Positions 1-64,000 of a stretch of 64,000 nucleotides of DNA are shown one piece after another. The number at the start of each line of letters is the position of its first letter. Position 1 is the first letter of the stretch. The position numbers and the translations under genes were made by a program. The stretch is from Dysosmobacter acutus (GTDB lineage: Bacteria; Bacillota; Clostridia; Oscillospirales; Oscillospiraceae), in the NCBI RefSeq assembly GCF_018919205.1, contig NZ_JAHLQN010000001.1:1240001-1304000 (forward strand), in the 5' to 3' direction. The notes below the pieces were generated by a model. That model was given only the letters and a program-made list of their open reading frames with translations, did not search any database and was not told the DNA's origin.

Positions 1-64
1 ATAGACTGCAATTTATCGATTTAAAGTGTATAATGCTGCCAATTTGGAAAAGGAGGATTCGCTT

Positions 65-832
65 ATGGCTAATCTTAAACTGTGGGACCAGGTAAAGGAA
101 TGGAAGAGCGCAAAATACAAATGGGTGGATCTGACCCATGAGCTGAGTCCTGAGACGCCCCACTGGTTTGGGTTCCAGCCCCTCCAGGCCGAGCTGCTGT
201 TCGACTATGCCGAGGGGACACCGGAGGAGAAAGCCGCTCCCATGCGCTGCTACCAGTACAGCGTGGCCAGCCAGTACGGGACCCATGTGGATGTGCCCCG
301 CCACTTCTGGGGCGACGGCCGGGCCATGAACGAAATCGCGGTCCAGGAGATGGTCTATCCCCTGGTGGTGGACAAGTCCGCCGAATGCGCGGCCAACCCG
401 GACTTCATGCTGACGGTGGAGGATTTGAAGGCGTGGGAAGCGGCATACGGCCGGATTCCGGAGAACGCCTTTGTGGCCTTCCGCTCCGACTGGCACAAAA
501 AGGCCAATCTGGACAATCCGGATGAAAACGGCGTGCCCCACTACCCCGGCTGGGACAAGGCGGCCATTCAGTGGCTGGTGGAGGAGCGCAACATTGGGGC
601 CATCGGACATGAGCCGGCGGACACAGACCCGGGCTTTGTCACCACAAGGGAGGACGCCTATCCCTATCCCGGCGAACAGTACATCCTTGAGGCAAACCGC
701 ATCCAGATCGAAGTCATGCGCAATCTGGACCAGCTGACGCCGGTGGGCGGACTGATCGTCTGCGCGTTTCCCAAGCTCAAAGACGGCACTGGATTCCCGG
801 CCAGATGTTTTGCCATCTGCCCCGCGGACTGA
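65..832 (+). CDS. Cyclase family protein (kynurenine formamidase-like)
   Basis: The 255-residue protein belongs to the metal-dependent cyclase/hydrolase family that includes kynurenine formamidase and isatin hydrolase. The family's signature DLTHELSPETPHW lies near residues 22-34 and the metal-binding GTHVDVPRH at 72-80. A further conserved GHEPADTDPG lies near 181. An upstream in-frame ATG exists at 26, but AAGGAGGA sits 7 bases before the ATG at 65, so 65 is chosen. The next two genes (AhpD-like and flavin reductase) run in the same direction, suggesting a small catabolic cluster. The substrate cannot be read from the sequence. A TATAAT-like -10 box lies at 29-34 without a clear -35. Confidence 0.9.
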   Translation: MANLKLWDQVKEWKSAKYKWVDLTHELSPETPHWFGFQPLQAELLFDYAEGTPEEKAAPMRCYQYSVASQYGTHVDVPRHFWGDGRAMNEIAVQEMVYPLVVDKSAECAANPDFMLTVEDLKAWEAAYGRIPENAFVAFRSDWHKKANLDNPDENGVPHYPGWDKAAIQWLVEERNIGAIGHEPADTDPGFVTTREDAYPYPGEQYILEANRIQIEVMRNLDQLTPVGGLIVCAFPKLKDGTGFPARCFAICPAD

Positions 833-846
833 TCAATATGCAAAGA

Positions 847-871
847 GCGCGGCAGGAACTTCCTGCCGCGC
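847..871 (+). terminator. Hairpin after the cyclase gene
   Basis: A GC-rich perfect stem (GCGCGGCAGG / CCTGCCGCGC) with loop AACTT starts 15 bases after the stop codon. No T-run follows, so it may be a weak terminator or an mRNA 3'-end stabiliser. Confidence 0.5.
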
Positions 872-995
872 CTGATTGACCTTTACATTCGGCGTCACAA
901 GTGCTACCATTTTATCAGCGGACGGTGCCGGGAAGTCCGTTGGCCGGCCCGGCGCCTGGAGTCGCCGGGAAGAGAACGAAAAGGAGGATATTATT

Positions 996-1607
996 ATGGC
1001 ACTGGAATTTGATGAACAGCTGTCCCGCCTGCAAAAGCCCAACCGGGACGAGATGACCAACAAGGAGTATGAGGTCTTCAACCAGAATGTGGAGGCCATG
1101 GAAAAGAATTGGGGCTTTATCAACAACCTCTTCAAGGTGCTGCCCCTCAACGCCTCTCAGTACATCGGCTTTTTGAACTTCAAGGGCTCTCTTTTCAACC
1201 CTGAGACCTGCTACCTCACCAATGCCGACAAGGAGATGATCGGCGTGGTGGTGTCCTCCATCAACTGTTGCTCCTACTGCCTGACCACCCATGGGGACGC
1301 GCTGCGGGGCTACACCAAAAACCCTATCCTGGTGGATAAGCTGAGCTATAATTTCCGCTCCGCCAGGGATATGCTGAGCGAAAAGCAGTACGCCCTGTGC
1401 GAATATGCCTGGTATGTGACCAAGCACGCCGATGAGATCGGGGAGGAGCAGATCGAAAAGCTGCGTCAGGCGGGCTTCAACGACCATGAGATTTTGGAGG
1501 CCGCGTTTGTGGCCGGCTTCTTCAACTACACCAACCGCTGGGTCAGCACCATCGCTCCGGTGGCCAATGCGGGGCACTTCAGCCACAACCGGAATTTTGA
1601 GAAGTAA
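996..1607 (+). CDS. Carboxymuconolactone decarboxylase / AhpD-like protein
   Basis: This 203-residue all-helical protein carries the AhpD-type motif CxxCxxxH (C92, C95, H99, in CCSYCLTTHG). In AhpD proteins these residues form a thiol peroxidase-like redox centre. It fits the peroxidase-related/CMD superfamily. The start at 996 is chosen because AAAGGAGGA lies 8 bases upstream; an open frame continues 120 bases further upstream without a ribosome site. The stop is 4 bases before the flavin reductase start, so the two are probably translated from one message. It may protect or regenerate a redox-sensitive neighbour. That role is inferred from context only. Confidence 0.85.
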   Translation: MALEFDEQLSRLQKPNRDEMTNKEYEVFNQNVEAMEKNWGFINNLFKVLPLNASQYIGFLNFKGSLFNPETCYLTNADKEMIGVVVSSINCCSYCLTTHGDALRGYTKNPILVDKLSYNFRSARDMLSEKQYALCEYAWYVTKHADEIGEEQIEKLRQAGFNDHEILEAAFVAGFFNYTNRWVSTIAPVANAGHFSHNRNFEK

Positions 1608-1611
1608 AGCC

Positions 1612-3549
1612 ATGGCTTACGAAAGATTATTTGAAACCGGCCGTATCGGACCTCTGGTTCTGAAGAACCGGGCGGTCATGATGCCCATGGGCACCGATTT
1701 TGCCGACCGTTCAGGCTGTGCCACCGAGCAGCTGATCCGCTACTATGAGGAGCGGGCCAGAGGAGGCATCGGCCTCATCATCAACGAGTTCACCGGCGTG
1801 GACGATGTGGATTCCATCCCGGATATCCACAACTTCCGCATCGCTCAGGACTACCACATCGCCGAGTGCGAAAAGCTGACCGACGCGGTGCACCAGTACG
1901 GCTGCAAGATTTTTGCCCAGCTGCACCACGGCGGCGCCACCTCCAACCCGGCGCTGACCGGGCGGCAGAACATCGCCCCAAGCGACGTGCCCATCGCGCC
2001 GGGAAAGCCGACGCCCCGGCCCATGACCGAGGAGGACATCCGCCGGGTGGAGCAGAAGTTTATCGACGCCGCGGTCCGCTGCAAGAAGGCGGGCTACGAC
2101 GGTGTGGAGCTCCACGGCGCCCACTCCTACCTGCTGGCGGAGTTTTTCAGCAGGTACTACAACCGCCGAACGGACCGGTACGGCGGCAGCCTGGAAAACC
2201 GCTGCCGCGTCATCCGGGAGATCATCGAGGGCATCCGGGCAAAATTGGGCAATTATCCCATCTCCGTTCGCATCTGCGGCGACGAGATGACGGATGTGGA
2301 GGGATTTTTGACCCTGGAGGACGGGCTGGAGATCGGCAAGTACCTGGAGCAGTGCGGCATCGACTGCATCAACATCTCCAACGGTTCCTCCCTCAACGGC
2401 AACGCCAACTGCGATCCCTTTTCCTACACCCCGGGCTGGAAAAAGCACGTGGCCAAGGCGTTTAAAGAAGCGCTGCGCATTCCGGTCATCGCCACCAATA
2501 CCATCAAGACCCCGGACTTTGCCGAGGCGCTGTTAGAGGAGGGCGTATGCGATTTCGTGGGACTGGGCCGCAGCCAACTGGCCGATCCGGAGTTCATGAA
2601 CAAGGCCCGTTCCGGCCGGGCGGATGAGATCCGCAGCTGTATCGGCTGCATGTACTGCCGGGAGCGGCTGCTTGGAAAGGGCATGAGCGTCCAGTGCACG
2701 GTGAATCCCCGCCTGGGCAGAGAATACGACCACCGGGGCTTCCGCACCGACGGGGCGGACCGCATTGTGGCTGTGATCGGCGGAGGCCCCGCGGGCATGC
2801 AGGCGGCGCTGACTCTGGCCCACAGGGAGTTCCGGGTGGTGCTTTTTGAAAAGGAGGGATGCCTGGGCGGAACGCTGAACGTGGCGGACAAGCCTCCACA
2901 CAAGGAGAATCTGGAGGGGCTGATCCGCACCATGGAGACCCAGCTGCGCCGCGCAGGCGTGGAAATCCGGCTGAACTGCGCGCCCACGGTGGAGCAGGTG
3001 AAGGAGCTGGATCCGGTGGGCGTGTTCGTGGCCGCGGGCGCCGATCCTCTGGTGCCCAGGCTGCCCGGCGCGGACGGAAAGCGGGTGTTTTTGGCGGAGG
3101 ATGTAATCTTAGGCAAGGTCACGCCCCGTGGAAAGGTGACCATTATCGGCACCGGTCTGACCGGACTGGAGACAGCGGAAATCCTCTCCGGCCGGGGAAT
3201 GGACCTGACGCTGGTGGAGATGCTGGACACAGTGGGCCCTGGGATCTACAACGTGGTGCTCGACGACACCATGAGCCGCATCAAGGACCCCAAGATCTTT
3301 ACAGGCCACCGGCTGGAGTCCATCGCGCCCGGTCAGATCACCATGACCCGTCTCAGCGATGGGGAAACAGTGCGCCTGGAGGCGGACACCGTGGTGCTGG
3401 CCCTTGGCGTGCGGCCCCGGAGCGCCCTTGTGGAGGAATTTGAAAAGGCGTTCCCCAACACGGTGGCGGTGGGAGACGCGGCCCGGGGCGGCCGCATCCG
3501 GGATGCCATCCGGACCGGGTTTGACAGCGCCTTTGTGTTCAGAGCGTAA
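1612..3549 (+). CDS. Old-yellow-enzyme-type NADH:flavin oxidoreductase with Fe-S and FAD domains
   Basis: The 645-residue protein has the 2,4-dienoyl-CoA reductase layout. An N-terminal FMN TIM barrel (about 1-330) carries the HGAHSYLLAEF segment, followed by RTDRYGGSLENR. A 4Fe-4S site has C343, C346, C350 and a fourth Cys near 362. A C-terminal FAD/NAD module has VIGGGPAGM near 387 and IIGTGLTGLE near 511. Relatives reduce enones, enoates, trimethylamine or bile-acid intermediates. Electrons would pass from NAD(P)H through FAD and Fe-S to FMN. The ATG at 1612 directly follows the preceding stop. Clustering with a cyclase and an AhpD-like protein suggests reduction of a ring compound or unsaturated acid; the substrate is unknown. 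Confidence 0.93.
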   Translation: MAYERLFETGRIGPLVLKNRAVMMPMGTDFADRSGCATEQLIRYYEERARGGIGLIINEFTGVDDVDSIPDIHNFRIAQDYHIAECEKLTDAVHQYGCKIFAQLHHGGATSNPALTGRQNIAPSDVPIAPGKPTPRPMTEEDIRRVEQKFIDAAVRCKKAGYDGVELHGAHSYLLAEFFSRYYNRRTDRYGGSLENRCRVIREIIEGIRAKLGNYPISVRICGDEMTDVEGFLTLEDGLEIGKYLEQCGIDCINISNGSSLNGNANCDPFSYTPGWKKHVAKAFKEALRIPVIATNTIKTPDFAEALLEEGVCDFVGLGRSQLADPEFMNKARSGRADEIRSCIGCMYCRERLLGKGMSVQCTVNPRLGREYDHRGFRTDGADRIVAVIGGGPAGMQAALTLAHREFRVVLFEKEGCLGGTLNVADKPPHKENLEGLIRTMETQLRRAGVEIRLNCAPTVEQVKELDPVGVFVAAGADPLVPRLPGADGKRVFLAEDVILGKVTPRGKVTIIGTGLTGLETAEILSGRGMDLTLVEMLDTVGPGIYNVVLDDTMSRIKDPKIFTGHRLESIAPGQITMTRLSDGETVRLEADTVVLALGVRPRSALVEEFEKAFPNTVAVGDAARGGRIRDAIRTGFDSAFVFRA

Positions 3550-3633
3550 GGGAAAGAGCCGCGGGCGCCGGATCTTCCCGGCTTTTGCGCCAGGGAATCG
3601 GTCCGCCGCGGTACTTTGGCAGATATGAATCAA

Positions 3634-3664
3634 AAAGCGGGAAGCCTGTTTGGCTTCCCGCTTT
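3634..3664 (-). terminator. Terminator between convergent genes
   Basis: The 13-bp stem AAAGCGGGAAGCC / GGCTTCCCGCTTT has a 5-base loop. Read on the minus strand it ends in a run of five T, so it mainly serves the cupin gene, but it sits where both convergent transcripts would stop. Confidence 0.8.
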
Positions 3665-3673
3665 CAGTTATGC

Positions 3674-4045
3674 TCAGCAGCCGGTCAGGGGATTGACGTC
3701 GCCCTCCGGCGGGACGATGCAAAGGCCCATCAGCTCTCCCTTTCCGGTGTTGCCGAAGTTGTGGCGCACACCGGAGGGCACGTGGATCCATGTGCCGAAC
3801 TCCAGGGGGATGCGCTCGCCGTCCACCATGAAGTACCCCTCGCCCTTGATACACATGAACCAGTGGCACCAGGCGTGGGCGTGGATACTGCTCTCCGCGC
3901 CGCTCTCCAGGGTAAACAGCCGCATGACATAGTCGCCCCAAAACCGGCCATCCGGCCCGAATACAATCTTTTTCGTGGAATTTTCAATAAAGTGTCCCCC
4001 TGTTACCACAGGCAGGTCCCGGATATTGCCGCCATATTCGCTCAT
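3674..4045 (-). CDS. Small cupin-domain protein
   Basis: The 123-residue single-domain cupin has the usual two motifs. HAHAWCHWFMCIKGEGYF (about 56-73) supplies metal-binding His residues, and the PSGVRHNF segment (about 90-97) forms the second. GAGGAGGGG precedes the start. Such proteins bind a metal and act as isomerases, dioxygenases or sugar/amino-acid binders; the exact activity is not visible. It is transcribed alone, opposite to its neighbours. Confidence 0.85.
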   Translation of the reverse strand: MSEYGGNIRDLPVVTGGHFIENSTKKIVFGPDGRFWGDYVMRLFTLESGAESSIHAHAWCHWFMCIKGEGYFMVDGERIPLEFGTWIHVPSGVRHNFGNTGKGELMGLCIVPPEGDVNPLTGC

Positions 4046-4194
4046 GAATACCCCTCCTCAGTATGGATAAAATCAGTATACCGCGGCGGCCGGAGAAATG
4101 CAAGGCGCAACAGCGGGCGACGCTTTCTTCTTCCTTTTTTCCATTTGCTGTGATATACTGCGTAGAACCGACATTTTATGAAAGGGGGCGTCGC

Positions 4195-5064
4195 ATGAAA
4201 GACCATCCGCTGCCGGCCGGCAAATTTGGAAGAGGCATCTACCTGATGGTGCGGCGCTACTACCAGCACGGCGTGGCCCGGGATTCCGCCGCGCTGGCCT
4301 ACTATCTGCTCTTTATGCTCTTTCCGTTTCTGATCTTCATCAGCTCCCTCATCGGCCTTTTGCATCTGGATGTGGATGCCATCGCCATTGGGCTTCAGGG
4401 CCTGATCCCCAAAGAGGTGGTGGATTTTCTGGAGCTGTATCTCAGCTATGTGTCTCAGACCTCCAGCAGCCGCATGATGTGGTTTGGACTGGTGTTTTCC
4501 ATCTACTTTCCCATGCGGGCCACCAACTCCCTGATCCTGTCCGTGCGCACGGCCTATCACCTTGGCCCGCCCTCCAGGGTGCTGCTCCACCAGATGAAGA
4601 CGCTGATCTACACCGTGTTTTTGATTCTTACCATCGGTCTTTCCCTGACGCTGGTTACGGTGGGCGACCGGGTGCTGAACCTGCTGGTGGATAACTTTCA
4701 CCTGCCTCAAATGTTTGCCTCCTGGTGGGCCAGCCTCCGTTTTCCGGCACTGGGCCTGATCCTGGCCTTTGCCCTTGGATCGCTGTATGCCCTGGCCCAG
4801 GACCGGCGCCAGCCGCTGAAGAACATCCTGCCGGGCATTTTGTTTTCTCTGGTGATGTGGATGACCCTTTCCATGCTGTTCTCCTTTTATGTGGAGAATT
4901 TTGCAAACTACACGGTGATCTACGGCTCCATCGGCGCGGTGATTGTGCTGATGATCTGGCTCTACCTCAGCGCCACCACGCTGGTGATGGGGGCGGAGTT
5001 CAACGGGATGCTCATGTCCATGCGCAAGGACTGGCGGCGGATCGGGCCGGAGGACATGGAGTGA
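4195..5064 (+). CDS. YihY/BrkB family inner-membrane protein
   Basis: The 289-residue protein has the YihY/virulence factor BrkB pattern with about six hydrophobic segments. An N-terminal RDSAALAYYLLFMLFPF is the usual family signature. IYGSIGAVIVLMIWLYLSA and GAEFN near the C-terminus are also typical. It was once annotated as ribonuclease BN, but the family is an integral membrane protein of uncertain transport or envelope function. The start at 4195 has AAAGGGGG upstream; the open frame reaches further back but without a ribosome site. A short cytoplasmic tail follows the last helix. Confidence 0.88.
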   Translation: MKDHPLPAGKFGRGIYLMVRRYYQHGVARDSAALAYYLLFMLFPFLIFISSLIGLLHLDVDAIAIGLQGLIPKEVVDFLELYLSYVSQTSSSRMMWFGLVFSIYFPMRATNSLILSVRTAYHLGPPSRVLLHQMKTLIYTVFLILTIGLSLTLVTVGDRVLNLLVDNFHLPQMFASWWASLRFPALGLILAFALGSLYALAQDRRQPLKNILPGILFSLVMWMTLSMLFSFYVENFANYTVIYGSIGAVIVLMIWLYLSATTLVMGAEFNGMLMSMRKDWRRIGPEDME

Positions 5065-5188
5065 GGAAAAGTTTTCCGGCCCTCTGCCTTTACTTGGCGG
5101 AGGAATCGCAGTAAAATAGCACTTGACGACATATAATAGATGCCAGTGCTTACAATTTGGAAATCAACTGGTAAGGAGAAAACAGAAC

Positions 5189-6421
5189 ATGAACGATAAA
5201 CTGCAGGAGTATGCAAAGCTGCTGATCCGTGTGGGCCTCAATATCCAGAAGGGACAGAACCTGGTGATCTCCGCGCCGGTGGAGTGCGCTTTTTTTGCAA
5301 GAGTGTGCGCGGAGAAGGCCTATGAGGCCGGCTGCCGGGAAGTGGTGATGAACTGGACCGACGACGCCCTGAGCAGGATGAAGTACCTCCACGCCCGGGA
5401 GGAGGTCTTTGACCACGTGCCGCTGTGGCGCCGCCACTTTTTCAACGACTATGCGCTGGAGGGCGCGGCCTACCTTGCCATTTCCGCCACGGACCCGGAG
5501 AGCCTCAAAGGGGTGGAGTCCGACCGCATCGTCCGGGCTCAGCGCTCCAGCGGAAAGGCGCTCAGGGAGTTTAACCGGCTCCAGATGTGCAGCGGCTTCC
5601 CCTGGTGCATCGCCTCTATCCCCATCCCCAGCTGGGCAAAGACCGTCTTCCCGGAGGACGGAGAGGAGCGGGCCATGGAAAAGCTGTGGGAGGCCATTTT
5701 CTCCGCCGTGCGCATCAGCGGCGACGGGACATCCGTGGAGAGGTGGGAAAAGCACCTTGCGACGCTGGCGGAGCGGAAGGAGAGGCTCAATGCGCTGCGC
5801 TTCCGCTCTCTCCATTACACCAACTCCCTGGGCACGGACCTGACGGTGGAGCTGCCTGAGGGACACGTGTGGGAATCCGGTGACGACAGGCTGCTCTCCG
5901 GCCGGTCCTTTGTCGCCAACATGCCCACCGAGGAGATATTCACCTCCCCGCTGCGCACCGGCGTCAACGGCGTGGTCTATTCCGCTCTGCCGCTGGTCCA
6001 TGACGGAAACATCATCGATCAATTCCACTTTGTGGTAAAAGAGGGCAAGATCGTGGAGGCCCACGCGGAAAAGGGCGAGGAGACGCTGAAGGCCGCCATC
6101 TCCGTGGACGAGGGCGCATCCTATTTCGGCGAGGTGGCGCTGGTGCCCTACGACAGCCCCATCTCCAATCAGAAGATTCTGTTCTACAACACCCTGTTCG
6201 ACGAGAACGCCGCCTGCCACATTGCCTTCGGCGAGGCATACCCCTGCATAGAGCGGGGCCGGGAGATGGGCAAGGAGGAGCTGAAGGAGCGGGGACTCAA
6301 CGAATCCATCACCCACGTGGACTTCATGGTGGGGACGCCGGACCTGTCCATTGTGGGAACCACCCATGACGGGCGGGAGGTTCCGGTGTTTGAAAATGGA
6401 AACTTCGCCCAGGGAATCTGA
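5189..6421 (+). CDS. M29-type metallo-aminopeptidase
   Basis: This 410-residue protein matches family M29 (AmpS/PepS/aminopeptidase T). The N-terminal segment LIRVGLNIQKGQNLVI is characteristic. The C-terminal half carries the two-metal site residues in segments such as LPEGHVWESG, HFVVKEGKIVE, EVALVPYDSP, HIAFGEAYP and HVDFMVG. It should remove N-terminal amino acids from short peptides in the cytoplasm. The start at 5189 follows AAGGAGAA by 8 bases. It fits the peptide-using lifestyle suggested elsewhere in the window. The next gene follows immediately. Confidence 0.92.
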   Translation: MNDKLQEYAKLLIRVGLNIQKGQNLVISAPVECAFFARVCAEKAYEAGCREVVMNWTDDALSRMKYLHAREEVFDHVPLWRRHFFNDYALEGAAYLAISATDPESLKGVESDRIVRAQRSSGKALREFNRLQMCSGFPWCIASIPIPSWAKTVFPEDGEERAMEKLWEAIFSAVRISGDGTSVERWEKHLATLAERKERLNALRFRSLHYTNSLGTDLTVELPEGHVWESGDDRLLSGRSFVANMPTEEIFTSPLRTGVNGVVYSALPLVHDGNIIDQFHFVVKEGKIVEAHAEKGEETLKAAISVDEGASYFGEVALVPYDSPISNQKILFYNTLFDENAACHIAFGEAYPCIERGREMGKEELKERGLNESITHVDFMVGTPDLSIVGTTHDGREVPVFENGNFAQGI

Positions 6422-6422
6422 G

Positions 6423-6929
6423 GTGAGCGCGGTGGAGATTCATGCGGAAGTGATGGAGACCGACGAGGCGGTCTGGATCGCCAAAAACGCCGCCGTCACC
6501 GGCGATGTGACGTTTGGGGAAAAGTGTTCCGTCTGGTATGGCGCTTCGGTGCGGGGCGACAACGGCAAGGTGGTGATCGGGGCGCGGACCAACATTCAGG
6601 ACTGCGCCGTGGTCCATAACCTGACCACCATCGGCAGCGGCTGCACCATCGGACACGGCGCGGTGGTCCACGGCTGCACCGTTGGAGACAACACGCTCAT
6701 TGGCATGGGCGCCGTGGTATTGGACGGCGCCCAGGTGGGCAGCGACTGCGTGGTGGGGGCCGGCGCCCTGGTGACAGGGCATATGGTGATTCCCGACGGC
6801 TCGCTGGCCATGGGCAGCCCGGCAAAAGTCATCCGTCCCCTGACGGAGCGGGAGATCGGTGAAAACCAGTATTCCGCCGAGGGGTATATCTGCCTGATGG
6901 AGGCCCACCGGGCCCAGCAGGAGAATTGA
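6423..6929 (+). CDS. Gamma-class carbonic anhydrase-like hexapeptide protein
   Basis: This left-handed beta-helix protein has the gamma carbonic anhydrase pattern. It starts with VWIAKNAAVTGDV, followed by SVWYGASVRGDNGKV. Metal-ligand His residues lie in VVHN, IGHGAVVHG and further coils, and the usual ending MGSPAKVIRPL follows. The family includes true carbonic anhydrases and YrdA/PaaY-like proteins whose activity is uncertain. The start is ambiguous: GTG at 6423 lies just after the previous stop at 6421, while an in-frame ATG at 6396 would overlap the aminopeptidase. Family length favours the GTG. Confidence 0.85.
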   Translation: MSAVEIHAEVMETDEAVWIAKNAAVTGDVTFGEKCSVWYGASVRGDNGKVVIGARTNIQDCAVVHNLTTIGSGCTIGHGAVVHGCTVGDNTLIGMGAVVLDGAQVGSDCVVGAGALVTGHMVIPDGSLAMGSPAKVIRPLTEREIGENQYSAEGYICLMEAHRAQQEN

Positions 6930-6950
6930 ATCAAGAAGGGAGAGTCGCCA

Positions 6951-7223
6951 ATGCAGGAGCTGGATAAGCTGCGGCTGGAACTGGATGTCATCGACGAGCA
7001 GATCGTCACGCTGTTTGAACAGCGGATGGCCATTTCCACCCGGATGGGCGTGCTGAAAAACGAGGGAGGCATCGAGGTGTGGAATGAGGCCCGGGAGGCC
7101 GCCAAAGTGCGCAACCGTGAGAAGATGCTCCGCAACCGCAGTCTCACCGCATACGTGGACAAGCTGTTTGAGACGATCTTAGAGCTCTCCCGCCAGCGGC
7201 AGGAAGAGCAGCAGGACAGGTGA
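6951..7223 (+). CDS. Chorismate mutase (AroQ type)
   Basis: The 90-residue all-helical protein has the AroQ fold signature. LRLELDVIDEQIVTLFEQRM supplies the first helix with its conserved Asp and Arg region. R31 and K36 in STRMGVLKN and the late Q in LSRQRQ are in expected active-site positions. It converts chorismate to prephenate for Phe/Tyr synthesis. AAGGGAGAG precedes the start. It stops 4 bases before the transporter gene, so co-transcription is likely. Confidence 0.88.
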   Translation: MQELDKLRLELDVIDEQIVTLFEQRMAISTRMGVLKNEGGIEVWNEAREAAKVRNREKMLRNRSLTAYVDKLFETILELSRQRQEEQQDR

Positions 7224-7227
7224 GGAG

Positions 7228-7986
7228 ATGACGCTGACACTGCCCATGGTGCTCATCGCCGTGGTGGGCGTATTTCTGGCCTCTTTTGTGGATGCCATCG
7301 CGGGTGGGGGCGGAATTGTGTCCCTGCCTACATATCTTTTGGCAGGGCTTCCCATGCATATGGCGCTGGGGACCAATAAGGTTTCCGCTTCTCTTGGAAG
7401 CATCGCCTCCACCGGACGGTTTCTCAAAAACGGATACGTGACCTGGTCCCTGGCGCTGCCCGCGGTGGTGCTGGCGCTGACCGGCTCCGCACTGGGCACC
7501 CGGCTCCAGCTGCTGATCGACGAGAAGTATCTTCAGCTCCTGCTGCTGATCGTGCTGCCGGTGGTGGCCTTTGTGGTGCTGCGCCAGCGCTCCTTCCCGG
7601 AGGAGCCGGGGGAGATCGATCCGAAAAAGCAGGCGGCCGTGGTTTTGGCCGCGGCGCTGGTCATCGGCTCCTACGACGGGTTCTATGGACCCGGCACAGG
7701 GACATTTTTGCTGTTGATCTTCACCCGGTGGGGCAAGATGGACGTGCGCACCGCCGGAGGAAACGTGAAGGTGGTCAACCTGGCCTCCGGACTTTCCAGT
7801 ATGGTCACCGCCATGCTCCACGGCCAGGTCTTCTGGCAGCTTGGCCTGATCGCAACGGCGGCCTCCTTTGCGGGCCACTTTGTGGGTGCCGGGCTGGCCA
7901 TCAGGAACGGCTCGCGGATCGTGCGGCCCGTGGTGCTGGTGGTGCTTGTGCTGCTGGCGGTCAAGGTGCTTTCCGGATTGCTTTAA
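7228..7986 (+). CDS. TSUP/TauE family membrane exporter
   Basis: This 252-residue integral membrane protein has about eight hydrophobic segments and the two TSUP half-repeats. The first begins FVDAIAGGGGIVSLPT and the second centres on GSYDGFYGPGTGTFLLL. TSUP proteins export sulfite, sulfoacetate, sulfolactate or related anions. The substrate cannot be assigned. It is the last gene of the run from 5189 and is followed at once by a strong terminator. Confidence 0.9.
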   Translation: MTLTLPMVLIAVVGVFLASFVDAIAGGGGIVSLPTYLLAGLPMHMALGTNKVSASLGSIASTGRFLKNGYVTWSLALPAVVLALTGSALGTRLQLLIDEKYLQLLLLIVLPVVAFVVLRQRSFPEEPGEIDPKKQAAVVLAAALVIGSYDGFYGPGTGTFLLLIFTRWGKMDVRTAGGNVKVVNLASGLSSMVTAMLHGQVFWQLGLIATAASFAGHFVGAGLAIRNGSRIVRPVVLVVLVLLAVKVLSGLL

Positions 7987-8020
7987 AAATGATCTGCCCC
8001 ATTGGGGCAGATCATTTTTT
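7985..8020 (+). terminator. Intrinsic terminator after TSUP gene
   Basis: A perfect 16-bp stem (AATGATCTGCCCC / GGGGCAGATCATT core) with loop ATT runs into six T. It overlaps the TSUP stop codon. Confidence 0.92.
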
Positions 8021-8209
8021 GTGCAGTTTGAACATAAAATTCCGCGCTTTAAAGAATGAAAATGAAGAAGATCACCAACTGTGGGTTGCAATCCGCGTTT
8101 AAAAAGAGTAAAATATTTCCATAGAAGGCCGCCTGCGATAACCGGAGAAGTGGAAAAGCGGCTGTCTCAGGCGGCAGGGAATCAAGATTGCGGAGAAAGG
8201 TGAGGGAAT

Positions 8210-9460
8210 ATGAAGGAGAAAAAGCGTCTTTCACTTCCAGCGTGGATTGGCATTGCGATGATAGCCGGCATTGTACTGGGTGGAATCCTCTGGGCCGCCA
8301 TGGGCGCGGATGCGGCGGACAGCTTCACCACCAGCTATATCAAGCCTTTCGGTACCATTTTCATCAATCTGCTGAAGTTCGTGGTGGTTCCCGTGGTGGT
8401 GCTGTCCATCATCGACGGCATCGTCTCCATGAAGGACATCAAGAAGGTGGGGGCCATCGGATGGAAGACCGTGGTCTATTTCCTTGTGACCACAGCCATT
8501 GCCTGTATCATCGGACTGGTGATTGCAAACATTTTCAAGCCAGCCTTCCCGGTGCTGCAGATGGCAGAGGACCAGGCCTACGAGGCGGCCACCAGCAGCC
8601 TGATGGACACCATTGTCAACATCTTCCCAAGTAACCTCTGGGAGTCCCTGCGCACGGCGTCAATGCTCCAGGTCATCGTCATCGCGTTGTTGTTCGGCGC
8701 CGGCATCCTGCTGGCCGGTGAGGCGGGGAAAATCGCGGCGGACATTGTCAGCTCCTTCTACGCGGTGATGATGAAGGTGATGATGTTCATCATCAACGTA
8801 TCGCCCATCGGCGTTTTTTGTCTGATGACCTGGGTGGTGGCCAGTCAGGGACCGAAGATTCTGACCAGCCTTGCCATCGTCCTGGGGGCCGCCTACCTTG
8901 GCTATATCCTCCACGGCATCCTCGTTTACTCCGCGTCGGTGAAGGTCTTTGCAGGCATGAGCCCCCTTCAGTTTTTCAAGGGGATTTTCCCGGCCATGAT
9001 CTTCGCCTTCTCCTCCACCTCCTCCATCGCCACGCTGCCCATCTCCAAGGAGTGCTGCGATAAGATGGGATGCGACTCGGAGGTGTCCTCCTTTGTGCTG
9101 CCTCTGGGCGCCACCATTAACATGGACGGAACCGCCATCTACCAGTGCGTGGCCGCCATCTTCATCGCCTGCTGCATGGGCATCCAGCTGACTGTGGGGC
9201 AGATGGTGATGATCGTCGTCACCGCGACGCTGGCTTCCATCGGCACGGCGGGAACCTCCGGCGCCGGCATGATCATGCTGGCCATGGTGCTTCAGGCGGT
9301 GAATATCGATCCCATTTACATCGGCCTGATCTATGGCATCGACCGTCTCTTTGACATGGGCCGCACCACGCTGAACGTCATCGGAGACGCTTCCTGCGCC
9401 ATCTGCGTGGACCGCTGGCAGACCAAGGAAAAGGGGAAGAAGGCCGCCGTTTCCAAGTAA
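8210..9460 (+). CDS. Dicarboxylate/amino acid:cation symporter (DAACS family)
   Basis: The 416-residue protein has the glutamate-transporter fold of DAACS family members such as GltP and DctA. The re-entrant hairpin signature SSTSSIATLPIS lies near residues 267-278. The NMDGTA motif (about 305) and GAGM segment follow, and DRLFDMGRTTLNVIGD is near the C-terminus. It would import glutamate, aspartate or C4-dicarboxylates with Na+ or H+. AAAGGTGAGGG precedes the start. The gene stands alone between two terminators. Confidence 0.93.
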   Translation: MKEKKRLSLPAWIGIAMIAGIVLGGILWAAMGADAADSFTTSYIKPFGTIFINLLKFVVVPVVVLSIIDGIVSMKDIKKVGAIGWKTVVYFLVTTAIACIIGLVIANIFKPAFPVLQMAEDQAYEAATSSLMDTIVNIFPSNLWESLRTASMLQVIVIALLFGAGILLAGEAGKIAADIVSSFYAVMMKVMMFIINVSPIGVFCLMTWVVASQGPKILTSLAIVLGAAYLGYILHGILVYSASVKVFAGMSPLQFFKGIFPAMIFAFSSTSSIATLPISKECCDKMGCDSEVSSFVLPLGATINMDGTAIYQCVAAIFIACCMGIQLTVGQMVMIVVTATLASIGTAGTSGAGMIMLAMVLQAVNIDPIYIGLIYGIDRLFDMGRTTLNVIGDASCAICVDRWQTKEKGKKAAVSK

Positions 9461-9470
9461 ACCCATAGGG

Positions 9471-9499
9471 GAGGCCCCGGAGACGGGGCCTCTTTTTTT
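9471..9499 (+). terminator. Intrinsic terminator after symporter gene
   Basis: An 8-bp stem, GAGGCCCC / GGGGCCTC, with loop GGAGAC is followed by seven T. It lies between two convergent genes. Confidence 0.9.
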
Positions 9500-9507
9500 C
9501 TGAAGAG

Positions 9508-10179
9508 CTATCCCCGCCGGGGATGGGAAAAGGGGCCCTCCTTGTCGTAGGGAAGACAAAAGACGGGGATGCCCTCCATGGGCGGGGCCAGGACAAACAT
9601 CTGATAGAACACACAGAGGCCCTCACCGCTCAGATAGAAGTTCTCCCGGTTGAACCCGCGCCTCAGCGCCCGGCGCCAGTCCTCCCGGTATACGGACGTC
9701 TGAGCGGTCAGCTGCCTTTCAATGCAGCCGGCCGCGTGCTCCTGCACCCGCTTGCGGTAATTGCACCGCGGCGGGAAGCAGTCGGCCAGGGAGACGGGGA
9801 GGAAGCTGCTCAAATCCCAGGTGTCGCCCCGCCGCACCCGCAGCGGCCGGGTGCCGCAGGACTCGCAGGAGTCGGTGAACAGGCTCAGGACACCGCCCTC
9901 GTTCCAGGTGATGCGGTGCGTGAGGGAGGCGGTGCAGGCGGGCAGGGGCGCGCTGGCACAGAGCGCGTCCCGATAGGCCTCCGCCGCCTGAGGGAAGAGA
10001 AAGCGTTCGCAGTAGCGCAGATACGAGCGGCCGAACTGTTCATAATATCGGCAGAGCCTCCGAAGGCCTCTGCCTTCCCCCACCGGTTGAGGAAGGTTCA
10101 GTTCCGCCGTCAGCACGGGAATGCCGTCCACGGTCCACTCCCGCTGTGCCGTCCGCTGGGCAATCTCCAGACTCTCCAT
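9508..10179 (-). CDS. DUF3298/RsiV-like domain protein
   Basis: The 223-residue protein resembles DUF3298-containing proteins such as the C-terminal domain of anti-sigma factor RsiV. It has the pattern GVLSLFTDSCES and DLSSFLP in the middle. NFYLSGEGLCVFYQ and a terminal segment on the lines of GIPVFCLPYD end the protein. No signal peptide or membrane segment is evident from the chosen start. AAAGGTGGGG supports the ATG at 10179; 27 upstream codons are open but lack a ribosome site. The function is unknown. Confidence 0.75.
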   Translation of the reverse strand: MESLEIAQRTAQREWTVDGIPVLTAELNLPQPVGEGRGLRRLCRYYEQFGRSYLRYCERFLFPQAAEAYRDALCASAPLPACTASLTHRITWNEGGVLSLFTDSCESCGTRPLRVRRGDTWDLSSFLPVSLADCFPPRCNYRKRVQEHAAGCIERQLTAQTSVYREDWRRALRRGFNRENFYLSGEGLCVFYQMFVLAPPMEGIPVFCLPYDKEGPFSHPRRG

Positions 10180-10242
10180 AAGACCCCACCTTTCTTTTCC
10201 ACAATCTATGCCGGGCGGGAAAAAGAGGTGAGAAAGAAACGC

Positions 10243-10271
10243 TTTACTTTTACGCTTCACAATGCTAAAAT
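10243..10271 (+). promoter_or_regulatory. Promoter of the yerC gene
   Basis: TTTACT (10243-10248), 17 bases, then TAAAAT (10266-10271) lie 35 bases upstream of the start codon. This is a fair SigA-type match. Confidence 0.6.
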
Positions 10272-10306
10272 CAGGAGGAACAGTCTCTTGAAAGGAGAGG
10301 ATCCGT

Positions 10307-10597
10307 ATGGTCAGAATCGGAAAAAAGGAAAAGAACGGGGCGCTCTATAAGGCGATCCTGACGCTGAAAACAGAGGAGGAGTGCTACGCATTCTTCCAGG
10401 ACCTTTGCACGGTATCTGAACTGCGTGCCATGGAGCAGCGCTTTGAGGTGGCGGAGCTGCTGAGCCAAGGGATGATCTACAACGATATTCTGGAGCGCAC
10501 CGGCGCCTCCAGCGCCACCATCAGCCGGGTCAACCGCTCTTTGAGCTATGGCGCGGGCGGTTATGAAATCGCCTTTGAGCGGACGCGGGAACAATGA
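10307..10597 (+). CDS. yerC: YerC/YecD family TrpR-like regulator
   Basis: The 96-residue protein matches the YerC/YecD family of Trp-repressor-fold proteins. The TrpR signature runs from FFQDLCTVSELRAMEQRFEV through a helix-turn-helix of the form YNDILERTGASSATISRVNR. It presumably binds DNA, but the ligand is unknown in this family. GAAAGGAGAGG precedes the ATG. It overlaps the following methyltransferase by ATGA, implying translational coupling. Confidence 0.92.
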   Translation: MVRIGKKEKNGALYKAILTLKTEEECYAFFQDLCTVSELRAMEQRFEVAELLSQGMIYNDILERTGASSATISRVNRSLSYGAGGYEIAFERTREQ

Positions 10598-11334
10598 GCA
10601 GCTATGAGTCCCTGGCCCGCTTTTACGACGCGCTGACCACCGACGTGGGATATGAGCGGCGGGCGGACTACCTGGAGAAGCTGTTCGGGGAGAGCCGCAT
10701 TCCGGTCCGCACCGTGCTGGATTTGGCCTGTGGGACGGGCACCCTCACCTGCATGCTGGCCCAGCGGGGATATGAGATGATCGGGGTGGACGGGTCCGAG
10801 GAAATGCTGGCCCAGGCGCAGCGGAAGTCCTGGAACCTGGAGGGGGAGCGCCCCCTTTTTCTGCACCAGTCCATGCCGGAGCTGGACCTGTACGGCACGG
10901 TGGAAGCCGCGGTATGCGCCCTTGACAGCATCAATTATCTGACAAGCCCCAGGGATCTGCGCGCCACATTGGAGCGGCTGCGGTTGTTTATCGCCCCAGG
11001 GGGCATACTGATCTTTGACGTCAATTCCGAGGAGAAGCTCCGCCGGCTGGACGGGCAGATATTTTTGGATGAGACGGAGGATGTGTACTGTGTGTGGCGC
11101 GCGGAGTACGCCCGGCGCGTTGTGACCTATTGGATGGATATCTTCAGCCGCCGCGGCGACGGCAGTTGGAGCCGCAGCACCGAGCTGCACCGGGAGCGGG
11201 CCTACAGCGTTGATGAGCTGCGTCAGGCTTTGGAGGCGGCGGGGTTTACCCGCGTCCACGTCTACGGCGACCTCCGCAAAAGCCCTCCCCGGGAGGGCGA
11301 GCAGCGCATCGTATTTACAGCCATCAGAAAGTAA
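10594..11334 (+). CDS. Class I SAM-dependent methyltransferase
   Basis: The 246-residue protein has the Rossmann-type methyltransferase motifs. VLDLACGTGTLT (about 44-55) is motif I, MIGVDGSEEML follows, and AVCALDSINYL is motif IV. The GGILIFDVNS segment comes later. It resembles the small-molecule methyltransferases commonly found beside yerC and hslO in clostridia. The substrate is not known. Its start overlaps the yerC stop. Confidence 0.9.
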   Translation: MSSYESLARFYDALTTDVGYERRADYLEKLFGESRIPVRTVLDLACGTGTLTCMLAQRGYEMIGVDGSEEMLAQAQRKSWNLEGERPLFLHQSMPELDLYGTVEAAVCALDSINYLTSPRDLRATLERLRLFIAPGGILIFDVNSEEKLRRLDGQIFLDETEDVYCVWRAEYARRVVTYWMDIFSRRGDGSWSRSTELHRERAYSVDELRQALEAAGFTRVHVYGDLRKSPPREGEQRIVFTAIRK

Positions 11335-11339
11335 GGGAA

Positions 11340-12242
11340 ATGGAAACTATGGGCGATCAGCTGATCAGAGCAATTTCAAAAGACGGATTTGTCAAGGCCT
11401 CGGCGGTTTCCACCAGGGAGCTGACCGAACGGGCCCGCCAAATCCATACGCTGCTGCCGGTGGCGACGGCGGCCCTGGGCCGCACGCTGGCGGCTGCCTC
11501 CATGATGGGCAACGCCCTGAAGGTGGAGGGGGGTAGCGTTACGGTGCAGATCAAAGGCGGCGGCCCCCTTGGCACCGTCCTGGCCGTCTCCGACGACCAG
11601 GGCAATGTACGGGGCTATGTGCAGGACCCTCACGTTGACCTGCCGTTGCGGCCGGACGGGAAGTTGGACGTGGGGACCGCGGTGGGAATGGACGGTACCA
11701 TCACGGTCATCAAGGACCTGCGGATGAAAGACCCCTATGTGGGAAGCGTGGCGCTCCTGGGCGGTGAGATCGCCGAGGATGTGGCCCAGTACTTTGTGGA
11801 GTCGGAACAGGTTCCCACCGCCTGCGGCCTTGGGGTGCTGGTGGAGCGGGACCAGAGCGTCCGTGCCGCGGGCGGCTATTTGATCCAGCTGCTGCCCGGA
11901 GCGCCGGAGGACGTTATTGCAAAAGTGGAGGGCGGCATTCTGGCCGCCGGACCTGTCACAGGGATTTTGGACCGGGAAGCGGATCCCGAATCGATGCTGC
12001 GTACGGTGCTGCGCGGGTTTGAGATCGAGGTGCTGGAGCGCAGCCCCATCGAATACCGCTGCTACTGCAGCCGGGACCGGATGGAGCGGGCGCTGATCAG
12101 CTTGGGCGCCGACGAGCTGAACGCTCTGATGAATGACCAGGGCGGCGCGGAGATGACCTGTCAGTTCTGCGATCAGGTGCAGCGCTTCAGCGGCGCTGAT
12201 CTTCAGGCGCTGATCGACGGAATCGGGGCAAGAAAAAAATAA
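11340..12242 (+). CDS. hslO: Hsp33 redox-regulated chaperone
   Basis: The 300-residue protein is full length for Hsp33. It has the N-terminal chaperone domain with GPLGTVLAVSD and the C-terminal zinc redox switch. The switch cysteines are CYC near 239-241 and CQFC near 273-276. Under oxidative stress these Cys form disulfides, zinc is released and the protein becomes a holdase. It is the last gene of the yerC run. Confidence 0.96.
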   Translation: METMGDQLIRAISKDGFVKASAVSTRELTERARQIHTLLPVATAALGRTLAAASMMGNALKVEGGSVTVQIKGGGPLGTVLAVSDDQGNVRGYVQDPHVDLPLRPDGKLDVGTAVGMDGTITVIKDLRMKDPYVGSVALLGGEIAEDVAQYFVESEQVPTACGLGVLVERDQSVRAAGGYLIQLLPGAPEDVIAKVEGGILAAGPVTGILDREADPESMLRTVLRGFEIEVLERSPIEYRCYCSRDRMERALISLGADELNALMNDQGGAEMTCQFCDQVQRFSGADLQALIDGIGARKK

Positions 12243-12273
12243 TGGAAAAAACGAAAAAAGTTTGTTCCAAAGG

Positions 12274-12302
12274 TTGACAGGAGAACGCCCTTTTAGTATA
12301 AT
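12274..12302 (+). promoter_or_regulatory. Promoter of the tRNA operon
   Basis: TTGACA and TATAAT are both exact consensus with a 17-base spacer. A CCTTGCCG / CGGCAAGG hairpin (12306-12332) lies in the transcribed leader before the first tRNA. Confidence 0.92.
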
Positions 12303-12335
12303 AACCCTTGCCGCTCGAAAGTGTCGGCAAGGTTC

Positions 12336-12412
12336 GGGAGCATAGCTCAGCTGGTTAGAGCACCTGCCTTACAAGCAGGGGGTCACTGGTTCGAGTCCAG
12401 TTGTTCCCACCA
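12336..12412 (+). tRNA. tRNA-Val (anticodon TAC)
   Basis: It has a complete cloverleaf with the acceptor stem GGGAGCA / TGTTCCC and TTCGAGT in the T arm. Anticodon loop CTTACAA gives TAC. CCA is encoded. A short CTCAATC / GATTGAG hairpin follows. Confidence 0.97.
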
Positions 12413-12503
12413 CTCAATCTTTTTGATTGAGGTGTATGGGGGAAGCAATTTGGATGTCTGACTGGTGGTTGGAGCGTTGCTTTCCCATAATAGCGCAGCA
12501 AAT

Positions 12504-12580
12504 GGCCAAGTAGTTCAGTTGGTTAGAACGCCAGCCTGTCACGCTGGAGGTCGTGGGTTCGAGCCCCATCTTGGTCGCCA
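12504..12580 (+). tRNA. tRNA-Asp (anticodon GTC)
   Basis: It has a cloverleaf with GGCCAAG / CTTGGTC acceptor stem, the GTC anticodon in CTGTCAC, and encoded CCA. Confidence 0.97.
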
Positions 12581-12583
12581 TTT

Positions 12584-12659
<76 letters not shown>

Positions 12660-12662
12660 TTT

Positions 12663-12738
12663 GCGGGCGTAGCTCATCTGGTAGAGCGCCACCTTGCCAA
12701 GGTGGAGGTAGCGAGTTCGAGCCTCGTCGCCCGCTCCA
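12663..12738 (+). tRNA. tRNA-Gly (anticodon GCC)
   Basis: The acceptor pairs GCGGGCG / CGCCCGC. The anticodon loop TTGCCAA gives GCC. CCA is encoded. Confidence 0.97.
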
Positions 12739-12775
12739 TCTGGAATAGTCACAAATTTTTGTGACTATTCCAGAT
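12738..12775 (+). repeat. Long perfect hairpin between tRNA-Gly and tRNA-Cys
   Basis: An inverted repeat of about 15-18 bp (ATCTGGAATAGTCAC and complement) surrounds an A/T loop. No T-run follows the stem, so it may be a processing signal or partial terminator rather than a full stop before tRNA-Cys. Confidence 0.7.
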
Positions 12776-12808
12776 GGATTTCGCATACAATATGGCAGAT
12801 GGAGAAAC

Positions 12809-12883
12809 GGCGACATAGCCAAGTGGTAAGGCATGGGTCTGCAAAACCCTGATTCCCCAGTTCGAATCTGGGTGTCGCCTCCA
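12809..12883 (+). tRNA. tRNA-Cys (anticodon GCA)
   Basis: The acceptor pairs GGCGACA / TGTCGCC. The anticodon loop CTGCAAA gives GCA, and CCA is encoded. Confidence 0.97.
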
Positions 12884-12922
12884 AACTCCCCTGCAACCTT
12901 ATGGTTGCAGGGGAGTTTTTTT
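12883..12922 (+). terminator. Terminator of the tRNA operon
   Basis: A 16-bp stem, AAACTCCCCTGCAACC and complement, with loop TTAT ends in seven T. Confidence 0.93.
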
Positions 12923-12975
12923 GCGCAATTTTGCGGATGCACACAGACCGCCGCCCCGGCAGAAAGCGGTCTGAA

Positions 12976-13890
12976 TCAGTCGGCGATCAGTTCATCCAGA
13001 TAGCCGATGAACTCAAGGGCAACACGGGAAAGGTCATAGGACTGGTTGTAGATATATCCAAACTCGTTTTTAAAATTATACCCATGCAATTGAAAAATCC
13101 GCTGGTTCGGATAGTGGCTGGCCTTGCGGTAAACCTGGGACGGAAATCCGCCGATGGAGATGCCGTCGGTGTGCGACAGCAGTTCTCCGCGGCCGGCGCG
13201 TTCCTTGCATGTGATGAGGTTGCCCCTGTTGTACAAGCCCAGCTTTTTCAGCAGCATATTCGAGTGTTCGGAAAAGGAGTAGATGATGGGATACTCCCGG
13301 ATCATGTCCAGCGTAACCCAGTTTTCCGCCCGTGTCCACAGCGGGTTTTTGGGGCCTATGGAGACTGTGGGGGAACAGCTGCCAAGCTGGACAAACCGGA
13401 CCCCCATCCGGTTTAGGCGGGACTCTATGGATGTTTTTTGAAAAGACCATATGGTGAACCCGCCTATTTGGGCCGTGCCGTCCGCAACCATTGAGAGACT
13501 CCCCTCCGGCGGCACGTCGTGGTATTCAATATGGATTCCGTCTTCTTTGTGAGCCATATAAAGTTTACCGATCACCTCGGTAAAGAACCGGTATCCGCCG
13601 TTGGCGATGGAAATCCGTAAGTAGTGCTTCGAAGCCTTGCCATAGACCTGAAGGGGCATTTGCTCGTACAAATTGACGATGTCCTGGATAAAAGGCAGCA
13701 ATTCAACCCCGAAAGGCGTGGGGGCCACGCCGGTGCTTGTCCGGACAAATAAAGGCTCGCCCAGCTCCTCCTCCAGTTTGCGGATGGAAACCGACAAGGA
13801 AGGCTGCGAGATATACAGGTTCTCCGAGGCCTTGTTGAATGATTTGCATTTGATGATCTCAGTCACATAGCGAAGCTGGCTAATGGTCAT
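12976..13890 (-). CDS. LysR family transcriptional regulator
   Basis: The 304-residue protein has an N-terminal winged helix-turn-helix (residues about 3-60). Its recognition region reads SFNKASENLYISQPSLSVSI, followed by KLEEELGEPLFVR. The rest is the substrate-binding effector domain. It is divergent from the peptide-transport operon with a 148-base gap that contains a T-N11-A dyad. It therefore probably controls that operon and itself. The inducer is unknown, but a peptide or amino acid is likely from context. Confidence 0.93.
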   Translation of the reverse strand: MTISQLRYVTEIIKCKSFNKASENLYISQPSLSVSIRKLEEELGEPLFVRTSTGVAPTPFGVELLPFIQDIVNLYEQMPLQVYGKASKHYLRISIANGGYRFFTEVIGKLYMAHKEDGIHIEYHDVPPEGSLSMVADGTAQIGGFTIWSFQKTSIESRLNRMGVRFVQLGSCSPTVSIGPKNPLWTRAENWVTLDMIREYPIIYSFSEHSNMLLKKLGLYNRGNLITCKERAGRGELLSHTDGISIGGFPSQVYRKASHYPNQRIFQLHGYNFKNEFGYIYNQSYDLSRVALEFIGYLDELIAD

Positions 13891-13921
13891 ATTGTTCCCT
13901 CCGTCCTGTCATAGAGAATAC

Positions 13922-13976
13922 CTATAGCGGTTATAGCAATTATAGCATTGCGAATAAAATTTTACAATGTGATAAT
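13922..13976 (+). promoter_or_regulatory. LysR-type box and promoter of the peptide operon
   Basis: CTATA-N5-TATAG at 13922-13936 fits the LysR consensus T-N11-A, and another TTATAG follows. A rightward promoter TTGCGA (13948-13953), 17 bases, GATAAT (13971-13976) lies just downstream. This places the box where an activator would sit. Confidence 0.6.
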
Positions 13977-14038
13977 AATTTTGTCGATAATTGCCAGAAG
14001 AAGGTACGACACAAAAAGCAAAATAAGGAGGGTAAAAC

Positions 14039-15619
14039 ATGAAAAGAAATTTGCGATTCATGAGACTGCTGTGCGCAAGTATGGCCATCGTTATGATGCT
14101 CTCTCTTGCGGGCTGCGGCCAAACCGGAGGCGACGCGAGTCAGCCCCAGGGAAGTGGGGAAGGCGAGGCGGAAACAGTCTCCAGCAAAGATGAAATGGTA
14201 GTTGCCTGCTATGGCGCTGTCCAGTCTATGTTCCCGGGCAACGACAGCAAGCTCCCGGGCGCACAGATGCATGTCAACCTGTATGATACGCTGGTCACCA
14301 TGGGCAAGGACGGGACCATCCTGCCGCTGCTTGCCGAGAGCTGGGAGCAGCTGAGTGACACAACTTACCGCTTCCACCTCAGAAAGGGCGTCAAGTTCCA
14401 CAATGGAGACGAACTGAAGGCCAGCGACGTTGTATTCAGCCTTACAACGCTGAAGGAGACCCCGGGCGCCAAGAGCAATGCCGCGCAGTTTGATGCCGAT
14501 CACTTTGTGGTGGAGGACGACTACACGGTTGTCCTTGCGACAACGGAACCCTTTGCTCCCTTTTTGCCCATCCTCTGCCATGCGACAATGAGCATCTTCC
14601 AGCAGTCCTTCTATGAAGAGCACGAGGCTGCCGGGGATCTGGACCTGGTGGAAAACGGAACGGGCCCGTTCAAGCTTGTCGAATGGAATGAGGGCGAAAA
14701 TATTATTGTTGAGCGCTTCGACGACTATTTCGACGGTCCCGCGAAGGTGCGCACCATCAACTTCAGGTATATTCCCGAGGTCAGCACCCGCCTGATGGAG
14801 CTGGAAGCTGGCGGCGTTGATCTGATCCAGGAAGTGTCCGGCACCATTATGGAGGATATCAAGGCGAACCCGGATTTGAAGCTGTGGACATGCTCCGGCG
14901 TGAATACAAGCTACCTTGCCCTGAATTTCGATAAGATTTCGGACACCAAGGTCCGTGAGGCAATTGCGCACTCCATCGACAACGAGACCCTGTGCTCCGT
15001 CTGCCTGCTTGGCGCGGCGGAGCCCCTGGACAATTATCTGCCCGATACGGTTCCCGGCGCCTATGACACCGGCGGATATTCCTATGATCCCGAACTCAGC
15101 AAGCAGCTCTTTGCCGAAGCGGGATATCCGGATGGGTATGAGCTGGAGCTTTCCTTCTACACCAGCGCGGACAACCGCCGCATGGGCGAATTTTTGCAGA
15201 ACATGATGGCGGAGAGCGGCATCACCGTGAAACTCAACGAGATGGACAGCTCCGCCTATACCCCCATGCTCAATGCCCGTGAGCAGACCGCCGCGATTCT
15301 GACGACGGTGTGCACGCTCCGCGATCCCCACCAGACGCTTGGAAAGCTGTATTCCGATCTTGTGGGCTCCGGCGGAAACCGCGTCAACTATGTTGACCCC
15401 GATTTGGATGCCATGCTGGATGAAGCCGCCGCGGAAAATGACGCCGAAAAGCGTGTGGAGCTCTATGCGGATATTCAGCAGTATCTCTATGACCGGGTTG
15501 TCTACATCCCCCTCTACAATATGATGACAATGACGGCCACCACGGCCAAGATCCGCGGATTTGACCTGGTTCTGCCGACGAACTATCAGAAGTATAACAA
15601 CGTCTATTTTGTGGACTAA
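14039..15619 (+). CDS. ABC transporter peptide-binding lipoprotein (family 5)
   Basis: The 526-residue protein starts with a lipoprotein signal peptide ending in LAGC (Cys22-24 region). The family-5 solute-binding pattern follows: PLLAESWEQ, then YRFHLRKGVKFHNGDEL, then a NGTGPF segment. DppA/OppA-type proteins of this family bind peptides, nickel or opines outside the membrane. AAGGAGGG precedes the start. It is the first gene of a long operon with permeases and ATPases four genes downstream, so it should be their substrate-capture subunit. Confidence 0.94.
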   Translation: MKRNLRFMRLLCASMAIVMMLSLAGCGQTGGDASQPQGSGEGEAETVSSKDEMVVACYGAVQSMFPGNDSKLPGAQMHVNLYDTLVTMGKDGTILPLLAESWEQLSDTTYRFHLRKGVKFHNGDELKASDVVFSLTTLKETPGAKSNAAQFDADHFVVEDDYTVVLATTEPFAPFLPILCHATMSIFQQSFYEEHEAAGDLDLVENGTGPFKLVEWNEGENIIVERFDDYFDGPAKVRTINFRYIPEVSTRLMELEAGGVDLIQEVSGTIMEDIKANPDLKLWTCSGVNTSYLALNFDKISDTKVREAIAHSIDNETLCSVCLLGAAEPLDNYLPDTVPGAYDTGGYSYDPELSKQLFAEAGYPDGYELELSFYTSADNRRMGEFLQNMMAESGITVKLNEMDSSAYTPMLNAREQTAAILTTVCTLRDPHQTLGKLYSDLVGSGGNRVNYVDPDLDAMLDEAAAENDAEKRVELYADIQQYLYDRVVYIPLYNMMTMTATTAKIRGFDLVLPTNYQKYNNVYFVD

Positions 15620-15643
15620 CGCTGACGGAGGAAATAGCTGATT

Positions 15644-16009
15644 ATGGAAGTAATTCATCATGAACCCCATGGCCGGGCGAGCCGGATCGTTGAATACAAC
15701 GGCGTCCTGTATTTTGAAATCCACGCGCCTGCTGACGCCGCAAGGCGCCAGATGACGATGTACGACCAGGCGACAGCGCTGCTGCGCCGCTATGACGAGC
15801 TGCTTGGACAGTACGGCTCGGATAAGCACCACGTTTTGAGGGCGGAGATTATTTTACGGGATGCCTCCGATCTGGACGAGTTCAACCGGGCCTGGACAGA
15901 GTGGGTGGACGATGGCTTCCAGCCCGCCAGGCTGACGCACACTGGATTGATCCTTCCCGAAAGCGTTCTTCTTGGCGTTGTGATTACCGCAGCGAAAAAA
16001 GCCGCATGA
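15644..16009 (+). CDS. RidA/YjgF family protein
   Basis: The 121-residue protein has the RidA-family fold pattern. RIVEYNGVLYFEIHAP lies at the N-terminus, QATALLRRYDELLGQYG forms the helix, and HVLRAEIILRDASDLDEFN with W93 follows. RidA proteins hydrolyse reactive enamine/imine intermediates. The typical catalytic Arg near the C-terminus is replaced here: the region reads ESVLLGVVITAAKK, so it may belong to a non-archetypal subfamily. Its place between the binding protein and a peptidase suggests detoxification during amino-acid catabolism. Confidence 0.8.
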   Translation: MEVIHHEPHGRASRIVEYNGVLYFEIHAPADAARRQMTMYDQATALLRRYDELLGQYGSDKHHVLRAEIILRDASDLDEFNRAWTEWVDDGFQPARLTHTGLILPESVLLGVVITAAKKAA

Positions 16010-16078
16010 GAGAATGAGAAAGGGCTGCTGTAGGGCTTTGCCCTGCGGCAGTCCTTTTCTGTAAGGAGGCAACGAAGG

Positions 16079-18079
16079 ATGCAGACAATCAAATGTGAAG
16101 ACTTTCTGAATTATCGCTTTTTCTCTGCCCTTGAAATGGCGCCTGACGGGCGCTCGGCAGTCTTTTGCCTGTCCCAGGCAGTAAAAGAAAAAAATGGATA
16201 CGACAGTGCGCTGTGGCGCTATACGCGGGATGACAACGGGATTGCCCCCATTGGGGGAACGGAGTCGGCGCGCAGCTTCTGCTATTTGGACCCGGACCGC
16301 ATTCTGTTCCCCACCCCCGGGGACAAACAGGACAGAGACTACGTTGGCCGCGGCGGCTGGCTTACGATTTTCGCGGAAAAGAACCTGAAGACCCAGGAAT
16401 GCAGGGAGGCCTTCAGGGTCCCGCTGAAAGGGGCGACGGCGCGCCTTGTCCATCCGAACCTGTTCCTCTTATCCTGCGTTCGGGACAATGCAAGGCCGAA
16501 TATTGAAGCGATGGCGGAGGAAGAACGCAACGCCGCGCTGGAAAAATGGAAGGAGGAAGAGGACTTTGAGATTTGCGATGAACTGCCCTTCCTCTCTGAC
16601 GGCCGGGGGTTCATCAACAAGAAGAGGCATACGCTCTACCTTTATGACACGCAGAAGCAGGAGCTGTCCGAATTGACGGAACGCGATTTTGAAGCCGCCC
16701 ATTGCGCACTCAGCGCGGAGGGAAGGTATATCGCGTTCAGCGGCGTCAGCTATGACCGCTATTATGTGCGTCAGCACGGCATTTACCTCTACGATACGGA
16801 GACCCGGAAAACCAGCACGCTTTTGACGCCCGGCTCCTATCAGATTATGGGACTGGACTTTCTTGGGGAGGAGCTTGTTGTCGCGGCCTCCCCCTGGAAC
16901 GGGGAAGGTCCGTTTCCAAACCACAACCTGTACACGCTGCCATTGACCGGCGGCGCCATGCGTCTGCGCCACACGCACAGCAGGGAGGACTTTGGGAGCA
17001 AAACCTGTTCGGACTGCCGCTATGGGGCCGGGACCACGTTCCGGGTGTCCGACGGATATCTCTACTATTTCACGACCTGCGACACGGCGGCCTATATCAA
17101 TCGCTGGAAGCCCGGACAGCAGCCGGAGCGCCTGAACGGGGAAGAGTTCATCCCCGACAGCCTGGCGGTGGGAAGCGGGACGCTGCTGGCGACCGGTACG
17201 GCGGACGGCCTTCAGGAGCTCTTTTCCATGGAGGACGATGGACCGCGCCGCATAAGCGAAGTCAATGCGGAGGCGCTGAAGGACAAGGCGGTCAGCAGGC
17301 CGCGCAAGTATCAATTCAGAGACCGGGACAATTTTTTGGTCAGCGGATTTGTGATAGAGCCTGTCGGATACGATCCGAAAAAGACATACCCCGGCATTCT
17401 GGAAATCCACGGCGGGCCAAGGGCCGCGTTTACGGCGGGCTTTTTCCATGAGATGCAGTATCTGGCTGGGAAGGGGTATTTCGTCTTTTTCTGCAATCCA
17501 AGAGGCTCGGCGGGAAACGGGGAGGCCTTCGCGGACATTCGCGGCCACCGGGGCTCGGCCGACTTTATGGATGTGATGGAATGGACTGATTTTGTGCTGG
17601 AGCAGTATCCGGCAATCGATCCGGAGCGGCTGGGCGTGATGGGCGGCTCCTACGGCGGCTATCTGACGAATTGGTGCATCACCCATACCCGCCGGTTCCA
17701 CGCCGCGGTTTCCATGCGCTCCATCTCCAACATCACGGGCGACTTTGGCGCCACGGATTTCGGCGTCTGGGGAACGCCCGGCGTTTACGGCGGAACGCCC
17801 TGGAACCATGAAGAGCGCCTCAGGGAACAGTCTCCTTATACCTACGCGATGAATGTGACCACCCCCACGCTTTTTCTGCACTCATTTGAGGACTTCCGCT
17901 GCTCCCTCAGCGGGGCGATGCAGATGTATTCCGCGCTGCAGATAAAAGGCGTGCCCACAAGGATGTGCCTGTTCCGCCGCTCAAGCCATGAACTGTCAAG
18001 ATCAGGCGCTCCGCGCAGCCGCATCCGCAGGCTCAAAGAGCTTTCCGGATGGGTTGACCGCTATCTGACTGAAGAGTAA
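16079..18079 (+). CDS. S9 family prolyl-oligopeptidase-like peptidase
   Basis: The 666-residue protein has an N-terminal beta-propeller (about 1-400). A C-terminal alpha/beta hydrolase domain follows. The nucleophile motif GGSYGGYLTN lies near residues 521-530, the acid is in LHSFEDFRC near 603 and the His is in RRSSHELSR near 640. The oxyanion region HGGPRAAF is near 443. It resembles acylaminoacyl/dipeptidyl peptidases. No signal peptide is present, so it would act on imported peptides in the cytoplasm. AAGGAGGCAACG precedes the start. Confidence 0.93.
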   Translation: MQTIKCEDFLNYRFFSALEMAPDGRSAVFCLSQAVKEKNGYDSALWRYTRDDNGIAPIGGTESARSFCYLDPDRILFPTPGDKQDRDYVGRGGWLTIFAEKNLKTQECREAFRVPLKGATARLVHPNLFLLSCVRDNARPNIEAMAEEERNAALEKWKEEEDFEICDELPFLSDGRGFINKKRHTLYLYDTQKQELSELTERDFEAAHCALSAEGRYIAFSGVSYDRYYVRQHGIYLYDTETRKTSTLLTPGSYQIMGLDFLGEELVVAASPWNGEGPFPNHNLYTLPLTGGAMRLRHTHSREDFGSKTCSDCRYGAGTTFRVSDGYLYYFTTCDTAAYINRWKPGQQPERLNGEEFIPDSLAVGSGTLLATGTADGLQELFSMEDDGPRRISEVNAEALKDKAVSRPRKYQFRDRDNFLVSGFVIEPVGYDPKKTYPGILEIHGGPRAAFTAGFFHEMQYLAGKGYFVFFCNPRGSAGNGEAFADIRGHRGSADFMDVMEWTDFVLEQYPAIDPERLGVMGGSYGGYLTNWCITHTRRFHAAVSMRSISNITGDFGATDFGVWGTPGVYGGTPWNHEERLREQSPYTYAMNVTTPTLFLHSFEDFRCSLSGAMQMYSALQIKGVPTRMCLFRRSSHELSRSGAPRSRIRRLKELSGWVDRYLTEE

Positions 18080-18121
18080 AAGCACCGTTGTACGACAAAA
18101 AATAATAAGGAGGACCCAACA

Positions 18122-18943
18122 ATGAGTCACGAAAAAATTCAGGAGAGACAGCTTAAAATCATGAGAGAAGGCGGCGCCACCCGGGGCCCCATCGTCATGG
18201 ACAGGGATATTCTGAAAGAGGTGGATGCAAAGTTAGAGAAGGACCCCAAGGATTTTATCGCCTGGGTTTCCAGAGGAATCCTGTATTTTAACGATGATTT
18301 CGAAAAGGCCATCGAGAGCTTTTCCAACGCGCTGGCCATCCAGCCTTTCAACGGCGACCAGTATTACAACCGCGGCCGTAAATTCCTCTCTGAGGACCGC
18401 TATCCCCAGGCCCTGTCCGACTTTGTCCTGTCCACGCGTCTGGATGACAAGGATGCGTGGAAGTGGCATTTCCGCGGCGTGGCCCACTATTTCCTTGAGC
18501 AGTATGAAGAGGCCATTGAGTGTTTTGAACGCGGCATTGACTGCCACCTGAAAAATGGGACCAACAACACGCCGCCTGAGCGGGATTGGATCTTTATGGC
18601 CTATCTGCACATGGGCGAGAAGGAAAAGGCGCTAAAATCCATTGCCGACGTCACTCCGGACACGCCTGTGGAAAAGGGCGACCTCATGTATCTCAAGCGC
18701 TGCCTGCTCTATACCGGCCAGACCAGCATCGATGAGTTTGACCGCGAGGTCGACCGCAGCATGGCGAAGAGAATCATCACCGAGCTTTATGGCGCTGTTG
18801 TTTACTGCCACTGGATCAGCGGCGACGATGAAAGAGCCGCCGGCTACCTGAAGGAGATTTTGGCCGTAGAAGAGGACCACCATGCCTTTGGCTATAAGAT
18901 GGCTCTGCTTGACCGGGCTACCTGGGCGAAGGAGTATTTTTAA
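18122..18943 (+). CDS. Tetratricopeptide-repeat protein
   Basis: The 273-residue soluble protein contains at least three TPR units. Examples are FIAWVSRGILYFNDDFEKAI, a second ending RYPQALSDF and a third ending QYEEAIECFERG. TPR proteins scaffold protein-protein contacts. No catalytic motif is visible. Its place between the peptidase and the ABC permeases is unusual and may mean a regulatory or assembly role for this uptake system. The leader repeats a GTACGACA motif found before the operon's first gene. Confidence 0.85.
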   Translation: MSHEKIQERQLKIMREGGATRGPIVMDRDILKEVDAKLEKDPKDFIAWVSRGILYFNDDFEKAIESFSNALAIQPFNGDQYYNRGRKFLSEDRYPQALSDFVLSTRLDDKDAWKWHFRGVAHYFLEQYEEAIECFERGIDCHLKNGTNNTPPERDWIFMAYLHMGEKEKALKSIADVTPDTPVEKGDLMYLKRCLLYTGQTSIDEFDREVDRSMAKRIITELYGAVVYCHWISGDDERAAGYLKEILAVEEDHHAFGYKMALLDRATWAKEYF

Positions 18944-18986
18944 AAAGTTTGCAACATTCTGTTGCGGAGGATAGAGGGAAGACGCG

Positions 18987-19925
18987 ATGGTTAGATACAT
19001 TGTTAAACGCTTCATAGCGCTGATTCCTGTGCTTTTGGGAGTGACGCTGATTATCTTCACGCTGCTGTATTTTACTCCCGGAGACCCGGCTCTGATTATG
19101 CTGGGCGATGAAGCTGCGACGCCCGAGGCAATTGCCCAGGTACATGAGGAACTGGGCCTGGACGACCCCTTTTGGGTTCGGTATGGCAACTATGTTCTGG
19201 ACTTGCTGCACGGCGATCTGGGCGTTTCTTACCTGAATAAGAGGCCGGTTGCGGACATGCTGCTGGAGCGCCTGCCCAAGACGATGACGCTGGCATGCGT
19301 ATCGGCTGCCCTTGCAATTGTTTTGGGGATTACGCTTGGAGTGATTGCGGCAGTGAAGCACAACTCCATTTTTGACAACCTCTGCATGGTTTTTGCCTTG
19401 GGCGGCGTATCCATGCCCCACTTCTGGCAGGGACTGCTGCTGATGCTCCTGTTCGGCGTAAAATTGGGCTGGCTGCCAATATCGGGATACGGCACGTTTG
19501 CCCAACTGGTCCTGCCCGCGCTGACGATTGGATACGGCTGCATGGCGATCATTGCAAGAATGACCCGTTCAAGCATGCTGGAGGTAATCAATCAGGACTA
19601 CATCAACTTTGCACATGCAAAGGGCCAGAAAAAACTGATCATCATCACCCGCCACGCGCTCCAGAATGCCCTCATCCCGATTATTACAACAATCGCGCTC
19701 CAATTCGGAATCCTGCTGGGCGGGTCTGTCATCACCGAGAGCATATTTGCCATCCCCGGCATTGGGAAGCTGATGGTCGACTCGATCCGTGCAAGCAATT
19801 ATCCGGTGGTTCAGGGCGGCGTTTTGATGATCGCTTTTATCTACTGCGTCAACAATCTGCTGGTAGATATTATCTACGCATTTATTGACCCAAGAATGAA
19901 AACCAGTTTGAGTAACGCGAGGTGA
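18987..19925 (+). CDS. ABC transporter permease (DppB type)
   Basis: This 312-residue permease has about six membrane helices and the DppB/OppB signature. YIVKRFIALIPVLLGVTLII begins it, and the coupling loop DYINFAHAKGQKK with its later ITRHALQNALIPI segment is the EAA-type contact with the ATPases. It forms the membrane channel with the next gene, with which it overlaps by GTGA. Confidence 0.95.
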   Translation: MVRYIVKRFIALIPVLLGVTLIIFTLLYFTPGDPALIMLGDEAATPEAIAQVHEELGLDDPFWVRYGNYVLDLLHGDLGVSYLNKRPVADMLLERLPKTMTLACVSAALAIVLGITLGVIAAVKHNSIFDNLCMVFALGGVSMPHFWQGLLLMLLFGVKLGWLPISGYGTFAQLVLPALTIGYGCMAIIARMTRSSMLEVINQDYINFAHAKGQKKLIIITRHALQNALIPIITTIALQFGILLGGSVITESIFAIPGIGKLMVDSIRASNYPVVQGGVLMIAFIYCVNNLLVDIIYAFIDPRMKTSLSNAR

Positions 19926-20809
19926 CGGAGCCGATGGGTGATAAAACTTTAGGGGCCAAAATAAAAAGCGAGAGCTATTTTGCTTCTGTGTGGAATGAGT
20001 TTAGGAAGAACAAGGCAGCCGTGTTGGGAATGGCAATTTTGCTTGCCATTGTCTTTGTCGCCGTATTTGCTGATGTGCTTGCACCCCATGATCCCTACCT
20101 CCAGGTTTATTCAGAAGCCCTGCAGCATCCAAGCTCCTCCCATATCTTCGGCACGGATGAGTTTGGGCGGGACATCTTCAGCAGAGTGCTTTACGGCGCC
20201 AGGGTATCTCTGCTGGTCGGCGTTGTGTCCGTGGCAATCGCATGCGTCTTCGGCAGCCTTCTTGGAGCGAGCGCCGGCTATTTCGGCGGGGCCTATGATG
20301 CGATGGTGATGCGCTGCATGGATGTTCTTCTTGCAATCCCCAGTCTTCTGCTGAATCTGTCAATCGTCGCCGCGCTTGGAAAGAGCGTGTTCAACATGAT
20401 GCTGGCCGTGGGCGTGGCCAACATTCCCCGCTATTGCCGCATTATGAGAGCGTCGGTGCTCCAGATCAAGAACACGGAGTACGTGGATGCGGCGCGTACA
20501 TCAGGCGCCTCCCACATGTTCATTATCCTGCGCCATATCATCCCCAACTGCCTTGCTCCGATCATTGTTCAGGCGACCCTGAGCGTGGGATCGGCAATTA
20601 TCGCCTGTGCCGGACTGAGCTTTCTTGGCGTTGGAATACCGGCGCCTACCCCGGAGTGGGGAGCGATGCTTTCCAACGGCAAGGAGTTTCTGCGCCACAA
20701 TGCATACATTACGATTTTCCCCGGTCTTGCCATCATGCTTACGGTTCTCTCACTGAACCTTATGGGCGATGGTCTGCGTGATGCATTTGATCCGAAATTA
20801 CGGCGGTAA
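19922..20809 (+). CDS. ABC transporter permease (DppC type)
   Basis: This 295-residue permease has the DppC/OppC pattern: an N-terminal cytoplasmic stretch and first helix, then APHDPY, GTDEFGRDIFSR and the coupling loop YVDAARTSGASHM. The GTG at 19922 overlaps the previous stop as GTGA; an ATG at 19934 is an alternative. It pairs with DppB in the channel. Confidence 0.95.
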   Translation: MTEPMGDKTLGAKIKSESYFASVWNEFRKNKAAVLGMAILLAIVFVAVFADVLAPHDPYLQVYSEALQHPSSSHIFGTDEFGRDIFSRVLYGARVSLLVGVVSVAIACVFGSLLGASAGYFGGAYDAMVMRCMDVLLAIPSLLLNLSIVAALGKSVFNMMLAVGVANIPRYCRIMRASVLQIKNTEYVDAARTSGASHMFIILRHIIPNCLAPIIVQATLSVGSAIIACAGLSFLGVGIPAPTPEWGAMLSNGKEFLRHNAYITIFPGLAIMLTVLSLNLMGDGLRDAFDPKLRR

Positions 20810-20841
20810 CGGTATCCGAATGATCGAAAAGGAGCAAAAGG

Positions 20842-21861
20842 ATGAGAACACAAAACGATAAAGCTCAGGCCGGGGGAGCCGCTGCGGCCCCCGAAGCCTC
20901 TGTTTTGCAGATCTCCGGATTGCGCACCTGCCTGGAGACCAGAAAGGGGAAGCTGTATCCGGTTGACGGCGTGGATTTGGATATTCCCAGAGGGAAGATC
21001 GTTGGGCTGGTAGGGGAGAGCGGCTGCGGAAAAAGCATGATGGCAAATTCAGTGATGGGGCTGCTGCCGCAGGGCGGTCACATTTCCGAGGGCAGTGTCA
21101 GATTCTGCGGAAATGACTTTCTGGCCTATACGGCGGAGCAGCGCCGGCTGCTGTACGGCGACCGGATGACGCTGATTTTTCAGGAGCCGATGAGCAGCCT
21201 GAATCCGGTCATCAAGGTTGGACCCCAGGTTCTTGAGGTCGTGATGCTGCACAAGGAGATCGGCAAGGAAGAGGCAAAAAAGCAGGTGATCGAGATGTTC
21301 CGCAGCGTCGGAATCCCGGAGCCGGAACGGCGCTACAACTGCTATCCCCACGAACTCAGCGGCGGCCTTCGCCAGCGGGTTATGATCAGCGCGGCAATGA
21401 TATGCAGGCCCGATCTGCTGATCGCGGATGAGCCGACGACCGCCCTGGATGTGACCATTGAGGCGCAGATCCTGCAGCTGATGCGCAGGCTTCAGCAGGA
21501 GGCCGGGACTTCCATTCTTCTGATCACCCATGATCTGGGCGTTGTCGCGGAAATCTGCGACATGGTCTATGTCATGTATGCCGGAAAAATTGTGGAGACG
21601 GCAGACGTATATGAGCTGTTCCACAATCCGAAGCATCCTTACACACGGGGCCTGCTGGGATCGCTCCCAAGCCGGAACACGGAAAAGCGTCTGCAAAGCA
21701 TCCCGGGGACCGTGCCCATGCTGGCGGAGATGCCGCAGGGCTGCCGGTTTGCTCCCCGCTGCCAGCACGCGGCGGACAAGTGCAGGCAGGCCCTTCCTTC
21801 CGCGGCGCAAGTACATGAGGGACATCGTGTCAGCTGCTGGATGTTCCAAAAGGAGGAATGA
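20842..21861 (+). CDS. ABC transporter ATP-binding protein (DppD type)
   Basis: The 339-residue ATPase has Walker [10 protein letters not shown], the Q-loop in [11 protein letters not shown], signature LSGGLRQRV and Walker [13 protein letters not shown]. The C-terminal oligopeptide domain has its Cys-rich motif GCRFAPRC...C, which in this family can bind an Fe-S cluster. It energises import with the next gene. It ends in an ATGA overlap. Confidence 0.95.
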
Positions 21862-22811
21862 GTATGGAGCGGGAAGTATTGCTGCGCGGTGAAGGCCTTG
21901 TAAAGGAGTTCCCCGCCGGACGCAATAAGGTCCATGCCGTATCAGATGTGGACATCACGATTTACAAGGGAGAGACCCTGGGCCTTGTGGGGGAAAGCGG
22001 CTGCGGCAAGAGTACGCTGGGCCGGCTGATCCTTGGGCTGCTCCGCCCCACTGCGGGAAAACTGTGGTTCGAAGAAAAAGAACTGACCGCAATGAGCACA
22101 GGCGAGTTTCGGAAGATGCGAAAGGATATCCAGTGCATTTTTCAGGACCCCTATGCAAGTCTGGACCCCCGGCTGAGCATAGCAAACTCCATTATGGAGC
22201 CGCTGACAATCAACGGTGTTGGCAGCAAGCAGGACAGGCAGAAACAAGTCGAGGAGCTGCTGCGGATTGTGGGCATCCCGGTGGAATACAAAAACCGCTT
22301 TCCCCACCAGTTCAGCGGGGGCCAGCGTCAGCGCGTCGGGATCGCGCGTGCGCTGGCGCTGAACCCCAAACTGATTGTCTGCGATGAGCCGGTATCGGCG
22401 CTGGATGTGTCCATTCAGGCCCAGGTGCTGAATCTGCTTGCCGACCTGCAGGAGAAAATGGGGTTGACTTATTTGTTCATCTCCCATGATTTGAATGTGG
22501 TGAGGCGTATCTCCGACCGTGTGTGCATCATGTATTTGGGTATGATTTGCGAAAGCGGACCCACGGAGGAGATATTTGCGCATCCGCGGCATCCGTACAC
22601 CAGCTTCCTGCTCAGTGCGGTACCTGTCACGGACCCCAGCGACAGACAGGGGAAACAGCTGATTTCCGGCGAGCTGCCCAGCCCTATGGCTCCGCCGCCG
22701 GGCTGCAGATTCCATACGCGCTGCCCTTACGCGACGGAGGAATGCCGGCAGAATGTCCCGGCGGCGGTGGAGGGGAACGGACGCCTTGTGGCATGCCACC
22801 ATCCCCGTTAA
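21858..22811 (+). CDS. ABC transporter ATP-binding protein (DppF type)
   Basis: The 317-residue partner ATPase has Walker [20 protein letters not shown], signature FSGGQRQRVGIARAL and Walker B LIVCDEPVSALD. The C-terminal GCRFHTRCPYA motif is also present. ATG at 21858 overlaps the previous stop; a second ATG at 21864 is nearly equal. It completes the transporter begun at 14039. Confidence 0.95.
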   Translation: MSMEREVLLRGEGLVKEFPAGRNKVHAVSDVDITIYKGETLGLVGESGCGKSTLGRLILGLLRPTAGKLWFEEKELTAMSTGEFRKMRKDIQCIFQDPYASLDPRLSIANSIMEPLTINGVGSKQDRQKQVEELLRIVGIPVEYKNRFPHQFSGGQRQRVGIARALALNPKLIVCDEPVSALDVSIQAQVLNLLADLQEKMGLTYLFISHDLNVVRRISDRVCIMYLGMICESGPTEEIFAHPRHPYTSFLLSAVPVTDPSDRQGKQLISGELPSPMAPPPGCRFHTRCPYATEECRQNVPAAVEGNGRLVACHHPR

Positions 22812-22832
22812 AAAACAAAATACAAACGGTTC

Positions 22833-22869
22833 ATTAAGAGCCCTGCAGACGGTTTGCGGGGCTCTTAAT
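22833..22869 (+). terminator. Hairpin after the ABC operon
   Basis: An 11-bp stem, ATTAAGAGCCC / GGGCTCTTAAT, has an inner GC pairing. Only a weak T-tract follows, so read-through into the MATE gene is likely. Confidence 0.55.
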
Positions 22870-22895
22870 TGACTGATACGGAGGAGGCGACGGAA

Positions 22896-24248
22896 ATGAA
22901 GCCGCATGACAGCGTGGACTTTACGCAGGGGAACATCACACCGGAACTGATCTGGTTCGCAATCCCGATTATGCTGAGCGAGCTTTTTCAAAATTTGTAC
23001 AACAGCGTGGATTCCCTGGTGGTTGGAAATTTCGTGGGACAGGTTGCGATAGGGGCCGTCAGCGTGTGCGGAACGCTCTCTTACCTCCTGATTGGATTTT
23101 TCACTGGGGTGTCGGTGGGCACATCGGTGATCATCTCCCGCGCCTTTGGAAAGCAGGACAAAGCGGGACTGAATGAGTGTGTGCAGGTCGCGTTTTCCTT
23201 TTCGGTGGTATTGGGTGTGATTTTATCCTGTATCGGCATAGTGTTTACGCCAGCGCTTCTACGCCTGGCCGCGGTTCCGGAAGAGGCATGGAGCATGGCG
23301 GCTGTGTATTTGCGGATCTATCTTGCCGGGATCATGTTTACGATCATCTACAACGTGGGTGCGGGAATCCTTCGGGCGATAGGGGACTCCAGGTCCCCGT
23401 TCTATATCCTTCTGATTGCGTGTACGCTGAATATAGGGCTGGATCTGCTTTTTACGGCGCTGCTGATGTGGGGCGTGGCAGGCGTCGCCCTTGCAACGGT
23501 ATGTGCGCAGGCGGTATCGGTTGTGCTGGTATACCGGAAAATTGGAAGTGTGTCCGAAAATTTTTCCCTGTCGTTCCGCAAACTGAGAGGGGCAAAGGGG
23601 ATTATAGCGGAGATCATGGGCGTGAGTTTTCCGGCGGGCCTTCAGAACTCGCTGATTTCCCTGTCCAATCTTTTCGTATGGCGCTATGTGAACAAACTGA
23701 ATACGGCGGCCATGGCCGGCGTTGGGATTGCGCAGCGGCTGGACCGATTTATTGCGATTCCCAGCCGGGCCATCGCTCTTGCATTGACCACGCTTGTCAG
23801 TCAAAATGACGGCGCGGCACAGTTTGAGCGAATCAATGAGGGACTTAAAAAAAGCGTGGCGCTTGCAATGTCCGTCACATTGGTGTTCGGCGCGGCGCTC
23901 TACATGTTTTCTGATAGGATAGCCGGATGGTTCAATAGTGAACCGGGCGTAACCGCAGTCGCGACAGCAATGATGCGCACAATCATCCCCTTTTACTGCC
24001 TCATGGCAATCCGGGAGGTGGGGCTGGGAATGATGCGGGGATATGGGGATACAAAGGTCCCAATGGTACTGTCCCTGATTGGAATGGTCGTGGTCAGACA
24101 GGTGTATTTGGCCATTTCCATGGAGATTGATTACAACATCGCCCATATTTATTATTGCTACCCGATTACATGGGGCGTTACCGTGCTTATGATGGGTATC
24201 CACTTTATCAGAAATTATAAAAACGGAAGGCCGGGGCGTCCGGTCTGA
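22896..24248 (+). CDS. MATE family efflux transporter
   Basis: This 450-residue protein has twelve expected hydrophobic segments and the MATE pattern: a first helix with PIMLSELFQNLYNSVDSLVV, NFVGQVAIGAVSV, and GAGILRAIGDSRSP in the middle. It would export cationic compounds with Na+ or H+. The start at 22896 is chosen for GGAGGAGG upstream; a TTG-initiated longer frame is possible. It follows the peptide operon after a partial hairpin. Confidence 0.93.
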   Translation: MKPHDSVDFTQGNITPELIWFAIPIMLSELFQNLYNSVDSLVVGNFVGQVAIGAVSVCGTLSYLLIGFFTGVSVGTSVIISRAFGKQDKAGLNECVQVAFSFSVVLGVILSCIGIVFTPALLRLAAVPEEAWSMAAVYLRIYLAGIMFTIIYNVGAGILRAIGDSRSPFYILLIACTLNIGLDLLFTALLMWGVAGVALATVCAQAVSVVLVYRKIGSVSENFSLSFRKLRGAKGIIAEIMGVSFPAGLQNSLISLSNLFVWRYVNKLNTAAMAGVGIAQRLDRFIAIPSRAIALALTTLVSQNDGAAQFERINEGLKKSVALAMSVTLVFGAALYMFSDRIAGWFNSEPGVTAVATAMMRTIIPFYCLMAIREVGLGMMRGYGDTKVPMVLSLIGMVVVRQVYLAISMEIDYNIAHIYYCYPITWGVTVLMMGIHFIRNYKNGRPGRPV

Positions 24249-24614
24249 ATCCAGGTAATCTCCGCTTCACCCGGCGGCCTGCGAAGAGGTACGTCGGGCC
24301 ATCCCGGGCCGTCCTCTGCGGCAAAAGATGGAATCGCATCCGGTGTTTTTTTGAAAAAGAAGGCGAAAAATGGTGGTAAAAAAAGGGAACAGCTTTATGT
24401 AAAGAATATTGTCATAGTGCATAAATTGATAAATTGAATTTTTCTGTTTTCTATAAAAAACAAAGATATGATAGACAATATATATAAAAATTCTGAAGAG
24501 AATCTGAGAGAATTGTATGAAAAGACAACTGCTCTCTTGACAGGCATTGTTTCGATGATATAATAAAACCGTAAAGCAAAGGCAAACCCAATTGGCGACA
24601 GCGAGGAAAAGAGT
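24249..24614 (+). other. AT-rich intergenic region
   Basis: The second half is strongly AT-rich, unlike the surrounding genes. It contains one clear promoter near its right end (24537-24564). I see no convincing gene, repeat or terminator in the rest. Confidence 0.6.
24537..24564 (+). promoter_or_regulatory. Promoter of the DUF3870 gene
   Basis: TTGACA, 16 bases, then TATAAT, both exact consensus, lie 50 bases upstream of the start codon. Confidence 0.9.
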
Positions 24615-24941
24615 ATGGAGCATCGTGAGACGGTGTATGTGACAGGGGAGTCCAGAACCAATATCGACAATGCAATTACCAAGGTCTACGGTGCCTTTTT
24701 TGTCGCATTGGAAGTGGATCTTAGCAGCGGGGAAATCCTGAATATGGATTGCACCCATACGCTGGATCTCACGGAGACGTTTCTCAGGAGGATATGCGTG
24801 GGCCGTTCCCTGGACCGGGAGTATGAACAGCTTGAAGCGGAGATTACCCGCCGGTATTACGGCTCCTCCACCCGCGCGGTGATTGCGGCACTGAAAGATG
24901 CCAACAAGCGGTATATCATGGCAAAGGAAAAACTGAATTGA
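24615..24941 (+). CDS. DUF3870 family protein
   Basis: This 108-residue protein matches the DUF3870 family: YVTGESRTNIDNAIT at the start, FFVALEVDLSSGEILNMDC, then FLRRICVGRSL and YGSSTRAVIAALKDA. Family members are often next to amino-acid or peptide transport and metabolism genes; the function is unknown. GCGAGGAAAAG precedes the ATG. It has its own consensus promoter and a terminator after it. Confidence 0.85.
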   Translation: MEHRETVYVTGESRTNIDNAITKVYGAFFVALEVDLSSGEILNMDCTHTLDLTETFLRRICVGRSLDREYEQLEAEITRRYYGSSTRAVIAALKDANKRYIMAKEKLN

Positions 24942-25000
24942 ATCAATTGCTGCTTCATTTTGTGTGATATATTTCCCAATATATCAATGAACTTGATGAA

Positions 25001-25069
25001 ACCCAGCAAAGGCCGGGACCCTAACTGCCTGGCCTTTTGCCTGGCCTTTGCTGGGTATTTTGTTTTTTT
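25001..25069 (+). terminator. Strong terminator with alternative pairing
   Basis: ACCCAGCAAAGGCC (25001-25014) pairs with GGCCTTTGCTGGGT (25043-25056), followed by ATTTTGTTTTTTT. The loop holds a second copy of CCTGGCCTTT, which can compete for the same 5' arm. It ends 24 bases before the M20 start. Confidence 0.88.
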
Positions 25070-25092
25070 GGAAGAAAATAGGAGGGTCAAGA

Positions 25093-26463
25093 ATGGAACT
25101 GCGGGATGCGGTGGCCGCGCAGCAGGAAGAATTGCTCAAAAGCCTACAGGAAAGTGTCCGGATTCGCAGCGTGGAGGAGGCGGACGACAGCGGCTTCCCC
25201 TATGGAGAAGGCGTACAGCGCAGCCTGGAGCACGCCCTGGCTACGGCGCGGCGGTGCGGATTTGAAACAAGCGATATGGACCACCAGGTGGGCTGGTGTG
25301 AATACGGAAGCGGCGAGGAGATGATCGCTGTTCTGGGACACCTGGATGTGGTCCCCGAGGGGGACGGCTGGACGGTGGACCCCTTTGGCGGCGAAATCCG
25401 GGACGGCAAGGTCTTGGGACGGGGAACGATGGACGACAAGGGCCCGGTGTTTGCGGCCCTCTATGCCATGAAGGCCCTGAAGGAGTCCGGCCTGCCCCTG
25501 CGGCGGAGGATCCGTCTGATGTTCGGCACCAACGAGGAGACGGGCAGCGCCGATATGAAGTACTACATAAGCCACGGCGGCGAGCTGCCGCTGATGGGGT
25601 TCACCCCGGATGGAGAATACCCGGTGATCAACGGGGAAAAGGGCATTGTCAATGTGGCCTTCCGCAGACAGTACAGCCAGAGCGGACCGGTGCGGCTGGT
25701 GCGGCTCAGCGGAGGCTCGGCGCCCAACGTGGTGCCTGCGGCGGCTTCGGCGGAGCTGCGCTGCTCCAGGGAGATTGCGCAAGAGCTGCGGCGCACCGCA
25801 CCGGAGAAGGTTGTCTGCACCCTCACGGAGGAAGGCGTCCGGATCGAGGCGTCGGGCGTGGGTGCCCACGGCAGCACGCCGGAGCAGGGGGAAAACGCCA
25901 TCGGCCGGTTGATGCAGACGCTCAGAAAGCTGCCGCTGGAGGGCGACCTGAAGGAGGCGGTGGAGTTTCTGGCCGGTAAAGTGGGCATGGAAACCGACGG
26001 AGCCTCTTTGGGAATTGCCCTCTACGATGAGGTCTCCGGCGGGCTGACCCTGAACCTGGGCACCATCGAGGGCGGAGAAGAGGAGATGAATCTCCGGATC
26101 AATTACCGCTACCCTGTGACAAAACAGATAGAGGACTGCGATCCGGTGCTGCGAAGGGCCTTTGAGGAGGCCGGCTTCCAGCTCACGGGCCAGAGCCACA
26201 AAAAGAGCCTCTATGTGCCCGAGGACAGTGAGCTCATCCAGACGCTGATGAAGGTCTACACCGAGGAGACAGGCCTGGAAGCCAGACCCAAGAGCATCGG
26301 CGGCGGGACATACGCCAAGGCCATCCCCAACATCGTGGCCTTTGGCCCCATCTTCCCCGGTGACGAGGTGCGCGAGCACAAGCCCGATGAGTTCATCGAG
26401 GTGGAGAAGCTGATGAAAAACGCGCAAATCATCGCACAGGCACTGTACGATTTGGCAAAATAA
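25093..26463 (+). CDS. M20 family dipeptidase (PepV-like)
   Basis: The 456-residue zinc peptidase has the M20 motifs. VLGHLDVVPEGDGW supplies the first metal His and Asp, RGTMDDKGP the bridging Asp, and FGTNEETGSADM the catalytic Glu pair. A dimerisation domain is inserted before the final HKPDEFIEVEKL. PepV-type enzymes cut dipeptides. AGGAGGG lies before the ATG at 25093. It is 20 bases from a dipeptide epimerase, which supports cleavage of L,D- or epimerised dipeptides. Confidence 0.94.
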   Translation: MELRDAVAAQQEELLKSLQESVRIRSVEEADDSGFPYGEGVQRSLEHALATARRCGFETSDMDHQVGWCEYGSGEEMIAVLGHLDVVPEGDGWTVDPFGGEIRDGKVLGRGTMDDKGPVFAALYAMKALKESGLPLRRRIRLMFGTNEETGSADMKYYISHGGELPLMGFTPDGEYPVINGEKGIVNVAFRRQYSQSGPVRLVRLSGGSAPNVVPAAASAELRCSREIAQELRRTAPEKVVCTLTEEGVRIEASGVGAHGSTPEQGENAIGRLMQTLRKLPLEGDLKEAVEFLAGKVGMETDGASLGIALYDEVSGGLTLNLGTIEGGEEEMNLRINYRYPVTKQIEDCDPVLRRAFEEAGFQLTGQSHKKSLYVPEDSELIQTLMKVYTEETGLEARPKSIGGGTYAKAIPNIVAFGPIFPGDEVREHKPDEFIEVEKLMKNAQIIAQALYDLAK

Positions 26464-26483
26464 AGGAAAAGAGGAGGAACGTA

Positions 26484-27575
26484 ATGAAAATTACAGAAAT
26501 TCGTTTGGGCATGATCTCCGTACCCCTGCGGGTGCCGTTTAAGACAGCGCTGCGCTCCGTCTCCAGCGTGGAGGACGTGATTGTGGAGATCCACACCGAT
26601 ACCGGCGCTGTGGGCTATGGCGAGGCGCCCCCCACGGGAGCAATTACCGGCGATACCACCGGCGCGATCATCGGCGCCCTTCAGGACCACATCATCAAGA
26701 CCCTGGTGGGCCGGGATGTGGACGATTTTGAGGACGTGATGAAGGCGCTCAACGGCTGCATCGTGAAGAACACCAGCGCCAAGGCGGCGGCGGACATGGC
26801 CCTGTGGGACCTGTACGGCCAGCTGTACAACCTGCCGGTCTACAAGCTTTTGGGCGGCAGCCGCAGCAAGATCGTCACCGATATCACCATCAGCGTCAAC
26901 GACCCTGAGGAAATGGCAACAGACGCCATCAACGCCATTGAGCGGGGCTATGACTGCCTGAAGGTAAAGGTGGGCAGCAATCCTGATTTGGATGTGGCCC
27001 GGCTGATGGCGGTTCGTAAAGCCATCGGAGACAAAGCCTGCATCCGCATCGATGCCAACCAGGCGTGGTCGCCCAAGCAGGCGGTCAAACTCCTCAACCA
27101 GATGCAGGACAAGGGCCTGGACATCGAGTTCGTGGAGCAGCCTGTCAAGGCCCACGATTTTGAGGGCCTGAAGTATGTGACGGAGCGCTCCTATGTGCCG
27201 GTTCTGGCCGATGAGAGCGTATTCTCCCCGGAGGATGCGGTGAAGATCATGCAGATGGGCGCTGCGGATCTGGTGAATATCAAGCTGATGAAGTGCGGCG
27301 GACTTTACAACGCGCTAAAGATCGCTTCCGCCGCCGAGGTCTACGGCGTGGAGTGCATGATCGGATGCATGCTTGAGGCAAAGGTCAGCGTCAACGCTGC
27401 CGTGCATCTGGCCTGCGCTAAGCAGATCATCACCAAGATCGACCTGGATGGTCCGGTGCTGTGCAGTGAGGACCCGGTTCTGGGCGGCGCGGTGTTCAAC
27501 GAGAAGGAGATCACCGTATCCAACGGACCCGGCCTGGGCATTCAGGGCATTGAGGGAATTCGGTATCTGGACTGA
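26484..27575 (+). CDS. Dipeptide epimerase (enolase superfamily)
   Basis: The 363-residue protein has the muconate-lactonising subgroup pattern of L-Ala-D/L-Glu-type epimerases. The acid-base Lys is in LKVKVG near residue 162. Metal ligands are in RIDANQAW near 190 and EFVEQPV near 217. LADESVF near 242 and the second Lys in NIKLMKCGG near 268 complete the site. It interconverts stereoisomers at the second residue of dipeptides, which allows use of murein peptides. It shares an operon with the M20 dipeptidase. Confidence 0.93.
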   Translation: MKITEIRLGMISVPLRVPFKTALRSVSSVEDVIVEIHTDTGAVGYGEAPPTGAITGDTTGAIIGALQDHIIKTLVGRDVDDFEDVMKALNGCIVKNTSAKAAADMALWDLYGQLYNLPVYKLLGGSRSKIVTDITISVNDPEEMATDAINAIERGYDCLKVKVGSNPDLDVARLMAVRKAIGDKACIRIDANQAWSPKQAVKLLNQMQDKGLDIEFVEQPVKAHDFEGLKYVTERSYVPVLADESVFSPEDAVKIMQMGAADLVNIKLMKCGGLYNALKIASAAEVYGVECMIGCMLEAKVSVNAAVHLACAKQIITKIDLDGPVLCSEDPVLGGAVFNEKEITVSNGPGLGIQGIEGIRYLD

Positions 27576-27619
27576 TTTTGTGAACCTGGGCAAGTGCCCA
27601 TCAAATAACTGAACTTACA

Positions 27620-27720
27620 AAAAGGAGGGTGAGGCCAATGGGTTGAGAACGTCATCCCAAGGGATGGCGTTGGCAGGAGGCGTTTTATAGAGAGACCGCA
27701 AAGCGGCAAAACGGACGCCT
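27620..27720 (+). promoter_or_regulatory. Structured leader with SD-ATG-GGT-TGA element
   Basis: A strong AAAAAGGAGGGTGA precedes ATG GGT TGA, a two-codon reading frame (27638-27646). A stem of AACGTCATCCC / GGGATGGCGTT (27648-27671) follows at once. A further AGGCGT / ACGCCT stem (27678-27720) encloses CCGCAAAGCGG. It lies between the epimerase and DUF819 genes. Confidence 0.45.
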
Positions 27721-27753
27721 GATACAAAAAATACGTGAAAGGGAGAGAAATTT

Positions 27754-28938
27754 ATGGTTATCACCAATGGATTTACTTACATCGCATTTCTGATGTTCAT
27801 TGCCGGCGGCCTGTTGTTCCTGGAGAAAAAGACAAAATGGAAGGTATTTAACGTTGTTCCTCCCCTTGTGTGGATCTATGTGCTGAACATGATCTTCTGC
27901 ACCATGGGACTCTACAGTTCCGACGGCGTTTCCGCCGCTTACGGATCCCTGAAAAACAATATTCTTTACGCCATGATCTTCGTCATGCTGCTGCGCTGCG
28001 ATTTCCGTAAGTTAGGCAAGCTGGGCCCCCGCATGATCGCCATCTTCCTGGGCTGTGCCGCCACCCTGGCCGTGGGCTTCATCGTGCTGTATCCCGCGTT
28101 CATGGGCCTTCTGGGCGGAGGAGAGAAGAGCTGGGCCGCCGTGGCCGCGCTCTACGCTTCCTGGGTAGGCGGCAGCGCCAATATGGCCGCCATGCAGGAT
28201 GCCCTGCCTGTGGATGCCGGCGCATACAGCTGTGCGCTGGCCCTCGATACGGTGTGCTACTCGCTGTGGATCGCCCTGCTGCTGGCCGTCCGCTATGCAA
28301 ATAAGTGGAACAATGCCGTGAAGGCCAACACCACCGGCCTGGACGCCATTGCCGAGGCTGCCAACGCTGAGGTGGCCAAGGAGAAGAAGCAGGCCACCGC
28401 TACCGACTGGATATTCCTGATCGGTCTGTCCCTCCTCGTTTCCGCCATTTTCCAGTGGCTGGGCGGCGCCGCCAATGGAGGCCTGAAGGCCATCGGCCTG
28501 GGTATGTTCGACAAGGGCACCTGCGTGACCGTCCTGATCACCGTGTTCGGCCTGATCTGCGCCATGACTCCCTTGGGCAAGCTTCCCGCCGTGGAGGAAC
28601 TCTCCAGCGTCTACCTGTATGCGGTTGTTTCCCTGCTGGCTTCCACCGCTTCCGTTACCGATCTGCTGACCGCGCCCATGTGGGTTGTTTACGGCCTGCT
28701 GATCCTGGTGATCCACGTGGTGCTGATGTTCCTGCTGTGCAAGCTGTTCCACTGGGATCTGTGCATGTGCTCCACAGCATCGGTGGCCTGTATCGGAGGA
28801 TCCGCGTCCGCGCCCATTATCGCAACTGCCTACGATGCTTCCTTTGCCGGTATCGGCGTGCTGATGGGTGTGTTAGGCGCGGCCATAGGAAACTTCTGCG
28901 GCCTTGGCATGGGTGCCCTCCTGCAGATGTTTGTATGA
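27754..28938 (+). CDS. DUF819 family membrane protein
   Basis: This 394-residue integral membrane protein has ten or more hydrophobic segments and the DUF819 pattern. MLLRCDFRKLGKLGPRM and YASWVGGSANMAAMQDAL are typical. The second half has CSTASVACIGGSASAP. The two-fold repeat resembles sodium-dependent carriers, so transport is likely. Next to a dipeptidase and epimerase, a dipeptide or amino acid is a reasonable guess, but it is inference. Confidence 0.88.
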   Translation: MVITNGFTYIAFLMFIAGGLLFLEKKTKWKVFNVVPPLVWIYVLNMIFCTMGLYSSDGVSAAYGSLKNNILYAMIFVMLLRCDFRKLGKLGPRMIAIFLGCAATLAVGFIVLYPAFMGLLGGGEKSWAAVAALYASWVGGSANMAAMQDALPVDAGAYSCALALDTVCYSLWIALLLAVRYANKWNNAVKANTTGLDAIAEAANAEVAKEKKQATATDWIFLIGLSLLVSAIFQWLGGAANGGLKAIGLGMFDKGTCVTVLITVFGLICAMTPLGKLPAVEELSSVYLYAVVSLLASTASVTDLLTAPMWVVYGLLILVIHVVLMFLLCKLFHWDLCMCSTASVACIGGSASAPIIATAYDASFAGIGVLMGVLGAAIGNFCGLGMGALLQMFV

Positions 28939-28971
28939 CCGCAGCGGCAATTTCCGAAGTTATGTGATCCG

Positions 28972-29006
28972 GTATCCCTCACCTGCCCCAGACGGGTGGG
29001 GGATAC
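28972..29006 (+). terminator. Hairpin after DUF819 gene
   Basis: GTATCC...CACC pairs with GGGTGGGGGATAC with a small bulge. The T-tract is poor. Confidence 0.45.
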
Positions 29007-29038
29007 TTCTACCCAAATTCGACAGGTAAGGAGCAATT

Positions 29039-30415
29039 ATGAGCATAAATGACAATTTTCGATACCTGCATATCGGCCTTCCGGACGATGTGCTCCGCCG
29101 CAAGCTCCACGGCGATTTTGAGGGCGCGATCAGCGCAATCGACCGTCATTTAAAGGCGGAAAATACTCCTGAGGCGCTGAAAAAATGTCTGACGGTGCAG
29201 CGGGAGATGATCCGCCGCCTGCCCAGTGACTACCCCTATACCAAGGCGGAGGCACTGGCGCTGGTGAGAGGGCATATTCCGGAATTCACCGAGGCGGAGT
29301 TTGACGCCCTTGAGGACGCCTGGAAGATCGACTGGATCTACGACCACGGCGTACCCCACTATTTCAACCGCTTCTTTGAGACGCTGTGCAAGACGGATGC
29401 CGCCTTTGCCAAGCGTGCCAACGTGGTGGTGGCCGGCGCCGACGGACAGGACAGCGGCGAGGGCCGGCTGGACCGGGCCGCCCGGCTGATGCGGGAAAAG
29501 GGACGGATGTCGGCCCGTATCCGCTGTCGGGCCAGCGTGCGGATGAAGGACGAGTGCTTTCAAAAGGGAGAGCGGGTCCGGGCCTATTTGCCGCTGCCCT
29601 GCGCATGTGATTCCCAGAGCGAAATCCGGATTGAACAGGTCTTTCCCCAGCCCACCCACATCTCACCGGAGACAGCCCCTCAGCGGGTGGTCTTCTGGGA
29701 GGAGGTCATGGAGGAAAATCACGAATTCGCCGTGGAGTTCTCCTATATGCAGACGGCTCGGTATGTGGACATCTCCCAGCCGGTCAGCGCGCTGGAACGA
29801 CCCACGTTTGACACGGAGGAGATTCCGCCTCACGTTATGTTCACCCCTTATATCAAGGAACTGGTGCGCACGCTGACCGACGGGGTGGAGGAGCCGCTGG
29901 AAAAGGCCAGACGCTTCTATGATTTCATCACGCTGAACGTGGAGTACTCCTTTATGCGGGCCTATTTTGGGCTGGAGAACATTCCGGAGATGTGTGCCCG
30001 CAACCGCATCGGCGACTGCGGCGTGCAGGCGCTGCTGTTCATCACGCTGTGCCGCTGCGCGGGTATTCCCGCCCGTTGGCAGAGTGGATGGAAGGCGGAA
30101 CCGGGCTTCTGCGGCGCCCACGACTGGACCCAGTTCTACGTGGAGCCCTATGGATGGCTGTATGCCGATCCCTCCTTTGGGGGCGGCGCTGTCCGGGATG
30201 GCAATGAGGAACGGCGCAAGTACTATTTCGGCAATCTGGACCCCTACCGTATGGTGGCCAACACCCAGTTTGAGGGAGACTTTGATGCGCCGAAGGACCA
30301 TTGGCGCGCCGATCCCTACGACAACCAGCTGGGCGAAATGGAAACCAGAGACCGGGGGCTGCGCTACGACGAGTTCGAGCGAACCAAAGAGGTCCTGGAG
30401 TACGTGGAGCTCTAA
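29039..30415 (+). CDS. Transglutaminase-like domain protein
   Basis: The 458-residue protein contains a C-terminal transglutaminase-core domain. The catalytic Cys is in NRIGDCGVQALLF near residue 326, the His in GAHDWTQFYVE near 361 and the Asp in WLYADPSFGGG near 377. The N-terminal 200 residues resemble no family I can name. No signal peptide is present. In bacteria such domains are usually cysteine peptidases or amidases. It may act on a peptide linked to the upstream dipeptide genes. TAAGGAGC precedes the ATG. Confidence 0.88.
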   Translation: MSINDNFRYLHIGLPDDVLRRKLHGDFEGAISAIDRHLKAENTPEALKKCLTVQREMIRRLPSDYPYTKAEALALVRGHIPEFTEAEFDALEDAWKIDWIYDHGVPHYFNRFFETLCKTDAAFAKRANVVVAGADGQDSGEGRLDRAARLMREKGRMSARIRCRASVRMKDECFQKGERVRAYLPLPCACDSQSEIRIEQVFPQPTHISPETAPQRVVFWEEVMEENHEFAVEFSYMQTARYVDISQPVSALERPTFDTEEIPPHVMFTPYIKELVRTLTDGVEEPLEKARRFYDFITLNVEYSFMRAYFGLENIPEMCARNRIGDCGVQALLFITLCRCAGIPARWQSGWKAEPGFCGAHDWTQFYVEPYGWLYADPSFGGGAVRDGNEERRKYYFGNLDPYRMVANTQFEGDFDAPKDHWRADPYDNQLGEMETRDRGLRYDEFERTKEVLEYVEL

Positions 30416-30460
30416 AACGCCTCGGCTCGGCAGCCCATGCCGGACACGGGAAAAAAATTC

Positions 30461-30503
30461 AAATCAGGGGCCCCTGATTTGTGCTCTATTTACAATAGAG
30501 CAC
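30461..30503 (+). repeat. Two adjacent perfect palindromes
   Basis: AAATCAGGGG / CCCCTGATTT (30461-30480, no spacer) is directly followed by GTGCTCTATT-TAC-AATAGAGCAC (30481-30503). They lie after the transglutaminase gene and 120 bases before the truncated secreted-protein gene. They may act as a terminator pair. Confidence 0.7.
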
Positions 30504-30625
30504 AAAGACCTCTGCATACATGGGTTTGAAAACGTGTATGACTGCAATTTTGAGGAGCTCTGTAGCAGTATTTATCTTGCAAATGGACTTGTAAACGGAA
30601 TAATTATAAAGAAAGGGACGTAAAT

Positions 30626-30853
30626 ATGAAAAAAAGGACCTGCGCATTATTTCTTGCACTGTGCCTTCTGTGTTCCTTCATTGTTCCCGCATCCGCTGAA
30701 GAAAACGGGCCGGTGACAGAGGAAGCCGTGTACATTGGAGTAGAGGGATACGGCACTGTTAAAAGCGCGAATATCTTTTGTGGTTATTACAGCACCGTTG
30801 AACAATTCCAGCCCAAATACGGTATAAACGGCTTCCGGTTAGTCCGTGCTTAA
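30626..30853 (+). pseudogene. Secreted small-protein gene cut at the prophage edge
   Basis: The frame begins with a classic signal peptide: KKRT, a leucine-rich core and PASA ending. About 25 mature residues with an acidic stretch follow. From about 30773 the DNA is prophage, because it is also the 3' end of a phage HNH gene on the other strand. The last 26 codons are therefore chance. GAAAGGGACG precedes the start. If the 30.77-43.50 kb segment is flipped, the frame continues open for about 55 more codons (reverse complement of 43504 down to about 43338). No known family is recognised. Confidence 0.6.
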
Positions 30854-31061
30854 TCCCGCACTCTCTGGCTATATCCCGCGATAAACAGCCGCAACTTTTG
30901 CTATTCCCAGAGGTAAGAGAGCTTCGCCGCAGGATACGCTCTGCCCCGCAATCACAACGGCATTTATAATTAATTTCTCCATGTGAACCTCTTCCCGCAA
31001 ATTCCACAACTGTCCATCTGCCGAACTTCTCTCCGGTTAAATCTTTTGCGTTCTTACTCAT
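30759..31061 (-). pseudogene. 5' half of an HNH/AP2-type homing-endonuclease-like gene
   Basis: The N-terminal part carries the TGEKFGRWTVVEF start and the zinc-binding KCRCDCGAE and SCGCLSR segments usual for phage AP2/HNH proteins. It reads on to RLYRIWAGIVQRC, then breaks near 30772 and stops after a few foreign codons. The missing half (YGGRGITMCDEW onward) is on the plus strand at about 43502. ATG at 31061 overlaps the upstream stop as TGATG. The halves join in frame through a shared TAT. Confidence 0.75.
30771..30773. other. Left breakpoint of the proposed inversion
   Basis: ATA here corresponds to TAT at 43502-43504. The top strand changes from the secreted gene to the reversed 5' half of the HNH gene. 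The flanks AAAGCGCGAATAT here and AAAGCGTGGGTAT at the right breakpoint are similar, in direct orientation. Confidence 0.6.
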
Positions 31062-31456
31062 CACCCCTCGCCCCCTTCCGGCGGGCGGCGATCAAAAAAG
31101 TCCAGCCAAATCCTATTGTTTTCTTTGTCATATCGTTCTACTGGGAACATAAGGGCTTGTCCGCACTTATGGCAATACGCCTCGCCTTTTCTTACTGCTT
31201 TCTTGCAGCCAGGACAATAAAAGCGGGTATCTCTTATCCCTTGCCATCCCTTTGGACAGGTCACCATTTTGGGCGTTAGTCTGCTATCCAGCGTCAGCGC
31301 CTCGTTGGCCTCGGTCGCGGCGCGGCTCATGCCGCCAATGGCCATACTTAGGGCGATCGCAAAACCGGGGTCTGGAAATTTGGCGTTTGCGTAGTCTTTG
31401 AGTGCTCCCAAGTATTCCAGTGCCTTATCTGTTGGCATAGTGACATGATGCGTCAT
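31061..31456 (-). CDS. Phage protein with zinc ribbon
   Basis: This 131-residue protein has a helical N-terminal half and a C-terminal zinc ribbon, FYCPGCKKAVRKG...YCHKCGQ. Its function is unknown. It begins with an ATGA overlap with the tiny gene before it and ends in TGATG with the next. This is the pattern of a tightly packed operon. Confidence 0.7.
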   Translation of the reverse strand: MTHHVTMPTDKALEYLGALKDYANAKFPDPGFAIALSMAIGGMSRAATEANEALTLDSRLTPKMVTCPKGWQGIRDTRFYCPGCKKAVRKGEAYCHKCGQALMFPVERYDKENNRIWLDFFDRRPPEGGEG

Positions 31457-31539
31457 TCTTCGCCCTCCCCGGCCCCCTGCGGGCCGCGCCGTGTATTATG
31501 CAGATGCCGGTAGTCCCTGATTTTGTCTTTGGTATCCAT
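31453..31539 (-). CDS. Small phage protein (28 aa)
   Basis: A 28-residue basic/acidic peptide starts with MDTKDKIRDYRHL. GGAGGAGGCAATCTG precedes the ATG, and the gene overlaps both neighbours by TGATG and ATGA. This supports real translation despite its size. No family is recognised. Confidence 0.55.
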   Translation of the reverse strand: MDTKDKIRDYRHLHNTRRGPQGAGEGEE

Positions 31540-32120
31540 CAGATTGCCTCCTCCTCACATTTGCCTGCCCACTGCTCTGCCATGGCACGGGCAATCCCCT
31601 GGTAGGTCTTACTCCGCAGTTTCGCCCGGTCAGGGCCGGGCGGCATACGCCATACGCGGGCAGTTCTACCATCCACAATATTTGTCGGCTGCAACAGCGG
31701 CAATCCCTTCAGCCACAGGCAGGTTGCCTTTGTTTCTCCGTGCCCGAATTGCCATGGCTGGACGATCTGGTCCGGTTTTCTCCAGTATGTAGACATAATT
31801 CCCACAGGGTTCTCAATGGCGATCCTGTCGCAATCTGCGCCTGCAAATGCCATGAAAAACTCAATTCCCTGCTGTTGCCGTCCATCTTTTCGCTTTTCCT
31901 CAAAGTATCTGGCCCCGGACACTGCAAGGTGTGTGCACGGTGGAAATGCCAGAATCATATCCCACCGCATTTTCAGCAGTTCCAACGCATCCACCTGCAA
32001 ATGCCATTCCGGATGTCCGCCGGAGCACGGTTCAATATCGCAGCTGTATGCCTCGTGCCTCAGCCTTCTCAGTTCAATCGTTACCGCCTGCGACTCTTCG
32101 CAGGCAACTAAAATTTTCAC
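31539..32120 (-). CDS. Phage DNA cytosine methyltransferase-like protein
   Basis: The 193-residue protein starts MKILVACEESQAVTIEL and has the conserved LAFPPCTHLAVSGA loop. The PPC supplies the catalytic Cys of C5-cytosine methyltransferases. AIENPVGIM resembles motif VI (ENV/ENP). It is shorter than typical Dcm enzymes and lacks a clear target-recognition region, so its specificity is unknown. It may protect phage DNA from host restriction. Confidence 0.82.
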   Translation of the reverse strand: MKILVACEESQAVTIELRRLRHEAYSCDIEPCSGGHPEWHLQVDALELLKMRWDMILAFPPCTHLAVSGARYFEEKRKDGRQQQGIEFFMAFAGADCDRIAIENPVGIMSTYWRKPDQIVQPWQFGHGETKATCLWLKGLPLLQPTNIVDGRTARVWRMPPGPDRAKLRSKTYQGIARAMAEQWAGKCEEEAI

Positions 32121-32211
32121 AGGTTCCTCCCACGTCTGGGAGGCGGCGCGCCTTTATCCATGGGCCTCCTGTGTTATTTTCCTTCAACGGTTCTATACGC
32201 TCGGGATGGTG

Positions 32212-32601
32212 TCATCCCCTCTCAAACATCGGGCAATGCAAAATCTGCACCGCCTCTTTCCCCTCTCTCCGGCAGCGGCGCACCGTCCAGCCGGGCACGT
32301 CCCGGAACATCGCCCCGATCGTCCACGGGCAGCCGTGGCCCTGCATATCCGGCACCGCGTGGATGCAGTCCCAGCAGGGGCTTTCGCCGGGCGGGTGGTA
32401 GGCGTCGTTGCAGCGCGTCTCCAGCTTGCCCTGAGCGCGCAGATCCTTACGGATTGCGCTGATGTCCAGGCCCAGCCGCTTGCGCCAGTTCCGGACGGTG
32501 GCGATGGAGACATGCACCTCGTCCGCCACCTCCCGGGCCATCTTCCCCTGCAGCGTCAGCTCCCGGATACGATCCACCTCATGGCGCTCAAGTGCTTTCA
32601 T
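32212..32601 (-). CDS. Phage HTH protein with Cys-rich tail
   Basis: The 129-residue protein has an N-terminal helix-turn-helix (IRELTLQGKMAREVADEVHV then SIATVRNWRKRLGL). A C-terminal part contains C-W-D-C and further Cys at 103-126. It might regulate late expression, but that is a guess. Its ATG at 32601 overlaps the helicase stop. 90 bases of non-coding DNA follow. Confidence 0.7.
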   Translation of the reverse strand: MKALERHEVDRIRELTLQGKMAREVADEVHVSIATVRNWRKRLGLDISAIRKDLRAQGKLETRCNDAYHPPGESPCWDCIHAVPDMQGHGCPWTIGAMFRDVPGWTVRRCRREGKEAVQILHCPMFERG

Positions 32602-33934
32602 GGCTTGTCTCCCACGGGTCATTCCCATCCGGCGGAAGCTCCACGATCTGCTGGACACACTCCCCGTTCTCCCAGCCGTAGTGTTTTTGCCCCAAGACGC
32701 CGTCCAGGCCGGAAAACCGGCGGCAGTCTTCCAAAAAGGTGAGCCCCACCGTTTTCCTGGCTCCAAACTGCCGGTTCTTCAAAATGCTCAGCCGGGCGGT
32801 ATACCCGGACTGCTCCGCCGCCGCCTCCGGCAGCCGCTCGATGGCAAAGGCGTTATCCGCCCGGTTCACGATATCTCCGCTTCCGCCCACATCGTCGGCA
32901 GCCAATGCTTTCCCCTCGCTTTTCCTGGGATGGGCCACCAGATGCACATGGCAGCTGTGGCGCTTGGCAAACTCGCTCAGCCGCCCCACAAAGGCGGACT
33001 GGGCCCGGTAATAGTCGCTGTCACTGCCCTGTCGAAAGCGCATGGTCATGGCATTGTCCACCAAAAACACCTTGCAGCCATAGCGCAGATTGGCATAGTC
33101 CATCATGCTCAGGACGCTCCCCTCGTCGTGGGCGCTGGCAATCTCCAGGTCATACAAAAAGTACCGGCCCCGCCACCACTCGTCGATGCGGCGGCGCTTC
33201 ATGGCGTCCACCGCATAATCCGTCCTGCCTGTCACGGGGTCGGTGAGCGCGGTCAGGTTGGCGCTCCCCGCCGCCTGGACCAGCGTCCAGCGCTTGAAGA
33301 GCTTCTTGGGCAGCTCCCCGGAGTAGGCGAACACCCGCTCTCCCTGGTCGATGGCCTCCAGCAGGAGCTGACTCAAAAGGGTGGACTTCCCCTCCCCCCG
33401 GCGGCCGGTCCACACCGAGAGCTCCCCCTCCCCAAAGCCGCCGATGGCCCCGTCCAGGGTGGATATCCCGGAGACGGCCACCGCCCGGCGGCCCCCCTCC
33501 TCCACATCCACGTCCGAGAGGTCGATGAGCCCATAGGCCGGCAGCTCCACCGCGTCCATCGGAAGCGACTCCAGCGCCTCCGTACCGTGCCGGGACTTGA
33601 GTTCCGCCAGGGAGGCGCAGCCGCGGAAGGACTGCCCCGGCGGCACCCACACCGGCTTTCCCAACGCGGCCGAGCGCAGCTCCCCGGCAAGGGCCTTCCG
33701 CGCCTTCTCCTCCGCCACCGCCACAAAGAGACAGTCGAATTGGTTCAAAAAGGGCCGGCAGCGCTTCAGGTCCTCCGGCCCCCTGCCCGGCAGGAAGCAC
33801 ACGGCGTTGATCCCCTGGGCGTACACATCCTCCGGCGACGCGCAGACCCACAGCGTCCCATCGTACCGTGGGTTCAGGAACGCCGGGTCAAAGAGGAGAA
33901 CCTCCCCAGCCGCAGCCAGCTCTCTATCCGTCAA
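32588..33934 (-). CDS. Phage DnaB-like replicative helicase
   Basis: The 448-residue protein has a N-terminal Toprim-like region (about 15-130) and a RecA-fold helicase domain. Walker A is GRRGEGKST near 177-185 and Walker B is VFLVDNA near 278. VHLVAHPRKSEGK is the DnaB motif 3 region. A TTG at 33934 after AAGGAGG is taken as the start, overlapping the initiator gene by 11 bases. It should unwind the phage replication fork. Confidence 0.88.
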   Translation of the reverse strand: MTDRELAAAGEVLLFDPAFLNPRYDGTLWVCASPEDVYAQGINAVCFLPGRGPEDLKRCRPFLNQFDCLFVAVAEEKARKALAGELRSAALGKPVWVPPGQSFRGCASLAELKSRHGTEALESLPMDAVELPAYGLIDLSDVDVEEGGRRAVAVSGISTLDGAIGGFGEGELSVWTGRRGEGKSTLLSQLLLEAIDQGERVFAYSGELPKKLFKRWTLVQAAGSANLTALTDPVTGRTDYAVDAMKRRRIDEWWRGRYFLYDLEIASAHDEGSVLSMMDYANLRYGCKVFLVDNAMTMRFRQGSDSDYYRAQSAFVGRLSEFAKRHSCHVHLVAHPRKSEGKALAADDVGGSGDIVNRADNAFAIERLPEAAAEQSGYTARLSILKNRQFGARKTVGLTFLEDCRRFSGLDGVLGQKHYGWENGECVQQIVELPPDGNDPWETSHEST

Positions 33935-34508
33935 CGCTCCAGTCCTCCTTCCCCTCCGCCCCGGCCCTCCTGTGGGCCCAGTTGCGCACCGCCGCCCGCC
34001 AATCCTTCATGGGGTTCCCGTTGGAGAGCTTCCAGCCCTGGGCGGCGTAATAGTCCACAAAACGCTCCGCCTCTATGCCGTACTGGGCGCAATAGGCTTT
34101 GGCCTCCTCCGCAGTGGGCGGGGAAAACAGGGGTTTCTTTTTACCCCCTTTAGGGGGTTTTTCTTTGGGGGTTAGAGAGATAGGTACAGGGGGTGTGGGG
34201 GGAGAGGAAAGAGGGAAAGGGGTGTCCCAACTTGTCCCAAGTTGTCCCGGCTTGTCCCAACTTGTCCCGACTTGTCCCCACCTTTGTTCCCGTTTTCTTT
34301 CCCGCTCCCGCTCCCTGCTTTTCGCATCCTTGTCCATCTGTGCCTTCAGAACCAAAAATACTGTCTTCTCGTTCCCACCGCCCTCCGCCGCGCCTCCGCC
34401 GCTGCCGTAAACCAGCAGCGACCTCAGCAACCGGCCTCGTTCGGCCTCTCCAAGAGCCAGGATGGCCTCCACACAGATTATGGGAATCTTGATGTACTCC
34501 ATGGACAC
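33924..34508 (-). CDS. Phage replication initiator-like protein
   Basis: The 194-residue protein starts with a short helical region (LRSLLVYGSGG, LKAQMDKDAKSRE). A charged linker and a Pro-rich stretch follow, then a C-terminal DnaD-like segment AEEAKAYCAQYGIEAERFVD and GNPMKDWRAAVRNWAHR. Six 10-bp DNA repeats lie inside the linker-coding region, as in lambda O, where the origin is within the initiator gene. The helicase follows at once. The initiator role is inferred from gene order and repeats. Confidence 0.7.
   Translation of the reverse strand: MSMEYIKIPIICVEAILALGEAERGRLLRSLLVYGSGGGAAEGGGNEKTVFLVLKAQMDKDAKSRERERERKREQRWGQVGTSWDKPGQLGTSWDTPFPLSSPPTPPVPISLTPKEKPPKGGKKKPLFSPPTAEEAKAYCAQYGIEAERFVDYYAAQGWKLSNGNPMKDWRAAVRNWAHRRAGAEGKEDWSVDG
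34223..34282 (-). repeat. Six 10-bp iterons inside the initiator gene
   Basis: Six successive copies of TGTCCCNRCT (top strand) run with exact 10-bp period, one helical turn each. On the coding strand they read GGGACAAGTY. A G/T-rich tract with TTTAGGGGGTTTTTC lies beside them at about 34150-34175. The arrangement resembles a phage origin. Confidence 0.65.
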
Positions 34509-34511
34509 ACC

Positions 34512-34934
34512 TCAAAAGGGCAGCTCGGATTCGTCCCCATCCAGCACCACAAAGCCCTCCCCAGCGGACTCCATCCGCTCTGTCAGGGCGGCGGCGGGAG
34601 ACGGCGCGGCGGGGCCTGTCCACACGAAATCCGCGGCAAGGTCCGTATAGGATTTTCCGTTATACTCCCGCCGGTCGATCCGGCCGGCGACAAGGAACGC
34701 ATCCCCCTTACGCAGTGAGGCAACGGCAGAGGCGCCCGGGCCGTCCCACGCCTTGACCGTCAAAAATGCCGCCGTCCCATCCTTGCGGCCAAACGCCTTG
34801 ACGGAAACCGTGCCATAGGCCTTGCCGGACTTCGTCGTCCGCCGTTCCCCGTCTGAAACGGCTTTCCCCGCCACCAGGGCGGTCTCCACGGGGGAGCCGT
34901 CCTTTGCGTACTCCGTGATCCCTTTGATATACAT
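34512..34934 (-). CDS. ssb: Single-stranded DNA-binding protein
   Basis: The 140-residue protein has an OB-fold pattern (MYIKGITEYAKDG, SVKAFGRKDGTAAFLTVKAW, GRIDRREYNGKS). It ends in the acidic SSB tip DESELPF, which recruits DNA-repair partners. It lies in the recombination/replication block. GGGAGGGCGGA supports the ATG at 34934. Confidence 0.88.
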   Translation of the reverse strand: MYIKGITEYAKDGSPVETALVAGKAVSDGERRTTKSGKAYGTVSVKAFGRKDGTAAFLTVKAWDGPGASAVASLRKGDAFLVAGRIDRREYNGKSYTDLAADFVWTGPAAPSPAAALTERMESAGEGFVVLDGDESELPF

Positions 34935-34935
34935 C

Positions 34936-35658
34936 TCAATCCGCCCTCCCCTGGTCCATTTCCCGGAGCAGGGCGTCAAACTCCCCGGTTTTGATCGTGC
35001 TGGCGCTTGTGTAGCCGTGGGCGCCCAGCAGCGCTTTGGCCTCCTGCTTGGTGAGGCCATGGCGGCCGGCGGCGGCATAGAAGAATTTCACCTGCTGGGG
35101 CGTGATGGGGGCCTCCGGGTCCTTCTGGTTGAAGTAGGCCCCCGCCTCTTCCCCATCGCTTTCAATGTCCTGCGTAAAGCAGTCGGACATGCACCCAAGG
35201 GACAGCGCCGCAGACACCAGGGCCCGCTTCTGGGCCATTTTCAGGGCGGAGTTGGCCCCGTCATAGGGCGACTGGTTCCCTGTGCGCCCCTCCCGGGTAT
35301 TGCCGCTGCCGTAGGAGCTGGTGATGATATACTCCGTGCCATCCACGATCTTCACCAGGTCGCAGCGGACCAGGAAATAGAAAAACCCGTTCTCCAAATC
35401 CTCGATCCTGGATTCCAGCCGGTAGCGCTGGCACAGGCCGTAGCTGACGGCCACTTTCTCAGCGCCGGATTTGAACAAAGTCGGGTACTTGGTCATGGCC
35501 TCCCCGTTTTTCTTCCGGATCATGCCAAAATCCACGCCCCGGCGCAGCGTGGCCGGGGCACAGCCGTAGACGGAGATCAGATAATCCCCGGTGCGGGGCT
35601 TCTTTTCCACCGACATGGGGGCGGCGTCATAGTGGTACAATGTCAGTTCATTGCTCAT
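34936..35658 (-). CDS. Phage DNA-repair/annealing candidate
   Basis: The 240-residue protein has the pattern LFKSGAEKVAVSYGL then GFFYFLVRCDLVKI then NSALKMAQKRALVSAALSL and CFTQDIES. This pattern is shared by a family of phage proteins near exonuclease and SSB genes, some of which are Rad52/Sak-type annealing proteins. I cannot prove the activity. Its position between a PD-(D/E)XK nuclease and an SSB supports a recombinase role. It overlaps the nuclease gene. Confidence 0.55.
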   Translation of the reverse strand: MSNELTLYHYDAAPMSVEKKPRTGDYLISVYGCAPATLRRGVDFGMIRKKNGEAMTKYPTLFKSGAEKVAVSYGLCQRYRLESRIEDLENGFFYFLVRCDLVKIVDGTEYIITSSYGSGNTREGRTGNQSPYDGANSALKMAQKRALVSAALSLGCMSDCFTQDIESDGEEAGAYFNQKDPEAPITPQQVKFFYAAAGRHGLTKQEAKALLGAHGYTSASTIKTGEFDALLREMDQGRAD

Positions 35659-36236
35659 TTTTTCTTCTTCCTTTCTGTGGCGGCGTGGAGGAACAAGCAG
35701 GCGTCCAGCAGCTGCTCGTCCGGCGCCGCCTCCCGCAGCTCATAGGTCCCATCGGCGCAGAGCCTGAGCCCATAGAGCACCTCCGGCGCAAGCTCCGGCC
35801 TCCACCGGCGCAGCAGCCGGGCATAGCCCGTCAGCTGGGCCCGGAGGGCGGCGCTGTGCAGCTGCCCGGTCTTGATATCCAGGATGCACCGCCGCCCGTC
35901 ATAGAGCGTCCCGCAGCGGTCCGGCGTACCGGCAAGGCCAAGGGCCGCATCCCCAATGGGGGATTCGATCAGGTCCCAGTCCGGGCGGTAATCCTTCAAA
36001 AAGAGCCGGTAGGCGGCAAGGTACCCGGCAAGCTCCGGCCGCTCCTCCGCCTCCTCGCCGTAGTCGATCAGGGCGCAGGCCCCATGGATGGCCGTCCCCC
36101 GCTCGGCGGCAAGCCGGGCCAGCCAGGGCCTGTTTGATTGGTAGTCGCAGCTCAAAAAGCGGCAGACCTCCGTGACGGAGGGGAGGCGCTTCCCGTCCAG
36201 GGTGTAGGTATGGGCGGCTTCGTCAAAGGCCAGCAT
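35655..36236 (-). CDS. PD-(D/E)XK exonuclease-like protein
   Basis: The 193-residue protein has the RecB-type nuclease core: YTLDGKRLPSVTEV, GTAIHGACALIDYG, then GTPDRCGTLYDGRRCILDIK. The D, D-x-K residues bind metal and cut DNA. It should resect phage DNA ends. The ATG at 36236 follows GGGGAGGATG; an upstream start at 36257 is less likely. Confidence 0.8.
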   Translation of the reverse strand: MLAFDEAAHTYTLDGKRLPSVTEVCRFLSCDYQSNRPWLARLAAERGTAIHGACALIDYGEEAEERPELAGYLAAYRLFLKDYRPDWDLIESPIGDAALGLAGTPDRCGTLYDGRRCILDIKTGQLHSAALRAQLTGYARLLRRWRPELAPEVLYGLRLCADGTYELREAAPDEQLLDACLFLHAATERKKKK

Positions 36237-36528
36237 GGCGCATCCTCCCCTCTGCAATGTCTGTGAGGGAATTCCCCTCGATCACGCTGTCTATGTACTG
36301 AAGCTCCTCCTCCCGGAAGGGCGCAAGGGCCTCCCGGAACCGGGTAAGGGCCTTTCCCGCGCAAGCCGGGCACAGCTCGCCGGGCAGTATCTCACTGTCC
36401 GGCATCGCCGAGGCGCAGAGCACGCAGCGGCACTCCGGCTCGTAACCGCCTCCGCCGCAGTAGGGGCATGTCCCCTCGTAGCACTCCTCTTGTTCAAAAG
36501 TGGCTCCGCAATCGCAGATGTAACGCAT
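36223..36528 (-). CDS. Small phage zinc-ribbon protein
   Basis: The 101-residue protein starts YICDCGATFEQEE and has further Cys pairs in TCPYCGG, ECRCVLC and LCPACAG. A helical tail follows. It probably binds two zinc ions. No function is known. Confidence 0.65.
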   Translation of the reverse strand: MRYICDCGATFEQEECYEGTCPYCGGGGYEPECRCVLCASAMPDSEILPGELCPACAGKALTRFREALAPFREEELQYIDSVIEGNSLTDIAEGRMRHAGL

Positions 36529-36597
36529 GGCCTTTCCTCCTCTCTTGCGGCTGCGCTTGCGCGCTCCGCCGCGTTTTCCCGTGGCCGGCCCTCTCCC

Positions 36598-36792
36598 CTA
36601 CTCCCAGTCGTGGGTCTCGCATAGGGCCGTATACAGCTGCTCAGAAGCGCTCAGGCCGGTGAGGCCGGCGTTTGCGTGGATGGTCAGGGCAAGGGAGGCT
36701 AAGATGGCAAAGATCACAAACGCGATCAGCTGTGTCTCCCGGCGGCGCTGCCGCCGCTGCTCCCGGGTAAAACAGTTTCTTTCAAATTTCAT
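36598..36792 (-). CDS. Small phage membrane protein
   Basis: This 64-residue peptide has a very basic start (about ten Arg/Lys) and a single hydrophobic segment IAFVIFAILASLALTI. GGAGAGAGCG supports the ATG at 36792. The function is unknown. Confidence 0.55.
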   Translation of the reverse strand: MKFERNCFTREQRRQRRRETQLIAFVIFAILASLALTIHANAGLTGLSASEQLYTALCETHDWE

Positions 36793-36803
36793 CGCTCTCT
36801 CCA

Positions 36804-37004
36804 TTATTCAGGGTTCTTCTGTTTGAAGTGTTCGCATGTATCGTAGTCTTTCCTCAACTTCAACCTTGGGAAGCAGCAGTGCCCAGAGGCAAATGGCTTC
36901 CCGTCTTGCCGATAGTGCTGATAGTAGTGCTTGCAGTTGACGCACAACGGAAGTTCCGGTGTAAGGGACCAGTAGCAGAGTTCTCTACGCTTGCTGACAT
37001 TCAT
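36804..37004 (-). CDS. Small phage Cys-rich protein
   Basis: The 66-residue protein has spaced cysteines (CVNCKHYY, CCFPR, CEHF) that could bind zinc. It starts at 37004 with GGAGGCAATGCA upstream. It is the first gene after the early leftward promoter, so it may be an early regulator. Confidence 0.65.
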   Translation of the reverse strand: MNVSKRRELCYWSLTPELPLCVNCKHYYQHYRQDGKPFASGHCCFPRLKLRKDYDTCEHFKQKNPE

Positions 37005-37032
37005 TGCATTGCCTCCAAATCCATGATATAGT

Positions 37033-37116
37033 GGAACTAACTGTTCCTGACAGCATATGTATGGGAACAATTCGTTCCTATGCTCTCAGTATATAGGAAC
37101 AATTCGTTCCTGTCAA
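37033..37116 (-). promoter_or_regulatory. Early leftward promoter with three operators
   Basis: On the minus strand TTGACA (top 37111-37116), 17 bases, TATACT (top 37088-37093). GGAACAATTCGTTCC lies exactly between them at 37096-37110 and again at 37064-37078. A variant, GGAACTAACTGTTCC, lies at 37033-37047. Centres are about 31-32 bp apart (three turns). They are the probable binding sites of the repressor encoded at 37135. Confidence 0.85.
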
Positions 37117-37134
37117 GATATCTTGGAGGGTTTT

Positions 37135-37353
37135 ATGGAATTTGCAAAAAGGCTAAAACAATATCGCAATGAAATGGGTTATACGCAGGAAGAAATGGCA
37201 ATGGTTCTTGGCATAACAACAAGGGGATATCGAAATTACGAGCTTGGAACCCGGGAGCCAAATCTTTCATTCTTAGTATCACTCGCTGATAAACTAAATG
37301 TGTCTATGGACAATTTAATCGGTCGCGAATTCCCAAAAGAGGCAAACCAATGA
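37135..37353 (+). CDS. XRE-type repressor (72 aa)
   Basis: It is a single helix-turn-helix domain, with RLKQYRNEMGYTQEEMAMVL then ITTRGYRNYELGTREP. No peptidase domain is present, so it would not respond to RecA. TTGGAGGG precedes the ATG. It is divergent from the early operon with three palindromic operators between. It overlaps the next gene by ATGA. Confidence 0.88.
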   Translation: MEFAKRLKQYRNEMGYTQEEMAMVLGITTRGYRNYELGTREPNLSFLVSLADKLNVSMDNLIGREFPKEANQ

Positions 37354-37565
37354 GCGGCCAGCGGGAATTGGAAGAAGGCATTGAACGCATCCGGATTGAG
37401 GCTTCAGAACAGGAAAGACAGAAGCAGATTGACCGCAAATGCGCTGAAAGCGCTGCAAACAAGAGAGAGCAATATAAGCTCGCCATATTTTCTTCGCTTT
37501 TTGCGGGACTGTTCGGCGGTTTGTTTGGTGCGCTCTTTGCATGGCTTTTCTCGTCTCTTCATTGA
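37350..37565 (+). CDS. Small phage membrane protein with glycine zipper
   Basis: This 71-residue protein has an acidic/basic helical first half and a C-terminal membrane segment, SSLFAGLFGGLFGALFAWLF, with GxxxG-type spacing. It is translated with the repressor (ATGA overlap). It may be a superinfection-exclusion or anti-holin-like protein; that is speculation. Confidence 0.6.
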   Translation: MSGQRELEEGIERIRIEASEQERQKQIDRKCAESAANKREQYKLAIFSSLFAGLFGGLFGALFAWLFSSLH

Positions 37566-37759
37566 CGCCCCGTATCCTCTCTCAATGTTCGTTGATGGAC
37601 TCCAAACAGATCCTCCAGTGTATCCCAGAGTTCAAAGTCTCCATTTCTTTCCCCTGATTCGATAAATCTGTAGTAGCGCTCTGTAACCCCTAACTTGGTT
37701 GCCGCCTGGGCTTGTGTCATACCCTTGGCCTTCCGGGCGGCTTTCAGGTTTTCCCGCAT
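37559..37759 (-). CDS. XRE/Cro-like HTH protein
   Basis: The 66-residue protein has the XRE pattern KAARKAKGMTQAQAATKLGV and TERYYRFIESGER. GGGAGGTGAGCGG precedes it. It probably acts as a Cro-like regulator in the leftward transcript from the second immunity promoter. Confidence 0.8.
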   Translation of the reverse strand: MRENLKAARKAKGMTQAQAATKLGVTERYYRFIESGERNGDFELWDTLEDLFGVHQRTLREDTGRQ

Positions 37760-37965
37760 CCGCTCACCTCCCCCTTGGAAAGGCAGCGGGCCAGGGTTGC
37801 CACGCTGATGTAGCCGGCGGAATTAAAGGGGACAAACCTGGAAACCGTGCGGTAATTCCGTCCCAGGAACTCGCACACGTCCTTCTTGTTCAGCACCTCT
37901 TTGCCGGGAAACCGGGCGATGATGCGCTCTAAGTTGTCCCGGTAAAATTCCGATTCTCTTGGCAT
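37744..37965 (-). CDS. Small HTH/excisionase-like protein
   Basis: The 73-residue protein has the pattern EVLNKKDVCEFLGRNYRTVS, a MerR/excisionase-type helix-turn-helix, and then a wing-like FNSAGYISVA. It may be an excisionase or a regulator. AGAAGGAGTGATCCC precedes it, and it overlaps the Cro-like gene. Confidence 0.7.
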   Translation of the reverse strand: MPRESEFYRDNLERIIARFPGKEVLNKKDVCEFLGRNYRTVSRFVPFNSAGYISVATLARCLSKGEVSGCGKT

Positions 37966-38059
37966 GGGATCACTCCTTCTCTATGAAATTGGCCGTTCTG
38001 CTTGGTTGCGGATTGGCGATCAATGTGATAAAATGGCGGCGAAAGGGAGGTGCTGCTTC

Positions 38060-38539
38060 ATGATTACGGAAACGGTTTTGATTTCTGCCATCACAGCCTG
38101 CGCAGGGCTTGGAGGTGCCGCGATAGGCGCGTATGCATCCATCAGAATTGCAAGGGAGCAGAGCAGGGCTCAGCTTAGCCGGTGCGTTTTGGAGGGTACA
38201 TACAACGCCCGCCGCGCATCTTACCAAAAGGTGTTTGACGCAGAAACGGCTTTCACCGCCAGCAGGACGGCGGAAACCGCAACGTCACTTTTGCGGGCTG
38301 TCAAGGAGGCCTGCGTGGTGGCCTCTCCAAACGCTGCGGCCAGAATGATGCTTCTGACAGAAGCCGCCACCTCGGGAAGCTACTTGGACTTCGACGCCGT
38401 GCGGGCCGACATGCTGATTGTGATGCAGCGTGATCTTGCCACATTCACAGCGCCTAAAATCGAACAATATGGCTGGTCAGATTCCACTTCCAAGCCCGAT
38501 GGCAAGGACAAAGGGGAAAATGCAGGCCAGCCAGAATAA
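38060..38539 (+). CDS. Phage membrane-anchored protein, unknown
   Basis: The 159-residue protein starts with a membrane segment (TVLISAITACAGLGGAAIGA) and continues as a soluble helical domain. GGGAGGTGCTGCTTC supports the ATG at 38060. It lies on the opposite strand to the surrounding early genes, and its 3' end overlaps a 43-aa minus-strand gene by 63 bases. No family is recognised. Confidence 0.5.
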   Translation: MITETVLISAITACAGLGGAAIGAYASIRIAREQSRAQLSRCVLEGTYNARRASYQKVFDAETAFTASRTAETATSLLRAVKEACVVASPNAAARMMLLTEAATSGSYLDFDAVRADMLIVMQRDLATFTAPKIEQYGWSDSTSKPDGKDKGENAGQPE

Positions 38540-38608
38540 CAGCGTCCATTTGACGGCCCACCGGAGAGCGGCTTTAAACAGCTGCTCTTCTTTTTTGTCT
38601 CTGAACAT
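38477..38608 (-). CDS. Tiny phage membrane protein (43 aa)
   Basis: The 43-residue peptide begins MFRDKKEEQLFKAALRW and ends in one membrane segment (LLFWLACIFPFVLAIGLG). AAAGGAGGTACGT precedes the ATG, an excellent ribosome site. It lies in the leftward transcript between two HTH genes. Confidence 0.65.
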   Translation of the reverse strand: MFRDKKEEQLFKAALRWAVKWTLLFWLACIFPFVLAIGLGSGI

Positions 38609-38637
38609 ACGTACCTCCTTTCACGCGCTGGTGAGGG

Positions 38638-38844
38638 TTAGCTGGCAAACTCGTCGCCGTCCGCGGCGAATAAGTACTCAAACTTTTTCCCGAAATACTG
38701 GCAGTAGGCACGGCACTCCTGCGGCGTAAACCTGCCAGACCGGGCTTTGCTTTGGTACGCCGTCCGGCTGACGCCGATGATTTTTGCCATGTCTTCCTCT
38801 GTCAGCTTGTGGATCGCTTTCTGCCCGAGCAAATTAGGGTACAT
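38638..38844 (-). CDS. Cro-like HTH protein
   Basis: This 68-residue protein has the pattern KLTEEDMAKIIGVSRTAYQ, a helix-turn-helix with the SRTAYQSKARSG recognition region. GAAAGGAGAAAAAAC precedes the start at 38844. It is the first gene of the leftward transcript opposite the S24 repressor and so has the position of cro. Confidence 0.82.
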   Translation of the reverse strand: MYPNLLGQKAIHKLTEEDMAKIIGVSRTAYQSKARSGRFTPQECRAYCQYFGKKFEYLFAADGDEFAS

Positions 38845-38898
38845 TGTTTTTTCTCCTTTCTTGCGAAAAACTTTGCATTGCGATAAGATAGAAGAGCC

Positions 38899-39143
38899 CA
38901 AAGCGGCAGGAAATGAGAGCAAGATGCCGGAGTGCCCGGTCCGCCCTTCTTGAAGAGATTGGGAGAGCCTGAAGGAAAGGAGGACAGCAGATGAAGGTAT
39001 TGTTTACAATCGCCGTAGATGGACATACCGTCTACGTGATGGACGATGGTTCTCTGGTCTGTGCAAGCCCCGATGTGCTGGAACTCTTCCAGTAGCAAAG
39101 GGAAGGGCGCTCCCGCGTCTTGCTCTCATTTCCTGCTGCTTTG
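38899..39143. repeat. 39-bp inverted repeat around a tiny ORF
   Basis: The left arm (38899-38937) and the right arm (39105-39143) are complementary at 35 of 39 positions; the first 29 positions differ at only two. The shared core is GCAGGAAATGAGAGCAAGA. 167 bases lie between and hold a 34-codon ORF with its own ribosome site. Leftward RNA from the 39173 promoter would fold into one long hairpin. Confidence 0.88.
38991..39095 (+). CDS. Tiny phage protein (34 aa) inside an inverted repeat
   Basis: The 34-codon frame reads MKVLFTIAVDGHTVYVMDDG and on to DVLELFQ. AAAGGAGGACAGCAG precedes the ATG. A possible rightward promoter TTGCGA-17-TAAGAT lies at 38861-38889. It would be translated from a loop held by the flanking inverted repeat. 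No family is recognised. Confidence 0.55.
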   Translation: MKVLFTIAVDGHTVYVMDDGSLVCASPDVLELFQ

Positions 39144-39172
39144 ATGATCGCGAAACGCAAACCCATGAGCAA

Positions 39173-39270
39173 ATAATAGTCTCATTTTGCGAACTTGTCA
39201 AGATGGTTTTTCTAAAAAGTTTTCAAAGTGCAAACTTTGCATTGACATTTGCAATTTGCAAACTTATAAT
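39173..39270. promoter_or_regulatory. Divergent immunity promoters with operators
   Basis: Leftward: TTGACA (top 39196-39201), 17 bases, TATTAT (top 39173-39178). Rightward: TTGACA (39242-39247), 17 bases, TATAAT (39265-39270). Operators of the TGCAAANTTTGCA type: 39229-39241 (perfect) and 39248-39262, the latter between the -35 and -10. A relative, TTTTGCGAAC, lies in the leftward spacer. AACTTTGCATTG recurs at 38869-38880 before the Cro-like gene. Confidence 0.85.
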
Positions 39271-39290
39271 ATAAGCAAGGAGGCGATTTG

Positions 39291-40073
39291 ATGTCATTCG
39301 GAGAACGGCTGAAAGAATATCGGGAAGCGCGCGGATATACGCAGGAGCAGCTTGCGGAAATCATCGGCGTTGCTAAAACGACAATAACCGGGTATGAGCG
39401 CGGAAATCGTGCGCCGGATGTGAAGAAAATCAAGCGGCTGGCGAAAGCGCTTGGAATTACGGGTGATGAACTGTTAGACACAGGGCTTGGACAAAACGAA
39501 ACCCCGCTCTATTCGAGCGGGGCAATGAAGATTGCAAAGGACTATGACGCTTTGGACGTTTGGGGAAAACAGGCCCTGCGGGAGCTGGCGGATACCGAAC
39601 GCCAACGTATGGAGGCGGAAGCCAGGTTCCTGGACGATACGGAGGAGCCGGTTGCCAAGGCCCCCAAGGTCATCCCCCTGTACCTCTTTCCTGCCGCTGC
39701 GGGCTATGCCGCTCCGGCGTTTGGGACGGACTTTATCCCGTTGGCCCTTGAAAAAAACGACCCGCAGGGGGCCGATTTCGCCGTCAGGATACAGGGCGAC
39801 TCTATGGAGCCGGTTATCACAGACGGTTCCAAGGTCTTCTGCAATCACGACCCCCTCAGTGATGGGGACATCGGCATTTTCTCCGTGGACGGCGGCGAGA
39901 TCGTCTGCAAGCAGTACCACTATGATTCGGCGTTGGGAATGACCTATTTGTTCTCTATCAACCGGGATCGCTCTGACGCCGATGTGGTGATTACCTCCTC
40001 CGGCGGACAAAATCTTGTCTGCCTTGGCCGGGTCATCGTGAAAGGCCGCTATCCTCTGCCCGGCGAGTGGTAA
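39291..40073 (+). CDS. LexA-like phage repressor (XRE plus S24 peptidase)
   Basis: The 260-residue CI-type repressor has an N-terminal XRE domain (ERLKEYREARGYTQEQLAEI, TTITGYERGN). A C-terminal S24 autoprotease domain follows, with probable cleavage at Ala-Gly in FPAAAGYA, Ser in IQGDSMEP and Lys in GEIVCKQY. RecA-stimulated self-cleavage would induce the prophage. GCAAGGAGGCG lies before the ATG at 39291. It has a consensus promoter covered by its own operators. Confidence 0.94.
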   Translation: MSFGERLKEYREARGYTQEQLAEIIGVAKTTITGYERGNRAPDVKKIKRLAKALGITGDELLDTGLGQNETPLYSSGAMKIAKDYDALDVWGKQALRELADTERQRMEAEARFLDDTEEPVAKAPKVIPLYLFPAAAGYAAPAFGTDFIPLALEKNDPQGADFAVRIQGDSMEPVITDGSKVFCNHDPLSDGDIGIFSVDGGEIVCKQYHYDSALGMTYLFSINRDRSDADVVITSSGGQNLVCLGRVIVKGRYPLPGEW

Positions 40074-40214
40074 GGCGCAAGGCGTTGGAGAGCGGCGACG
40101 AAATAACCCTAATTTTAAAGGGGTCGAATTCGACCAGTTTAAAAGTCACGCTGGAGCAGTGGGGCCCGGTGCTGGGCTGGTGGCCGAAATGAGCACAAAT
40201 GACCGACACATACC

Positions 40215-40243
40215 TTGACAAGACCTTGAAAACTGCATATAAT
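40215..40243 (+). promoter_or_regulatory. Promoter of the type III antitoxin RNA
   Basis: TTGACA and TATAAT are both exact consensus, with a 17-base spacer. This is as strong as the tRNA promoter. Confidence 0.92.
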
Positions 40244-40249
40244 GAGGGT

Positions 40250-40402
40250 GCAAGGGAAACCTTGATGATGTGGCCGCAGAGCACGGCCACCGCGGGAAAA
40301 AGAAAGCTCAATTGATGATTTGCTCGTAGAGCGCGAGCAGCATAATCAAAAGAAAGCTCAATCGATGTGAAGCCCTCTGTAGAAATACAGAGGGCTTTTT
40401 TT
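40250..40402 (+). ncRNA. Repeat-containing antitoxin RNA of a type III toxin-antitoxin system
   Basis: The transcript would run from a consensus promoter to a terminator, about 150 nt, with no credible ORF. It holds about 2.5 degenerate repeats of 46-50 nt. AAAAGAAAGCTCAAT occurs at 40297 and 40348 with an exact 50-bp offset. A weaker first copy begins GAAACC at 40256. Each repeat has a hairpin: GTGGCCG / CGGCCAC (40270-40290) and TGCTCG / CGAGCA (40321-40339). A-rich joints AAAAAG match the sites at which ToxN-type enzymes process their antitoxins. A GNRA hairpin CAAGG-GAAA-CCTTG opens the RNA. Confidence 0.82.
40371..40402 (+). terminator. Terminator between antitoxin RNA and toxin gene
   Basis: AGCCCTCTGTA-GAAA-TACAGAGGGCT is followed by seven T, 12 bases before the toxin ATG. 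In type III loci such a terminator sets the antitoxin:toxin ratio by partial read-through. Confidence 0.93.
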
Positions 40403-40413
40403 AAGGAGAAGCT

Positions 40414-40827
40414 ATGCGCCTGATTATTCTGTCAGAAAAATTCTATGATGAATATGGGCAGTGTCCTGAGATTTTGCAGAAAAAGACGCGGCCCTATGTG
40501 TGCCTGGAGGTAAAGATTCGTTCCAGCACCTTTGCTATCCCATTCCGGCATCATATTCGACATAAGCACGCATTTTTCACTTGTGGAGAGTGTGGACTGG
40601 ACTATACGAAAGCTGTCGTTATCCGGGACAAAAGCTACATATCGGCGGAGTGCCCAAGAGTTGAGCAGGCGGAGTTCAATGCGCTGAAAGGCATGGATAG
40701 CCGGGTCAGAAAGGGTCTGGCCGATTATATAGCGCTGTACAAAAAGGCGTCACGGTACAAAGAGAATCGGCACTATGCGAACATTTTGCAATGCAGTGCG
40801 CTGCAGTATTTTGAAGAGTACATCTGA
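40414..40827 (+). CDS. Type III toxin, TenpN/CptN-like endoribonuclease
   Basis: The 137-residue protein has the conserved pattern of TenpN/CptN (ToxN superfamily) toxins. It starts with MRLIILSEKFYDEYGQCPEI and RPYVCLEVKI. The FAIPFRHHIRHKHAF core and GLDYTKAVVI follow, with a C-terminal ending similar to CSALQYFEEYI. These enzymes cleave RNA and are held inactive by their repeat RNA. AAGGAGAAGCT precedes the ATG. The promoter, tandem repeats and terminator directly upstream complete the locus. In a prophage it could act in abortive infection against other phages or in prophage maintenance. Confidence 0.88.
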   Translation: MRLIILSEKFYDEYGQCPEILQKKTRPYVCLEVKIRSSTFAIPFRHHIRHKHAFFTCGECGLDYTKAVVIRDKSYISAECPRVEQAEFNALKGMDSRVRKGLADYIALYKKASRYKENRHYANILQCSALQYFEEYI

Positions 40828-40848
40828 CGACCAACAAAGGAGCGCAAC

Positions 40849-40902
40849 ATGAAACTGTCCAAAGCTAAAAAACCGCTGTCTGCCAACTGGAACATCATGT
40901 GA
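40849..40902 (+). CDS. Very short ORF (17 aa), possible leader or remnant
   Basis: AAAGGAGCGCAAC precedes a 17-codon frame, MKLSKAKKPLSANWNIM. It may be the left-over 5' end of a lost gene. Evidence is only the ribosome site. Confidence 0.25.
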   Translation: MKLSKAKKPLSANWNIM

Positions 40903-40935
40903 TAGTGAAAAGTTGTAAATAAGTGCCGCGACCCG

Positions 40936-40970
40936 CCTTGCATCTCAAACCAATAAATCGAGATGCAAGG
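40936..40970 (+). promoter_or_regulatory. Hairpin overlapping a ribosome binding site
   Basis: CCTTGCATCTC (40936-40946) pairs with GAGATGCAAGG (40960-40970). The 3' arm contains the first bases of the Shine-Dalgarno AAGGAGAG of the 40982 gene, so folding would limit its translation. Confidence 0.6.
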
Positions 40971-40981
40971 AGAGAACATCC

Positions 40982-41167
40982 ATGGAAGAAGAACAACTGT
41001 TTGCATTTATGCAGGCAACGGAGCAAGCCGCTTCCCGGGGTTGCTGCCAGGATGGTAAGAAGCATCCCTTCCGCTGTCCACTGTGCGGCGGGATTGCAAC
41101 CGTATGTGCAGGGCGCGGGCGCTCAGGAAGCATGTGCAGGCACTGTAAAATTATGGCGTTGAAATAA
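40982..41167 (+). CDS. Small zinc-ribbon phage protein
   Basis: The 61-residue protein has Cys pairs CPLCGG and CRHCK. AAGGAGAG lies 8 bases before ATG inside a hairpin. It is of unknown function. Confidence 0.6.
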   Translation: MEEEQLFAFMQATEQAASRGCCQDGKKHPFRCPLCGGIATVCAGRGRSGSMCRHCKIMALK

Positions 41168-41168
41168 G

Positions 41169-41211
41169 CGGAAAAAATAAAAACCGCCCCGGTGCTGGAA
41201 CACCGGAGCGG
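41169..41211 (-). terminator. Leftward terminator upstream of the integrase
   Basis: The stem CCGCCCCGGTG / CACCGGAGCGG with one mismatch runs, on the minus strand, into TTTTTATTTTTT. It fits a leftward transcript, yet no minus-strand gene lies to its right for 6 kb. Confidence 0.75.
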
Positions 41212-41300
41212 CATACCACACCCCGCAGAACGACCAAGAACCACAAGGGGGCAGTCTCATTATACCTGCCTCCTTCACAAAACGCAAGGAGGTTTATTTT

Positions 41301-42410
41301 ATGGCAAATGCAAAAAAAGCAAAGTACTATCAGAGGCCGGACGGGCTGTTCGAGAGCATCCGCACCATTGGCGGCAAGCGGGTGGCCTTCCGGGCCAAGA
41401 CATGCAGGGAGGTGGACCGCAAAATTCTGGAATACCGGGAGGAACAGGCCGTAGGCCGAACCTACGCCCAAGTCCTGGAGGACTGGTGGCGCCAGAAAGA
41501 ACCGGAGTGGGCACCCTCCAGCGCCAGCGCCTACCTCAGGGCCTTCCGCCGGGTGAAGGAGGCCCTTGGGCCGCTCCGCATTCGGGAAATGCGGCCATTG
41601 GATGCTGTGCGCTACTTGAGCGCAATGAAGGACCATGGATACCGTTCCGGTACCGTGGGGTTGGATCTATCCGTCCTGAAGATGTCCTGCAGCTGGGCCG
41701 TGATCCACGGAGACGTAGATATTAATCCTTGCGCGGAGGTAAGGCAGCCCAAGGGGCTCTATGCAAAAAAGCGGATGCCATTGACGGACGAACAAATCGC
41801 CGCCGTGACCAGCTGCCGCACCGGCGAATGGTGGCTTCTTGGACTAATGCTGCTCTACACCGGCTGCCGCCGCGGCGAGCTGCTGGCCCTGCGCTACGAG
41901 GACATCGACCGCAAGGCCAAGCGTATCCACATCCGCAAGAAGCTCTCTTACGTCAACGGCAACATTCCCGTCGTGGAGGATCACACCAAGTCGGAGGCCG
42001 GGATGCGGGACATCCTGCTGCTGCCGATCCTGGACGACGCGATTCCCCGGGACAGGATCGGCCTCATCTTCCACGAGCCGGACGGTTCGCCTCTGAAGAT
42101 GGCCACCATGGCCCGAATCTGGAAACAATACTGCCGTCAACTTGGATTCGTGGAATATGAAGAGCTGCCTTGCAGGGACGGAACGCTCCGCAGGAAGGAA
42201 ACTTTCCCGGTCACGCCACACTGCTTCCGCCACACCTTCGCCACCATCTGCTTCGAGGCCGGCATCGACCCAAAAAGCACGGCGGCCATGCTGGGACACG
42301 CCGACGAGGGGTTGACGCTCCAGCTCTACACTCACCTGAGCGCCCAGCACAAGGCCTCTGAGTCCGAAAAGCTTGCCGCCTATGTGGAGCGGGTTGAGGC
42401 CGGCTCGTAA
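41301..42410 (+). CDS. int: Tyrosine integrase
   Basis: The 369-residue phage integrase has a short arm-binding start and a SAM-like core-binding domain (about 55-155), then the catalytic domain. Catalytic residues are Arg in TGCRRGELLAL, His and Arg in TPHCFRHTFAT, His in LGHADEGLTL and Tyr in QLYTHL. CAAGGAGGTTTATTTT precedes the ATG. Phage attP sites usually lie next to int. Here the 3' side holds the Microviridae fragment and the right inversion breakpoint, so the former attL may be near. Confidence 0.95.
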   Translation: MANAKKAKYYQRPDGLFESIRTIGGKRVAFRAKTCREVDRKILEYREEQAVGRTYAQVLEDWWRQKEPEWAPSSASAYLRAFRRVKEALGPLRIREMRPLDAVRYLSAMKDHGYRSGTVGLDLSVLKMSCSWAVIHGDVDINPCAEVRQPKGLYAKKRMPLTDEQIAAVTSCRTGEWWLLGLMLLYTGCRRGELLALRYEDIDRKAKRIHIRKKLSYVNGNIPVVEDHTKSEAGMRDILLLPILDDAIPRDRIGLIFHEPDGSPLKMATMARIWKQYCRQLGFVEYEELPCRDGTLRRKETFPVTPHCFRHTFATICFEAGIDPKSTAAMLGHADEGLTLQLYTHLSAQHKASESEKLAAYVERVEAGS

Positions 42411-42560
42411 CTGTGTATTTTCTGTGTAGATTGTTGATGCAAAGCTTTGCGGGAATTTACACGAATCCGTTTCGGGCAAATCGCCTGCGCCCATTGGTAT
42501 CGCTGCATTTCCGTGCAGAGCGTTGCAAGAGTGTGCAGATTGCGGCGGAGAGGGTTTAAT
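42411..42560 (+). other. Candidate att region after int
   Basis: The 150 bases between int and the VP2 fragment hold small inverted repeats (GCAAAGCTTTGC; CTGCA...TGCAG) and GTGTA repeats that could be integrase arm sites. No core sequence can be defined without the other attachment site. Confidence 0.35.
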
Positions 42561-43163
42561 ATGTCCAATACTGCTCATCAGCGTGAGGTAAAGGATTTAC
42601 AAGCTGCCGGTTTGAATCCTGTCTTGTCAGCTATGGGAGGTAACGGCGCCGCCGTTACCTCCGGAGCTACAGCTTCTGGTGTTACTTCTTCCGGTGATAA
42701 AGGTCAGGTCGATACATCTGCCAATTCAGCTATTGTTTCTCTGCTCGCTTCAATGCTGAATGCGCAGAATCAGTTGGAGATCAGCCGTAATAACGCCCAG
42801 GCTAATCTTGCTGTAGCCGACAAGTATAATGCTATGTCAGAGATCGTTGCTGGTATTAACGCCAATGCTACCCTCGGAGCTGCTGGCATTCATGCTGGTG
42901 CCACTCGCGATGCAGCTGCCATGTCCTCAGCTGCGACCAGGTATGCGTCGGATAATGCCCGTGCTGCCTCTCAGTATTCATCTGATACTCAGAAGTATCT
43001 TACTGAAAAGTATCCTTCTTCTAAGTATCAGTTTGGCTCTAAAGTTCTGAATGATATTTTAGGTGAAAATGCTCTTTCTGATATTGGTCAATCTGCTAAG
43101 AGCTTGTGGAATCGCATTACTGGTAATACCCGTATGGATACGAGTTCAGCTGGAAGAAGGTGA
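42561..43163 (+). pseudogene. Microviridae VP2 (DNA pilot/minor capsid) fragment
   Basis: The 200-residue frame begins with SNTAHQREVKDLQAAGLNPV, the hallmark of gokushovirus VP2 proteins. A Gly/Ala/Ser-rich stretch and a long helical region follow (SMLNAQNQLEISRNNAQANL). In intact VP2 proteins this motif is preceded by about 50 or more residues with a hydrophobic Gly-rich segment, which are missing here. Codon use is T-rich at third positions, unlike the GC-rich neighbours. No VP1 or VP4 gene is seen, so it is a piece of an ssDNA phage captured beside the integrase. Confidence 0.85.
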
Positions 43164-43167
43164 TTTC

Positions 43168-43329
43168 TTGGATGTTCTTTTAGGTTTGCTCATTGTCTTC
43201 TTGGTTCTTTGTCCCGGTGTTTTTCTTTGGATTTTTGGGATTCGTTTGTTGTTGTTGGCTTCAAAGGCTTTGAAGATTTATATTAGAGAGCATACTTATT
43301 ATGATGATGAACAGCAGGGACAGGAATAG
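43168..43329 (+). CDS. Small membrane protein after VP2
   Basis: A 53-codon frame starts at TTG five bases after the VP2 stop, with GAAGAAGGTG upstream. It has one long hydrophobic segment (LLGLLIVFLVLCPGVFLWIF) and a charged tail. It shares the T-rich composition of the VP2 fragment and may come from the same small phage. Confidence 0.4.
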   Translation: MDVLLGLLIVFLVLCPGVFLWIFGIRLLLLASKALKIYIREHTYYDDEQQGQE

Positions 43330-43501
43330 CTCTGCTATTACTGTCTTTGCTGTTGCAGCCAAGCGTGAGCGCGGCCAGCGATGACGAGAAAGTTGATCCG
43401 CACAGTTACCCTCTTGATGTAACTGTGCGGAGTGACACCTAACAACATGCTTTTGCAAGTTTTGGTGGAGCTATTACTGTTTGTACTTTGTAAAGCGTGG
43501 G
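43330..43501. other. Non-coding junction zone with 13-bp hairpin
   Basis: TCCGCACAGTTAC / GTAACTGTGCGGA (43397-43431) is a perfect stem with a 9-base loop. GCTATTACTGT occurs twice (43334-43344, 43470-43480). On the reverse strand a frame is open from 43504 to about 43338 and would extend the secreted-protein gene at 30626 if the segment is inverted. On the plus strand a signal-peptide-like frame (ALLLLSLLLQPSVSAA) exists but has no start codon. Confidence 0.5.
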
Positions 43502-43858
43502 TATGAGTGGAATAAGTATGGCGGAAGAGGAATCACGATGTGCGATGAGTGGCGGAATAGTTTTGAAACATTCCAAACATGGGCGCTTGCGAACGGCTAT
43601 CAAGACCATCTCTCCATAGACAGAATTGATGTAAATGGAAACTATTGCCCTGAAAATTGTAGATGGGCAACGGTTTATGAGCAAAACAACAATAAGCGCA
43701 CAAGTAGATACCTTTCTTACAATGGCGAAACCAAGACCATCAGGGAATTTGCGGATAAATATGGGCTGGCTTATTCTTGCCTTTACGAACGGTTAAGGCT
43801 TGGATGGAACGTGGAGGATGCCCTACTTACACCGCCAAAGAGGAGGGATTTGGCATGA
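43481..43858 (+). pseudogene. 3' half of the split HNH/AP2-type gene
   Basis: From TAT at 43502 the frame reads EWNKYGGRGITMCDEW, then SIDRIDVNGNYCPENCRWAT and a C-terminal DNA-binding tail of repeat type (GETKTIREFADKYGLAY). It has no proper start; the preceding codons come from another sequence. The full-size relative at 44044 shows what the missing start should look like. It ends in ATGA with the next gene, so the operon is otherwise intact. Confidence 0.78.
43502..43504. other. Right breakpoint of the proposed inversion
   Basis: TAT here matches ATA at 30771-30773. To the left lies the Microviridae/secreted-gene sequence, to the right the 3' half of the HNH gene. Confidence 0.6.
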
Positions 43859-44040
43859 CAAATGCCCAGAAAATCCGGTCCATAAGCGACGAGGAGATGG
43901 CTTCATTCCTCCTGTTTTTCGTGCCGACTATATTTGACAAGGCAATGTATACAGGTGTTTCGGGAAAGTACGACGTATCCGCAGAAGATGCGATCAGAAA
44001 AAATTTGGCCTGGCTCACCCAGCCCGCGCAGGAGGAATAG
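43855..44040 (+). CDS. Small phage protein, unknown
   Basis: The 61-residue protein starts MTNAQKIRSISDEEMASFLL and resembles short phage proteins found beside HNH genes in clostridial phages. GAGGAGGGATTTGGC precedes the ATG, which overlaps the previous stop. Confidence 0.65.
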   Translation: MTNAQKIRSISDEEMASFLLFFVPTIFDKAMYTGVSGKYDVSAEDAIRKNLAWLTQPAQEE

Positions 44041-44043
44041 ACG

Positions 44044-44466
44044 ATGAACGTCAACAAAACAAGACTATATGTCGTTTGGAAAAATATGAAAGCACGTTGT
44101 TACAATCGCAATAGGCCTGATTATAAATATTATGGGGCAAAAGGCATTACTGTCTGCGATGAATGGCAGACATATGGAAACTTTGAGATATGGGCTAAGC
44201 AAAACGGATATGACGATAATTTGACTATTGATAGAATTGATGTTCTGCGGGGATATGAGCCGAGTAATTGCCGTTGGATTCCATTTTCAGAGCAACGAGA
44301 AAACACAACACAGGCAAGAAGAGTTACCATCAACGGAAAAACACAGACCCTAAAAGCGTGGTGTATTGAGTACGGGATTAGCTACAACATGGTTATCATG
44401 CGCGTGCATAGAGGGGTTGATATTGTTTCTGCCTTATTGATGCCAAGCAGGAAAGGGTCGAAATGA
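44044..44466 (+). CDS. HNH/AP2-type homing-endonuclease-like protein
   Basis: The 140-residue protein has the core RCYNRNRPDYKYYGAKGIT, VCDEW and LTIDRIDVLRGYEPSNCRWI, plus a C-terminal repeat tail with TQTLKAWCIEYGIS. It is the same family as the split gene just upstream but lacks the N-terminal zinc domain. Such proteins bind and may nick DNA; many are free-standing homing endonucleases. AGGAGGAATAG precedes it. Confidence 0.8.
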   Translation: MNVNKTRLYVVWKNMKARCYNRNRPDYKYYGAKGITVCDEWQTYGNFEIWAKQNGYDDNLTIDRIDVLRGYEPSNCRWIPFSEQRENTTQARRVTINGKTQTLKAWCIEYGISYNMVIMRVHRGVDIVSALLMPSRKGSK

Positions 44467-44933
44467 ATAGATTGACCATGTGGCACGATGGATGCCATGC
44501 AATTTGCACTGATGACGACTGTTCGTCTGAACGATGCCCATTCGCTGATGCTCCGTGTGAGCGTGTGCAAGATGTGATTGACCGCCTCGCCGCCTACGAG
44601 GACGCCATCCCGTTTGCCGATCTTCCCCGCGCCGCAGAGCTGGTCAAGGCGGAGAAGGAGGGACGGTGCAAAATTCCTTCATGTGGTGAGACGGTATTTG
44701 TTCTAACCGATTCCTGCTGGTGGACAGCAAATCTCAAAGTGGAAGAAATTATTGAGTGTCGGGTAAAAACGCACAGGTTGACCAAAAAGGGAGAAGTCAA
44801 ATTCTCTGTAGATGGAATCTGGAAAAGCGGACATCCCTACAAGGCCTCTTTTGGGGCAACATCAATTGGCAAAACCGTTTTTCTTACCCGCGCCGAGGCA
44901 GAGGCGGCTTTGGGAGGTGGAGAGAATGGATAA
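44463..44933 (+). CDS. Phage protein, unknown
   Basis: The 156-residue protein starts with a Cys-rich segment (CTDDDCSSERCPFADAPC) followed by VQDVIDRLAAYED, a pattern common in clostridial phage proteins. A beta-rich C-terminal half follows. The start overlaps the HNH stop (ATGA). Confidence 0.65.
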   Translation: MNRLTMWHDGCHAICTDDDCSSERCPFADAPCERVQDVIDRLAAYEDAIPFADLPRAAELVKAEKEGRCKIPSCGETVFVLTDSCWWTANLKVEEIIECRVKTHRLTKKGEVKFSVDGIWKSGHPYKASFGATSIGKTVFLTRAEAEAALGGGENG

Positions 44934-45084
44934 GGACTACACCGATATGACATTGTCCGAACGCCTGCGCTGGTGGGCGGAAAATTGTGACAGATGCAAT
45001 TATGGCTGTCAAGTAAAATCGCTGTTGTTAATGGCATCCGATAAGCTGGCATCCCAGGAAGGAGCGGAGCATGACGGAGATTGA
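44926..45084 (+). CDS. Small phage protein (52 aa)
   Basis: The 52-residue protein reads MTLSERLRWWAENC after a short start and has three Cys in CDRCNYGC. GGAGGTGGAGAG precedes the ATG. It overlaps both neighbours. Confidence 0.55.
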   Translation: MDKDYTDMTLSERLRWWAENCDRCNYGCQVKSLLLMASDKLASQEGAEHDGD

Positions 45085-45319
45085 GAAAGCGGTCATAGCC
45101 TTTGAGCGCATGGCAGGCAGCGGAATTTGCACGGAATCCGACAAGGTTGCCCTTGCCGCCCTCCGTGAGAAGCAGGAGCGGGAGAAGGGGTGCGATTTCT
45201 GCCGAAAAGAATTGGATGATTACCCGTACATTAATGCCTGCGGAGATTGCGATTCCAGCGGTACGGTCTACACGCCAGCGTTTTGCCCAATCTGTGGCCG
45301 CCCGCTGAGCGAAACATAA
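45071..45319 (+). CDS. Small phage zinc-ribbon protein
   Basis: The 82-residue protein has CDFCRKE, CGDCDS and CPICGRPL, probably one or two zinc sites. AGGAGCGGAGC precedes the ATG. Confidence 0.6.
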   Translation: MTEIEKAVIAFERMAGSGICTESDKVALAALREKQEREKGCDFCRKELDDYPYINACGDCDSSGTVYTPAFCPICGRPLSET

Positions 45320-45350
45320 CGTCCGGCCTGAGCCGGGGGAGGGGAAAATA

Positions 45351-45539
45351 ATGAGCCTTACAATTATGGAAGTTTTGTATAACGCACAGTATAACCTTTG
45401 CAACGCCGCAATTCCAATTCAAATCGAAATTGGGAAAGAGCAGCTAAATAACGCAATTTTGGCTCTCGAAAGCGGAAAGAGCCTCAATGATATTTTTGAA
45501 GAAGCTGACGTGCTCCGGAAGGATTCCCAACATGGATGA
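45351..45539 (+). CDS. Small phage protein (62 aa)
   Basis: The helical 62-residue protein has no recognised motif. GGGGAGGGGAAAATA precedes the ATG. It overlaps the next gene. Confidence 0.5.
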   Translation: MSLTIMEVLYNAQYNLCNAAIPIQIEIGKEQLNNAILALESGKSLNDIFEEADVLRKDSQHG

Positions 45540-45804
45540 CCTGATCAGCCGGGAGGCGCTTTTAGCACATTTGTTCAGCAAGCAGGACGAGCCGTTAGAC
45601 ATTATGAAGGAAATAGCGAAGTTTCCCGCCGTGGACGCAGTGCCGGTGGTACACGGGCGGTGGATTGCCTTCAGAGGCGGGGTTGATAAGCAATGCTCTG
45701 AATGTAACTGGGGAACAGACTATAATATTCCGAGAAACTATTGTCCCAACTGCGGCACTCGTATGGACCTGCCGGAGGGAGAGGAGGAGCGCCACGATAA
45801 GTAA
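45532..45804 (+). CDS. Small phage zinc-ribbon protein
   Basis: This 90-residue protein starts DDLISREALLAHL and has the AVDAVPVVHGRWI motif common in clostridial phage proteins. A zinc ribbon of CSECNW and YCPNCGTRM follows. Confidence 0.7.
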   Translation: MDDLISREALLAHLFSKQDEPLDIMKEIAKFPAVDAVPVVHGRWIAFRGGVDKQCSECNWGTDYNIPRNYCPNCGTRMDLPEGEEERHDK

Positions 45805-46006
45805 GTGGATCAGCGTCAAGGAAAGACTGCCGGGATGCGGAGAGCGTGTACTTGCCACAGACGGCACATTTGTTGGTGAGGCATATCGGACAAGCGCAAA
45901 AAGCTGGTATCGGATGAGTGGCTTTGCGTGGCGGGATGCGTTAGGGACTATCGTCACCCACTGGATGCCCCTGCCGGAGCCGCCGAAGGAGGACGACCAT
46001 GGATAA
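45797..46006 (+). CDS. DUF551 protein with apparent ATA start
   Basis: The frame reads SKWISVKERLPGCGERVLAT then WYRMSGFAWRD, THWMPLPEPP: a DUF551 domain. Family members begin with Met exactly where this frame has ATA (45797). AGGAGG lies 10 bases upstream and no ATG, GTG or TTG is available in frame nearby. It is either a rare start codon or a recent start-codon loss. Confidence 0.6.
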   Translation: MSKWISVKERLPGCGERVLATDGTFVGEAYRTSAKSWYRMSGFAWRDALGTIVTHWMPLPEPPKEDDHG

Positions 46007-46187
46007 GCAGTACAAGCCCAGCGGTTCCATTGGGTGCATGAAATACCTTTGGGACAATCCCATAACAGGGCGGACGTGGTGCCAGTGCGGTCATTGTGGG
46101 AATAAGGTTTCCAGAAAAGCTGATACTTGCCGGCACTGTGGCGCACATTTTCAAAATATGAAGGATGGGAAGCTGGTGCTGAAATGA
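45999..46187 (+). CDS. Small phage zinc-ribbon protein
   Basis: The 62-residue protein has WCQCGHCGN and TCRHCGAHF. GAAGGAGGACGACC precedes the ATG, which overlaps the DUF551 end. Confidence 0.6.
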   Translation: MDKQYKPSGSIGCMKYLWDNPITGRTWCQCGHCGNKVSRKADTCRHCGAHFQNMKDGKLVLK

Positions 46188-46227
46188 AATTCCGAGACCC
46201 CAAGATGGGGGAAGGGTTTGCTGGCGC

Positions 46228-46494
46228 ATGAAAAAGAAGGTTAACCCCCGCCGTCGGCCCGCAAGCCGCGCGGACGTGGAGCGGGCCAAGCGGGAGGCCC
46301 AGGAGGTGGCGATAAAGTCAGCCTGGTCTATTTTCTTCACGGTGCTGCGGGATAAGGAGGGGTATGAGCTTGATGATCTGCGCCGGGTCTGGAACGAGGT
46401 GGAGGACCTTTCCGACAGCATCGCGGGAGGCTACTGCACGGTGGCCGATCTGCGGGATGTACTCAAACAGGAGATTGGAGTGACACTCAGGTGA
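46228..46494 (+). CDS. Phage protein, unknown (88 aa)
   Basis: A basic start (KKKVNPRRRPASRADVERAK) precedes a helical domain with AWSIFFTVLRDKEGY and RRVWNEVEDLSDSI. Similar proteins are common before RusA genes in Firmicutes phages. The function is unknown. Confidence 0.65.
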   Translation: MKKKVNPRRRPASRADVERAKREAQEVAIKSAWSIFFTVLRDKEGYELDDLRRVWNEVEDLSDSIAGGYCTVADLRDVLKQEIGVTLR

Positions 46495-46691
46495 ACAGAG
46501 GAGACCGCATCATAAAGCCCATAGAGTGGATGGCAGAGAAAACAGGCTTGGGCAACCAGAGAAAAGAGAAGCGTTTGGTCGGGACGGTGGTTTACATACA
46601 CCCAAAGGGGCGGTTTTACACATTGGAGTTCAATCTGCCCCACGGCAGCTTCCGCGAAAGCTTTCCGATGGAGTTAGGAGGGGCCTCGTGA
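46491..46691 (+). CDS. Small phage protein (66 aa)
   Basis: The GTG start overlaps the preceding stop (GTGA). The protein has a beta-rich pattern with RFYTLEFNLPHGSFRESF. No family is recognised. Confidence 0.55.
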   Translation: MNRGDRIIKPIEWMAEKTGLGNQRKEKRLVGTVVYIHPKGRFYTLEFNLPHGSFRESFPMELGGAS

Positions 46692-47086
46692 GCGGCCGCG
46701 TGATCCGCTTCACCATCCCCTATCCGGCCACATCTGGCGGCAGGAAGGATTGGTGCAAGCGCTATGGCATGAACGCCCTGTACGCGGGGCTCCATTGGGC
46801 GGTTCGGAAAAAGAATGCGGATTACTGGCATGAGCTGACCCGCCTTTCCATGCAAAGGGCCGCCCTGCGCAAGGCCCCGGCGCCGTATCCGGTGAAGATC
46901 GTGTTCTATTATGATGACCGCCTGGACTGCGACAACCATGCCTACATCTCCAAGATGGTGGTGGATGGGATGAAGGGCTGGCTCATTGAGGACGACTCCC
47001 GGCGGTATGTCCGCGCGGTGGAGAACCGGTTCTGGGACGAGCCCTCCGGCGTCATTGGCGTGGAGCTGAGGGAGGTGAAGCTGTGA
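46688..47086 (+). CDS. rusA: RusA family Holliday-junction resolvase
   Basis: The 132-residue protein has the RusA signature: FTIPYPATSGG near the start and DDRLDCDNHAYISK, VVDGMKGWLIEDDS in the core, where the Asp residues bind Mg2+. It resolves Holliday junctions in phage recombination. The GTG start overlaps the previous stop. Confidence 0.9.
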   Translation: MSGRVIRFTIPYPATSGGRKDWCKRYGMNALYAGLHWAVRKKNADYWHELTRLSMQRAALRKAPAPYPVKIVFYYDDRLDCDNHAYISKMVVDGMKGWLIEDDSRRYVRAVENRFWDEPSGVIGVELREVKL

Positions 47087-47244
47087 ACGAGTGGACGCGC
47101 ATCCCCGCCCCCATGGAGCGGGAGGAGGATAGAAGGGAGCTCGCCGCTATCCTTGCCGCCGCGGGCCTTGAGGTCCGTGTGGTCCGCGAGGCAGTCAGGC
47201 CCAGGGCCTATAAGCGGTTCGTGGAGTACCGGGAGCAGGAATAG
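47083..47244 (+). CDS. Small phage protein (53 aa)
   Basis: The GTG start overlaps the RusA stop as GTGA. The product is a charged helical peptide (EREEDRRELAAILAAAG, VRPRAYKRFVEYREQE). No family is recognised. Confidence 0.55.
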   Translation: MNEWTRIPAPMEREEDRRELAAILAAAGLEVRVVREAVRPRAYKRFVEYREQE

Positions 47245-47248
47245 GAAA

Positions 47249-47269
47249 GGCGGGGCCAAAAGCCCCGCC
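47249..47269. terminator. Hairpin between convergent phage genes
   Basis: GGCGGGGC-CAAAA-GCCCCGCC is a perfect 8-bp stem between the RusA operon and a leftward membrane gene. T-tracts are short on both sides. Confidence 0.6.
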
Positions 47270-47275
47270 GGAGGA

Positions 47276-47518
47276 TCAGCCCTTGCGCGTCAGCCGCTCC
47301 GCCACATAGTAGGCAAGGGAGCTAAACATCACGATTCCCAAAATAATGGAGGATAAGCCGCCTTTTTGAGCAAAAAGCTGAACCACTGCCATCACCACTG
47401 CGGCAATGATGCCGGGCACACTCCACCCCCGGTCCCGCTCCGCACGAATCACCAGGACCAGAGGAATGCAGGAAATCCCCAAGGCAACAAGCGCTGCGCC
47501 GATTTCTTCAAGATACAT
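47276..47518 (-). CDS. Small phage membrane protein (80 aa)
   Basis: This protein has two or three hydrophobic segments (ALVALGISCIPLVLVI, IIAAVVMAVVQLF, SIILGIVMFSSLAYY). AAAAGGAGGCGG precedes the ATG at 47518. It may be an antiholin- or exclusion-type membrane protein; the function is not visible. Confidence 0.6.
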   Translation of the reverse strand: MYLEEIGAALVALGISCIPLVLVIRAERDRGWSVPGIIAAVVMAVVQLFAQKGGLSSIILGIVMFSSLAYYVAERLTRKG

Positions 47519-47636
47519 CAAACCGCCTCCTTTTCGTCAGCATACAGCATGTTCCATATCTTTGCAAGATTTTACGCCAAAATTATTTTATTCCCTACAG
47601 CCCCAACGCTTTGCCGTTCCACTGTGAATTTTCTTC

Positions 47637-47674
47637 TTGACTCGCTACAAAAATTGTAGTATTTTGGTAGCGAG
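47637..47674 (+). promoter_or_regulatory. Promoter covered by nested palindromes
   Basis: TTGACT (47637-47642), 17 bases, TATTTT (47660-47665). CTACAA-AAA-TTGTAG (47645-47659) is nested in CTCGCTAC...GTAGCGAG (47641-47674). This suits autoregulation by the ribbon-helix-helix product. Confidence 0.7.
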
Positions 47675-47686
47675 GAGGTGTAGCAA

Positions 47687-47818
47687 TTGAATGATCGCGC
47701 ATTAAATATCAAGATGCCGTCTGAACTTTACGAAAGGCTCAAAAAAGAAGCCGAGCGAAAAAACATCTCTCTGGCCGCCTTGGTCAGGATGATCTGTTCG
47801 GAGTATTTTGATAAATAA
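47687..47818 (+). CDS. Ribbon-helix-helix regulator (43 aa)
   Basis: The TTG start after GAGGAGGTGTAGCAA gives a 43-residue protein. It has the Arc/MetJ pattern ALNIKMPSELYERLKKEAER, then NISLAALVRMICSEYF. It is a DNA-binding dimer that probably represses its own promoter. It stands alone before the antirepressor genes. Confidence 0.8.
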   Translation: MNDRALNIKMPSELYERLKKEAERKNISLAALVRMICSEYFDK

Positions 47819-47947
47819 TGCAGGACACCCGCTCCCCCTACCACAGAGTTGCGAGTGTCCCAACGCCCCGGCAGGTCTCCCTGACGGTAAATTTATGATA
47901 CCACCATCGAGACCTCCAATCAAGAAGAATTTATGGAGGAACGGAAT

Positions 47948-48118
47948 ATGAGCAAATCCTTACTGCTGAAAACACAGCTCGACCATGCAATCGCCATCCT
48001 GGAAAACATCATTTCTGCCGGAACCGAGTGCGGCGTCGGGGATACGACTTGGGAGGCACTGTATGGTGTCCAAGAGTTCCTGGCCCGTATCAGCGATGAG
48101 GTCGAGACATTGAATTGA
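47948..48118 (+). CDS. Small phage protein (56 aa)
   Basis: The helical 56-residue peptide starts SKSLLLKTQLDHAIAILEN. GGAGGAACGGAAT precedes the ATG. It stops 11 bases before the antirepressor start. No family is recognised. Confidence 0.55.
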   Translation: MSKSLLLKTQLDHAIAILENIISAGTECGVGDTTWEALYGVQEFLARISDEVETLN

Positions 48119-48129
48119 TGGAGGTATTT

Positions 48130-48867
48130 ATGAAAAACGAAATGATGCTATTTAACAACCCTGAATTTGGAACGGTACGGACGCTGACGGAAGATAACGG
48201 GAAGATCCTTTTCTGTGGCTCCGATGTGGCAACAGCTCTCGGATATGCGGTTCCCCGCAAGGCGCTGTTCGACCATTGCAAGGGGGTTCTAAAACGGAAC
48301 ACCCCTACCGCCGGAGGACCACAGGAGCTTTCCTTCATCCCCGAATCCGACGTTTACCGTTTGGTGTTCAGCTCCAAGCTGCCCAATGCTGAGCGGTTCA
48401 CCGACTGGGTGACGGAGGAAGTCCTGCCCTCCATCCGCAAAAACGGCGGCTACATTGCCGGGCAGTCCGAATTGACCCCAGAGGAACTGATGGCAAAGGC
48501 GGTGCTGGTGGCCCAGCGGACGATTGCAGAAAAAGAGGCCCGCATTTCCGCGCTGACCGTCCACAACGCCATCATGGCCCCCAAGGCGGATTACTTTGAC
48601 GAGCTGGTGGAGCGGAATACCCTCACCAACTTCCGGGAAACCGCTAAAGAGTTGGGCATCCCGCCCAAAAAGTTTGTTTCGTTCCTGCTGGAAAAGAAGT
48701 ACATCTACCGGGACAAAAAGGGCAAGCTGCTGCCCAAAGAGGACAAGAACAGCGGCCTGTTCGAGGTCAAGGAGTGCTTCAACGAAAAGACCCAGTGGAG
48801 CGGCACACAGGCCCTTGTGACGCCGAAAGGCCGTGAAACCTTCCGCCTGCTGTACCCCACCGTATAA
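48130..48867 (+). CDS. Phage antirepressor (BRO-N plus KilAC)
   Basis: The 245-residue protein has an N-terminal BRO domain (LFCGSDVATALGYAVPRKAL, ESDVYRLVFSSKLPNAERF) and a C-terminal KilAC domain (YRDKKGKLLPKEDKNSGLF). Such proteins inactivate repressors during induction. GGAGG is 7 bases before the ATG at 48130. It precedes a bidirectional terminator. Confidence 0.93.
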   Translation: MKNEMMLFNNPEFGTVRTLTEDNGKILFCGSDVATALGYAVPRKALFDHCKGVLKRNTPTAGGPQELSFIPESDVYRLVFSSKLPNAERFTDWVTEEVLPSIRKNGGYIAGQSELTPEELMAKAVLVAQRTIAEKEARISALTVHNAIMAPKADYFDELVERNTLTNFRETAKELGIPPKKFVSFLLEKKYIYRDKKGKLLPKEDKNSGLFEVKECFNEKTQWSGTQALVTPKGRETFRLLYPTV

Positions 48868-48875
48868 AGCAAAAA

Positions 48876-48900
48876 GGCCCCCTCCGTCCTGGAGGGGGCT
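48876..48900. terminator. Bidirectional terminator
   Basis: GGCCCCCTCC-GTCCT-GGAGGGGGC lies between the convergent antirepressor and late operon. On the minus strand it is followed by a T-run. Confidence 0.85.
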
Positions 48901-48904
48901 CTTC

Positions 48905-51900
48905 CTATGCATACGGGTTCTTCTTCCAGCCCTTGTTGATGATGCTCCAAAGGTCCGCCTTCTGTTCGCGGGAAAACTCCTGAGCGTCCAGGTAGGCCTG
49001 GGCCTCCGCCTGGGAGACGCCGCCGTTGCCGTCGGCGTCTAACCCATCCTGCATGGCCGCATATTCCTCCACGCTCAGCCCGGCGGCCGCCGCCTGCTTT
49101 ACTTTCTCATAGCTCTTGCCGGATAGCATTTCTCCGTACCTCTGCCGCAGAGCGATGAAGTCCGCCGTGGAAATCCCTAAGTCCCGCTGGGCGTTTTGGG
49201 CGTTGAGGACCCACTCATCCACACTGTCCCTGCCCATCGCCTCCGCCTTTGCCGCCTGGTAGGCGTAGGCGCTGCAATCGCTCAGCAGCTTGGACTTTTG
49301 CTCGTCACTGGACTGCTTGTAAGCGTCGGCGCCCATCATCTGGCCCATCACCAGCAGGGCGGCGGAGCCACGGGTCCGCTGGAACTCCTGCCGCTGCTCA
49401 TAGGTGAGGGGGAGCTCTTTCCCATCTGCTTTGAGTTTGGAGGGCGCGGATTTGTCCGGGTAGAAGGATGTGTCGCCGGTCGCTTTCCGGACGGCTTCCA
49501 GTTCCTTGCTGACCTCTCCCTGCGTGTAGGTGTTGACCCCCACGGGGTTCAGCATGGCCTGGAACAGGTTGAAGCTCCGGCTGCCCTGATAGGTGCGGTC
49601 CCGTCCAAAGCCGTCCACGGAACCGGGCAGAGTCTCCCGCAGTCCGGGGACGCCGCTTTTTACGTTGTCGCGCAGGCGCTCCGCCAAGGTGTCTCCGGAA
49701 TAGGTGCTGCGGGGCCGGTCGTCCAGGCCCCGGGCGGCGGAGCGCATCAGGTTCGGCAGCGTGGAGGAAACCAGGGTGTTCATTGCCTCCTTGGCAAATA
49801 CCTCCTTGGGGTCCTGGTTGTAGCGCACGATATCCACTGCGGCGTTTCCGATGGACTGCATCACCGGCAGCTCCGCCGTCACATCCATAAAGGAATCTGA
49901 GGTTGCGTTCCAGGCGGTGACGATGGGGCTTGCCTCCGACTTGGCCATCTCCGTGCCCAGATTCATGAGCAGGTTCAGCGGTTCGATGGAGCTGAGGTCG
50001 ATCAGGGTGTCGCCGCTGCGCCACGCCGCGCCTTCTCCGGAGAGTGCCCTTTGGGCGGCGCTCAGGTTGAGCTGCGTCCCCGTAATCCCTTCCGCCTGGT
50101 TTAGTGCCCGCACGTCGGCGTCGTCCTCGTCGTCCGCCTGCCGCAAAAGCCCGGCCTGGGCAAGGAGCATAAACCCGTAGGCAATGGCGGTCCCGGTCAT
50201 GCCCCGGGCCAGGTTGGAGACTGCTTTGGCCTGCCTGGCGGCGTCCACATTGCCCCGGGCCGCCTGAGCCACCACACCCGCCAGCTCCAGCGTGCCGCGC
50301 ACGGCGTTCACGGGGCTGTACTCCAGGCCCCGGGACGCCAGATTGCCCGCCACCCTGGTAAAGGGGGCGATTACGTCTCCTGCACCGAAACTGTGAACGG
50401 TATGGCCGCCCACGGTTCTGCCGCTGTCTCCCACACCGATCATATTCAGCACGTCGCGGATGGTCTGGATACCTACAGACAGCTTGCTGTTGTCCTGGAA
50501 TGTGCGGTATTTTGCCAGCTCCTCCGCCTGCTTGGCGGCGTAGTCCTGATCTTCCGTCTTGATCCTGCCCTGGTCCACAAGGGCCTGGGTCCGCTCCGCA
50601 GTGGAGCGGGCGGCGCCCTTATAGAGCTCGTCGGTGGCGTTCAGCAGGTAAGCCTGGTTCCGTTCCAGGGCGGACAGCACCCGGTCCGCAAGGCTGCCGC
50701 CGGCCTTGAAGGTCCGGCTGCTGGCGGTGCCATAGCGGCTCTGCGCCCCATCCATATTGACGTCAAGAGTAATTTCCGCCGCTGCCATCTGCATGGCCTT
50801 GACCGCCGCCTCGCGGGATGCCCTGGAGAGGGTGCCCTGCTCAAATGCCACGCTGCGGGTCCCTGTGAGCTTGGAGAGCGCCATGTCCAATATGGCGGCG
50901 CCCCGCATGGCCGCCGCGTCGATGCCGTAGAAGGTGGTGTTGCCGGCGATGTTCTTTGCCGCCGTTTTGGGCGAGGAGAGCATGTTCAAAATCTGGATGG
51001 TCTTGAGCTTCTGCCCGGCATTGGCGGGTATGGCGTCCGTGGAGAGGGCGGAGGTGGAGGCATAGGCAAGGCTTTTGAGCTGGTCAAAGCTCATGCTGTC
51101 CAGGCTCGTGCCCGCGATCTTCCGGAGCAGTGTGCTCTGCTTCCCGGTCAGCCCATCCAATACGCCCCGCTGCCGGGCAACATCCAGGATCACATCCTTC
51201 AATGCGGCCGTGTCGCCGTTTTCCGTGGACTCGATCTGGTTGTTCCATTGGAGGATTTTCCGGAATACCTCCGTCTTCTTGTTCTGGGACAGCTTGCTTT
51301 TCTGAAGGTTGTCCCACGCCTCCGCCTCGCCCTCTATGCGGCCCTCCGTTCCTGACCGGCTCCACTTGCTCCAGGCCTGGGTCCCCTGGCCGCCGGCTGT
51401 GGCGTGTTCGCGCATGGTGGATATCCAGTCCGCATACTCCCCGGAGTCAATCTCCAAATTGACTGCCCGGCCCTCCAGCTCCCGGCGGATCAGCTCCGCC
51501 GCGTCGGTCTGGGGGGCGTTCCATGCGGTGGCGTCCTTCAGGCTCTCCACCAGCTCATGATAGGAGTTCTCATCCACGTCCCTGATAAAGCGCCGCTCCC
51601 CGTCCTGATACAGGTAAAGGGTGTCGTCCGCAAGGCTCATGGAGCGCCCCTCGGTCTGGCTTTCATAGCGGAAGAGCTTGGCGTAGTCCTCCCGGCTCAT
51701 GCCGGTGGCCTCGCCCTGATAGCGGTCATAGGGGAGGGAGTCCTGGAGGCGGCTGACCCGTTCCGTGCCCGCCATGCCCGGCGTGGTGAATCCGGCCCTT
51801 GCGCTGCCTAAGGAGTCGTCACGCCTTACTGCTCCTTCATCACCCTGCCCGTCCACGCCGGCAGAGGGATTGACAGAATCCGCCTCCTGTGCTATGGTAG

Positions 51901-53857
51901 GATCAATAAGAGAGGAAGTATATGCATTACTGTCAATGTTGGCGCTCTGTGCGCCCGCAACAGGGCTGTTACTTCCTCTTTTGTTTTGCAGATTGTGCGT
52001 ATAATAATGGGTCTCCTGCGTGTTGGCACCTGTATTAACGTCTCGCACCTGAATCTTTACCGGCACTTCCACTCCGTCCACGATGGCCCTTGCGGTAAAG
52101 TAGTGGAATCGCGGAATGGATGTTGCCTCGTTGGCGTTGCGGTTTACCTCTGAATAGGCGTATTCCGAGTTCTTGACCAAATCCAAAAGGCGCTCAAAGC
52201 TTGCGGCCTTCTCCGGCTTCATCCGCCATCCGGTCGCCTTCTTCTTTCCATCATTCTCGAACATGATCTCCACGACGCCGTTATTAAGCCTGACGCCGAC
52301 CTGCTGGCCCTTCAGATGCTTTTCATAGAATTGCTTTACAACATTGATTAACTTCTGTGCCGGGTCATTATTGATATTGCTGTACTTTTGGACGAGTGCA
52401 TCTGGAATTTCAATGGCTTTTCCAGCCGTTTGCTGATAGGCAGATGCAAGGGCTGCATTTTTCCCGTCTGTGTTGCTCCCATCAATGAATGTATATTGTA
52501 TTGGGCCCGCCGCCTCCCCGGAGGCGTTTTTTTGCTGCCCAAAGAGCTGCTGCTCCAGGAAGTCCCGCGACCCCTCCACGGCGGCGTTTTCGCCCCGCTG
52601 AGCGGCGTTTTTCTGCCCGGCAGAATTTCTCACCTCCCGCAGCAAAACATTGTCTTGGGCCTGCGCTGGCGCGCTGGGCCGCGCTGCCGCATCGATCGCC
52701 TTGGATGCAAGCATCTGCCCGCCGCCAAGGACTCCGCCCACGACTGCGCCGCCTGCAAATTCCCGGGCGGCGGTGGCGGGGTTGAATACGGCGTTGGGGT
52801 CGGAGACGGAGGCCAGGGGACTGCCCTTGCCGTACACACCGTTTTGGAGTGCACGTTCAATCACACCCTGTACCACTTCCTCTTTGCCCTCGTCCACCAT
52901 GGAGTCAATCCATGTGCGCAGGGCTTTGCCGCCCTGCCGGAGCTCTGCGGGCAGCGTCTGGATGCCGCCGCCCACTTCTACCGCCGCATTGAAAAGGCCG
53001 TTGCCGACGGCATAAAGGGCTGCCTTTGGCCGGCTTGTCCCGTCTGCAAGGGCGTCTTCATAGCTGCTGCCCACCACTTGGGAGAACGCTGTCCAGTATT
53101 GGGGATCCTTTGCCATGGAGCTGACGGCCCGGGTCACAGTGGCCAGGGTGCCAGGGGTCAGCTCCCGCGCCGCCGTTTGGGCCACGCCTTGCGCCGTCTG
53201 GGCTGCTGCGCTGGTTCCGCCGGTCAGCATGGCCAACACTGCCTGGGGGACGGCGGCAATGGTGGCCGATCCCAATTCCTCCAGGAGCCTTGCGCCCGTG
53301 CCGCCCTTGTCCATATTCTCCTGGTAGTATTGGGCCACATTTTCATTTTCCCGGCGGATGTTTTTTGCCCAGGCGTTGAGGGGCGCATGGTCGGAGAGGG
53401 CGCCAAGCTCCTGCCCGGAGAACAGCTCGAATGGGGCCAGCACTACGTCTTCCCCCAGGGCCAGTGCGTCGCCAAAGTGTTGGGCAAGGCCTCCGATGCC
53501 CTTCTGGGCGAGGCCTCCGATGGACTTCATCAGGGAATAGGGCGTTGTATCCGGGGCCTCTACCCGGCGCAGCGTGCCGGCGGGGGAAATGTTGGCCTGC
53601 GGTGCGGCCGCCATCTGCGCCCGGGCAAGGCTCTCCGCTGTCCTGGCCTGCCGCTCCTTCTCCTTGTTTTGCTTCTTGATCGCCGTCTGGGCGCGGCTGG
53701 TGCTTTCCGCGCTTCTGGCGGAGCGCTCCAAATCTGTCAGCTGCCGCTCCCGGTTGGAGGTGGTTGGGGTGGGTTTTACACTGCTCCCCACCCGCGCTCT
53801 GACCCCTGATGCGGAAGTGCCTGTGCCATATTTCTTTTTCCACTGATCCAACGTCAT
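48905..53857 (-). CDS. Giant virion/ejection protein with polyvalent domains
   Basis: This 1650-residue protein is the last and largest of the late operon. A coiled, charged N-terminus precedes Ala/Gly-rich helices (about 110-400). A beta-domain of MuF/polyvalent type lies near 500-640 (QVGVRLNNGVVEIMFEN, FHYFTARAIVDGVEVPVKIQ). A long helical part has LPD38-like segments (about 990-1330), and a C-terminal EF-hand DADGNGGVSQAEAQAYLD is near 1615. Podoviruses eject such proteins into the host with DNA. Enzyme activity of the beta-domain is possible but unproven. Confidence 0.75.
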   Translation of the reverse strand: MTLDQWKKKYGTGTSASGVRARVGSSVKPTPTTSNRERQLTDLERSARSAESTSRAQTAIKKQNKEKERQARTAESLARAQMAAAPQANISPAGTLRRVEAPDTTPYSLMKSIGGLAQKGIGGLAQHFGDALALGEDVVLAPFELFSGQELGALSDHAPLNAWAKNIRRENENVAQYYQENMDKGGTGARLLEELGSATIAAVPQAVLAMLTGGTSAAAQTAQGVAQTAARELTPGTLATVTRAVSSMAKDPQYWTAFSQVVGSSYEDALADGTSRPKAALYAVGNGLFNAAVEVGGGIQTLPAELRQGGKALRTWIDSMVDEGKEEVVQGVIERALQNGVYGKGSPLASVSDPNAVFNPATAAREFAGGAVVGGVLGGGQMLASKAIDAAARPSAPAQAQDNVLLREVRNSAGQKNAAQRGENAAVEGSRDFLEQQLFGQQKNASGEAAGPIQYTFIDGSNTDGKNAALASAYQQTAGKAIEIPDALVQKYSNINNDPAQKLINVVKQFYEKHLKGQQVGVRLNNGVVEIMFENDGKKKATGWRMKPEKAASFERLLDLVKNSEYAYSEVNRNANEATSIPRFHYFTARAIVDGVEVPVKIQVRDVNTGANTQETHYYTHNLQNKRGSNSPVAGAQSANIDSNAYTSSLIDPTIAQEADSVNPSAGVDGQGDEGAVRRDDSLGSARAGFTTPGMAGTERVSRLQDSLPYDRYQGEATGMSREDYAKLFRYESQTEGRSMSLADDTLYLYQDGERRFIRDVDENSYHELVESLKDATAWNAPQTDAAELIRRELEGRAVNLEIDSGEYADWISTMREHATAGGQGTQAWSKWSRSGTEGRIEGEAEAWDNLQKSKLSQNKKTEVFRKILQWNNQIESTENGDTAALKDVILDVARQRGVLDGLTGKQSTLLRKIAGTSLDSMSFDQLKSLAYASTSALSTDAIPANAGQKLKTIQILNMLSSPKTAAKNIAGNTTFYGIDAAAMRGAAILDMALSKLTGTRSVAFEQGTLSRASREAAVKAMQMAAAEITLDVNMDGAQSRYGTASSRTFKAGGSLADRVLSALERNQAYLLNATDELYKGAARSTAERTQALVDQGRIKTEDQDYAAKQAEELAKYRTFQDNSKLSVGIQTIRDVLNMIGVGDSGRTVGGHTVHSFGAGDVIAPFTRVAGNLASRGLEYSPVNAVRGTLELAGVVAQAARGNVDAARQAKAVSNLARGMTGTAIAYGFMLLAQAGLLRQADDEDDADVRALNQAEGITGTQLNLSAAQRALSGEGAAWRSGDTLIDLSSIEPLNLLMNLGTEMAKSEASPIVTAWNATSDSFMDVTAELPVMQSIGNAAVDIVRYNQDPKEVFAKEAMNTLVSSTLPNLMRSAARGLDDRPRSTYSGDTLAERLRDNVKSGVPGLRETLPGSVDGFGRDRTYQGSRSFNLFQAMLNPVGVNTYTQGEVSKELEAVRKATGDTSFYPDKSAPSKLKADGKELPLTYEQRQEFQRTRGSAALLVMGQMMGADAYKQSSDEQKSKLLSDCSAYAYQAAKAEAMGRDSVDEWVLNAQNAQRDLGISTADFIALRQRYGEMLSGKSYEKVKQAAAAGLSVEEYAAMQDGLDADGNGGVSQAEAQAYLDAQEFSREQKADLWSIINKGWKKNPYA

Positions 53858-53869
53858 GGCCGAATCCCC

Positions 53870-55219
53870 CTACCCGCGGTATTGATTGTAAAGGCTGCTG
53901 TAATCTCCAGTATTGATAAGGCCGTTTTGATAGGCGTCCCGGATTGCTTCCAGCAGCTCTGAGGTGGAACGGCCCGAGCGCTTCATCCCGGCCAACTGCT
54001 GTGCGACCACTTGATAATTCGACCCCGATTTTTCTTTCCGGTACTGCTCCCAGGCCTCACCGGCGCTGAGCCCGCCGGCCTTTTCGCGGGAAGCGGCGCC
54101 CCAGAGCCCGTCGGCGGCTGCGCCGTAATAGCTCTGCATCTCCCTGACCTGGGCGCTGGTGAGGCCCTGGTTGTCATAGCCTCCTCCGCCTCCACCGGAG
54201 CGGGCGGAAGAGGGAGATGCGGAGTCAGTGGCGGGCGTCATCTGGGCCTGGGCCAGGGCCACCATGGCCTGGGCGTCGCTCTGAAGGATGCCCGCCTGGT
54301 TCAGCGTAGCGCTGTCCGGCAGGATACCGGACTCAATCATAGCCATGGCAAGCTTGTATGCGTACTGCTTGGCCTCGCTTTGGGCCGCAGCTTGGGCGCT
54401 CTGCTGGTACTGGGCGTTCTGGTCCCTCTGGTTCATCTGCCGGACGAACTCCTGGTAGAGTGCCTGGGCCCGGGCCATGTCGCCTGCCGCCTTGGCCTCG
54501 TTGATGGCGTTGTTGTATTCGATGGTCAGCTGGCGGATGGCGAGGTCGTTGTCGCTCAGGGCCTCCGCCTCACTGACGCCGATGTTGGTGAGGCCGCTTT
54601 GCAGCGCCGCGTTCTGGGCGATCTGGGCCTGGCCGGAGGTGCCGGTGTTCAGCCCCCGGGCCGCTGCGAATTCGTTGAAGGACTGCTGGGCCAGGTCGTT
54701 TTGGGCCGCCGTCTGATTCCTGGTGTCCTGGAAGTTCTGGGCGATCTTCTTCTGGTTCGCCTCCAGCTCCGCCGCATTTTGCAAGTAGGCGGACTGGAGC
54801 CGTGCTTCGTTTTCCCTGGCCTGCGCCTCGTAAATCTGGTTGATGTAGTTGGAGAGGTCCGAGGAAGGAAGGGAGGAGGTGACGTTGCCCCGCTTGTCCA
54901 CACTGTAGGCGCCGGAAGCGGTTCGGATTTCATTGGCGTATTTGTTGGCGTCATCCCAGGAGATGTTGCCTGCTTTGGCCTGATCCCGGTAGGACTGGAT
55001 GACCGCCCGCTGGGAATCGCTCAGCCCCTGGTCCGCCGCAATGTGTTCCGTGTAGGGCGTGTTGACCTTCCCGGTGGAGGCCGTGCCTCCGCTGTAGGAG
55101 GAGCCGGACGGGGAAGGGGCGGAGGAAGCGGACGTTGCCCCGCTGGTTGTCTTCTTTGCCGCGGCCGCGGCTGCCTTGATTAGAGTGCCAAGCGCCCCGG
55201 CTGTTCCCAAAATACTCAT
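53870..55219 (-). CDS. Coiled-coil virion protein with PG-binding-like motif
   Basis: The 449-residue protein has a low-complexity start, then long Ala/Gln-rich coiled coils (about 120-330). A segment VREMQSYYGAAADGLWG near 385 resembles peptidoglycan-binding repeats. It is probably an internal ejection or tail-tip protein that opens the cell wall. It precedes the giant protein, which fits the order of internal core proteins in podoviruses. Confidence 0.65.
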   Translation of the reverse strand: MSILGTAGALGTLIKAAAAAAKKTTSGATSASSAPSPSGSSYSGGTASTGKVNTPYTEHIAADQGLSDSQRAVIQSYRDQAKAGNISWDDANKYANEIRTASGAYSVDKRGNVTSSLPSSDLSNYINQIYEAQARENEARLQSAYLQNAAELEANQKKIAQNFQDTRNQTAAQNDLAQQSFNEFAAARGLNTGTSGQAQIAQNAALQSGLTNIGVSEAEALSDNDLAIRQLTIEYNNAINEAKAAGDMARAQALYQEFVRQMNQRDQNAQYQQSAQAAAQSEAKQYAYKLAMAMIESGILPDSATLNQAGILQSDAQAMVALAQAQMTPATDSASPSSARSGGGGGGYDNQGLTSAQVREMQSYYGAAADGLWGAASREKAGGLSAGEAWEQYRKEKSGSNYQVVAQQLAGMKRSGRSTSELLEAIRDAYQNGLINTGDYSSLYNQYRG

Positions 55220-55232
55220 GTTTAGCCTCCTC

Positions 55233-56258
55233 TTATTCCGTCCAGTCCGACCTGGTTTCCCTTACGTCCACATGGGTGAAGCCCTGCCTGGCGTAGACGC
55301 CCACGCCGCCCCAGTCCGGCATGATGGATCGGGCATAAGCGGCCACCTGGGCTGCGCTGACTCCGCTGACCGTGATGTCCGCCGCCGTGCCGTAGCAGTG
55401 CTGGCTCTGGGCAGCGCCGCCCACCTTGGCGTTGTAGGCCGGTGTCCGGTATGCGCTGTTGATCGTTACCGCCTTTCCGAAATGGCTGCGGATGCTCTGC
55501 AAGACCATCACCAGCCGAGGCGCCACCAGCACCGCGTCGGAGCCGTCCTTACAGGCGAACTCGCTGACCTTGAAGTTGGTGGACAGTTTCTTTGTCCCAT
55601 CCGCCTTCTTGCTGTATGCATTGATCTCTACCATGGGCTTTTCTCCTTCCGGCTCTGTATGGCTCTCCCCTTTGTGGAGATAGACCAGGATCAGGTGCTG
55701 GACCTTCCGGGTGCTCGTGATCTTCTTCCCCACAAAATCGCATTGAGAGCTGCCGCCTCCGTCCAGCATCACGGCGCTGTCCCATCCTGCGGAATAGAGG
55801 TCATCCCGCAGCTTTTCCGGCGTCCGGGCCATGCTCCCGCCGTCCCGGGTGCAGTACAACGCAAGCCGCCCGTCCTTGATCCCAATGGCGCTGCGGCCCC
55901 GCCTGCCCCCCTGGCCGGGGTCGTAGGTGGGCTTTACGGATTTCTGCCCGTCAATAATCAGCGGCGTGCAGGCGATGTAGTTGGCCGCGTCCCCAGGCAG
56001 CACCCGCATGGAGATGTCCCCGCCCCGATCCCAGGCGTAGCCGAACACGGAGTAGCCCGGCTTGGCAATGACTCTGCCGTCTGCCTTAAGATGGCAGTTG
56101 ACGGCACCGGTGCGCATGTTGTAGAGGGTGCCGTTGAGCAGGTAGTCCGCGCCGGTTGCCTTTTTAATGGCAGACAGGGTTTTGCGGGGACTGTTGAGGT
56201 AGATTTGGATACGTGCGATGTCTTTCAAGGGGATGGTGACGGCCTGAAGGTCACTCAC
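55233..56258 (-). CDS. Endolysin: phosphodiester glycosidase plus M15-type peptidase
   Basis: The 341-residue protein joins an N-terminal NAGPA-type domain (GADYLLNGTLYN, then SAIGIKDGRLALY, and SAVMLDGGGSSQ) to a C-terminal M15/DUF882-like peptidase. The peptidase metal motif is INSAYRTPAYNAKVGGAAQS then QHCYGTAADI, ending with THVDVR. It should cut cell-wall phosphodiester sugars and peptide stems. GGAGGTGGAGGCG favours the GTG at 56258; 56267 is possible. It overlaps the holin gene. Confidence 0.85.
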   Translation of the reverse strand: MSDLQAVTIPLKDIARIQIYLNSPRKTLSAIKKATGADYLLNGTLYNMRTGAVNCHLKADGRVIAKPGYSVFGYAWDRGGDISMRVLPGDAANYIACTPLIIDGQKSVKPTYDPGQGGRRGRSAIGIKDGRLALYCTRDGGSMARTPEKLRDDLYSAGWDSAVMLDGGGSSQCDFVGKKITSTRKVQHLILVYLHKGESHTEPEGEKPMVEINAYSKKADGTKKLSTNFKVSEFACKDGSDAVLVAPRLVMVLQSIRSHFGKAVTINSAYRTPAYNAKVGGAAQSQHCYGTAADITVSGVSAAQVAAYARSIMPDWGGVGVYARQGFTHVDVRETRSDWTE

Positions 56259-56529
56259 CGCCTCCACCTCCCAGCTGTTTCACCGCCTGATTGACGCCGG
56301 TGGCGGCGAGGCCGGAGACGATGCCCACGGCCACCGCCGTCATGTAGTCCGCCGCCGGAAAGTCGGGCATGAGGAACATGCCCGTCACGCCCAAAATGCC
56401 GCCCATCGTGCCCACGATGACGGGGATATACTTGTTGTCCAGGCCAGTCACCTTGACCGCCTGGCCGATCAGGTAGCAGATCACCGTAATGACCGCTACG
56501 CCGGTAATGCCCAAAGATGTAATGTCCAT
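56251..56529 (-). CDS. Phage holin family protein
   Basis: The 92-residue protein has three hydrophobic segments: ITGVAVITVICYLIGQAV, YIPVIVGTMGGILGVTGMF and MTAVAVGIVSGLAATGVNQA. This is the size and pattern of phage holins. It starts at 56529 after GGAAAGGAAA and overlaps the endolysin, as usual for lysis pairs. Confidence 0.85.
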   Translation of the reverse strand: MDITSLGITGVAVITVICYLIGQAVKVTGLDNKYIPVIVGTMGGILGVTGMFLMPDFPAADYMTAVAVGIVSGLAATGVNQAVKQLGGGGGE

Positions 56530-56572
56530 ATGGATTTCCTTTCCGGGCAGCAAAACAGCCGCCCTGTCGTAC

Positions 56573-56600
56573 TTGACAAAGCGGCGCAAATTGCTATAAT
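56573..56600 (+). promoter_or_regulatory. Promoter of an antisense RNA
   Basis: TTGACA, 16 bases and TATAAT are both exact consensus, opposite in direction to the late genes. Confidence 0.88.
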
Positions 56601-56606
56601 GGAACC

Positions 56607-56710
56607 AGTAAGGGCGGCTCACTTTGGTCGGTGCAGGTCGCTCCCCATTAGTCAAGTTTAGAGCTTGAAAGGAAAGCCGCTGCCGATTAGGTGGCGGTTA
56701 TTTCTTTATG
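56607..56710 (+). ncRNA. Antisense RNA of a type I-like toxin locus
   Basis: The RNA begins near 56607 and would run into a hairpin around 56676-56700 with T-rich DNA after it, so it overlaps the 3' end of the toxin message. This is the layout of RatA/TxpA and BsrG/SR4 pairs. It has no reading frame of note. Confidence 0.65.
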
Positions 56711-56778
56711 TACCCGAGGATACCAAAGATAACCGTTGCAAGGAGCAACAAAAGTGTCAACACTTCCATTGTCGTCAT
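56698..56778 (-). CDS. Putative holin-like toxin (type I TA, 26 aa)
   Basis: The 26-residue peptide, MTTMEVLTLLLLLATVIFGI then LGYIKK, fits the holin-like toxin family of Firmicutes (TxpA/BsrG-like): one membrane helix with a basic end. AAGGAGGTGACCGCGC precedes the ATG. It has its own consensus promoter and a convergent antisense RNA. It would depolarise the membrane if not repressed. Confidence 0.8.
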   Translation of the reverse strand: MTTMEVLTLLLLLATVIFGILGYIKK

Positions 56779-56831
56779 GCGCGGTCACCTCCTTGAGGAG
56801 GAACAACCTCGCCGTCCTTACTGGTGGTTCA

Positions 56832-56860
56832 AATATACAGCATGCGCCGCTTTGTGTCAA
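56832..56860 (-). promoter_or_regulatory. Promoter of the holin-like toxin
   Basis: On the minus strand TTGACA (top 56855-56860), 17 bases, TATATT (top 56832-56837). It shares AAAGCGGCGCA just after the -35 with the antisense promoter. Confidence 0.88.
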
Positions 56861-56888
56861 TTCCTGCCGCCCTTCTGGGCGGCTTCTA

Positions 56889-57197
56889 CTACTTTGCCAG
56901 TACCTTGTCAAAGGCCTCCCGGTCGCCCCGCTCAAACGCCTCACAGAGGCTGTGGTAGGGCGCATTGGCGGAAAAGTCGGTGATGTACTTGTTCAGCTCC
57001 TCCAGTGCAGCCTCCTGGGCCTTGCCGTCCATGGCATCCCAGCGCCTGCGCAGCGCAGGATAGTCCAGCTCGGCGCCGCCGTTGATGGCCATACCCTGCT
57101 GAATGTTGTTGACCAGCATCCTCCTGGCTACGCCCAAATCCTCGTTGTTGGCTTTGGCAATTTCAAAGATGTTCCATGCGTACTGTTTCAGGTTCAT
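56889..57197 (-). CDS. Phage protein, unknown (102 aa)
   Basis: This soluble helical protein has the segments NIFEIAKANNEDLGVARRML and WDAMDGKAQEAALEELNKYI. It lies between the lysis genes and the tail genes. No family is recognised. Confidence 0.65.
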   Translation of the reverse strand: MNLKQYAWNIFEIAKANNEDLGVARRMLVNNIQQGMAINGGAELDYPALRRRWDAMDGKAQEAALEELNKYITDFSANAPYHSLCEAFERGDREAFDKVLAK

Positions 57198-57211
57198 AAA
57201 GGATCTCCTTT

Positions 57212-57451
57212 CTATTTCCTGCTCTCCAAATCATCGATCCGATGATTCGCCACTTTGAGTTTTTCCTCCTCCACTGTTACGCGCTCTTCCAGTGCGTAAG
57301 TGCGCTCGATTAGGTTATTGTGCTTATGCACTTTCTGCTCAAGCTGTTCCATCCGATAGGCAATAAGTGCAGTGCTCTTCTTGTTGGCTAAATAAGCACC
57401 TGACATAGTGCCAATCATTGCGAGGACTGCGACAATGATGTTCTCCGTCAC
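57212..57451 (-). CDS. Small phage protein with membrane helix and coiled coil
   Basis: The 79-residue protein starts with one membrane segment (IIVAVLAMIGTMSGAYLA), followed by a coiled coil (MEQLEQKVHKHNNLIERT). This pattern is shared with XhlA/BhlA-type lysis accessory proteins, but the order of segments is reversed from XhlA. Confidence 0.65.
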   Translation of the reverse strand: MTENIIVAVLAMIGTMSGAYLANKKSTALIAYRMEQLEQKVHKHNNLIERTYALEERVTVEEEKLKVANHRIDDLESRK

Positions 57452-57478
57452 GCCCGCACCTCCATAAAATATAAAAAT

Positions 57479-57985
57479 TTAATAGCTAAATGAATTGGAT
57501 GTGATAGCAGCGGTTGTGTAATTAACCGTATACCTATTTAACCCAGAAGTTCCGCTATAGGATTTAACGCCACTAAACGCAATTGTATAATTCTGTCCCG
57601 CTTGGACAGTAAATGTGTAACTTGCCTTGGTGTCGCGTTTAGATACCACTGTGCTACCATTGTACGAAATAGTGATGGTTGCATAACCATACCATACGCC
57701 AGTGTTAATAGCAGAGTCGCAGATGACCGTGATGGTAGTTCCCGGAGCAACATAAAAACCAGTTGACGAGCTGCTTACATTGTTCACTTTCCAACTACTG
57801 TAAGCAGAAGTACCTGTAACAGTGATATAAGAGCTCGGAATAATTTTTGGCCAGAATTTTTCCGCTACGCCATCTACTCCGACATAGGCAGCCTTAACTT
57901 TGTGAGCCACTCCATCCACGCCAATATAAATATTCGTTGCTTTCCTTGCTGTCCCATCAATTCCGATATATGCTTTTCTCGCCAT
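57479..57985 (-). CDS. Phage tail/host-contact protein with VDG repeats
   Basis: The 168-residue protein starts with three short repeats of the form YIGVDGVAxK (residues 5-40). A beta-rich domain follows (SSYITVTGTSAY, SYTFTVQAGQNYTIAF). Repeats like these are common in surface or tail proteins of clostridial phages. The DNA is AT-richer than nearby genes, suggesting a recent host-range exchange. Confidence 0.7.
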   Translation of the reverse strand: MARKAYIGIDGTARKATNIYIGVDGVAHKVKAAYVGVDGVAEKFWPKIIPSSYITVTGTSAYSSWKVNNVSSSSTGFYVAPGTTITVICDSAINTGVWYGYATITISYNGSTVVSKRDTKASYTFTVQAGQNYTIAFSGVKSYSGTSGLNRYTVNYTTAAITSNSFSY

Positions 57986-57996
57986 ATCAGATCACC

Positions 57997-59880
57997 TCAC
58001 TCATAGACAAAGTACAGCTTGCCAGTTTCCAGCGGAGAGGTTCCTGCGGTCAGGTCGGTGGGGCCGTAGGTGTAGGCTGGTGCCGCCCCCACCTGTTCCG
58101 CAGTGATATTACTCATATTTGCGGTTACAGTCGTGTTTTCTGCAATGGTCGTAATGAGAATATTTACACTCCCTAATCCGCTTGGGTTATCTCCTATAGA
58201 AGAAAACGCGACCTCATACTTCTGGTTAGCACTGTCAAAACCACTTCCAAAAGCCGGAATAACATATCCAAAAGCCATTGCAAATACAGACACCCCATTA
58301 TTCATTGCTTCATAGATTTCTTTTGCTGAATGACTGGAGGTATATCCTGAATCATTCTCGCCAATTATTACAGTTAAAGGTGTGTTTTCATCCACATAGG
58401 CCTTTGTCGCGGCGTGCAGGCCGCTTGTTGGTGCCCCTGAAAGCGTCAGAGCCCCCGACAGGGTCCCGCCGGATGTGGGAAGCGCCCCGATGTCCGCCGG
58501 TGCTATTGCGTCGCTGCCGTCGGTCTTGTGGCTGGCCTTGTGGGCCGCGGGCGTCATGGAAGCAGGAAAATCCGTGATCTGCGACTTGGTGTGGCTGTGC
58601 TCCCTGGCGGCCGCCCCGATCTGCTCCGCCGTCACGCCGTGGGGGTTGCTCTTGCTGGCGATATGCCCCGGCACCTCGGCCAGGGATTCATTGAACGCCG
58701 TCTCCGTCCCGGAGTAGCCTCCCTCCACGGCGGTGGTGTAGGCGCTCTTGCCGTTCTGGCCGGACACGCCCGCCGGGCCCTGCTCTCCCTGGGGGCCGCG
58801 CGGCCCCTGTTCGCCCTGGATGCCCTGTATACCCTGGGGGCCTTGGACGCCCTGGGCGCCCTGTTCCCCCTTGGGCCCCTGCTCTCCCTGTGGGCCTGCG
58901 GGGCCTTGGGGGCCGACGGGGCCTTGCAGCGCCCCGACGCTGACCCAGCCGGCAGCGTCCACGTCCCAGATGTAGATGACGTTGTTCTCTGTGGTGCCCA
59001 CGGCGTAGGCGTCCCCCTCCCCGCCGGTGGGGTGGGCGGTCTGTAAAGCCAGCAGCGTAGCGTACAGCGCCAGCACCGTGAAGCTTTTGCCGTCCGCTCC
59101 GTCGTCGCCCCGGAGGCCCTGGGGGCCCATCGGCCCCTGGGGACCGGCCTCGCCCTGGGTGCCCTGGGGACCCGCTACGCCCTGCTCCCCCTGGTCGCCT
59201 TTGGGACCCTGTACGCCTTGGACGCCCTGGATGCCCTGTGGCCCTGCCGCGCCTTGTGCGCCCTGCGCGCCCTGCACACCCTGGGGACCCTGAGGGCCCC
59301 GGACAGAAACGCTTTGAGGGGCTGTTGCGGTATCCTGGATTGAGAAGGACATGACGCCATTGGTATCTACGCTGGGGACAATACAAGGGCCGGTCATCCC
59401 TTGAATCCCCTGGCTTCCGGTGTCACCCTTGTCTCCTTTGTCGCCCTTTTCGCCATGGTCGCCCTTGACGCCGGTCACTACGGTGACGCCGTTTTCGTCT
59501 GTCACCACGCCATTGGTAAACTGCATCCGGCTCCGCTGGGGCAGGGCGTTCCCCGCCGCGTCCAGGATCACGTGCCCGGAGGAGCCGGTGGCCTCCCATA
59601 CGGTGCCATCTGCGCTGACCTCCAGCACCCTGTCTGCGTTCAGCCGGAGGTATGCCACCGCGTCGCCTGACCGCTGTACGATTTTCATGACGCCAAGCCG
59701 CTCCAGCTCCGGCAGCAGCGTATCATTGAGATACCCTTGAATGGAATTCCCTGCTTTGTCAAACGCGGCTTTCAGTTCCTGGGCGGACATGCCGCCCACA
59801 TCATTGGGCTCGTCGTCTAATTTCTGGATGATGTTGAGATCATCGTTCAGGGTCTGAAGCTTTTGGAGTTCTTCTGCCAT
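57997..59880 (-). CDS. Collagen-like tail fibre protein
   Basis: The 627-residue protein has a helical N-terminus, a beta domain, then two blocks of Gly-X-Y repeats (about 140-260 and 320-380). A globular C-terminal part with the usual [16 protein letters not shown] repeat ends the protein. Trimeric collagen-like stalks with such repeats form phage side or tail fibres, with the C-terminus as receptor-binding tip. Confidence 0.85.
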
Positions 59881-59894
59881 GGTTGCACCTCACT

Positions 59895-61556
59895 TCACAG
59901 TCCCGGCACTTCGCCGGTGCGGTTGATTTCGTGCTGCAATGCGCCGTTCCCCTGGCCGACAGGGATGTCCGCCGGTATAGTTGGCGCGGCTACGCCCTGG
60001 GGTGTTCCGGCTGCCGGCATTGCCGCGCCAAGGGCAGACTGCTGGCGACGCAGGGCGTCGATGAGCCGCTCCTTGTCGGTAATCATCCCCGCCGGCACAC
60101 GCTCCAGGTACTCGATGATGCCGATCTTGTTCTGCATCAGCAGATTGTCCATAGTCTGCATGGTGGCGATCTCGCTCCAATAGGAGGAGGCCCCCACGTC
60201 CAGGTTGATGGAGACCGGAATGCCGGCAAGCTGGGAGAAGTCAAAGGTGACCAGGTCGGTTTCCTCTGTCGCAGGGTGTTTCACCTCCACCCACCGCCGG
60301 CCGTAGTGGGTCTTCATGAAGGAGAGGTAGATGCGGCCCAAGTCTTCGATGGACTGCAAAAGGTCCTGCTTGGTAAGCTCCATGGGCACGGCGCTGGCCC
60401 GCTGGAGGGCGATGATGGCAGAGGTGTTATCCGGCCTGGTGTCGCCCAAAGCCACATCAGAGGCGCCCAAGAACTTCTGGGTGTATTGGATGGCCAGCTC
60501 AATGAACTGGCTGATTTGGGGAGAGATGGTGGCCGGGTCCATGATCTTGGCCGCTGAGGCCACATCGCCGCCGGCCATGCCGATGGCGGCGCCCACGCGG
60601 CTGTCCCACTTTTTGATCCGGGTGGAGTCGTAGATCACTTTTGGATAGGCGGTGGTCATCAGGGAGATCATAGACATGGCAAAGAGCTTGTTCACAAAAA
60701 TCTGATTTGGGATCAGCCCTGTAATCATGGCCTGGCCGTGGTAGCAATCCTTCACATAGTCCCAGCTCATCCAGGTCACGGGGTAAAGGTCGACGCCAAG
60801 GTCCCACTCCTTTCGTATGAGGGCAGTCTGCGTGCACTCATAGGCGTGGATCGTCCCACTCTCCAAATCCCGCCACAGCCGCAGCAGCACCGTCACCTTG
60901 CTGCCGCCCAACTCGTCCAAATTCCCGCTTTCACCCGTCTCCTTGCAGTCCGGACGGATTTTGTCGCTTTCGCCGCCGTAGGTTTTGGCCCGGCGCTTTG
61001 CCTCACCAAGAAGCATCCGGCGGGAGAGGAGGATCCATGGCTGGCTCTGGAGATCGCGGCTGTTGGGATTTCCAAAATGGACCTGGGTGTTGTCCAGCAC
61101 CTCGGTGCGGATGCCGCCCTTGGCGTCCTGCCCTGTCTGGATGGACTCGTCCCAGTAGGTGTAAGTGCATCCGTCCCCGTCCACGGCGGCGTTGCGGCTG
61201 AACTCCCGGATCAGGGAGGGCATTTTGTTCATCTCAAAGATGCTTTGGAACTGGTTGTTCAAAACGCCGCAGATCAGGTCCAGCTCCAGCTTGGTCCGGA
61301 CGCCGGAGGAGGGGATGGGGGAGGCGTGGAGCTTTAAGTTGTCCGTGGATACGCTGGCCACGGAGAAGAGAACCACCCGCTTCAAAAAATTGAAAACCGG
61401 TGTGGGCAGGCCGTTGGACTGGACGCCCTCCCACTGCTTGCCGATGAAAAAGTTTTCGTTGTTGCGTACGCAGTCGTAGAGATGGATGCCCTCGTTGAAC
61501 TCCACCGCGCCGCTGAATTCCCGGTACACCGTCTCCGGCGTCAGTTTTTCTTTCAT
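59895..61556 (-). CDS. Podovirus-type portal protein
   Basis: This 553-residue protein fits portal/head-tail connector proteins of podoviruses: a first region with NNENFFIGKQWEGVQSNGLP, FNFLKRVVLFSVAS, VTWMSWDYVKDCYHGQAM and IPNQIFVNKLFAM, then the DTRPDNTSAIIALQRASAVP stretch. It forms the dodecameric DNA gate. The terminase and gp10-like genes lie just upstream. Confidence 0.85.
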   Translation of the reverse strand: MKEKLTPETVYREFSGAVEFNEGIHLYDCVRNNENFFIGKQWEGVQSNGLPTPVFNFLKRVVLFSVASVSTDNLKLHASPIPSSGVRTKLELDLICGVLNNQFQSIFEMNKMPSLIREFSRNAAVDGDGCTYTYWDESIQTGQDAKGGIRTEVLDNTQVHFGNPNSRDLQSQPWILLSRRMLLGEAKRRAKTYGGESDKIRPDCKETGESGNLDELGGSKVTVLLRLWRDLESGTIHAYECTQTALIRKEWDLGVDLYPVTWMSWDYVKDCYHGQAMITGLIPNQIFVNKLFAMSMISLMTTAYPKVIYDSTRIKKWDSRVGAAIGMAGGDVASAAKIMDPATISPQISQFIELAIQYTQKFLGASDVALGDTRPDNTSAIIALQRASAVPMELTKQDLLQSIEDLGRIYLSFMKTHYGRRWVEVKHPATEETDLVTFDFSQLAGIPVSINLDVGASSYWSEIATMQTMDNLLMQNKIGIIEYLERVPAGMITDKERLIDALRRQQSALGAAMPAAGTPQGVAAPTIPADIPVGQGNGALQHEINRTGEVPGL

Positions 61557-61566
61557 ATGCGCTCCT

Positions 61567-63387
61567 TTATCTCACGTTGTCTGTGTAGCGCACCTTGGCC
61601 GCTAAGGACAATATGGTGGCCGCAGCACTGGCGGAGGTGCTTTTGAAGATGATCTTCAAAAAGGCCGCCCGTTTCAGCTTGAGTTTGATCCGCCGGATCT
61701 GGGGCTTGCGGTTGGTGCCAAAGCTCCAGTGGGCAAAGTTGACGCGGCTGAAGGTGCTCAATGAGGAGGCCACCACCTTCTCCTCGTAGTCGGAGCGGCG
61801 GTTGGTCTGGGCGGTCATGGTCACCAGGGCCCCGCTCTCCGGCTTCAGGCTCACATAGAAGTAGGCCACGAATTTTTCCATCCACTCCTTTTGAAAGGAC
61901 ATGGACCCGGTCTCGGCATAGGCGTCGATCTCCGCGCCGTCGTCGTTGCGGTATTCCGGAGCAAGGGACCGCAGCGCTCCCGCGGGAGTCAGGAAGAAGG
62001 CAGAGCCCTCCACGTTCACCATCCGCTCGGCGGGGAAATTGGTGTACTGATACCAGGTGTTGTTGGCGTAGTTGTAAAGGAGGGCCTCGCTTCCATAGGT
62101 GAAATAGAGTTCCTGTTGCTCCTTGTGGTTGAAGATATGTACGCCGGACAGGCGATAGGTCCGCAGCGTGGAGCGGACCCGGTCACTCATGCGCACGGCG
62201 TTGCGGTCGCTGTCGGTGATGTTGCCGCTGGTGGAGGTGGCCTTCCACTCATAGGCGGTATCGCCGTCCAGCGTCACGGGATTGTTCTCCACGAGGCACG
62301 CCTGCCCCGGCGCGATGTTGCCGATCTGCCGGTTTACCGTGGTCACATAGAAGGCCGGCGTGGTCTGTCCGGAGGCAAGCTCCAGCGTGCTGTAGGAGAC
62401 GGACCAGGTGGAGTCCTCTTTAAAAATGAGCAGGCGGCTGTAGTGCCGGACGCAGGAGGTGATGGATGTGTTCTCCGATCCGGCCCGCAGCTCATAGAGG
62501 TCCGGGAAGTACTCCGCCGAGGGCGCCCCATCGGCGGTGAGGCCGCTGTAGATGGTGCGGTTGGAGCCGTCCCCGTAGAGGAAGACCCGGGCGTCGGTGT
62601 TGCCGTTGTAGAGCTCGGAAAAGCGCATGGACGTGACCTCGCCTCTGGCGCCGTCGCCCTTTTGATAAGTGATCTCCACTGTGTTGATGCCCTTTTCCGG
62701 GGCGGAGGCAAAGCTCACCTGGCCCTTTTCCTGGTTTACGGTATAGGTGATGTCGGTGCCGGAGACAGAGAGCACGCTGTCAATCCCCATCTCGTTGAGC
62801 TGGAAAAGCTTGGCTATGCCGTCTGGCGAGAACTTCTGCTTGCGCAGCCCGTTGAGCCGGTTGATGGGCTCCAGCAGCGTGCCGCCGCCGGAGGGAGGGG
62901 TGGCGGTGGTGATGACCGGGATGTAGCCTGTCACCGGGGCAAACCTGCTTTCAGCTCCGCCGTCCCAGACCATATATTCGTGGCCGTTGAGCAGATACAC
63001 CTTGTCGGAAAATCCAAAGAAGTGGGTGTCATCCTGAGTGCACTGCCCGACCTCTTTTGCCGCGGCGCCGTCCACATCAAAGATCAGCCCGCCGTAGGAA
63101 GCCAGCAGATGGTGGCTCTGCCCCACCTTCCCATACCAGAGTCCGCACACTTCCGGCTGTTCCGCCTTCCCCTCGGTGGTGCTCTGCTGCCAGGGTGTGT
63201 GGAGGTCACAGATGGTTTTGGTCCCGCTGCGGATTTGCAGATGGCCCTCCCGGGTGATCTTGAAATTCCGGCATACCGAAAGCTCTCCGTCCTTCAGTGT
63301 GGTGTCGCCGTCCGGGCTTTCGTTGAGCCCCAGCCACTTGTCCGCGTGGAAAATGGCCTGCTCACGTGTATTTGTAATTTGTGACAA
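61567..63387 (-). CDS. Tail stabilisation protein (P22 gp10-like)
   Basis: The 606-residue beta-rich protein has repeated propeller-like strands such as LLASYGGLIFDVDG, HFFGFSDKVYLLNGHEYMVWD and YFPDLYELRAGSE. The DGELSVCRNFKIT start is typical of the podoviral stabilisation proteins that close the portal. It lies between terminase and portal. Confidence 0.75.
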   Translation of the reverse strand: MSQITNTREQAIFHADKWLGLNESPDGDTTLKDGELSVCRNFKITREGHLQIRSGTKTICDLHTPWQQSTTEGKAEQPEVCGLWYGKVGQSHHLLASYGGLIFDVDGAAAKEVGQCTQDDTHFFGFSDKVYLLNGHEYMVWDGGAESRFAPVTGYIPVITTATPPSGGGTLLEPINRLNGLRKQKFSPDGIAKLFQLNEMGIDSVLSVSGTDITYTVNQEKGQVSFASAPEKGINTVEITYQKGDGARGEVTSMRFSELYNGNTDARVFLYGDGSNRTIYSGLTADGAPSAEYFPDLYELRAGSENTSITSCVRHYSRLLIFKEDSTWSVSYSTLELASGQTTPAFYVTTVNRQIGNIAPGQACLVENNPVTLDGDTAYEWKATSTSGNITDSDRNAVRMSDRVRSTLRTYRLSGVHIFNHKEQQELYFTYGSEALLYNYANNTWYQYTNFPAERMVNVEGSAFFLTPAGALRSLAPEYRNDDGAEIDAYAETGSMSFQKEWMEKFVAYFYVSLKPESGALVTMTAQTNRRSDYEEKVVASSLSTFSRVNFAHWSFGTNRKPQIRRIKLKLKRAAFLKIIFKSTSASAAATILSLAAKVRYTDNVR

Positions 63388-63414
63388 TTGTGAACCTCCT
63401 TACAAAACCATCCA

Positions 63415-64000
63415 TTAAGCGCCATAGCTCATATAGGAGGCGCTGGCCTCGCCGCCGGTCATTGCCTTGTCATAGGGTTCCAGGGCGTCTTCTTCCTCAA
63501 AGGAAGGGGAGGGCCGCTCCGGCGTTATGGATCGGGTGATGCACAAATACCGGCAGGCGTCGACAATGTGGGTGATGTCGTGGGGCTCTGCAGCGCAGTC
63601 CGACACGTTTTTGTCGTCATGCTGGATGGCCTGTATGTTGCGGATAAGCCCACGGCACTCCCGGCTGACCAGCAGTCCGGGTTTTTCGTCGTCGCAACCT
63701 CCATATCGTTCGCTTCCGCCCTTGGGCGAAAGCTCACTCCTTCCGGTGCTCCTCCTCTCCCCACCGGACCCGCTGCGCTGGGCTCCGGCGGAGGGCCCCA
63801 TGGGCTTAAGGGCTTCCTTCACTGCCATCCAGCCCTGGATGCGGTTGTTGCTGGCCTTTACCAGCCCCACACCGTGCTGCATGAACAGCTCCGCCATGGA
63901 TCGCCCGGTGTCCTTCTGTCTGGCCCACATGTCAGGCGGGGCGATGGTGTAGGCGATGCGCTCCCGCTCCGGGGTGAGAGAGTGCATCAGCTCCGCCGCA
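63415..64000 (-). CDS. Terminase large subunit, C-terminal part
   Basis: The frame runs off the right edge, so only the last 195 residues are seen. ARQKDTGRSMAELF, VGLVKASNNRIQGWMAVKEA and IQAIQHDDKNVSD, then DITHIVDACRYLC are the C-terminal nuclease-domain landmarks. About 37 residues (63682-63798) of low-complexity Ser/Gly/Arg type are inserted between them. The gene packs DNA with the portal. Confidence 0.85.
   Translation of the reverse strand, partial: AAELMHSLTPERERIAYTIAPPDMWARQKDTGRSMAELFMQHGVGLVKASNNRIQGWMAVKEALKPMGPSAGAQRSGSGGERRSTGRSELSPKGGSERYGGCDDEKPGLLVSRECRGLIRNIQAIQHDDKNVSDCAAEPHDITHIVDACRYLCITRSITPERPSPSFEEEDALEPYDKAMTGGEASASYMSYGA
63682..63798 (-). repeat. Palindromic insert in the terminase gene
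   Basis: About 117 bases add roughly 37 to 39 residues in frame. CGCCC-TT-GGGCG (63717-63728) and TCCGGTG...CACCGGA (63742-63768) can form two hairpins. Family relatives as I know them continue directly from the preceding to the following motif. Confidence 0.55.

Follow-up and report, generated by a model that had tools for sequence, protein, structure and literature searches.

The locus at positions 40215–40827 of the window (the whole 64 000-nucleotide stretch of Dysosmobacter acutus DNA that was analysed) is, with little room for doubt, a complete TenpIN-class type III toxin–antitoxin operon carried by a prophage, neutralisation of the toxin being proposed by analogy. It consists of a promoter, two tandem RNA units, a strong terminator and a toxin gene, in that order (Table 1). 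The TenpIN system type and the RNA family to which the units belong, 6A RNA, are both already known, and the window locus adds one member. What changes is the standing of the RNA: Rfam 6A, listed as an sRNA without a function, gains a probable job as a TenpIN antitoxin, a pseudoknot can be added to its structure, and 6A matches become usable for finding TenpIN systems.

Organisation of the operon and its prophage setting

The leader hairpin lies immediately 3′ of the predicted transcription start, and similar leader hairpins are present at two other loci (L002 and L010). Between the RNA array and the toxin gene, the terminator reads AAGCCCTCTGTA-GAAA-TACAGAGGGCTT followed by T5; it was recognised from the sequence and its fold, a simple consensus scan not having listed it. 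RNA folding of positions 40247–40403 gave −57.9 kcal/mol (z = −5.2 against dinucleotide shuffles, none of 200 being as low), and a ribosome-binding site (AAGGAGA, 40403–40409) precedes the toxin ORF. Matches to the PyrR leader and other weak Rfam matches on the locus were below threshold, overlapped the terminator, and were discarded. A preliminary description of this DNA had proposed a consensus promoter, a repeat RNA, a strong terminator and a toxin in type III order, together forming a complete type III locus in the immunity region of a prophage; each element was found where it had been placed, and gene order, the TenpIN toxin family and the toxin fold all agree with that reading.

Table 1. 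Features of the operon and of the flanking prophage genes in the window
Feature	Position	Strand	Basis
CI-like repressor of the prophage (HTH + S24 peptidase)	39288..40073	+	Pfam HTH_3, Peptidase_S24; phrog_4 transcriptional repressor
Sigma-70 type promoter of the RNA–toxin operon, TTGACA-17-TATAAT	40215..40243	+	12/12 consensus matches; predicted from sequence
Small 5′ leader hairpin, CAAGG-GAAA-CCTTG	40251..40264	+	Sequence and RNA fold
Predicted antitoxin RNA unit 1 (6A RNA)	40263..40312	+	R1 40.1 bits; Rfam 6A 27.3 bits, below gathering
Unit 1, stem S1	40270–40276/40284–40290	+	
Unit 1, pseudoknot S2, GAGC with GCUC	40279–40282/40306–40309	+	Alignment
Unit 1, A-rich loop	40291–40305	+	Alignment
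Predicted antitoxin RNA unit 2 (6A RNA)	40313..40363	+	R1 70.6 bits; Rfam 6A 62.1 bits, above gathering
Unit 2, stem S1	40320–40326/40334–40340	+	
Unit 2, pseudoknot S2, GAGC with GCUC	40329–40332/40356–40359	+	Alignment
Unit 2, A-rich loop	40341–40355	+	Alignment
Intrinsic terminator, 12-bp stem, GAAA loop, T run	40370..40402	+	Sequence and fold
TenpN-family toxin, 137 aa, predicted endoribonuclease	40414..40827	+	NCBIfam NF047358; structure model
Tyrosine integrase of the prophage	41301..42410	+	Pfam Phage_integrase 4e-18; phrog_1 1.4e-60

The operon lies between the CI-like repressor and integrase genes, flanked on one side by genes for phage replication; genes for the portal, tail fibre and endolysin are located further on. 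This position favours an alternative in which the operon, type III by descent, mainly serves prophage addiction (the killing of cells that lose the prophage) rather than phage exclusion, as does the behaviour of CptIN, the closest class with gut hosts, which stabilises plasmids but showed no phage abortion in E. coli (PMC4627078). However, the class is able to act on phages, as Photorhabdus TenpIN aborts coliphages (PMC5086642); 6A–TenpN loci, moreover, are often found on chromosomal contigs, and the toxin-less phage copies described below suggest that phages encounter the toxin. Addiction as the main service is therefore a possibility to be taken seriously, if the less probable one. The assignment of the locus to the type III operons is common to both readings.

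Two small frames were seen between the toxin and integrase genes: one of 17 aa with its own ribosome-binding site (MKLSKAKKPLSANWNIM; 40854–40904), and one encoding a CxxC-rich protein of 61 aa (40982–41167). Directly after the integrase gene (42447–43163), a protein matches Microviridae-type pilot proteins (phrog_34374, phrog_22637); by this sequence resemblance, the region is possibly a piece of an integrated microvirus.

The toxin belongs to the TenpIN family and is predicted to have the ToxN fold

The toxin scored 137.8 bits against the NCBIfam TenpIN equivalog model NF047358 (cut-off 90; E = 2.8e-40), in agreement with its earlier description as TenpN/CptN-like. A structure model built on 32 relatives from the collected loci had a mean pLDDT of 95.2. 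By itself, Foldseek gave ToxN_Bt (Bacillus thuringiensis) as the best match with an E value of only 0.07; the fold was settled by structural re-alignment, which was limited to the chains already ranked by Foldseek. Z scores of 13.7 for ToxN_Bt, 13.2 for AbiQ, 12.2 for ToxN_Pa (Pectobacterium), 12.1 for ToxN_Ec (E. coli) and 10.7 for CptN were followed by a drop to 7.6 for MazF. Comparison of a toxin model with the ToxN fold had been put forward beforehand as a check, and it was passed, the five best matches being three ToxN proteins, AbiQ and CptN (Z 10.7–13.7). The protein is thus a TenpIN-family type III toxin with a predicted ToxN/AbiQ/CptN endoribonuclease fold. Searches of Pfam and of PDB sequences returned no useful match to the toxin, no PADLOC 2.0.0 model matched it, and the single window toxin used as a query against the genome contigs found no related loci.

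Decay of the toxin is seen at other loci. Its frame is broken in L040, L047 and L049, remnants are left in L009 and L043, and the array has been kept and the toxin lost in L002/L053, L029 and L010/L051 (the first two of these with the same array–integrase order as the window, the third with the integrase further on). The window gene might likewise be a decayed passenger in a locus that makes RNA only. Against this, its frame is full length and above the family cut-off, the model has a pLDDT of 95, and the residues invariant in the 32 relatives (F10, R26, P43, R45, G61, D63 and Y109) are all present, which makes decay of the window toxin highly improbable.

The putative antitoxin repeat is 6A RNA, and its unit is predicted to form a pseudoknot

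The array in the window comprises two units, of 50 and 51 nt; direct repeats of 50 nt (40262–40311 and 40312–40361) are 72% identical. The copies have kept their stems but differ at 28% of positions, for which reason Tandem Repeats Finder at score 30 reported no repeat at the locus. Rfam 6A (RF02925; gathering score 41.2) matched the second unit at 40316–40366 and, below gathering but in register, the first at 40266–40315 (E = 0.0024, for the short stretch searched). A hairpin-only covariance model, R1, recovered the second unit with E = 3.6e-19 and the first with E = 4.5e-11. About 2.5 units had been counted previously; the repeats and R1 give two complete ones, the remainder being the 5′ leader hairpin and a short 3′ remnant. 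Nor is this a new antitoxin variant, as had been thought possible: by sequence, the repeat of the window belongs to Rfam RF02925, and the same type of unit occurs in many other genomes.

Relatives were collected from genomes of the same family and class, from a pattern scan of genomes naming the organism, and from viral contigs; the scan placed 6A RNA in Flintibacter, Fournierella, Faecalibacterium, Lachnospiraceae, Treponema and Sphaerochaeta, among others. Chance pattern matches (L026, L042, L069, L072, L073, L077 and L081), which had no stem or lay inside genes, were rejected. An alignment of 71 copies of 6A from 45 loci was obtained with the hairpin-only model. The hairpin was 96.9% paired, with covariation at all seven pairs. 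In addition, pairing of four of its loop bases (usually GAGC) with four 3′-end bases (GCUC) was present in all 71 copies (100%), with both-sided changes at two of the four pairs (GAGC/GCUC, GGGC/GCCC and GAAC/GUUC); when the partners were slid by 1–3 columns as a control, pairing fell to 20–40%. Because the patterns by which most copies were found prescribe GAGC/GCUC, evidence for the pseudoknot comes from the variants only; several of these (L005, L007, L008, L059 and L061) came from Rfam searches that require no such pairing, and unit 1 of L008, outside the alignment, has a further variant, GGAC/GUCC. On this covariation the 6A unit is a hairpin with loop-to-3′-end pairing, i.e. an H-type pseudoknot. 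Solved type III antitoxins are all H-type pseudoknots, formed by a hairpin loop pairing with the 3′ end (PMC4627078); in 6A RNA the same feature was found by covariation in 71 copies, as a predicted rather than a solved structure. Both window units share with RF02925 the hairpin and the conserved AAAGAAAGCUCA 3′ part, but the Rfam consensus line holds the hairpin only and the family is typed as a plain sRNA; to this the present analysis adds a partner toxin and a pseudoknot supported by covariation.

The A-rich joints had been taken as typical self-processing sites. The A-rich stretch (AAAAGAAA) sits, however, between the hairpin and the 3′ strand of the covarying pseudoknot. Since it lies inside the pseudoknot, it is probably the long loop of that structure and would be left uncut, a cut there opening the fold; the processing site is probably elsewhere, more probably between ...GCUCA and the next GAUGAU.

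6A RNA accompanies TenpN genes

Among 400 genomes of the host family, 6A RNA was found in 10 and TenpN in 12; six held both, adjacent to one another (hypergeometric P = 3.4e-8). Where both occur, the 6A array is directly before the toxin gene on the same strand, with a terminator between them, and this order is constant. Distances between toxins and between toxin-proximal repeats were correlated over 27 loci (Mantel r = 0.42; 0 of 5000 permutations), a value for which linkage alone could suffice. Where TenpN genes lack 6A, different two-unit repeats take the same place, so this place is regarded as an antitoxin slot. Two-unit arrays of 47–57 nt are likewise present at TenpN relatives on plasmids of Leptotrichia, Pseudomonas and Enterococcus; judged by eye, the units of Leptotrichia (GUAUA/UAUAC) and Enterococcus (CGUC/GACG) could form the same kind of pseudoknot. 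The adjacency of 6A and TenpN, together with the other repeats in the slot, points to 6A RNA as a probable sequence class of TenpI antitoxin. The TenpI format, as published in PMC12373285 (citing PMC5086642), is 50 nt repeated 2.1 times, which the length and number of the window units fit.

The operon resembles TenpIN of Photorhabdus luminescens in toxin family, operon order, the terminator between RNA and toxin, and its two units of ∼50 nt. It differs in having an antitoxin of the 6A class (the original TenpI sequence being outside the comparison), in being prophage-borne, and in its hosts, which are gut-type Clostridia and others. With ToxIN, AbiQ and CptIN it shares the toxin fold, an H-type pseudoknot antitoxin and the array–terminator–toxin order, but toxin sequence identity is ∼10%, and the ∼50-nt units compare with 34–36 nt in ToxI, which has more of them, and 45 nt in CptI. 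The 6A RNA itself is reportedly described in Weinberg 2017. In the literature covered by our search, RF02925 or 6A RNA went unmentioned in this sense, and an earlier link between 6A and TenpIN is possible.

Other arrangements were also noted. In the same bacterial family, L014–L017, L024 and L025 have TenpN relatives with at least two other two-unit antitoxin classes, one of which (e.g. GAGTGACGGTTCTGACTC...TTGACCGA) has a possible CGGT/ACCG pseudoknot. In L061 and L066, the intact TenpN frame is followed downstream, at ∼740 nt from the 6A array, by a second, weak TenpN-like frame (21.7 bits). On a Selenomonadaceae contig, a solitary 6A unit (L050:2655–2703) is directly upstream of what appears, by eye, to be a HigBA-like type II toxin–antitoxin pair.

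Proposed working of the operon

By analogy with the studied relatives, a single promoter would yield a transcript of two ∼50-nt 6A units. With most transcripts ending at the terminator and a smaller share continuing into the toxin gene, antitoxin RNA would be in excess. The toxin, as an endoribonuclease, would cut the precursor between units, and the resulting H-type pseudoknots would hold it inactive. Should new transcription fail, through phage takeover or loss of the prophage, the protein would outlast the faster-decaying RNA, and toxin released in this way would cut the RNA of cell and phage. Processing by the toxin, neutralisation, the attenuation ratio, and phage exclusion or prophage maintenance are all inferred from those relatives; a PDB search found no solved TenpIN complex, so the mode of toxin–RNA binding is likewise drawn by analogy.

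Toxin-less 6A units in phages

A genuine 6A unit was present in 29 viral records; in 11 of them an intact TenpN gene came directly after it, and in the other 18 none did. A TenpN search of the whole of these 18 records, some of which may be fragments, found none (0/18) and recovered two positive controls. A blastn search with the 6A consensus in named phages and plasmids gave no true match, its sensitivity being low for a 51-nt query. In 17 toxin-less copies, the hairpin was 99% and the pseudoknot 100% kept, with compensatory changes in three of the four pseudoknot pairs (GGGC/GCCC in L071, GAAC/GUUC in L080 and AAGC/GCUU in L083).

These copies occupy about eight different contexts: between portal and scaffold or major head genes (L078, L079, L084 and L085), after capsid-region genes (L027, L033, L075 and L076), in phages of 122 and 134 kb (L080 and L071), directly before tRNA-Met (L083), before a tRNA-Leu-like sequence seen by eye, for which ARAGORN made no call (L034), close to genes for tail proteins and endolysin (L086), and in an integrase-bearing temperate phage (L032). 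Conservation in the L027 group covers the unit and the part 3′ of it but does not extend to the 5′ neighbours, which are unrelated. Several integrase-side orphans (L002/L053, L029, L010/L051, L043 and L009) resemble toxin–antitoxin loci that have lost or are losing their toxin. Toxin decay was rejected as the source of the copies in structural regions, where a profile search of short frames found no TenpN remnant.

The many copies without a toxin, and the location of phage copies in tRNA and ncRNA clusters, might be taken to mean that 6A serves a different purpose as an independent sRNA of phage or host, its place beside TenpN being secondary. This is very unlikely given the constant adjacency, order and strand wherever the two occur together, with a terminator between them, the unrelated two-unit repeats of like build that take the same place before other TenpN genes, and the co-variation of repeat and toxin. 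If 6A RNA is instead an antitoxin, complete toxin-less units may be phage RNA decoys against TenpN, often beside other toxin-neutralising RNAs in ‘antitoxin RNA islands’, a proposal for and against which we find the balance even. A precedent is the pseudo-ToxI of phage PhiTE, a toxin-less antitoxin-like repeat that, once expanded, blocks the toxin (PMC3475682). The likeness is that of a toxin-less repeat of antitoxin type carried by a phage; however, wild-type PhiTE has 1.5 out-of-phase repeats, which cannot form a full pseudoknot, whereas 6A occurs as complete units in phages of many groups. If the decoys work, mimicry of type III antitoxin RNAs would be a widespread and permanent means of counter-defence among phages, not an escape seen rarely in the laboratory, and the partners of unknown toxins could be sought where phages carry small RNAs in clusters.

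Other RNAs beside the toxin-less units

An abiF RNA follows the toxin-less 6A unit by ∼280 nt in L075 (2275–2640) and L076 (1913–2278). In L080 (6789–7013), a skipping-rope RNA lies 35 nt after the second 6A unit, and in L032 (9987–11364) skipping-rope and FuFi-1 RNAs accompany the toxin-less 6A. The abiF RNA is a proven antitoxin that neutralises AbiF in the manner of a type III antitoxin (PMC12373285), and a pseudoknot is shown for skipping-rope RNA in Rfam (PMC7779021). Abi_2 and PBECR2 were sought in the phage records with abiF or skipping-rope RNA, and neither was found. By analogy, this points to phages maintaining toxin-neutralising RNAs in sets from which the toxins themselves are absent. 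A sub-threshold DUF3800-VIII match was also seen near the toxin-less 6A unit of L034.

In the host family, a PBECR2/PBECR3-type nuclease gene is followed at 31–42 nt by skipping-rope RNA (RF02924), encoded on the same strand, at five loci (L127, L128, L129 and L132, on G008:C3, G102:C42, G001:C34 and G086:C37, plus G008:C59). All five PBECR2 places have skipping-rope RNA alongside, in four genomes that were picked for holding both; other skipping-rope copies are without a PBECR neighbour. Going by this arrangement, skipping-rope RNA may be an RNA antitoxin of PBECR-type nucleases.

Follow-up and report, generated by a model that had tools for sequence, protein, structure and literature searches.

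A gokushovirus provirus split in two around a tailed prophage, with junctions suggestive of site-specific exchange

The locus described here is almost certainly a gokushovirus provirus in two separate pieces, with all its core genes retained. It lies in a 64,000-nucleotide stretch of the Dysosmobacter acutus chromosome (the window, meaning the whole stretch of DNA that was analysed) and runs on past its edge; extended coordinates below cover the window plus adjoining DNA, and chromosome positions equal extended positions + 1240000. In it the genomes of a single-stranded DNA virus and of a tailed phage (P below) are connected, apparently through site-specific exchange. We consider it fairly likely that the provirus was split by three conservative site-specific exchanges, with a serine recombinase acting in trans at a viral TA dinucleotide. 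The architecture is secure; the recombinase we infer.

Results and Discussion

Gene content and relation to Dulem virus 157

The ORF at 42561–43163 (+) encodes the 3′ part of the gokushovirus DNA pilot protein VP2, with codons from MSNTAHQREVKDL on, and contains the gokushovirus hallmark MSNTAHQREVKDLQAAGLNPV. It matches PHROG 5158 (E = 5e-67) as well as several families annotated as pilot protein for DNA ejection. Across all of its 200 aa it shares 96.5% identity with the VP2 of Dulem virus 157 (PP511559). When searched against proteins, it returned microviruses as all 40 of the best 40 of 555 records, and not dsDNA-phage or cellular proteins alone, which bears out the Microviridae origin proposed in the initial annotation, whose assignment to a Firmicutes host was also correct. 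The small membrane ORF that follows (53 aa, 43168–43329, +, best start 43168 and stop at 43329) is microviral too: Dulem 157 has an identical copy, and there is similarity to Dulem 136 and to related ORFs. Microviral DNA extends past it to 43503, through an origin-like hairpin with a CTTGAT loop (43397–43439, +), a 42-nt block that many microviruses conserve and that also appears in slot alignments, and through the intergenic slot. Comparison with circular microvirus genomes, which the initial annotation had recommended, aligned 42561–43503 (+) with Dulem 157 positions 1924–2866 at 93.5% DNA identity (blastn).

The remainder of the virus lies just past the window edge as a second piece of ~4.05 kb on the minus strand (extended 69275–73328, chromosome 1309275–1313328), 26 kb from the first and on the opposite strand. 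By blastn it corresponds to Dulem 157 from 1932 down to 1 and then from 5120 down to 2865. Placed end to end, the two pieces make one viral circle: on the Dulem 157 genome they overlap by 9 bp at one cut and by 2 bp at the other, and leave no gap. The second piece holds the VP2 N-terminal part, VP1, VP3, VP5, small ORFs and VP4. A PF02305 capsid search of the whole genome found one full-length VP1 (E = 3.5e-172), on the same contig and on the minus strand; both VP1 and VP4, suggested earlier as genes to look for elsewhere in the genome, are present within extended 69275–73328. The frames of VP1, VP3, VP4 and VP5 are open and encode proteins 90–96% identical to those of Dulem 157, and after end-to-end placement VP2, VP3, VP4 (Rep) and VP5 stand open in the usual gokushovirus order. 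The provirus measures ~4986 bp (943 + 4054 bp minus overlaps), within the ~4.5–5.5 kb of Gokushovirinae. Thus, what had been described as a captured fragment is in fact one end of a split provirus that keeps every core gene. The N-terminal part of VP2 is indeed absent at 42561, as first reported, but it is present beyond P, at extended 69275–69513; it seemed missing because P has apparently integrated into VP2, leaving the N-terminus on its far side.

Dulem virus 157, one species with two records (PP511559, PP511740), comes from lemur faeces and is represented by free circular genomes only, which carry no assignment to a bacterial host. It is the closest free virus, with 93.5% DNA identity for the VP2-side piece and 83–95% elsewhere, and differs in carrying an extra small hypothetical ORF (4252–4398) that is missing from the provirus. 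The second contig of the present genome (C2; L009, G000:C2, 5067 bp), which is small and replicon-like, was considered, on account of its size, as a free microvirus and rejected, since it shows no similarity.

The cut in VP2

The first cut lies within VP2, both halves of which meet foreign DNA at a common 9-bp sequence, ATGTCCAAT. This att core occupies 42561–42569 (+) at junction J1 (42560/42561), where the integrase side of P meets VP2, and recurs as the same 9 bp on the minus strand at junction J3 (extended 69274/69275), outside the window at extended 69275–69283. At J1 the core lies 150 bp from a tyrosine integrase gene of P (41301–42410, +; PF00589, 4e-18; PHROG_1 integrase, 1e-60), the dsDNA-phage integrase that the initial annotation had placed beside the fragment, and at J3 the foreign DNA adjoins terminase genes. 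P itself is a temperate dsDNA phage of 37.6 kb with PHROG matches for terminase, portal, tail and lysis genes; the part outside the inverted segment described below, with anti-repressor, holin, tail fibre, portal and terminase, spans 43504–64000 and continues to extended 69274. Next to its structural genes lies a 1650-aa ORF (48905–53857) that has no PHROG match and probably encodes a large virion-internal or tail protein.

Rejoining the two halves of VP2 restores a full-length open frame, and since an att core stands at each end of P, P sits in VP2. Very probably it was inserted there by its own integrase, which would have recombined attP with a secondary site, VP2. The far end of P carries a 16-mer, ATGTCCAATTTGTAAA, of which the genome has one further copy, upstream of htpG; we infer that this copy is the usual attB of P, here vacant, and it is because this better, 16-bp match is vacant that we read VP2 as secondary. 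The 16-mer was found in 0 of 60 congeneric genomes. Among relatives of the P integrase (30–55% identity) none adjoins VP2 or microviral DNA, and the att core is missing from the three closest; nothing thus indicates that P-like phages regularly target VP2.

The cut at the viral TA dinucleotide

The second cut falls at a TA dinucleotide upstream of VP4 (Dulem 157 positions 2865–2866) and accounts for three junctions. At J2 (43502–43503), close to where an inversion breakpoint had been suspected, viral DNA is followed by the C-terminal portion of an HNH endonuclease gene of a tailed phage (43502–43858, +), in frame after the TA. At J4 (extended 73326–73328) it adjoins the C-terminal portion of a large secreted host protein, and at J0 (30771–30773) the N-terminal portion of that protein leads into the N-terminal portion of the HNH gene (30772–31064, −). 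Once rejoined, the HNH gene is an open frame of 216 codons that aligns without a break to HNH proteins of Streptococcus phages, and the host gene, a secreted repeat protein whose signal peptide and N-terminal part lie at 30626–30773 (+) and whose remainder lies outside the window at extended 73329–78205, is an open frame of 1674 aa. An intact internal repeat of the secreted protein reads across the site, with zero bases inserted or lost at the TA, and a homologue in another congeneric genome aligns across it as well. TA stands at the crossover in all three parental sites, and J0, J2 and J4 are hybrid exactly at this dinucleotide. VP2, the host gene and the HNH gene thus all return in frame on rejoining of their flanks, with no base lost. 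With P in VP2 and the HNH gene joined to the virus at TA, the recombination between microvirus and dsDNA phage suggested in the initial annotation is borne out. A second HNH gene (44044–44466) stands almost beside the cut one (43481–43858) in P, and both belong to phrog_3377.

Misassemblies arise at repeats, and in this genome, assembled in 2 contigs, the sequences common to the joined partners measure only 2–9 bp. The junctions are known from the assembly alone, and a second genome carrying them was not found, as would be the case had microviral reads been misjoined to prophage and chromosome; such an error would, however, have had to give three genes back in frame across four junctions and to duplicate an att core beside int, and we regard it as very unlikely.

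In Dulem 157 and in the provirus alike the slot reads GTTTGTACTTTGTAAAGCGTGGG-TA-CCTACATAAGACAAGGTACACGC, and the pseudo-palindrome is identical in both; its left half (GTTTGTACTTTGTAAAGCGTGGG TA) occupies 43479–43503 (+) at J2. The dyad about the TA has 15 matches in 25, which ties it for second place among the 5120 viral positions, a value reached by only 4 of them, so that a random cut would hit such a centre with a chance below 0.1%. The crossover at a common 2-bp core with no duplication or loss, and the pseudo-palindromic half-sites of ~25 bp (15/25), are both features of attP-type sites. The attP sites of large serine integrases are pseudo-palindromic, with 25-bp half-sites about a central dinucleotide, and the attachment sites of Listeria phage A118 resemble the viral TA site in all three respects (PMC3783163). 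Unlike that of A118, the site here is carried by a virus that has no recombinase. A motif derived from both arms, TGTACYTTGTNNNNNGTRGGTA, fits both and has no other occurrence in 400 family genomes.

On balance, and judging from the form of the site, we attribute the TA exchanges to a serine recombinase acting in trans: a large serine recombinase from another resident element would have used the viral TA pseudo-palindrome as an attP-like site. The 3.16-Mb genome has 15 serine recombinase genes; large serine recombinases occur in two tandem clusters of three (G000:C1:1182274–1186472 and 1531742–1534989). Matching half-sites within 1.5 kb of the 15 were sought and none exceeded background, and a whole-genome scan for the viral-arm motif likewise gave background level only. 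The left half-site in the host gene resembles the left viral arm weakly, at 12 of 20 positions, a level that 0.6% of 2498 TA sites reach and that, with longer arms, 2–4% reach; no such likeness is seen between the HNH site and the viral arms. IS110-type recombinases, the other class with a 2-bp core that was considered, were discarded as candidates after a search that gave one sub-threshold hit and none above the curated cut-off.

With half-site likeness weak or absent and none of the 15 resident serine recombinases linked to the TA site, illegitimate end joining at a 2-bp microhomology stays a real rival, if a rather improbable one. The split provirus would then be real and its VP2 junctions integrase-made, but the TA junctions would stem from breaks within a single cell, with the common TA as microhomology and the dyad as a coincidence. 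The brevity of the common stretch, 2 bp, and the want of clear similarity at the HNH and host-gene sites accord with this. Against it, end joining would have had to lose or gain zero bases at three junctions, to use one viral dinucleotide in both exchanges, and to cut in the very middle of a dyad that is among the strongest in the virus. Far less probable still is insertion of the viral genome by the microvirus Rep, an HUH nickase, at its own nick site: the cut does lie inside the origin-bearing intergenic region, but the CTTGAT origin hairpin (at ~2760–2802) is some 60–100 nt away, and the second exchange, with the HNH gene at the same TA, would be left unexplained.

History of the locus

Relative to the rest of P, a 12.7-kb segment (30772–43503) is inverted; it comprises 11.8 kb of P (30772–42560), from the HNH N-terminus, on the minus strand at J0, to the integrase at J1, together with the viral DNA at 42561–43503. 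Chromosome, P circle and viral circle merged through at least two joining exchanges, and the observed junctions require a third, the inversion. One exchange, between VP2 and P, would be integrase-like, and two would have taken place at the viral TA, the partner being the host secreted-protein gene in one case and the HNH gene of P in the other, so that the whole was inserted and 12.7 kb flipped; the sequence fixes no order for these events, and a palindromic TA core would allow both orientations. Because the att sites of P are now inverted relative to each other, its integrase would invert rather than excise the DNA between them. From the anatomy of the locus neither element appears able to excise simply, and P and the split virus appear locked together; the split genome probably fails to form infectious icosahedral ssDNA virions. 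In the IMG/VR viral-contig scan zero matches were obtained for P attP, for J1 and for the intact viral TA site.

Relation to proviruses at dif

Escherichia enterogokushovirus prophages occupy dif and depend on XerC/XerD (Kirchberger and Ochman 2020, PMC7062461), and the Bacteroidetes proviruses BMV1–7, temperate microviruses that have dif-like flanks and lack an integrase, are believed to rely on a recombinase of the cell (Krupovic and Forterre 2011, PMC3091885). The present virus resembles the former in having no integrase of its own, in its gene order VP4-VP5-VP3-VP1-VP2 and in a cut that adjoins VP4, but differs in that dif is absent, the junction is a 2-bp TA, the target is a coding gene and the genome is split. 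It shares with BMV1–7 the lack of an integrase; these differ in virus group, host phylum and their dif-like flanks.

Closer to hand, the congeneric Oscillibacter sp. PC13 carries an apparently complete gokushovirus provirus (L010 11509–16350; G082:C26, NZ_FOXE01000003; L146) at the chromosomal dif right beside xer, with a VP1 73% identical to that of Dulem 157. It comes from the same genus and is opened in the same ori–VP4 slot as the split virus, but it is uninterrupted and lies at dif. The 28-bp dif ATTGAACAAAA-nnnnnn-TTTTGTTCAAT, or a close variant, lies within ~200 bp upstream of xer at 9 of the 10 loci of this gene that were recovered from the genus (L162–L171), among them that of the present genome. 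Four further Clostridia proviruses have dif-like palindromic flanks (dif-flanked set L146, L148, L149, L159, L160), and the ori–VP4 slot is dif-like in Dulem 136 (L136 ~2951–3000) and more weakly so in Dulem 146 (L137).

These Clostridia relatives between dif-like 28-mers, one of them congeneric and beside xer, and the use of the same ori–VP4 slot would fit an ordinary Xer/dif integration that was rearranged afterwards. We nevertheless hold that account to be very improbable: the present cut has no dif-like 11-6-11 palindrome, the Dulem 157 slot is also free of dif, and a 6-bp Xer overlap is excluded by junctions whose hybrid point is precisely TA. Moreover, the dif of this genome, beside xer, is intact and empty ~770 kb from the provirus, and the target is a coding gene. 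The virus stands at a non-dif site, unlike published microvirus proviruses, for which Xer/dif is used or presumed, and the locus hints at a second integration route for integrase-less viruses, at a site unlike dif, that can be tested. We tentatively suggest that some microviruses might carry, in the slot where relatives have dif, an attP-like site recognised by large serine recombinases that co-resident elements encode, and might enter by this borrowed integrase instead of by Xer. For a serine recombinase acting with a microvirus, a nested prophage of this kind or a microvirus in Oscillibacter, no published precedent was found in the open-access literature, which does not prove that none exists.

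Gokushoviruses rank with the most common phages of the gut, and their hosts are mostly unknown. Together with the PC13 provirus, the present locus links gokushoviruses, including a virus species known solely in free form from lemurs, to the Oscillibacter lineage, and the Oscillibacter-type dif-like sequences in Dulem 136 and Dulem 146 suggest a host for these uncultured viruses as well. A Clostridia MAG contig (L151, 5794–15603) was also seen to contain two identical gokushovirus genomes in a tandem arrangement with a period of 5173 bp, which may be either a tandem provirus or the assembly of a circular genome.
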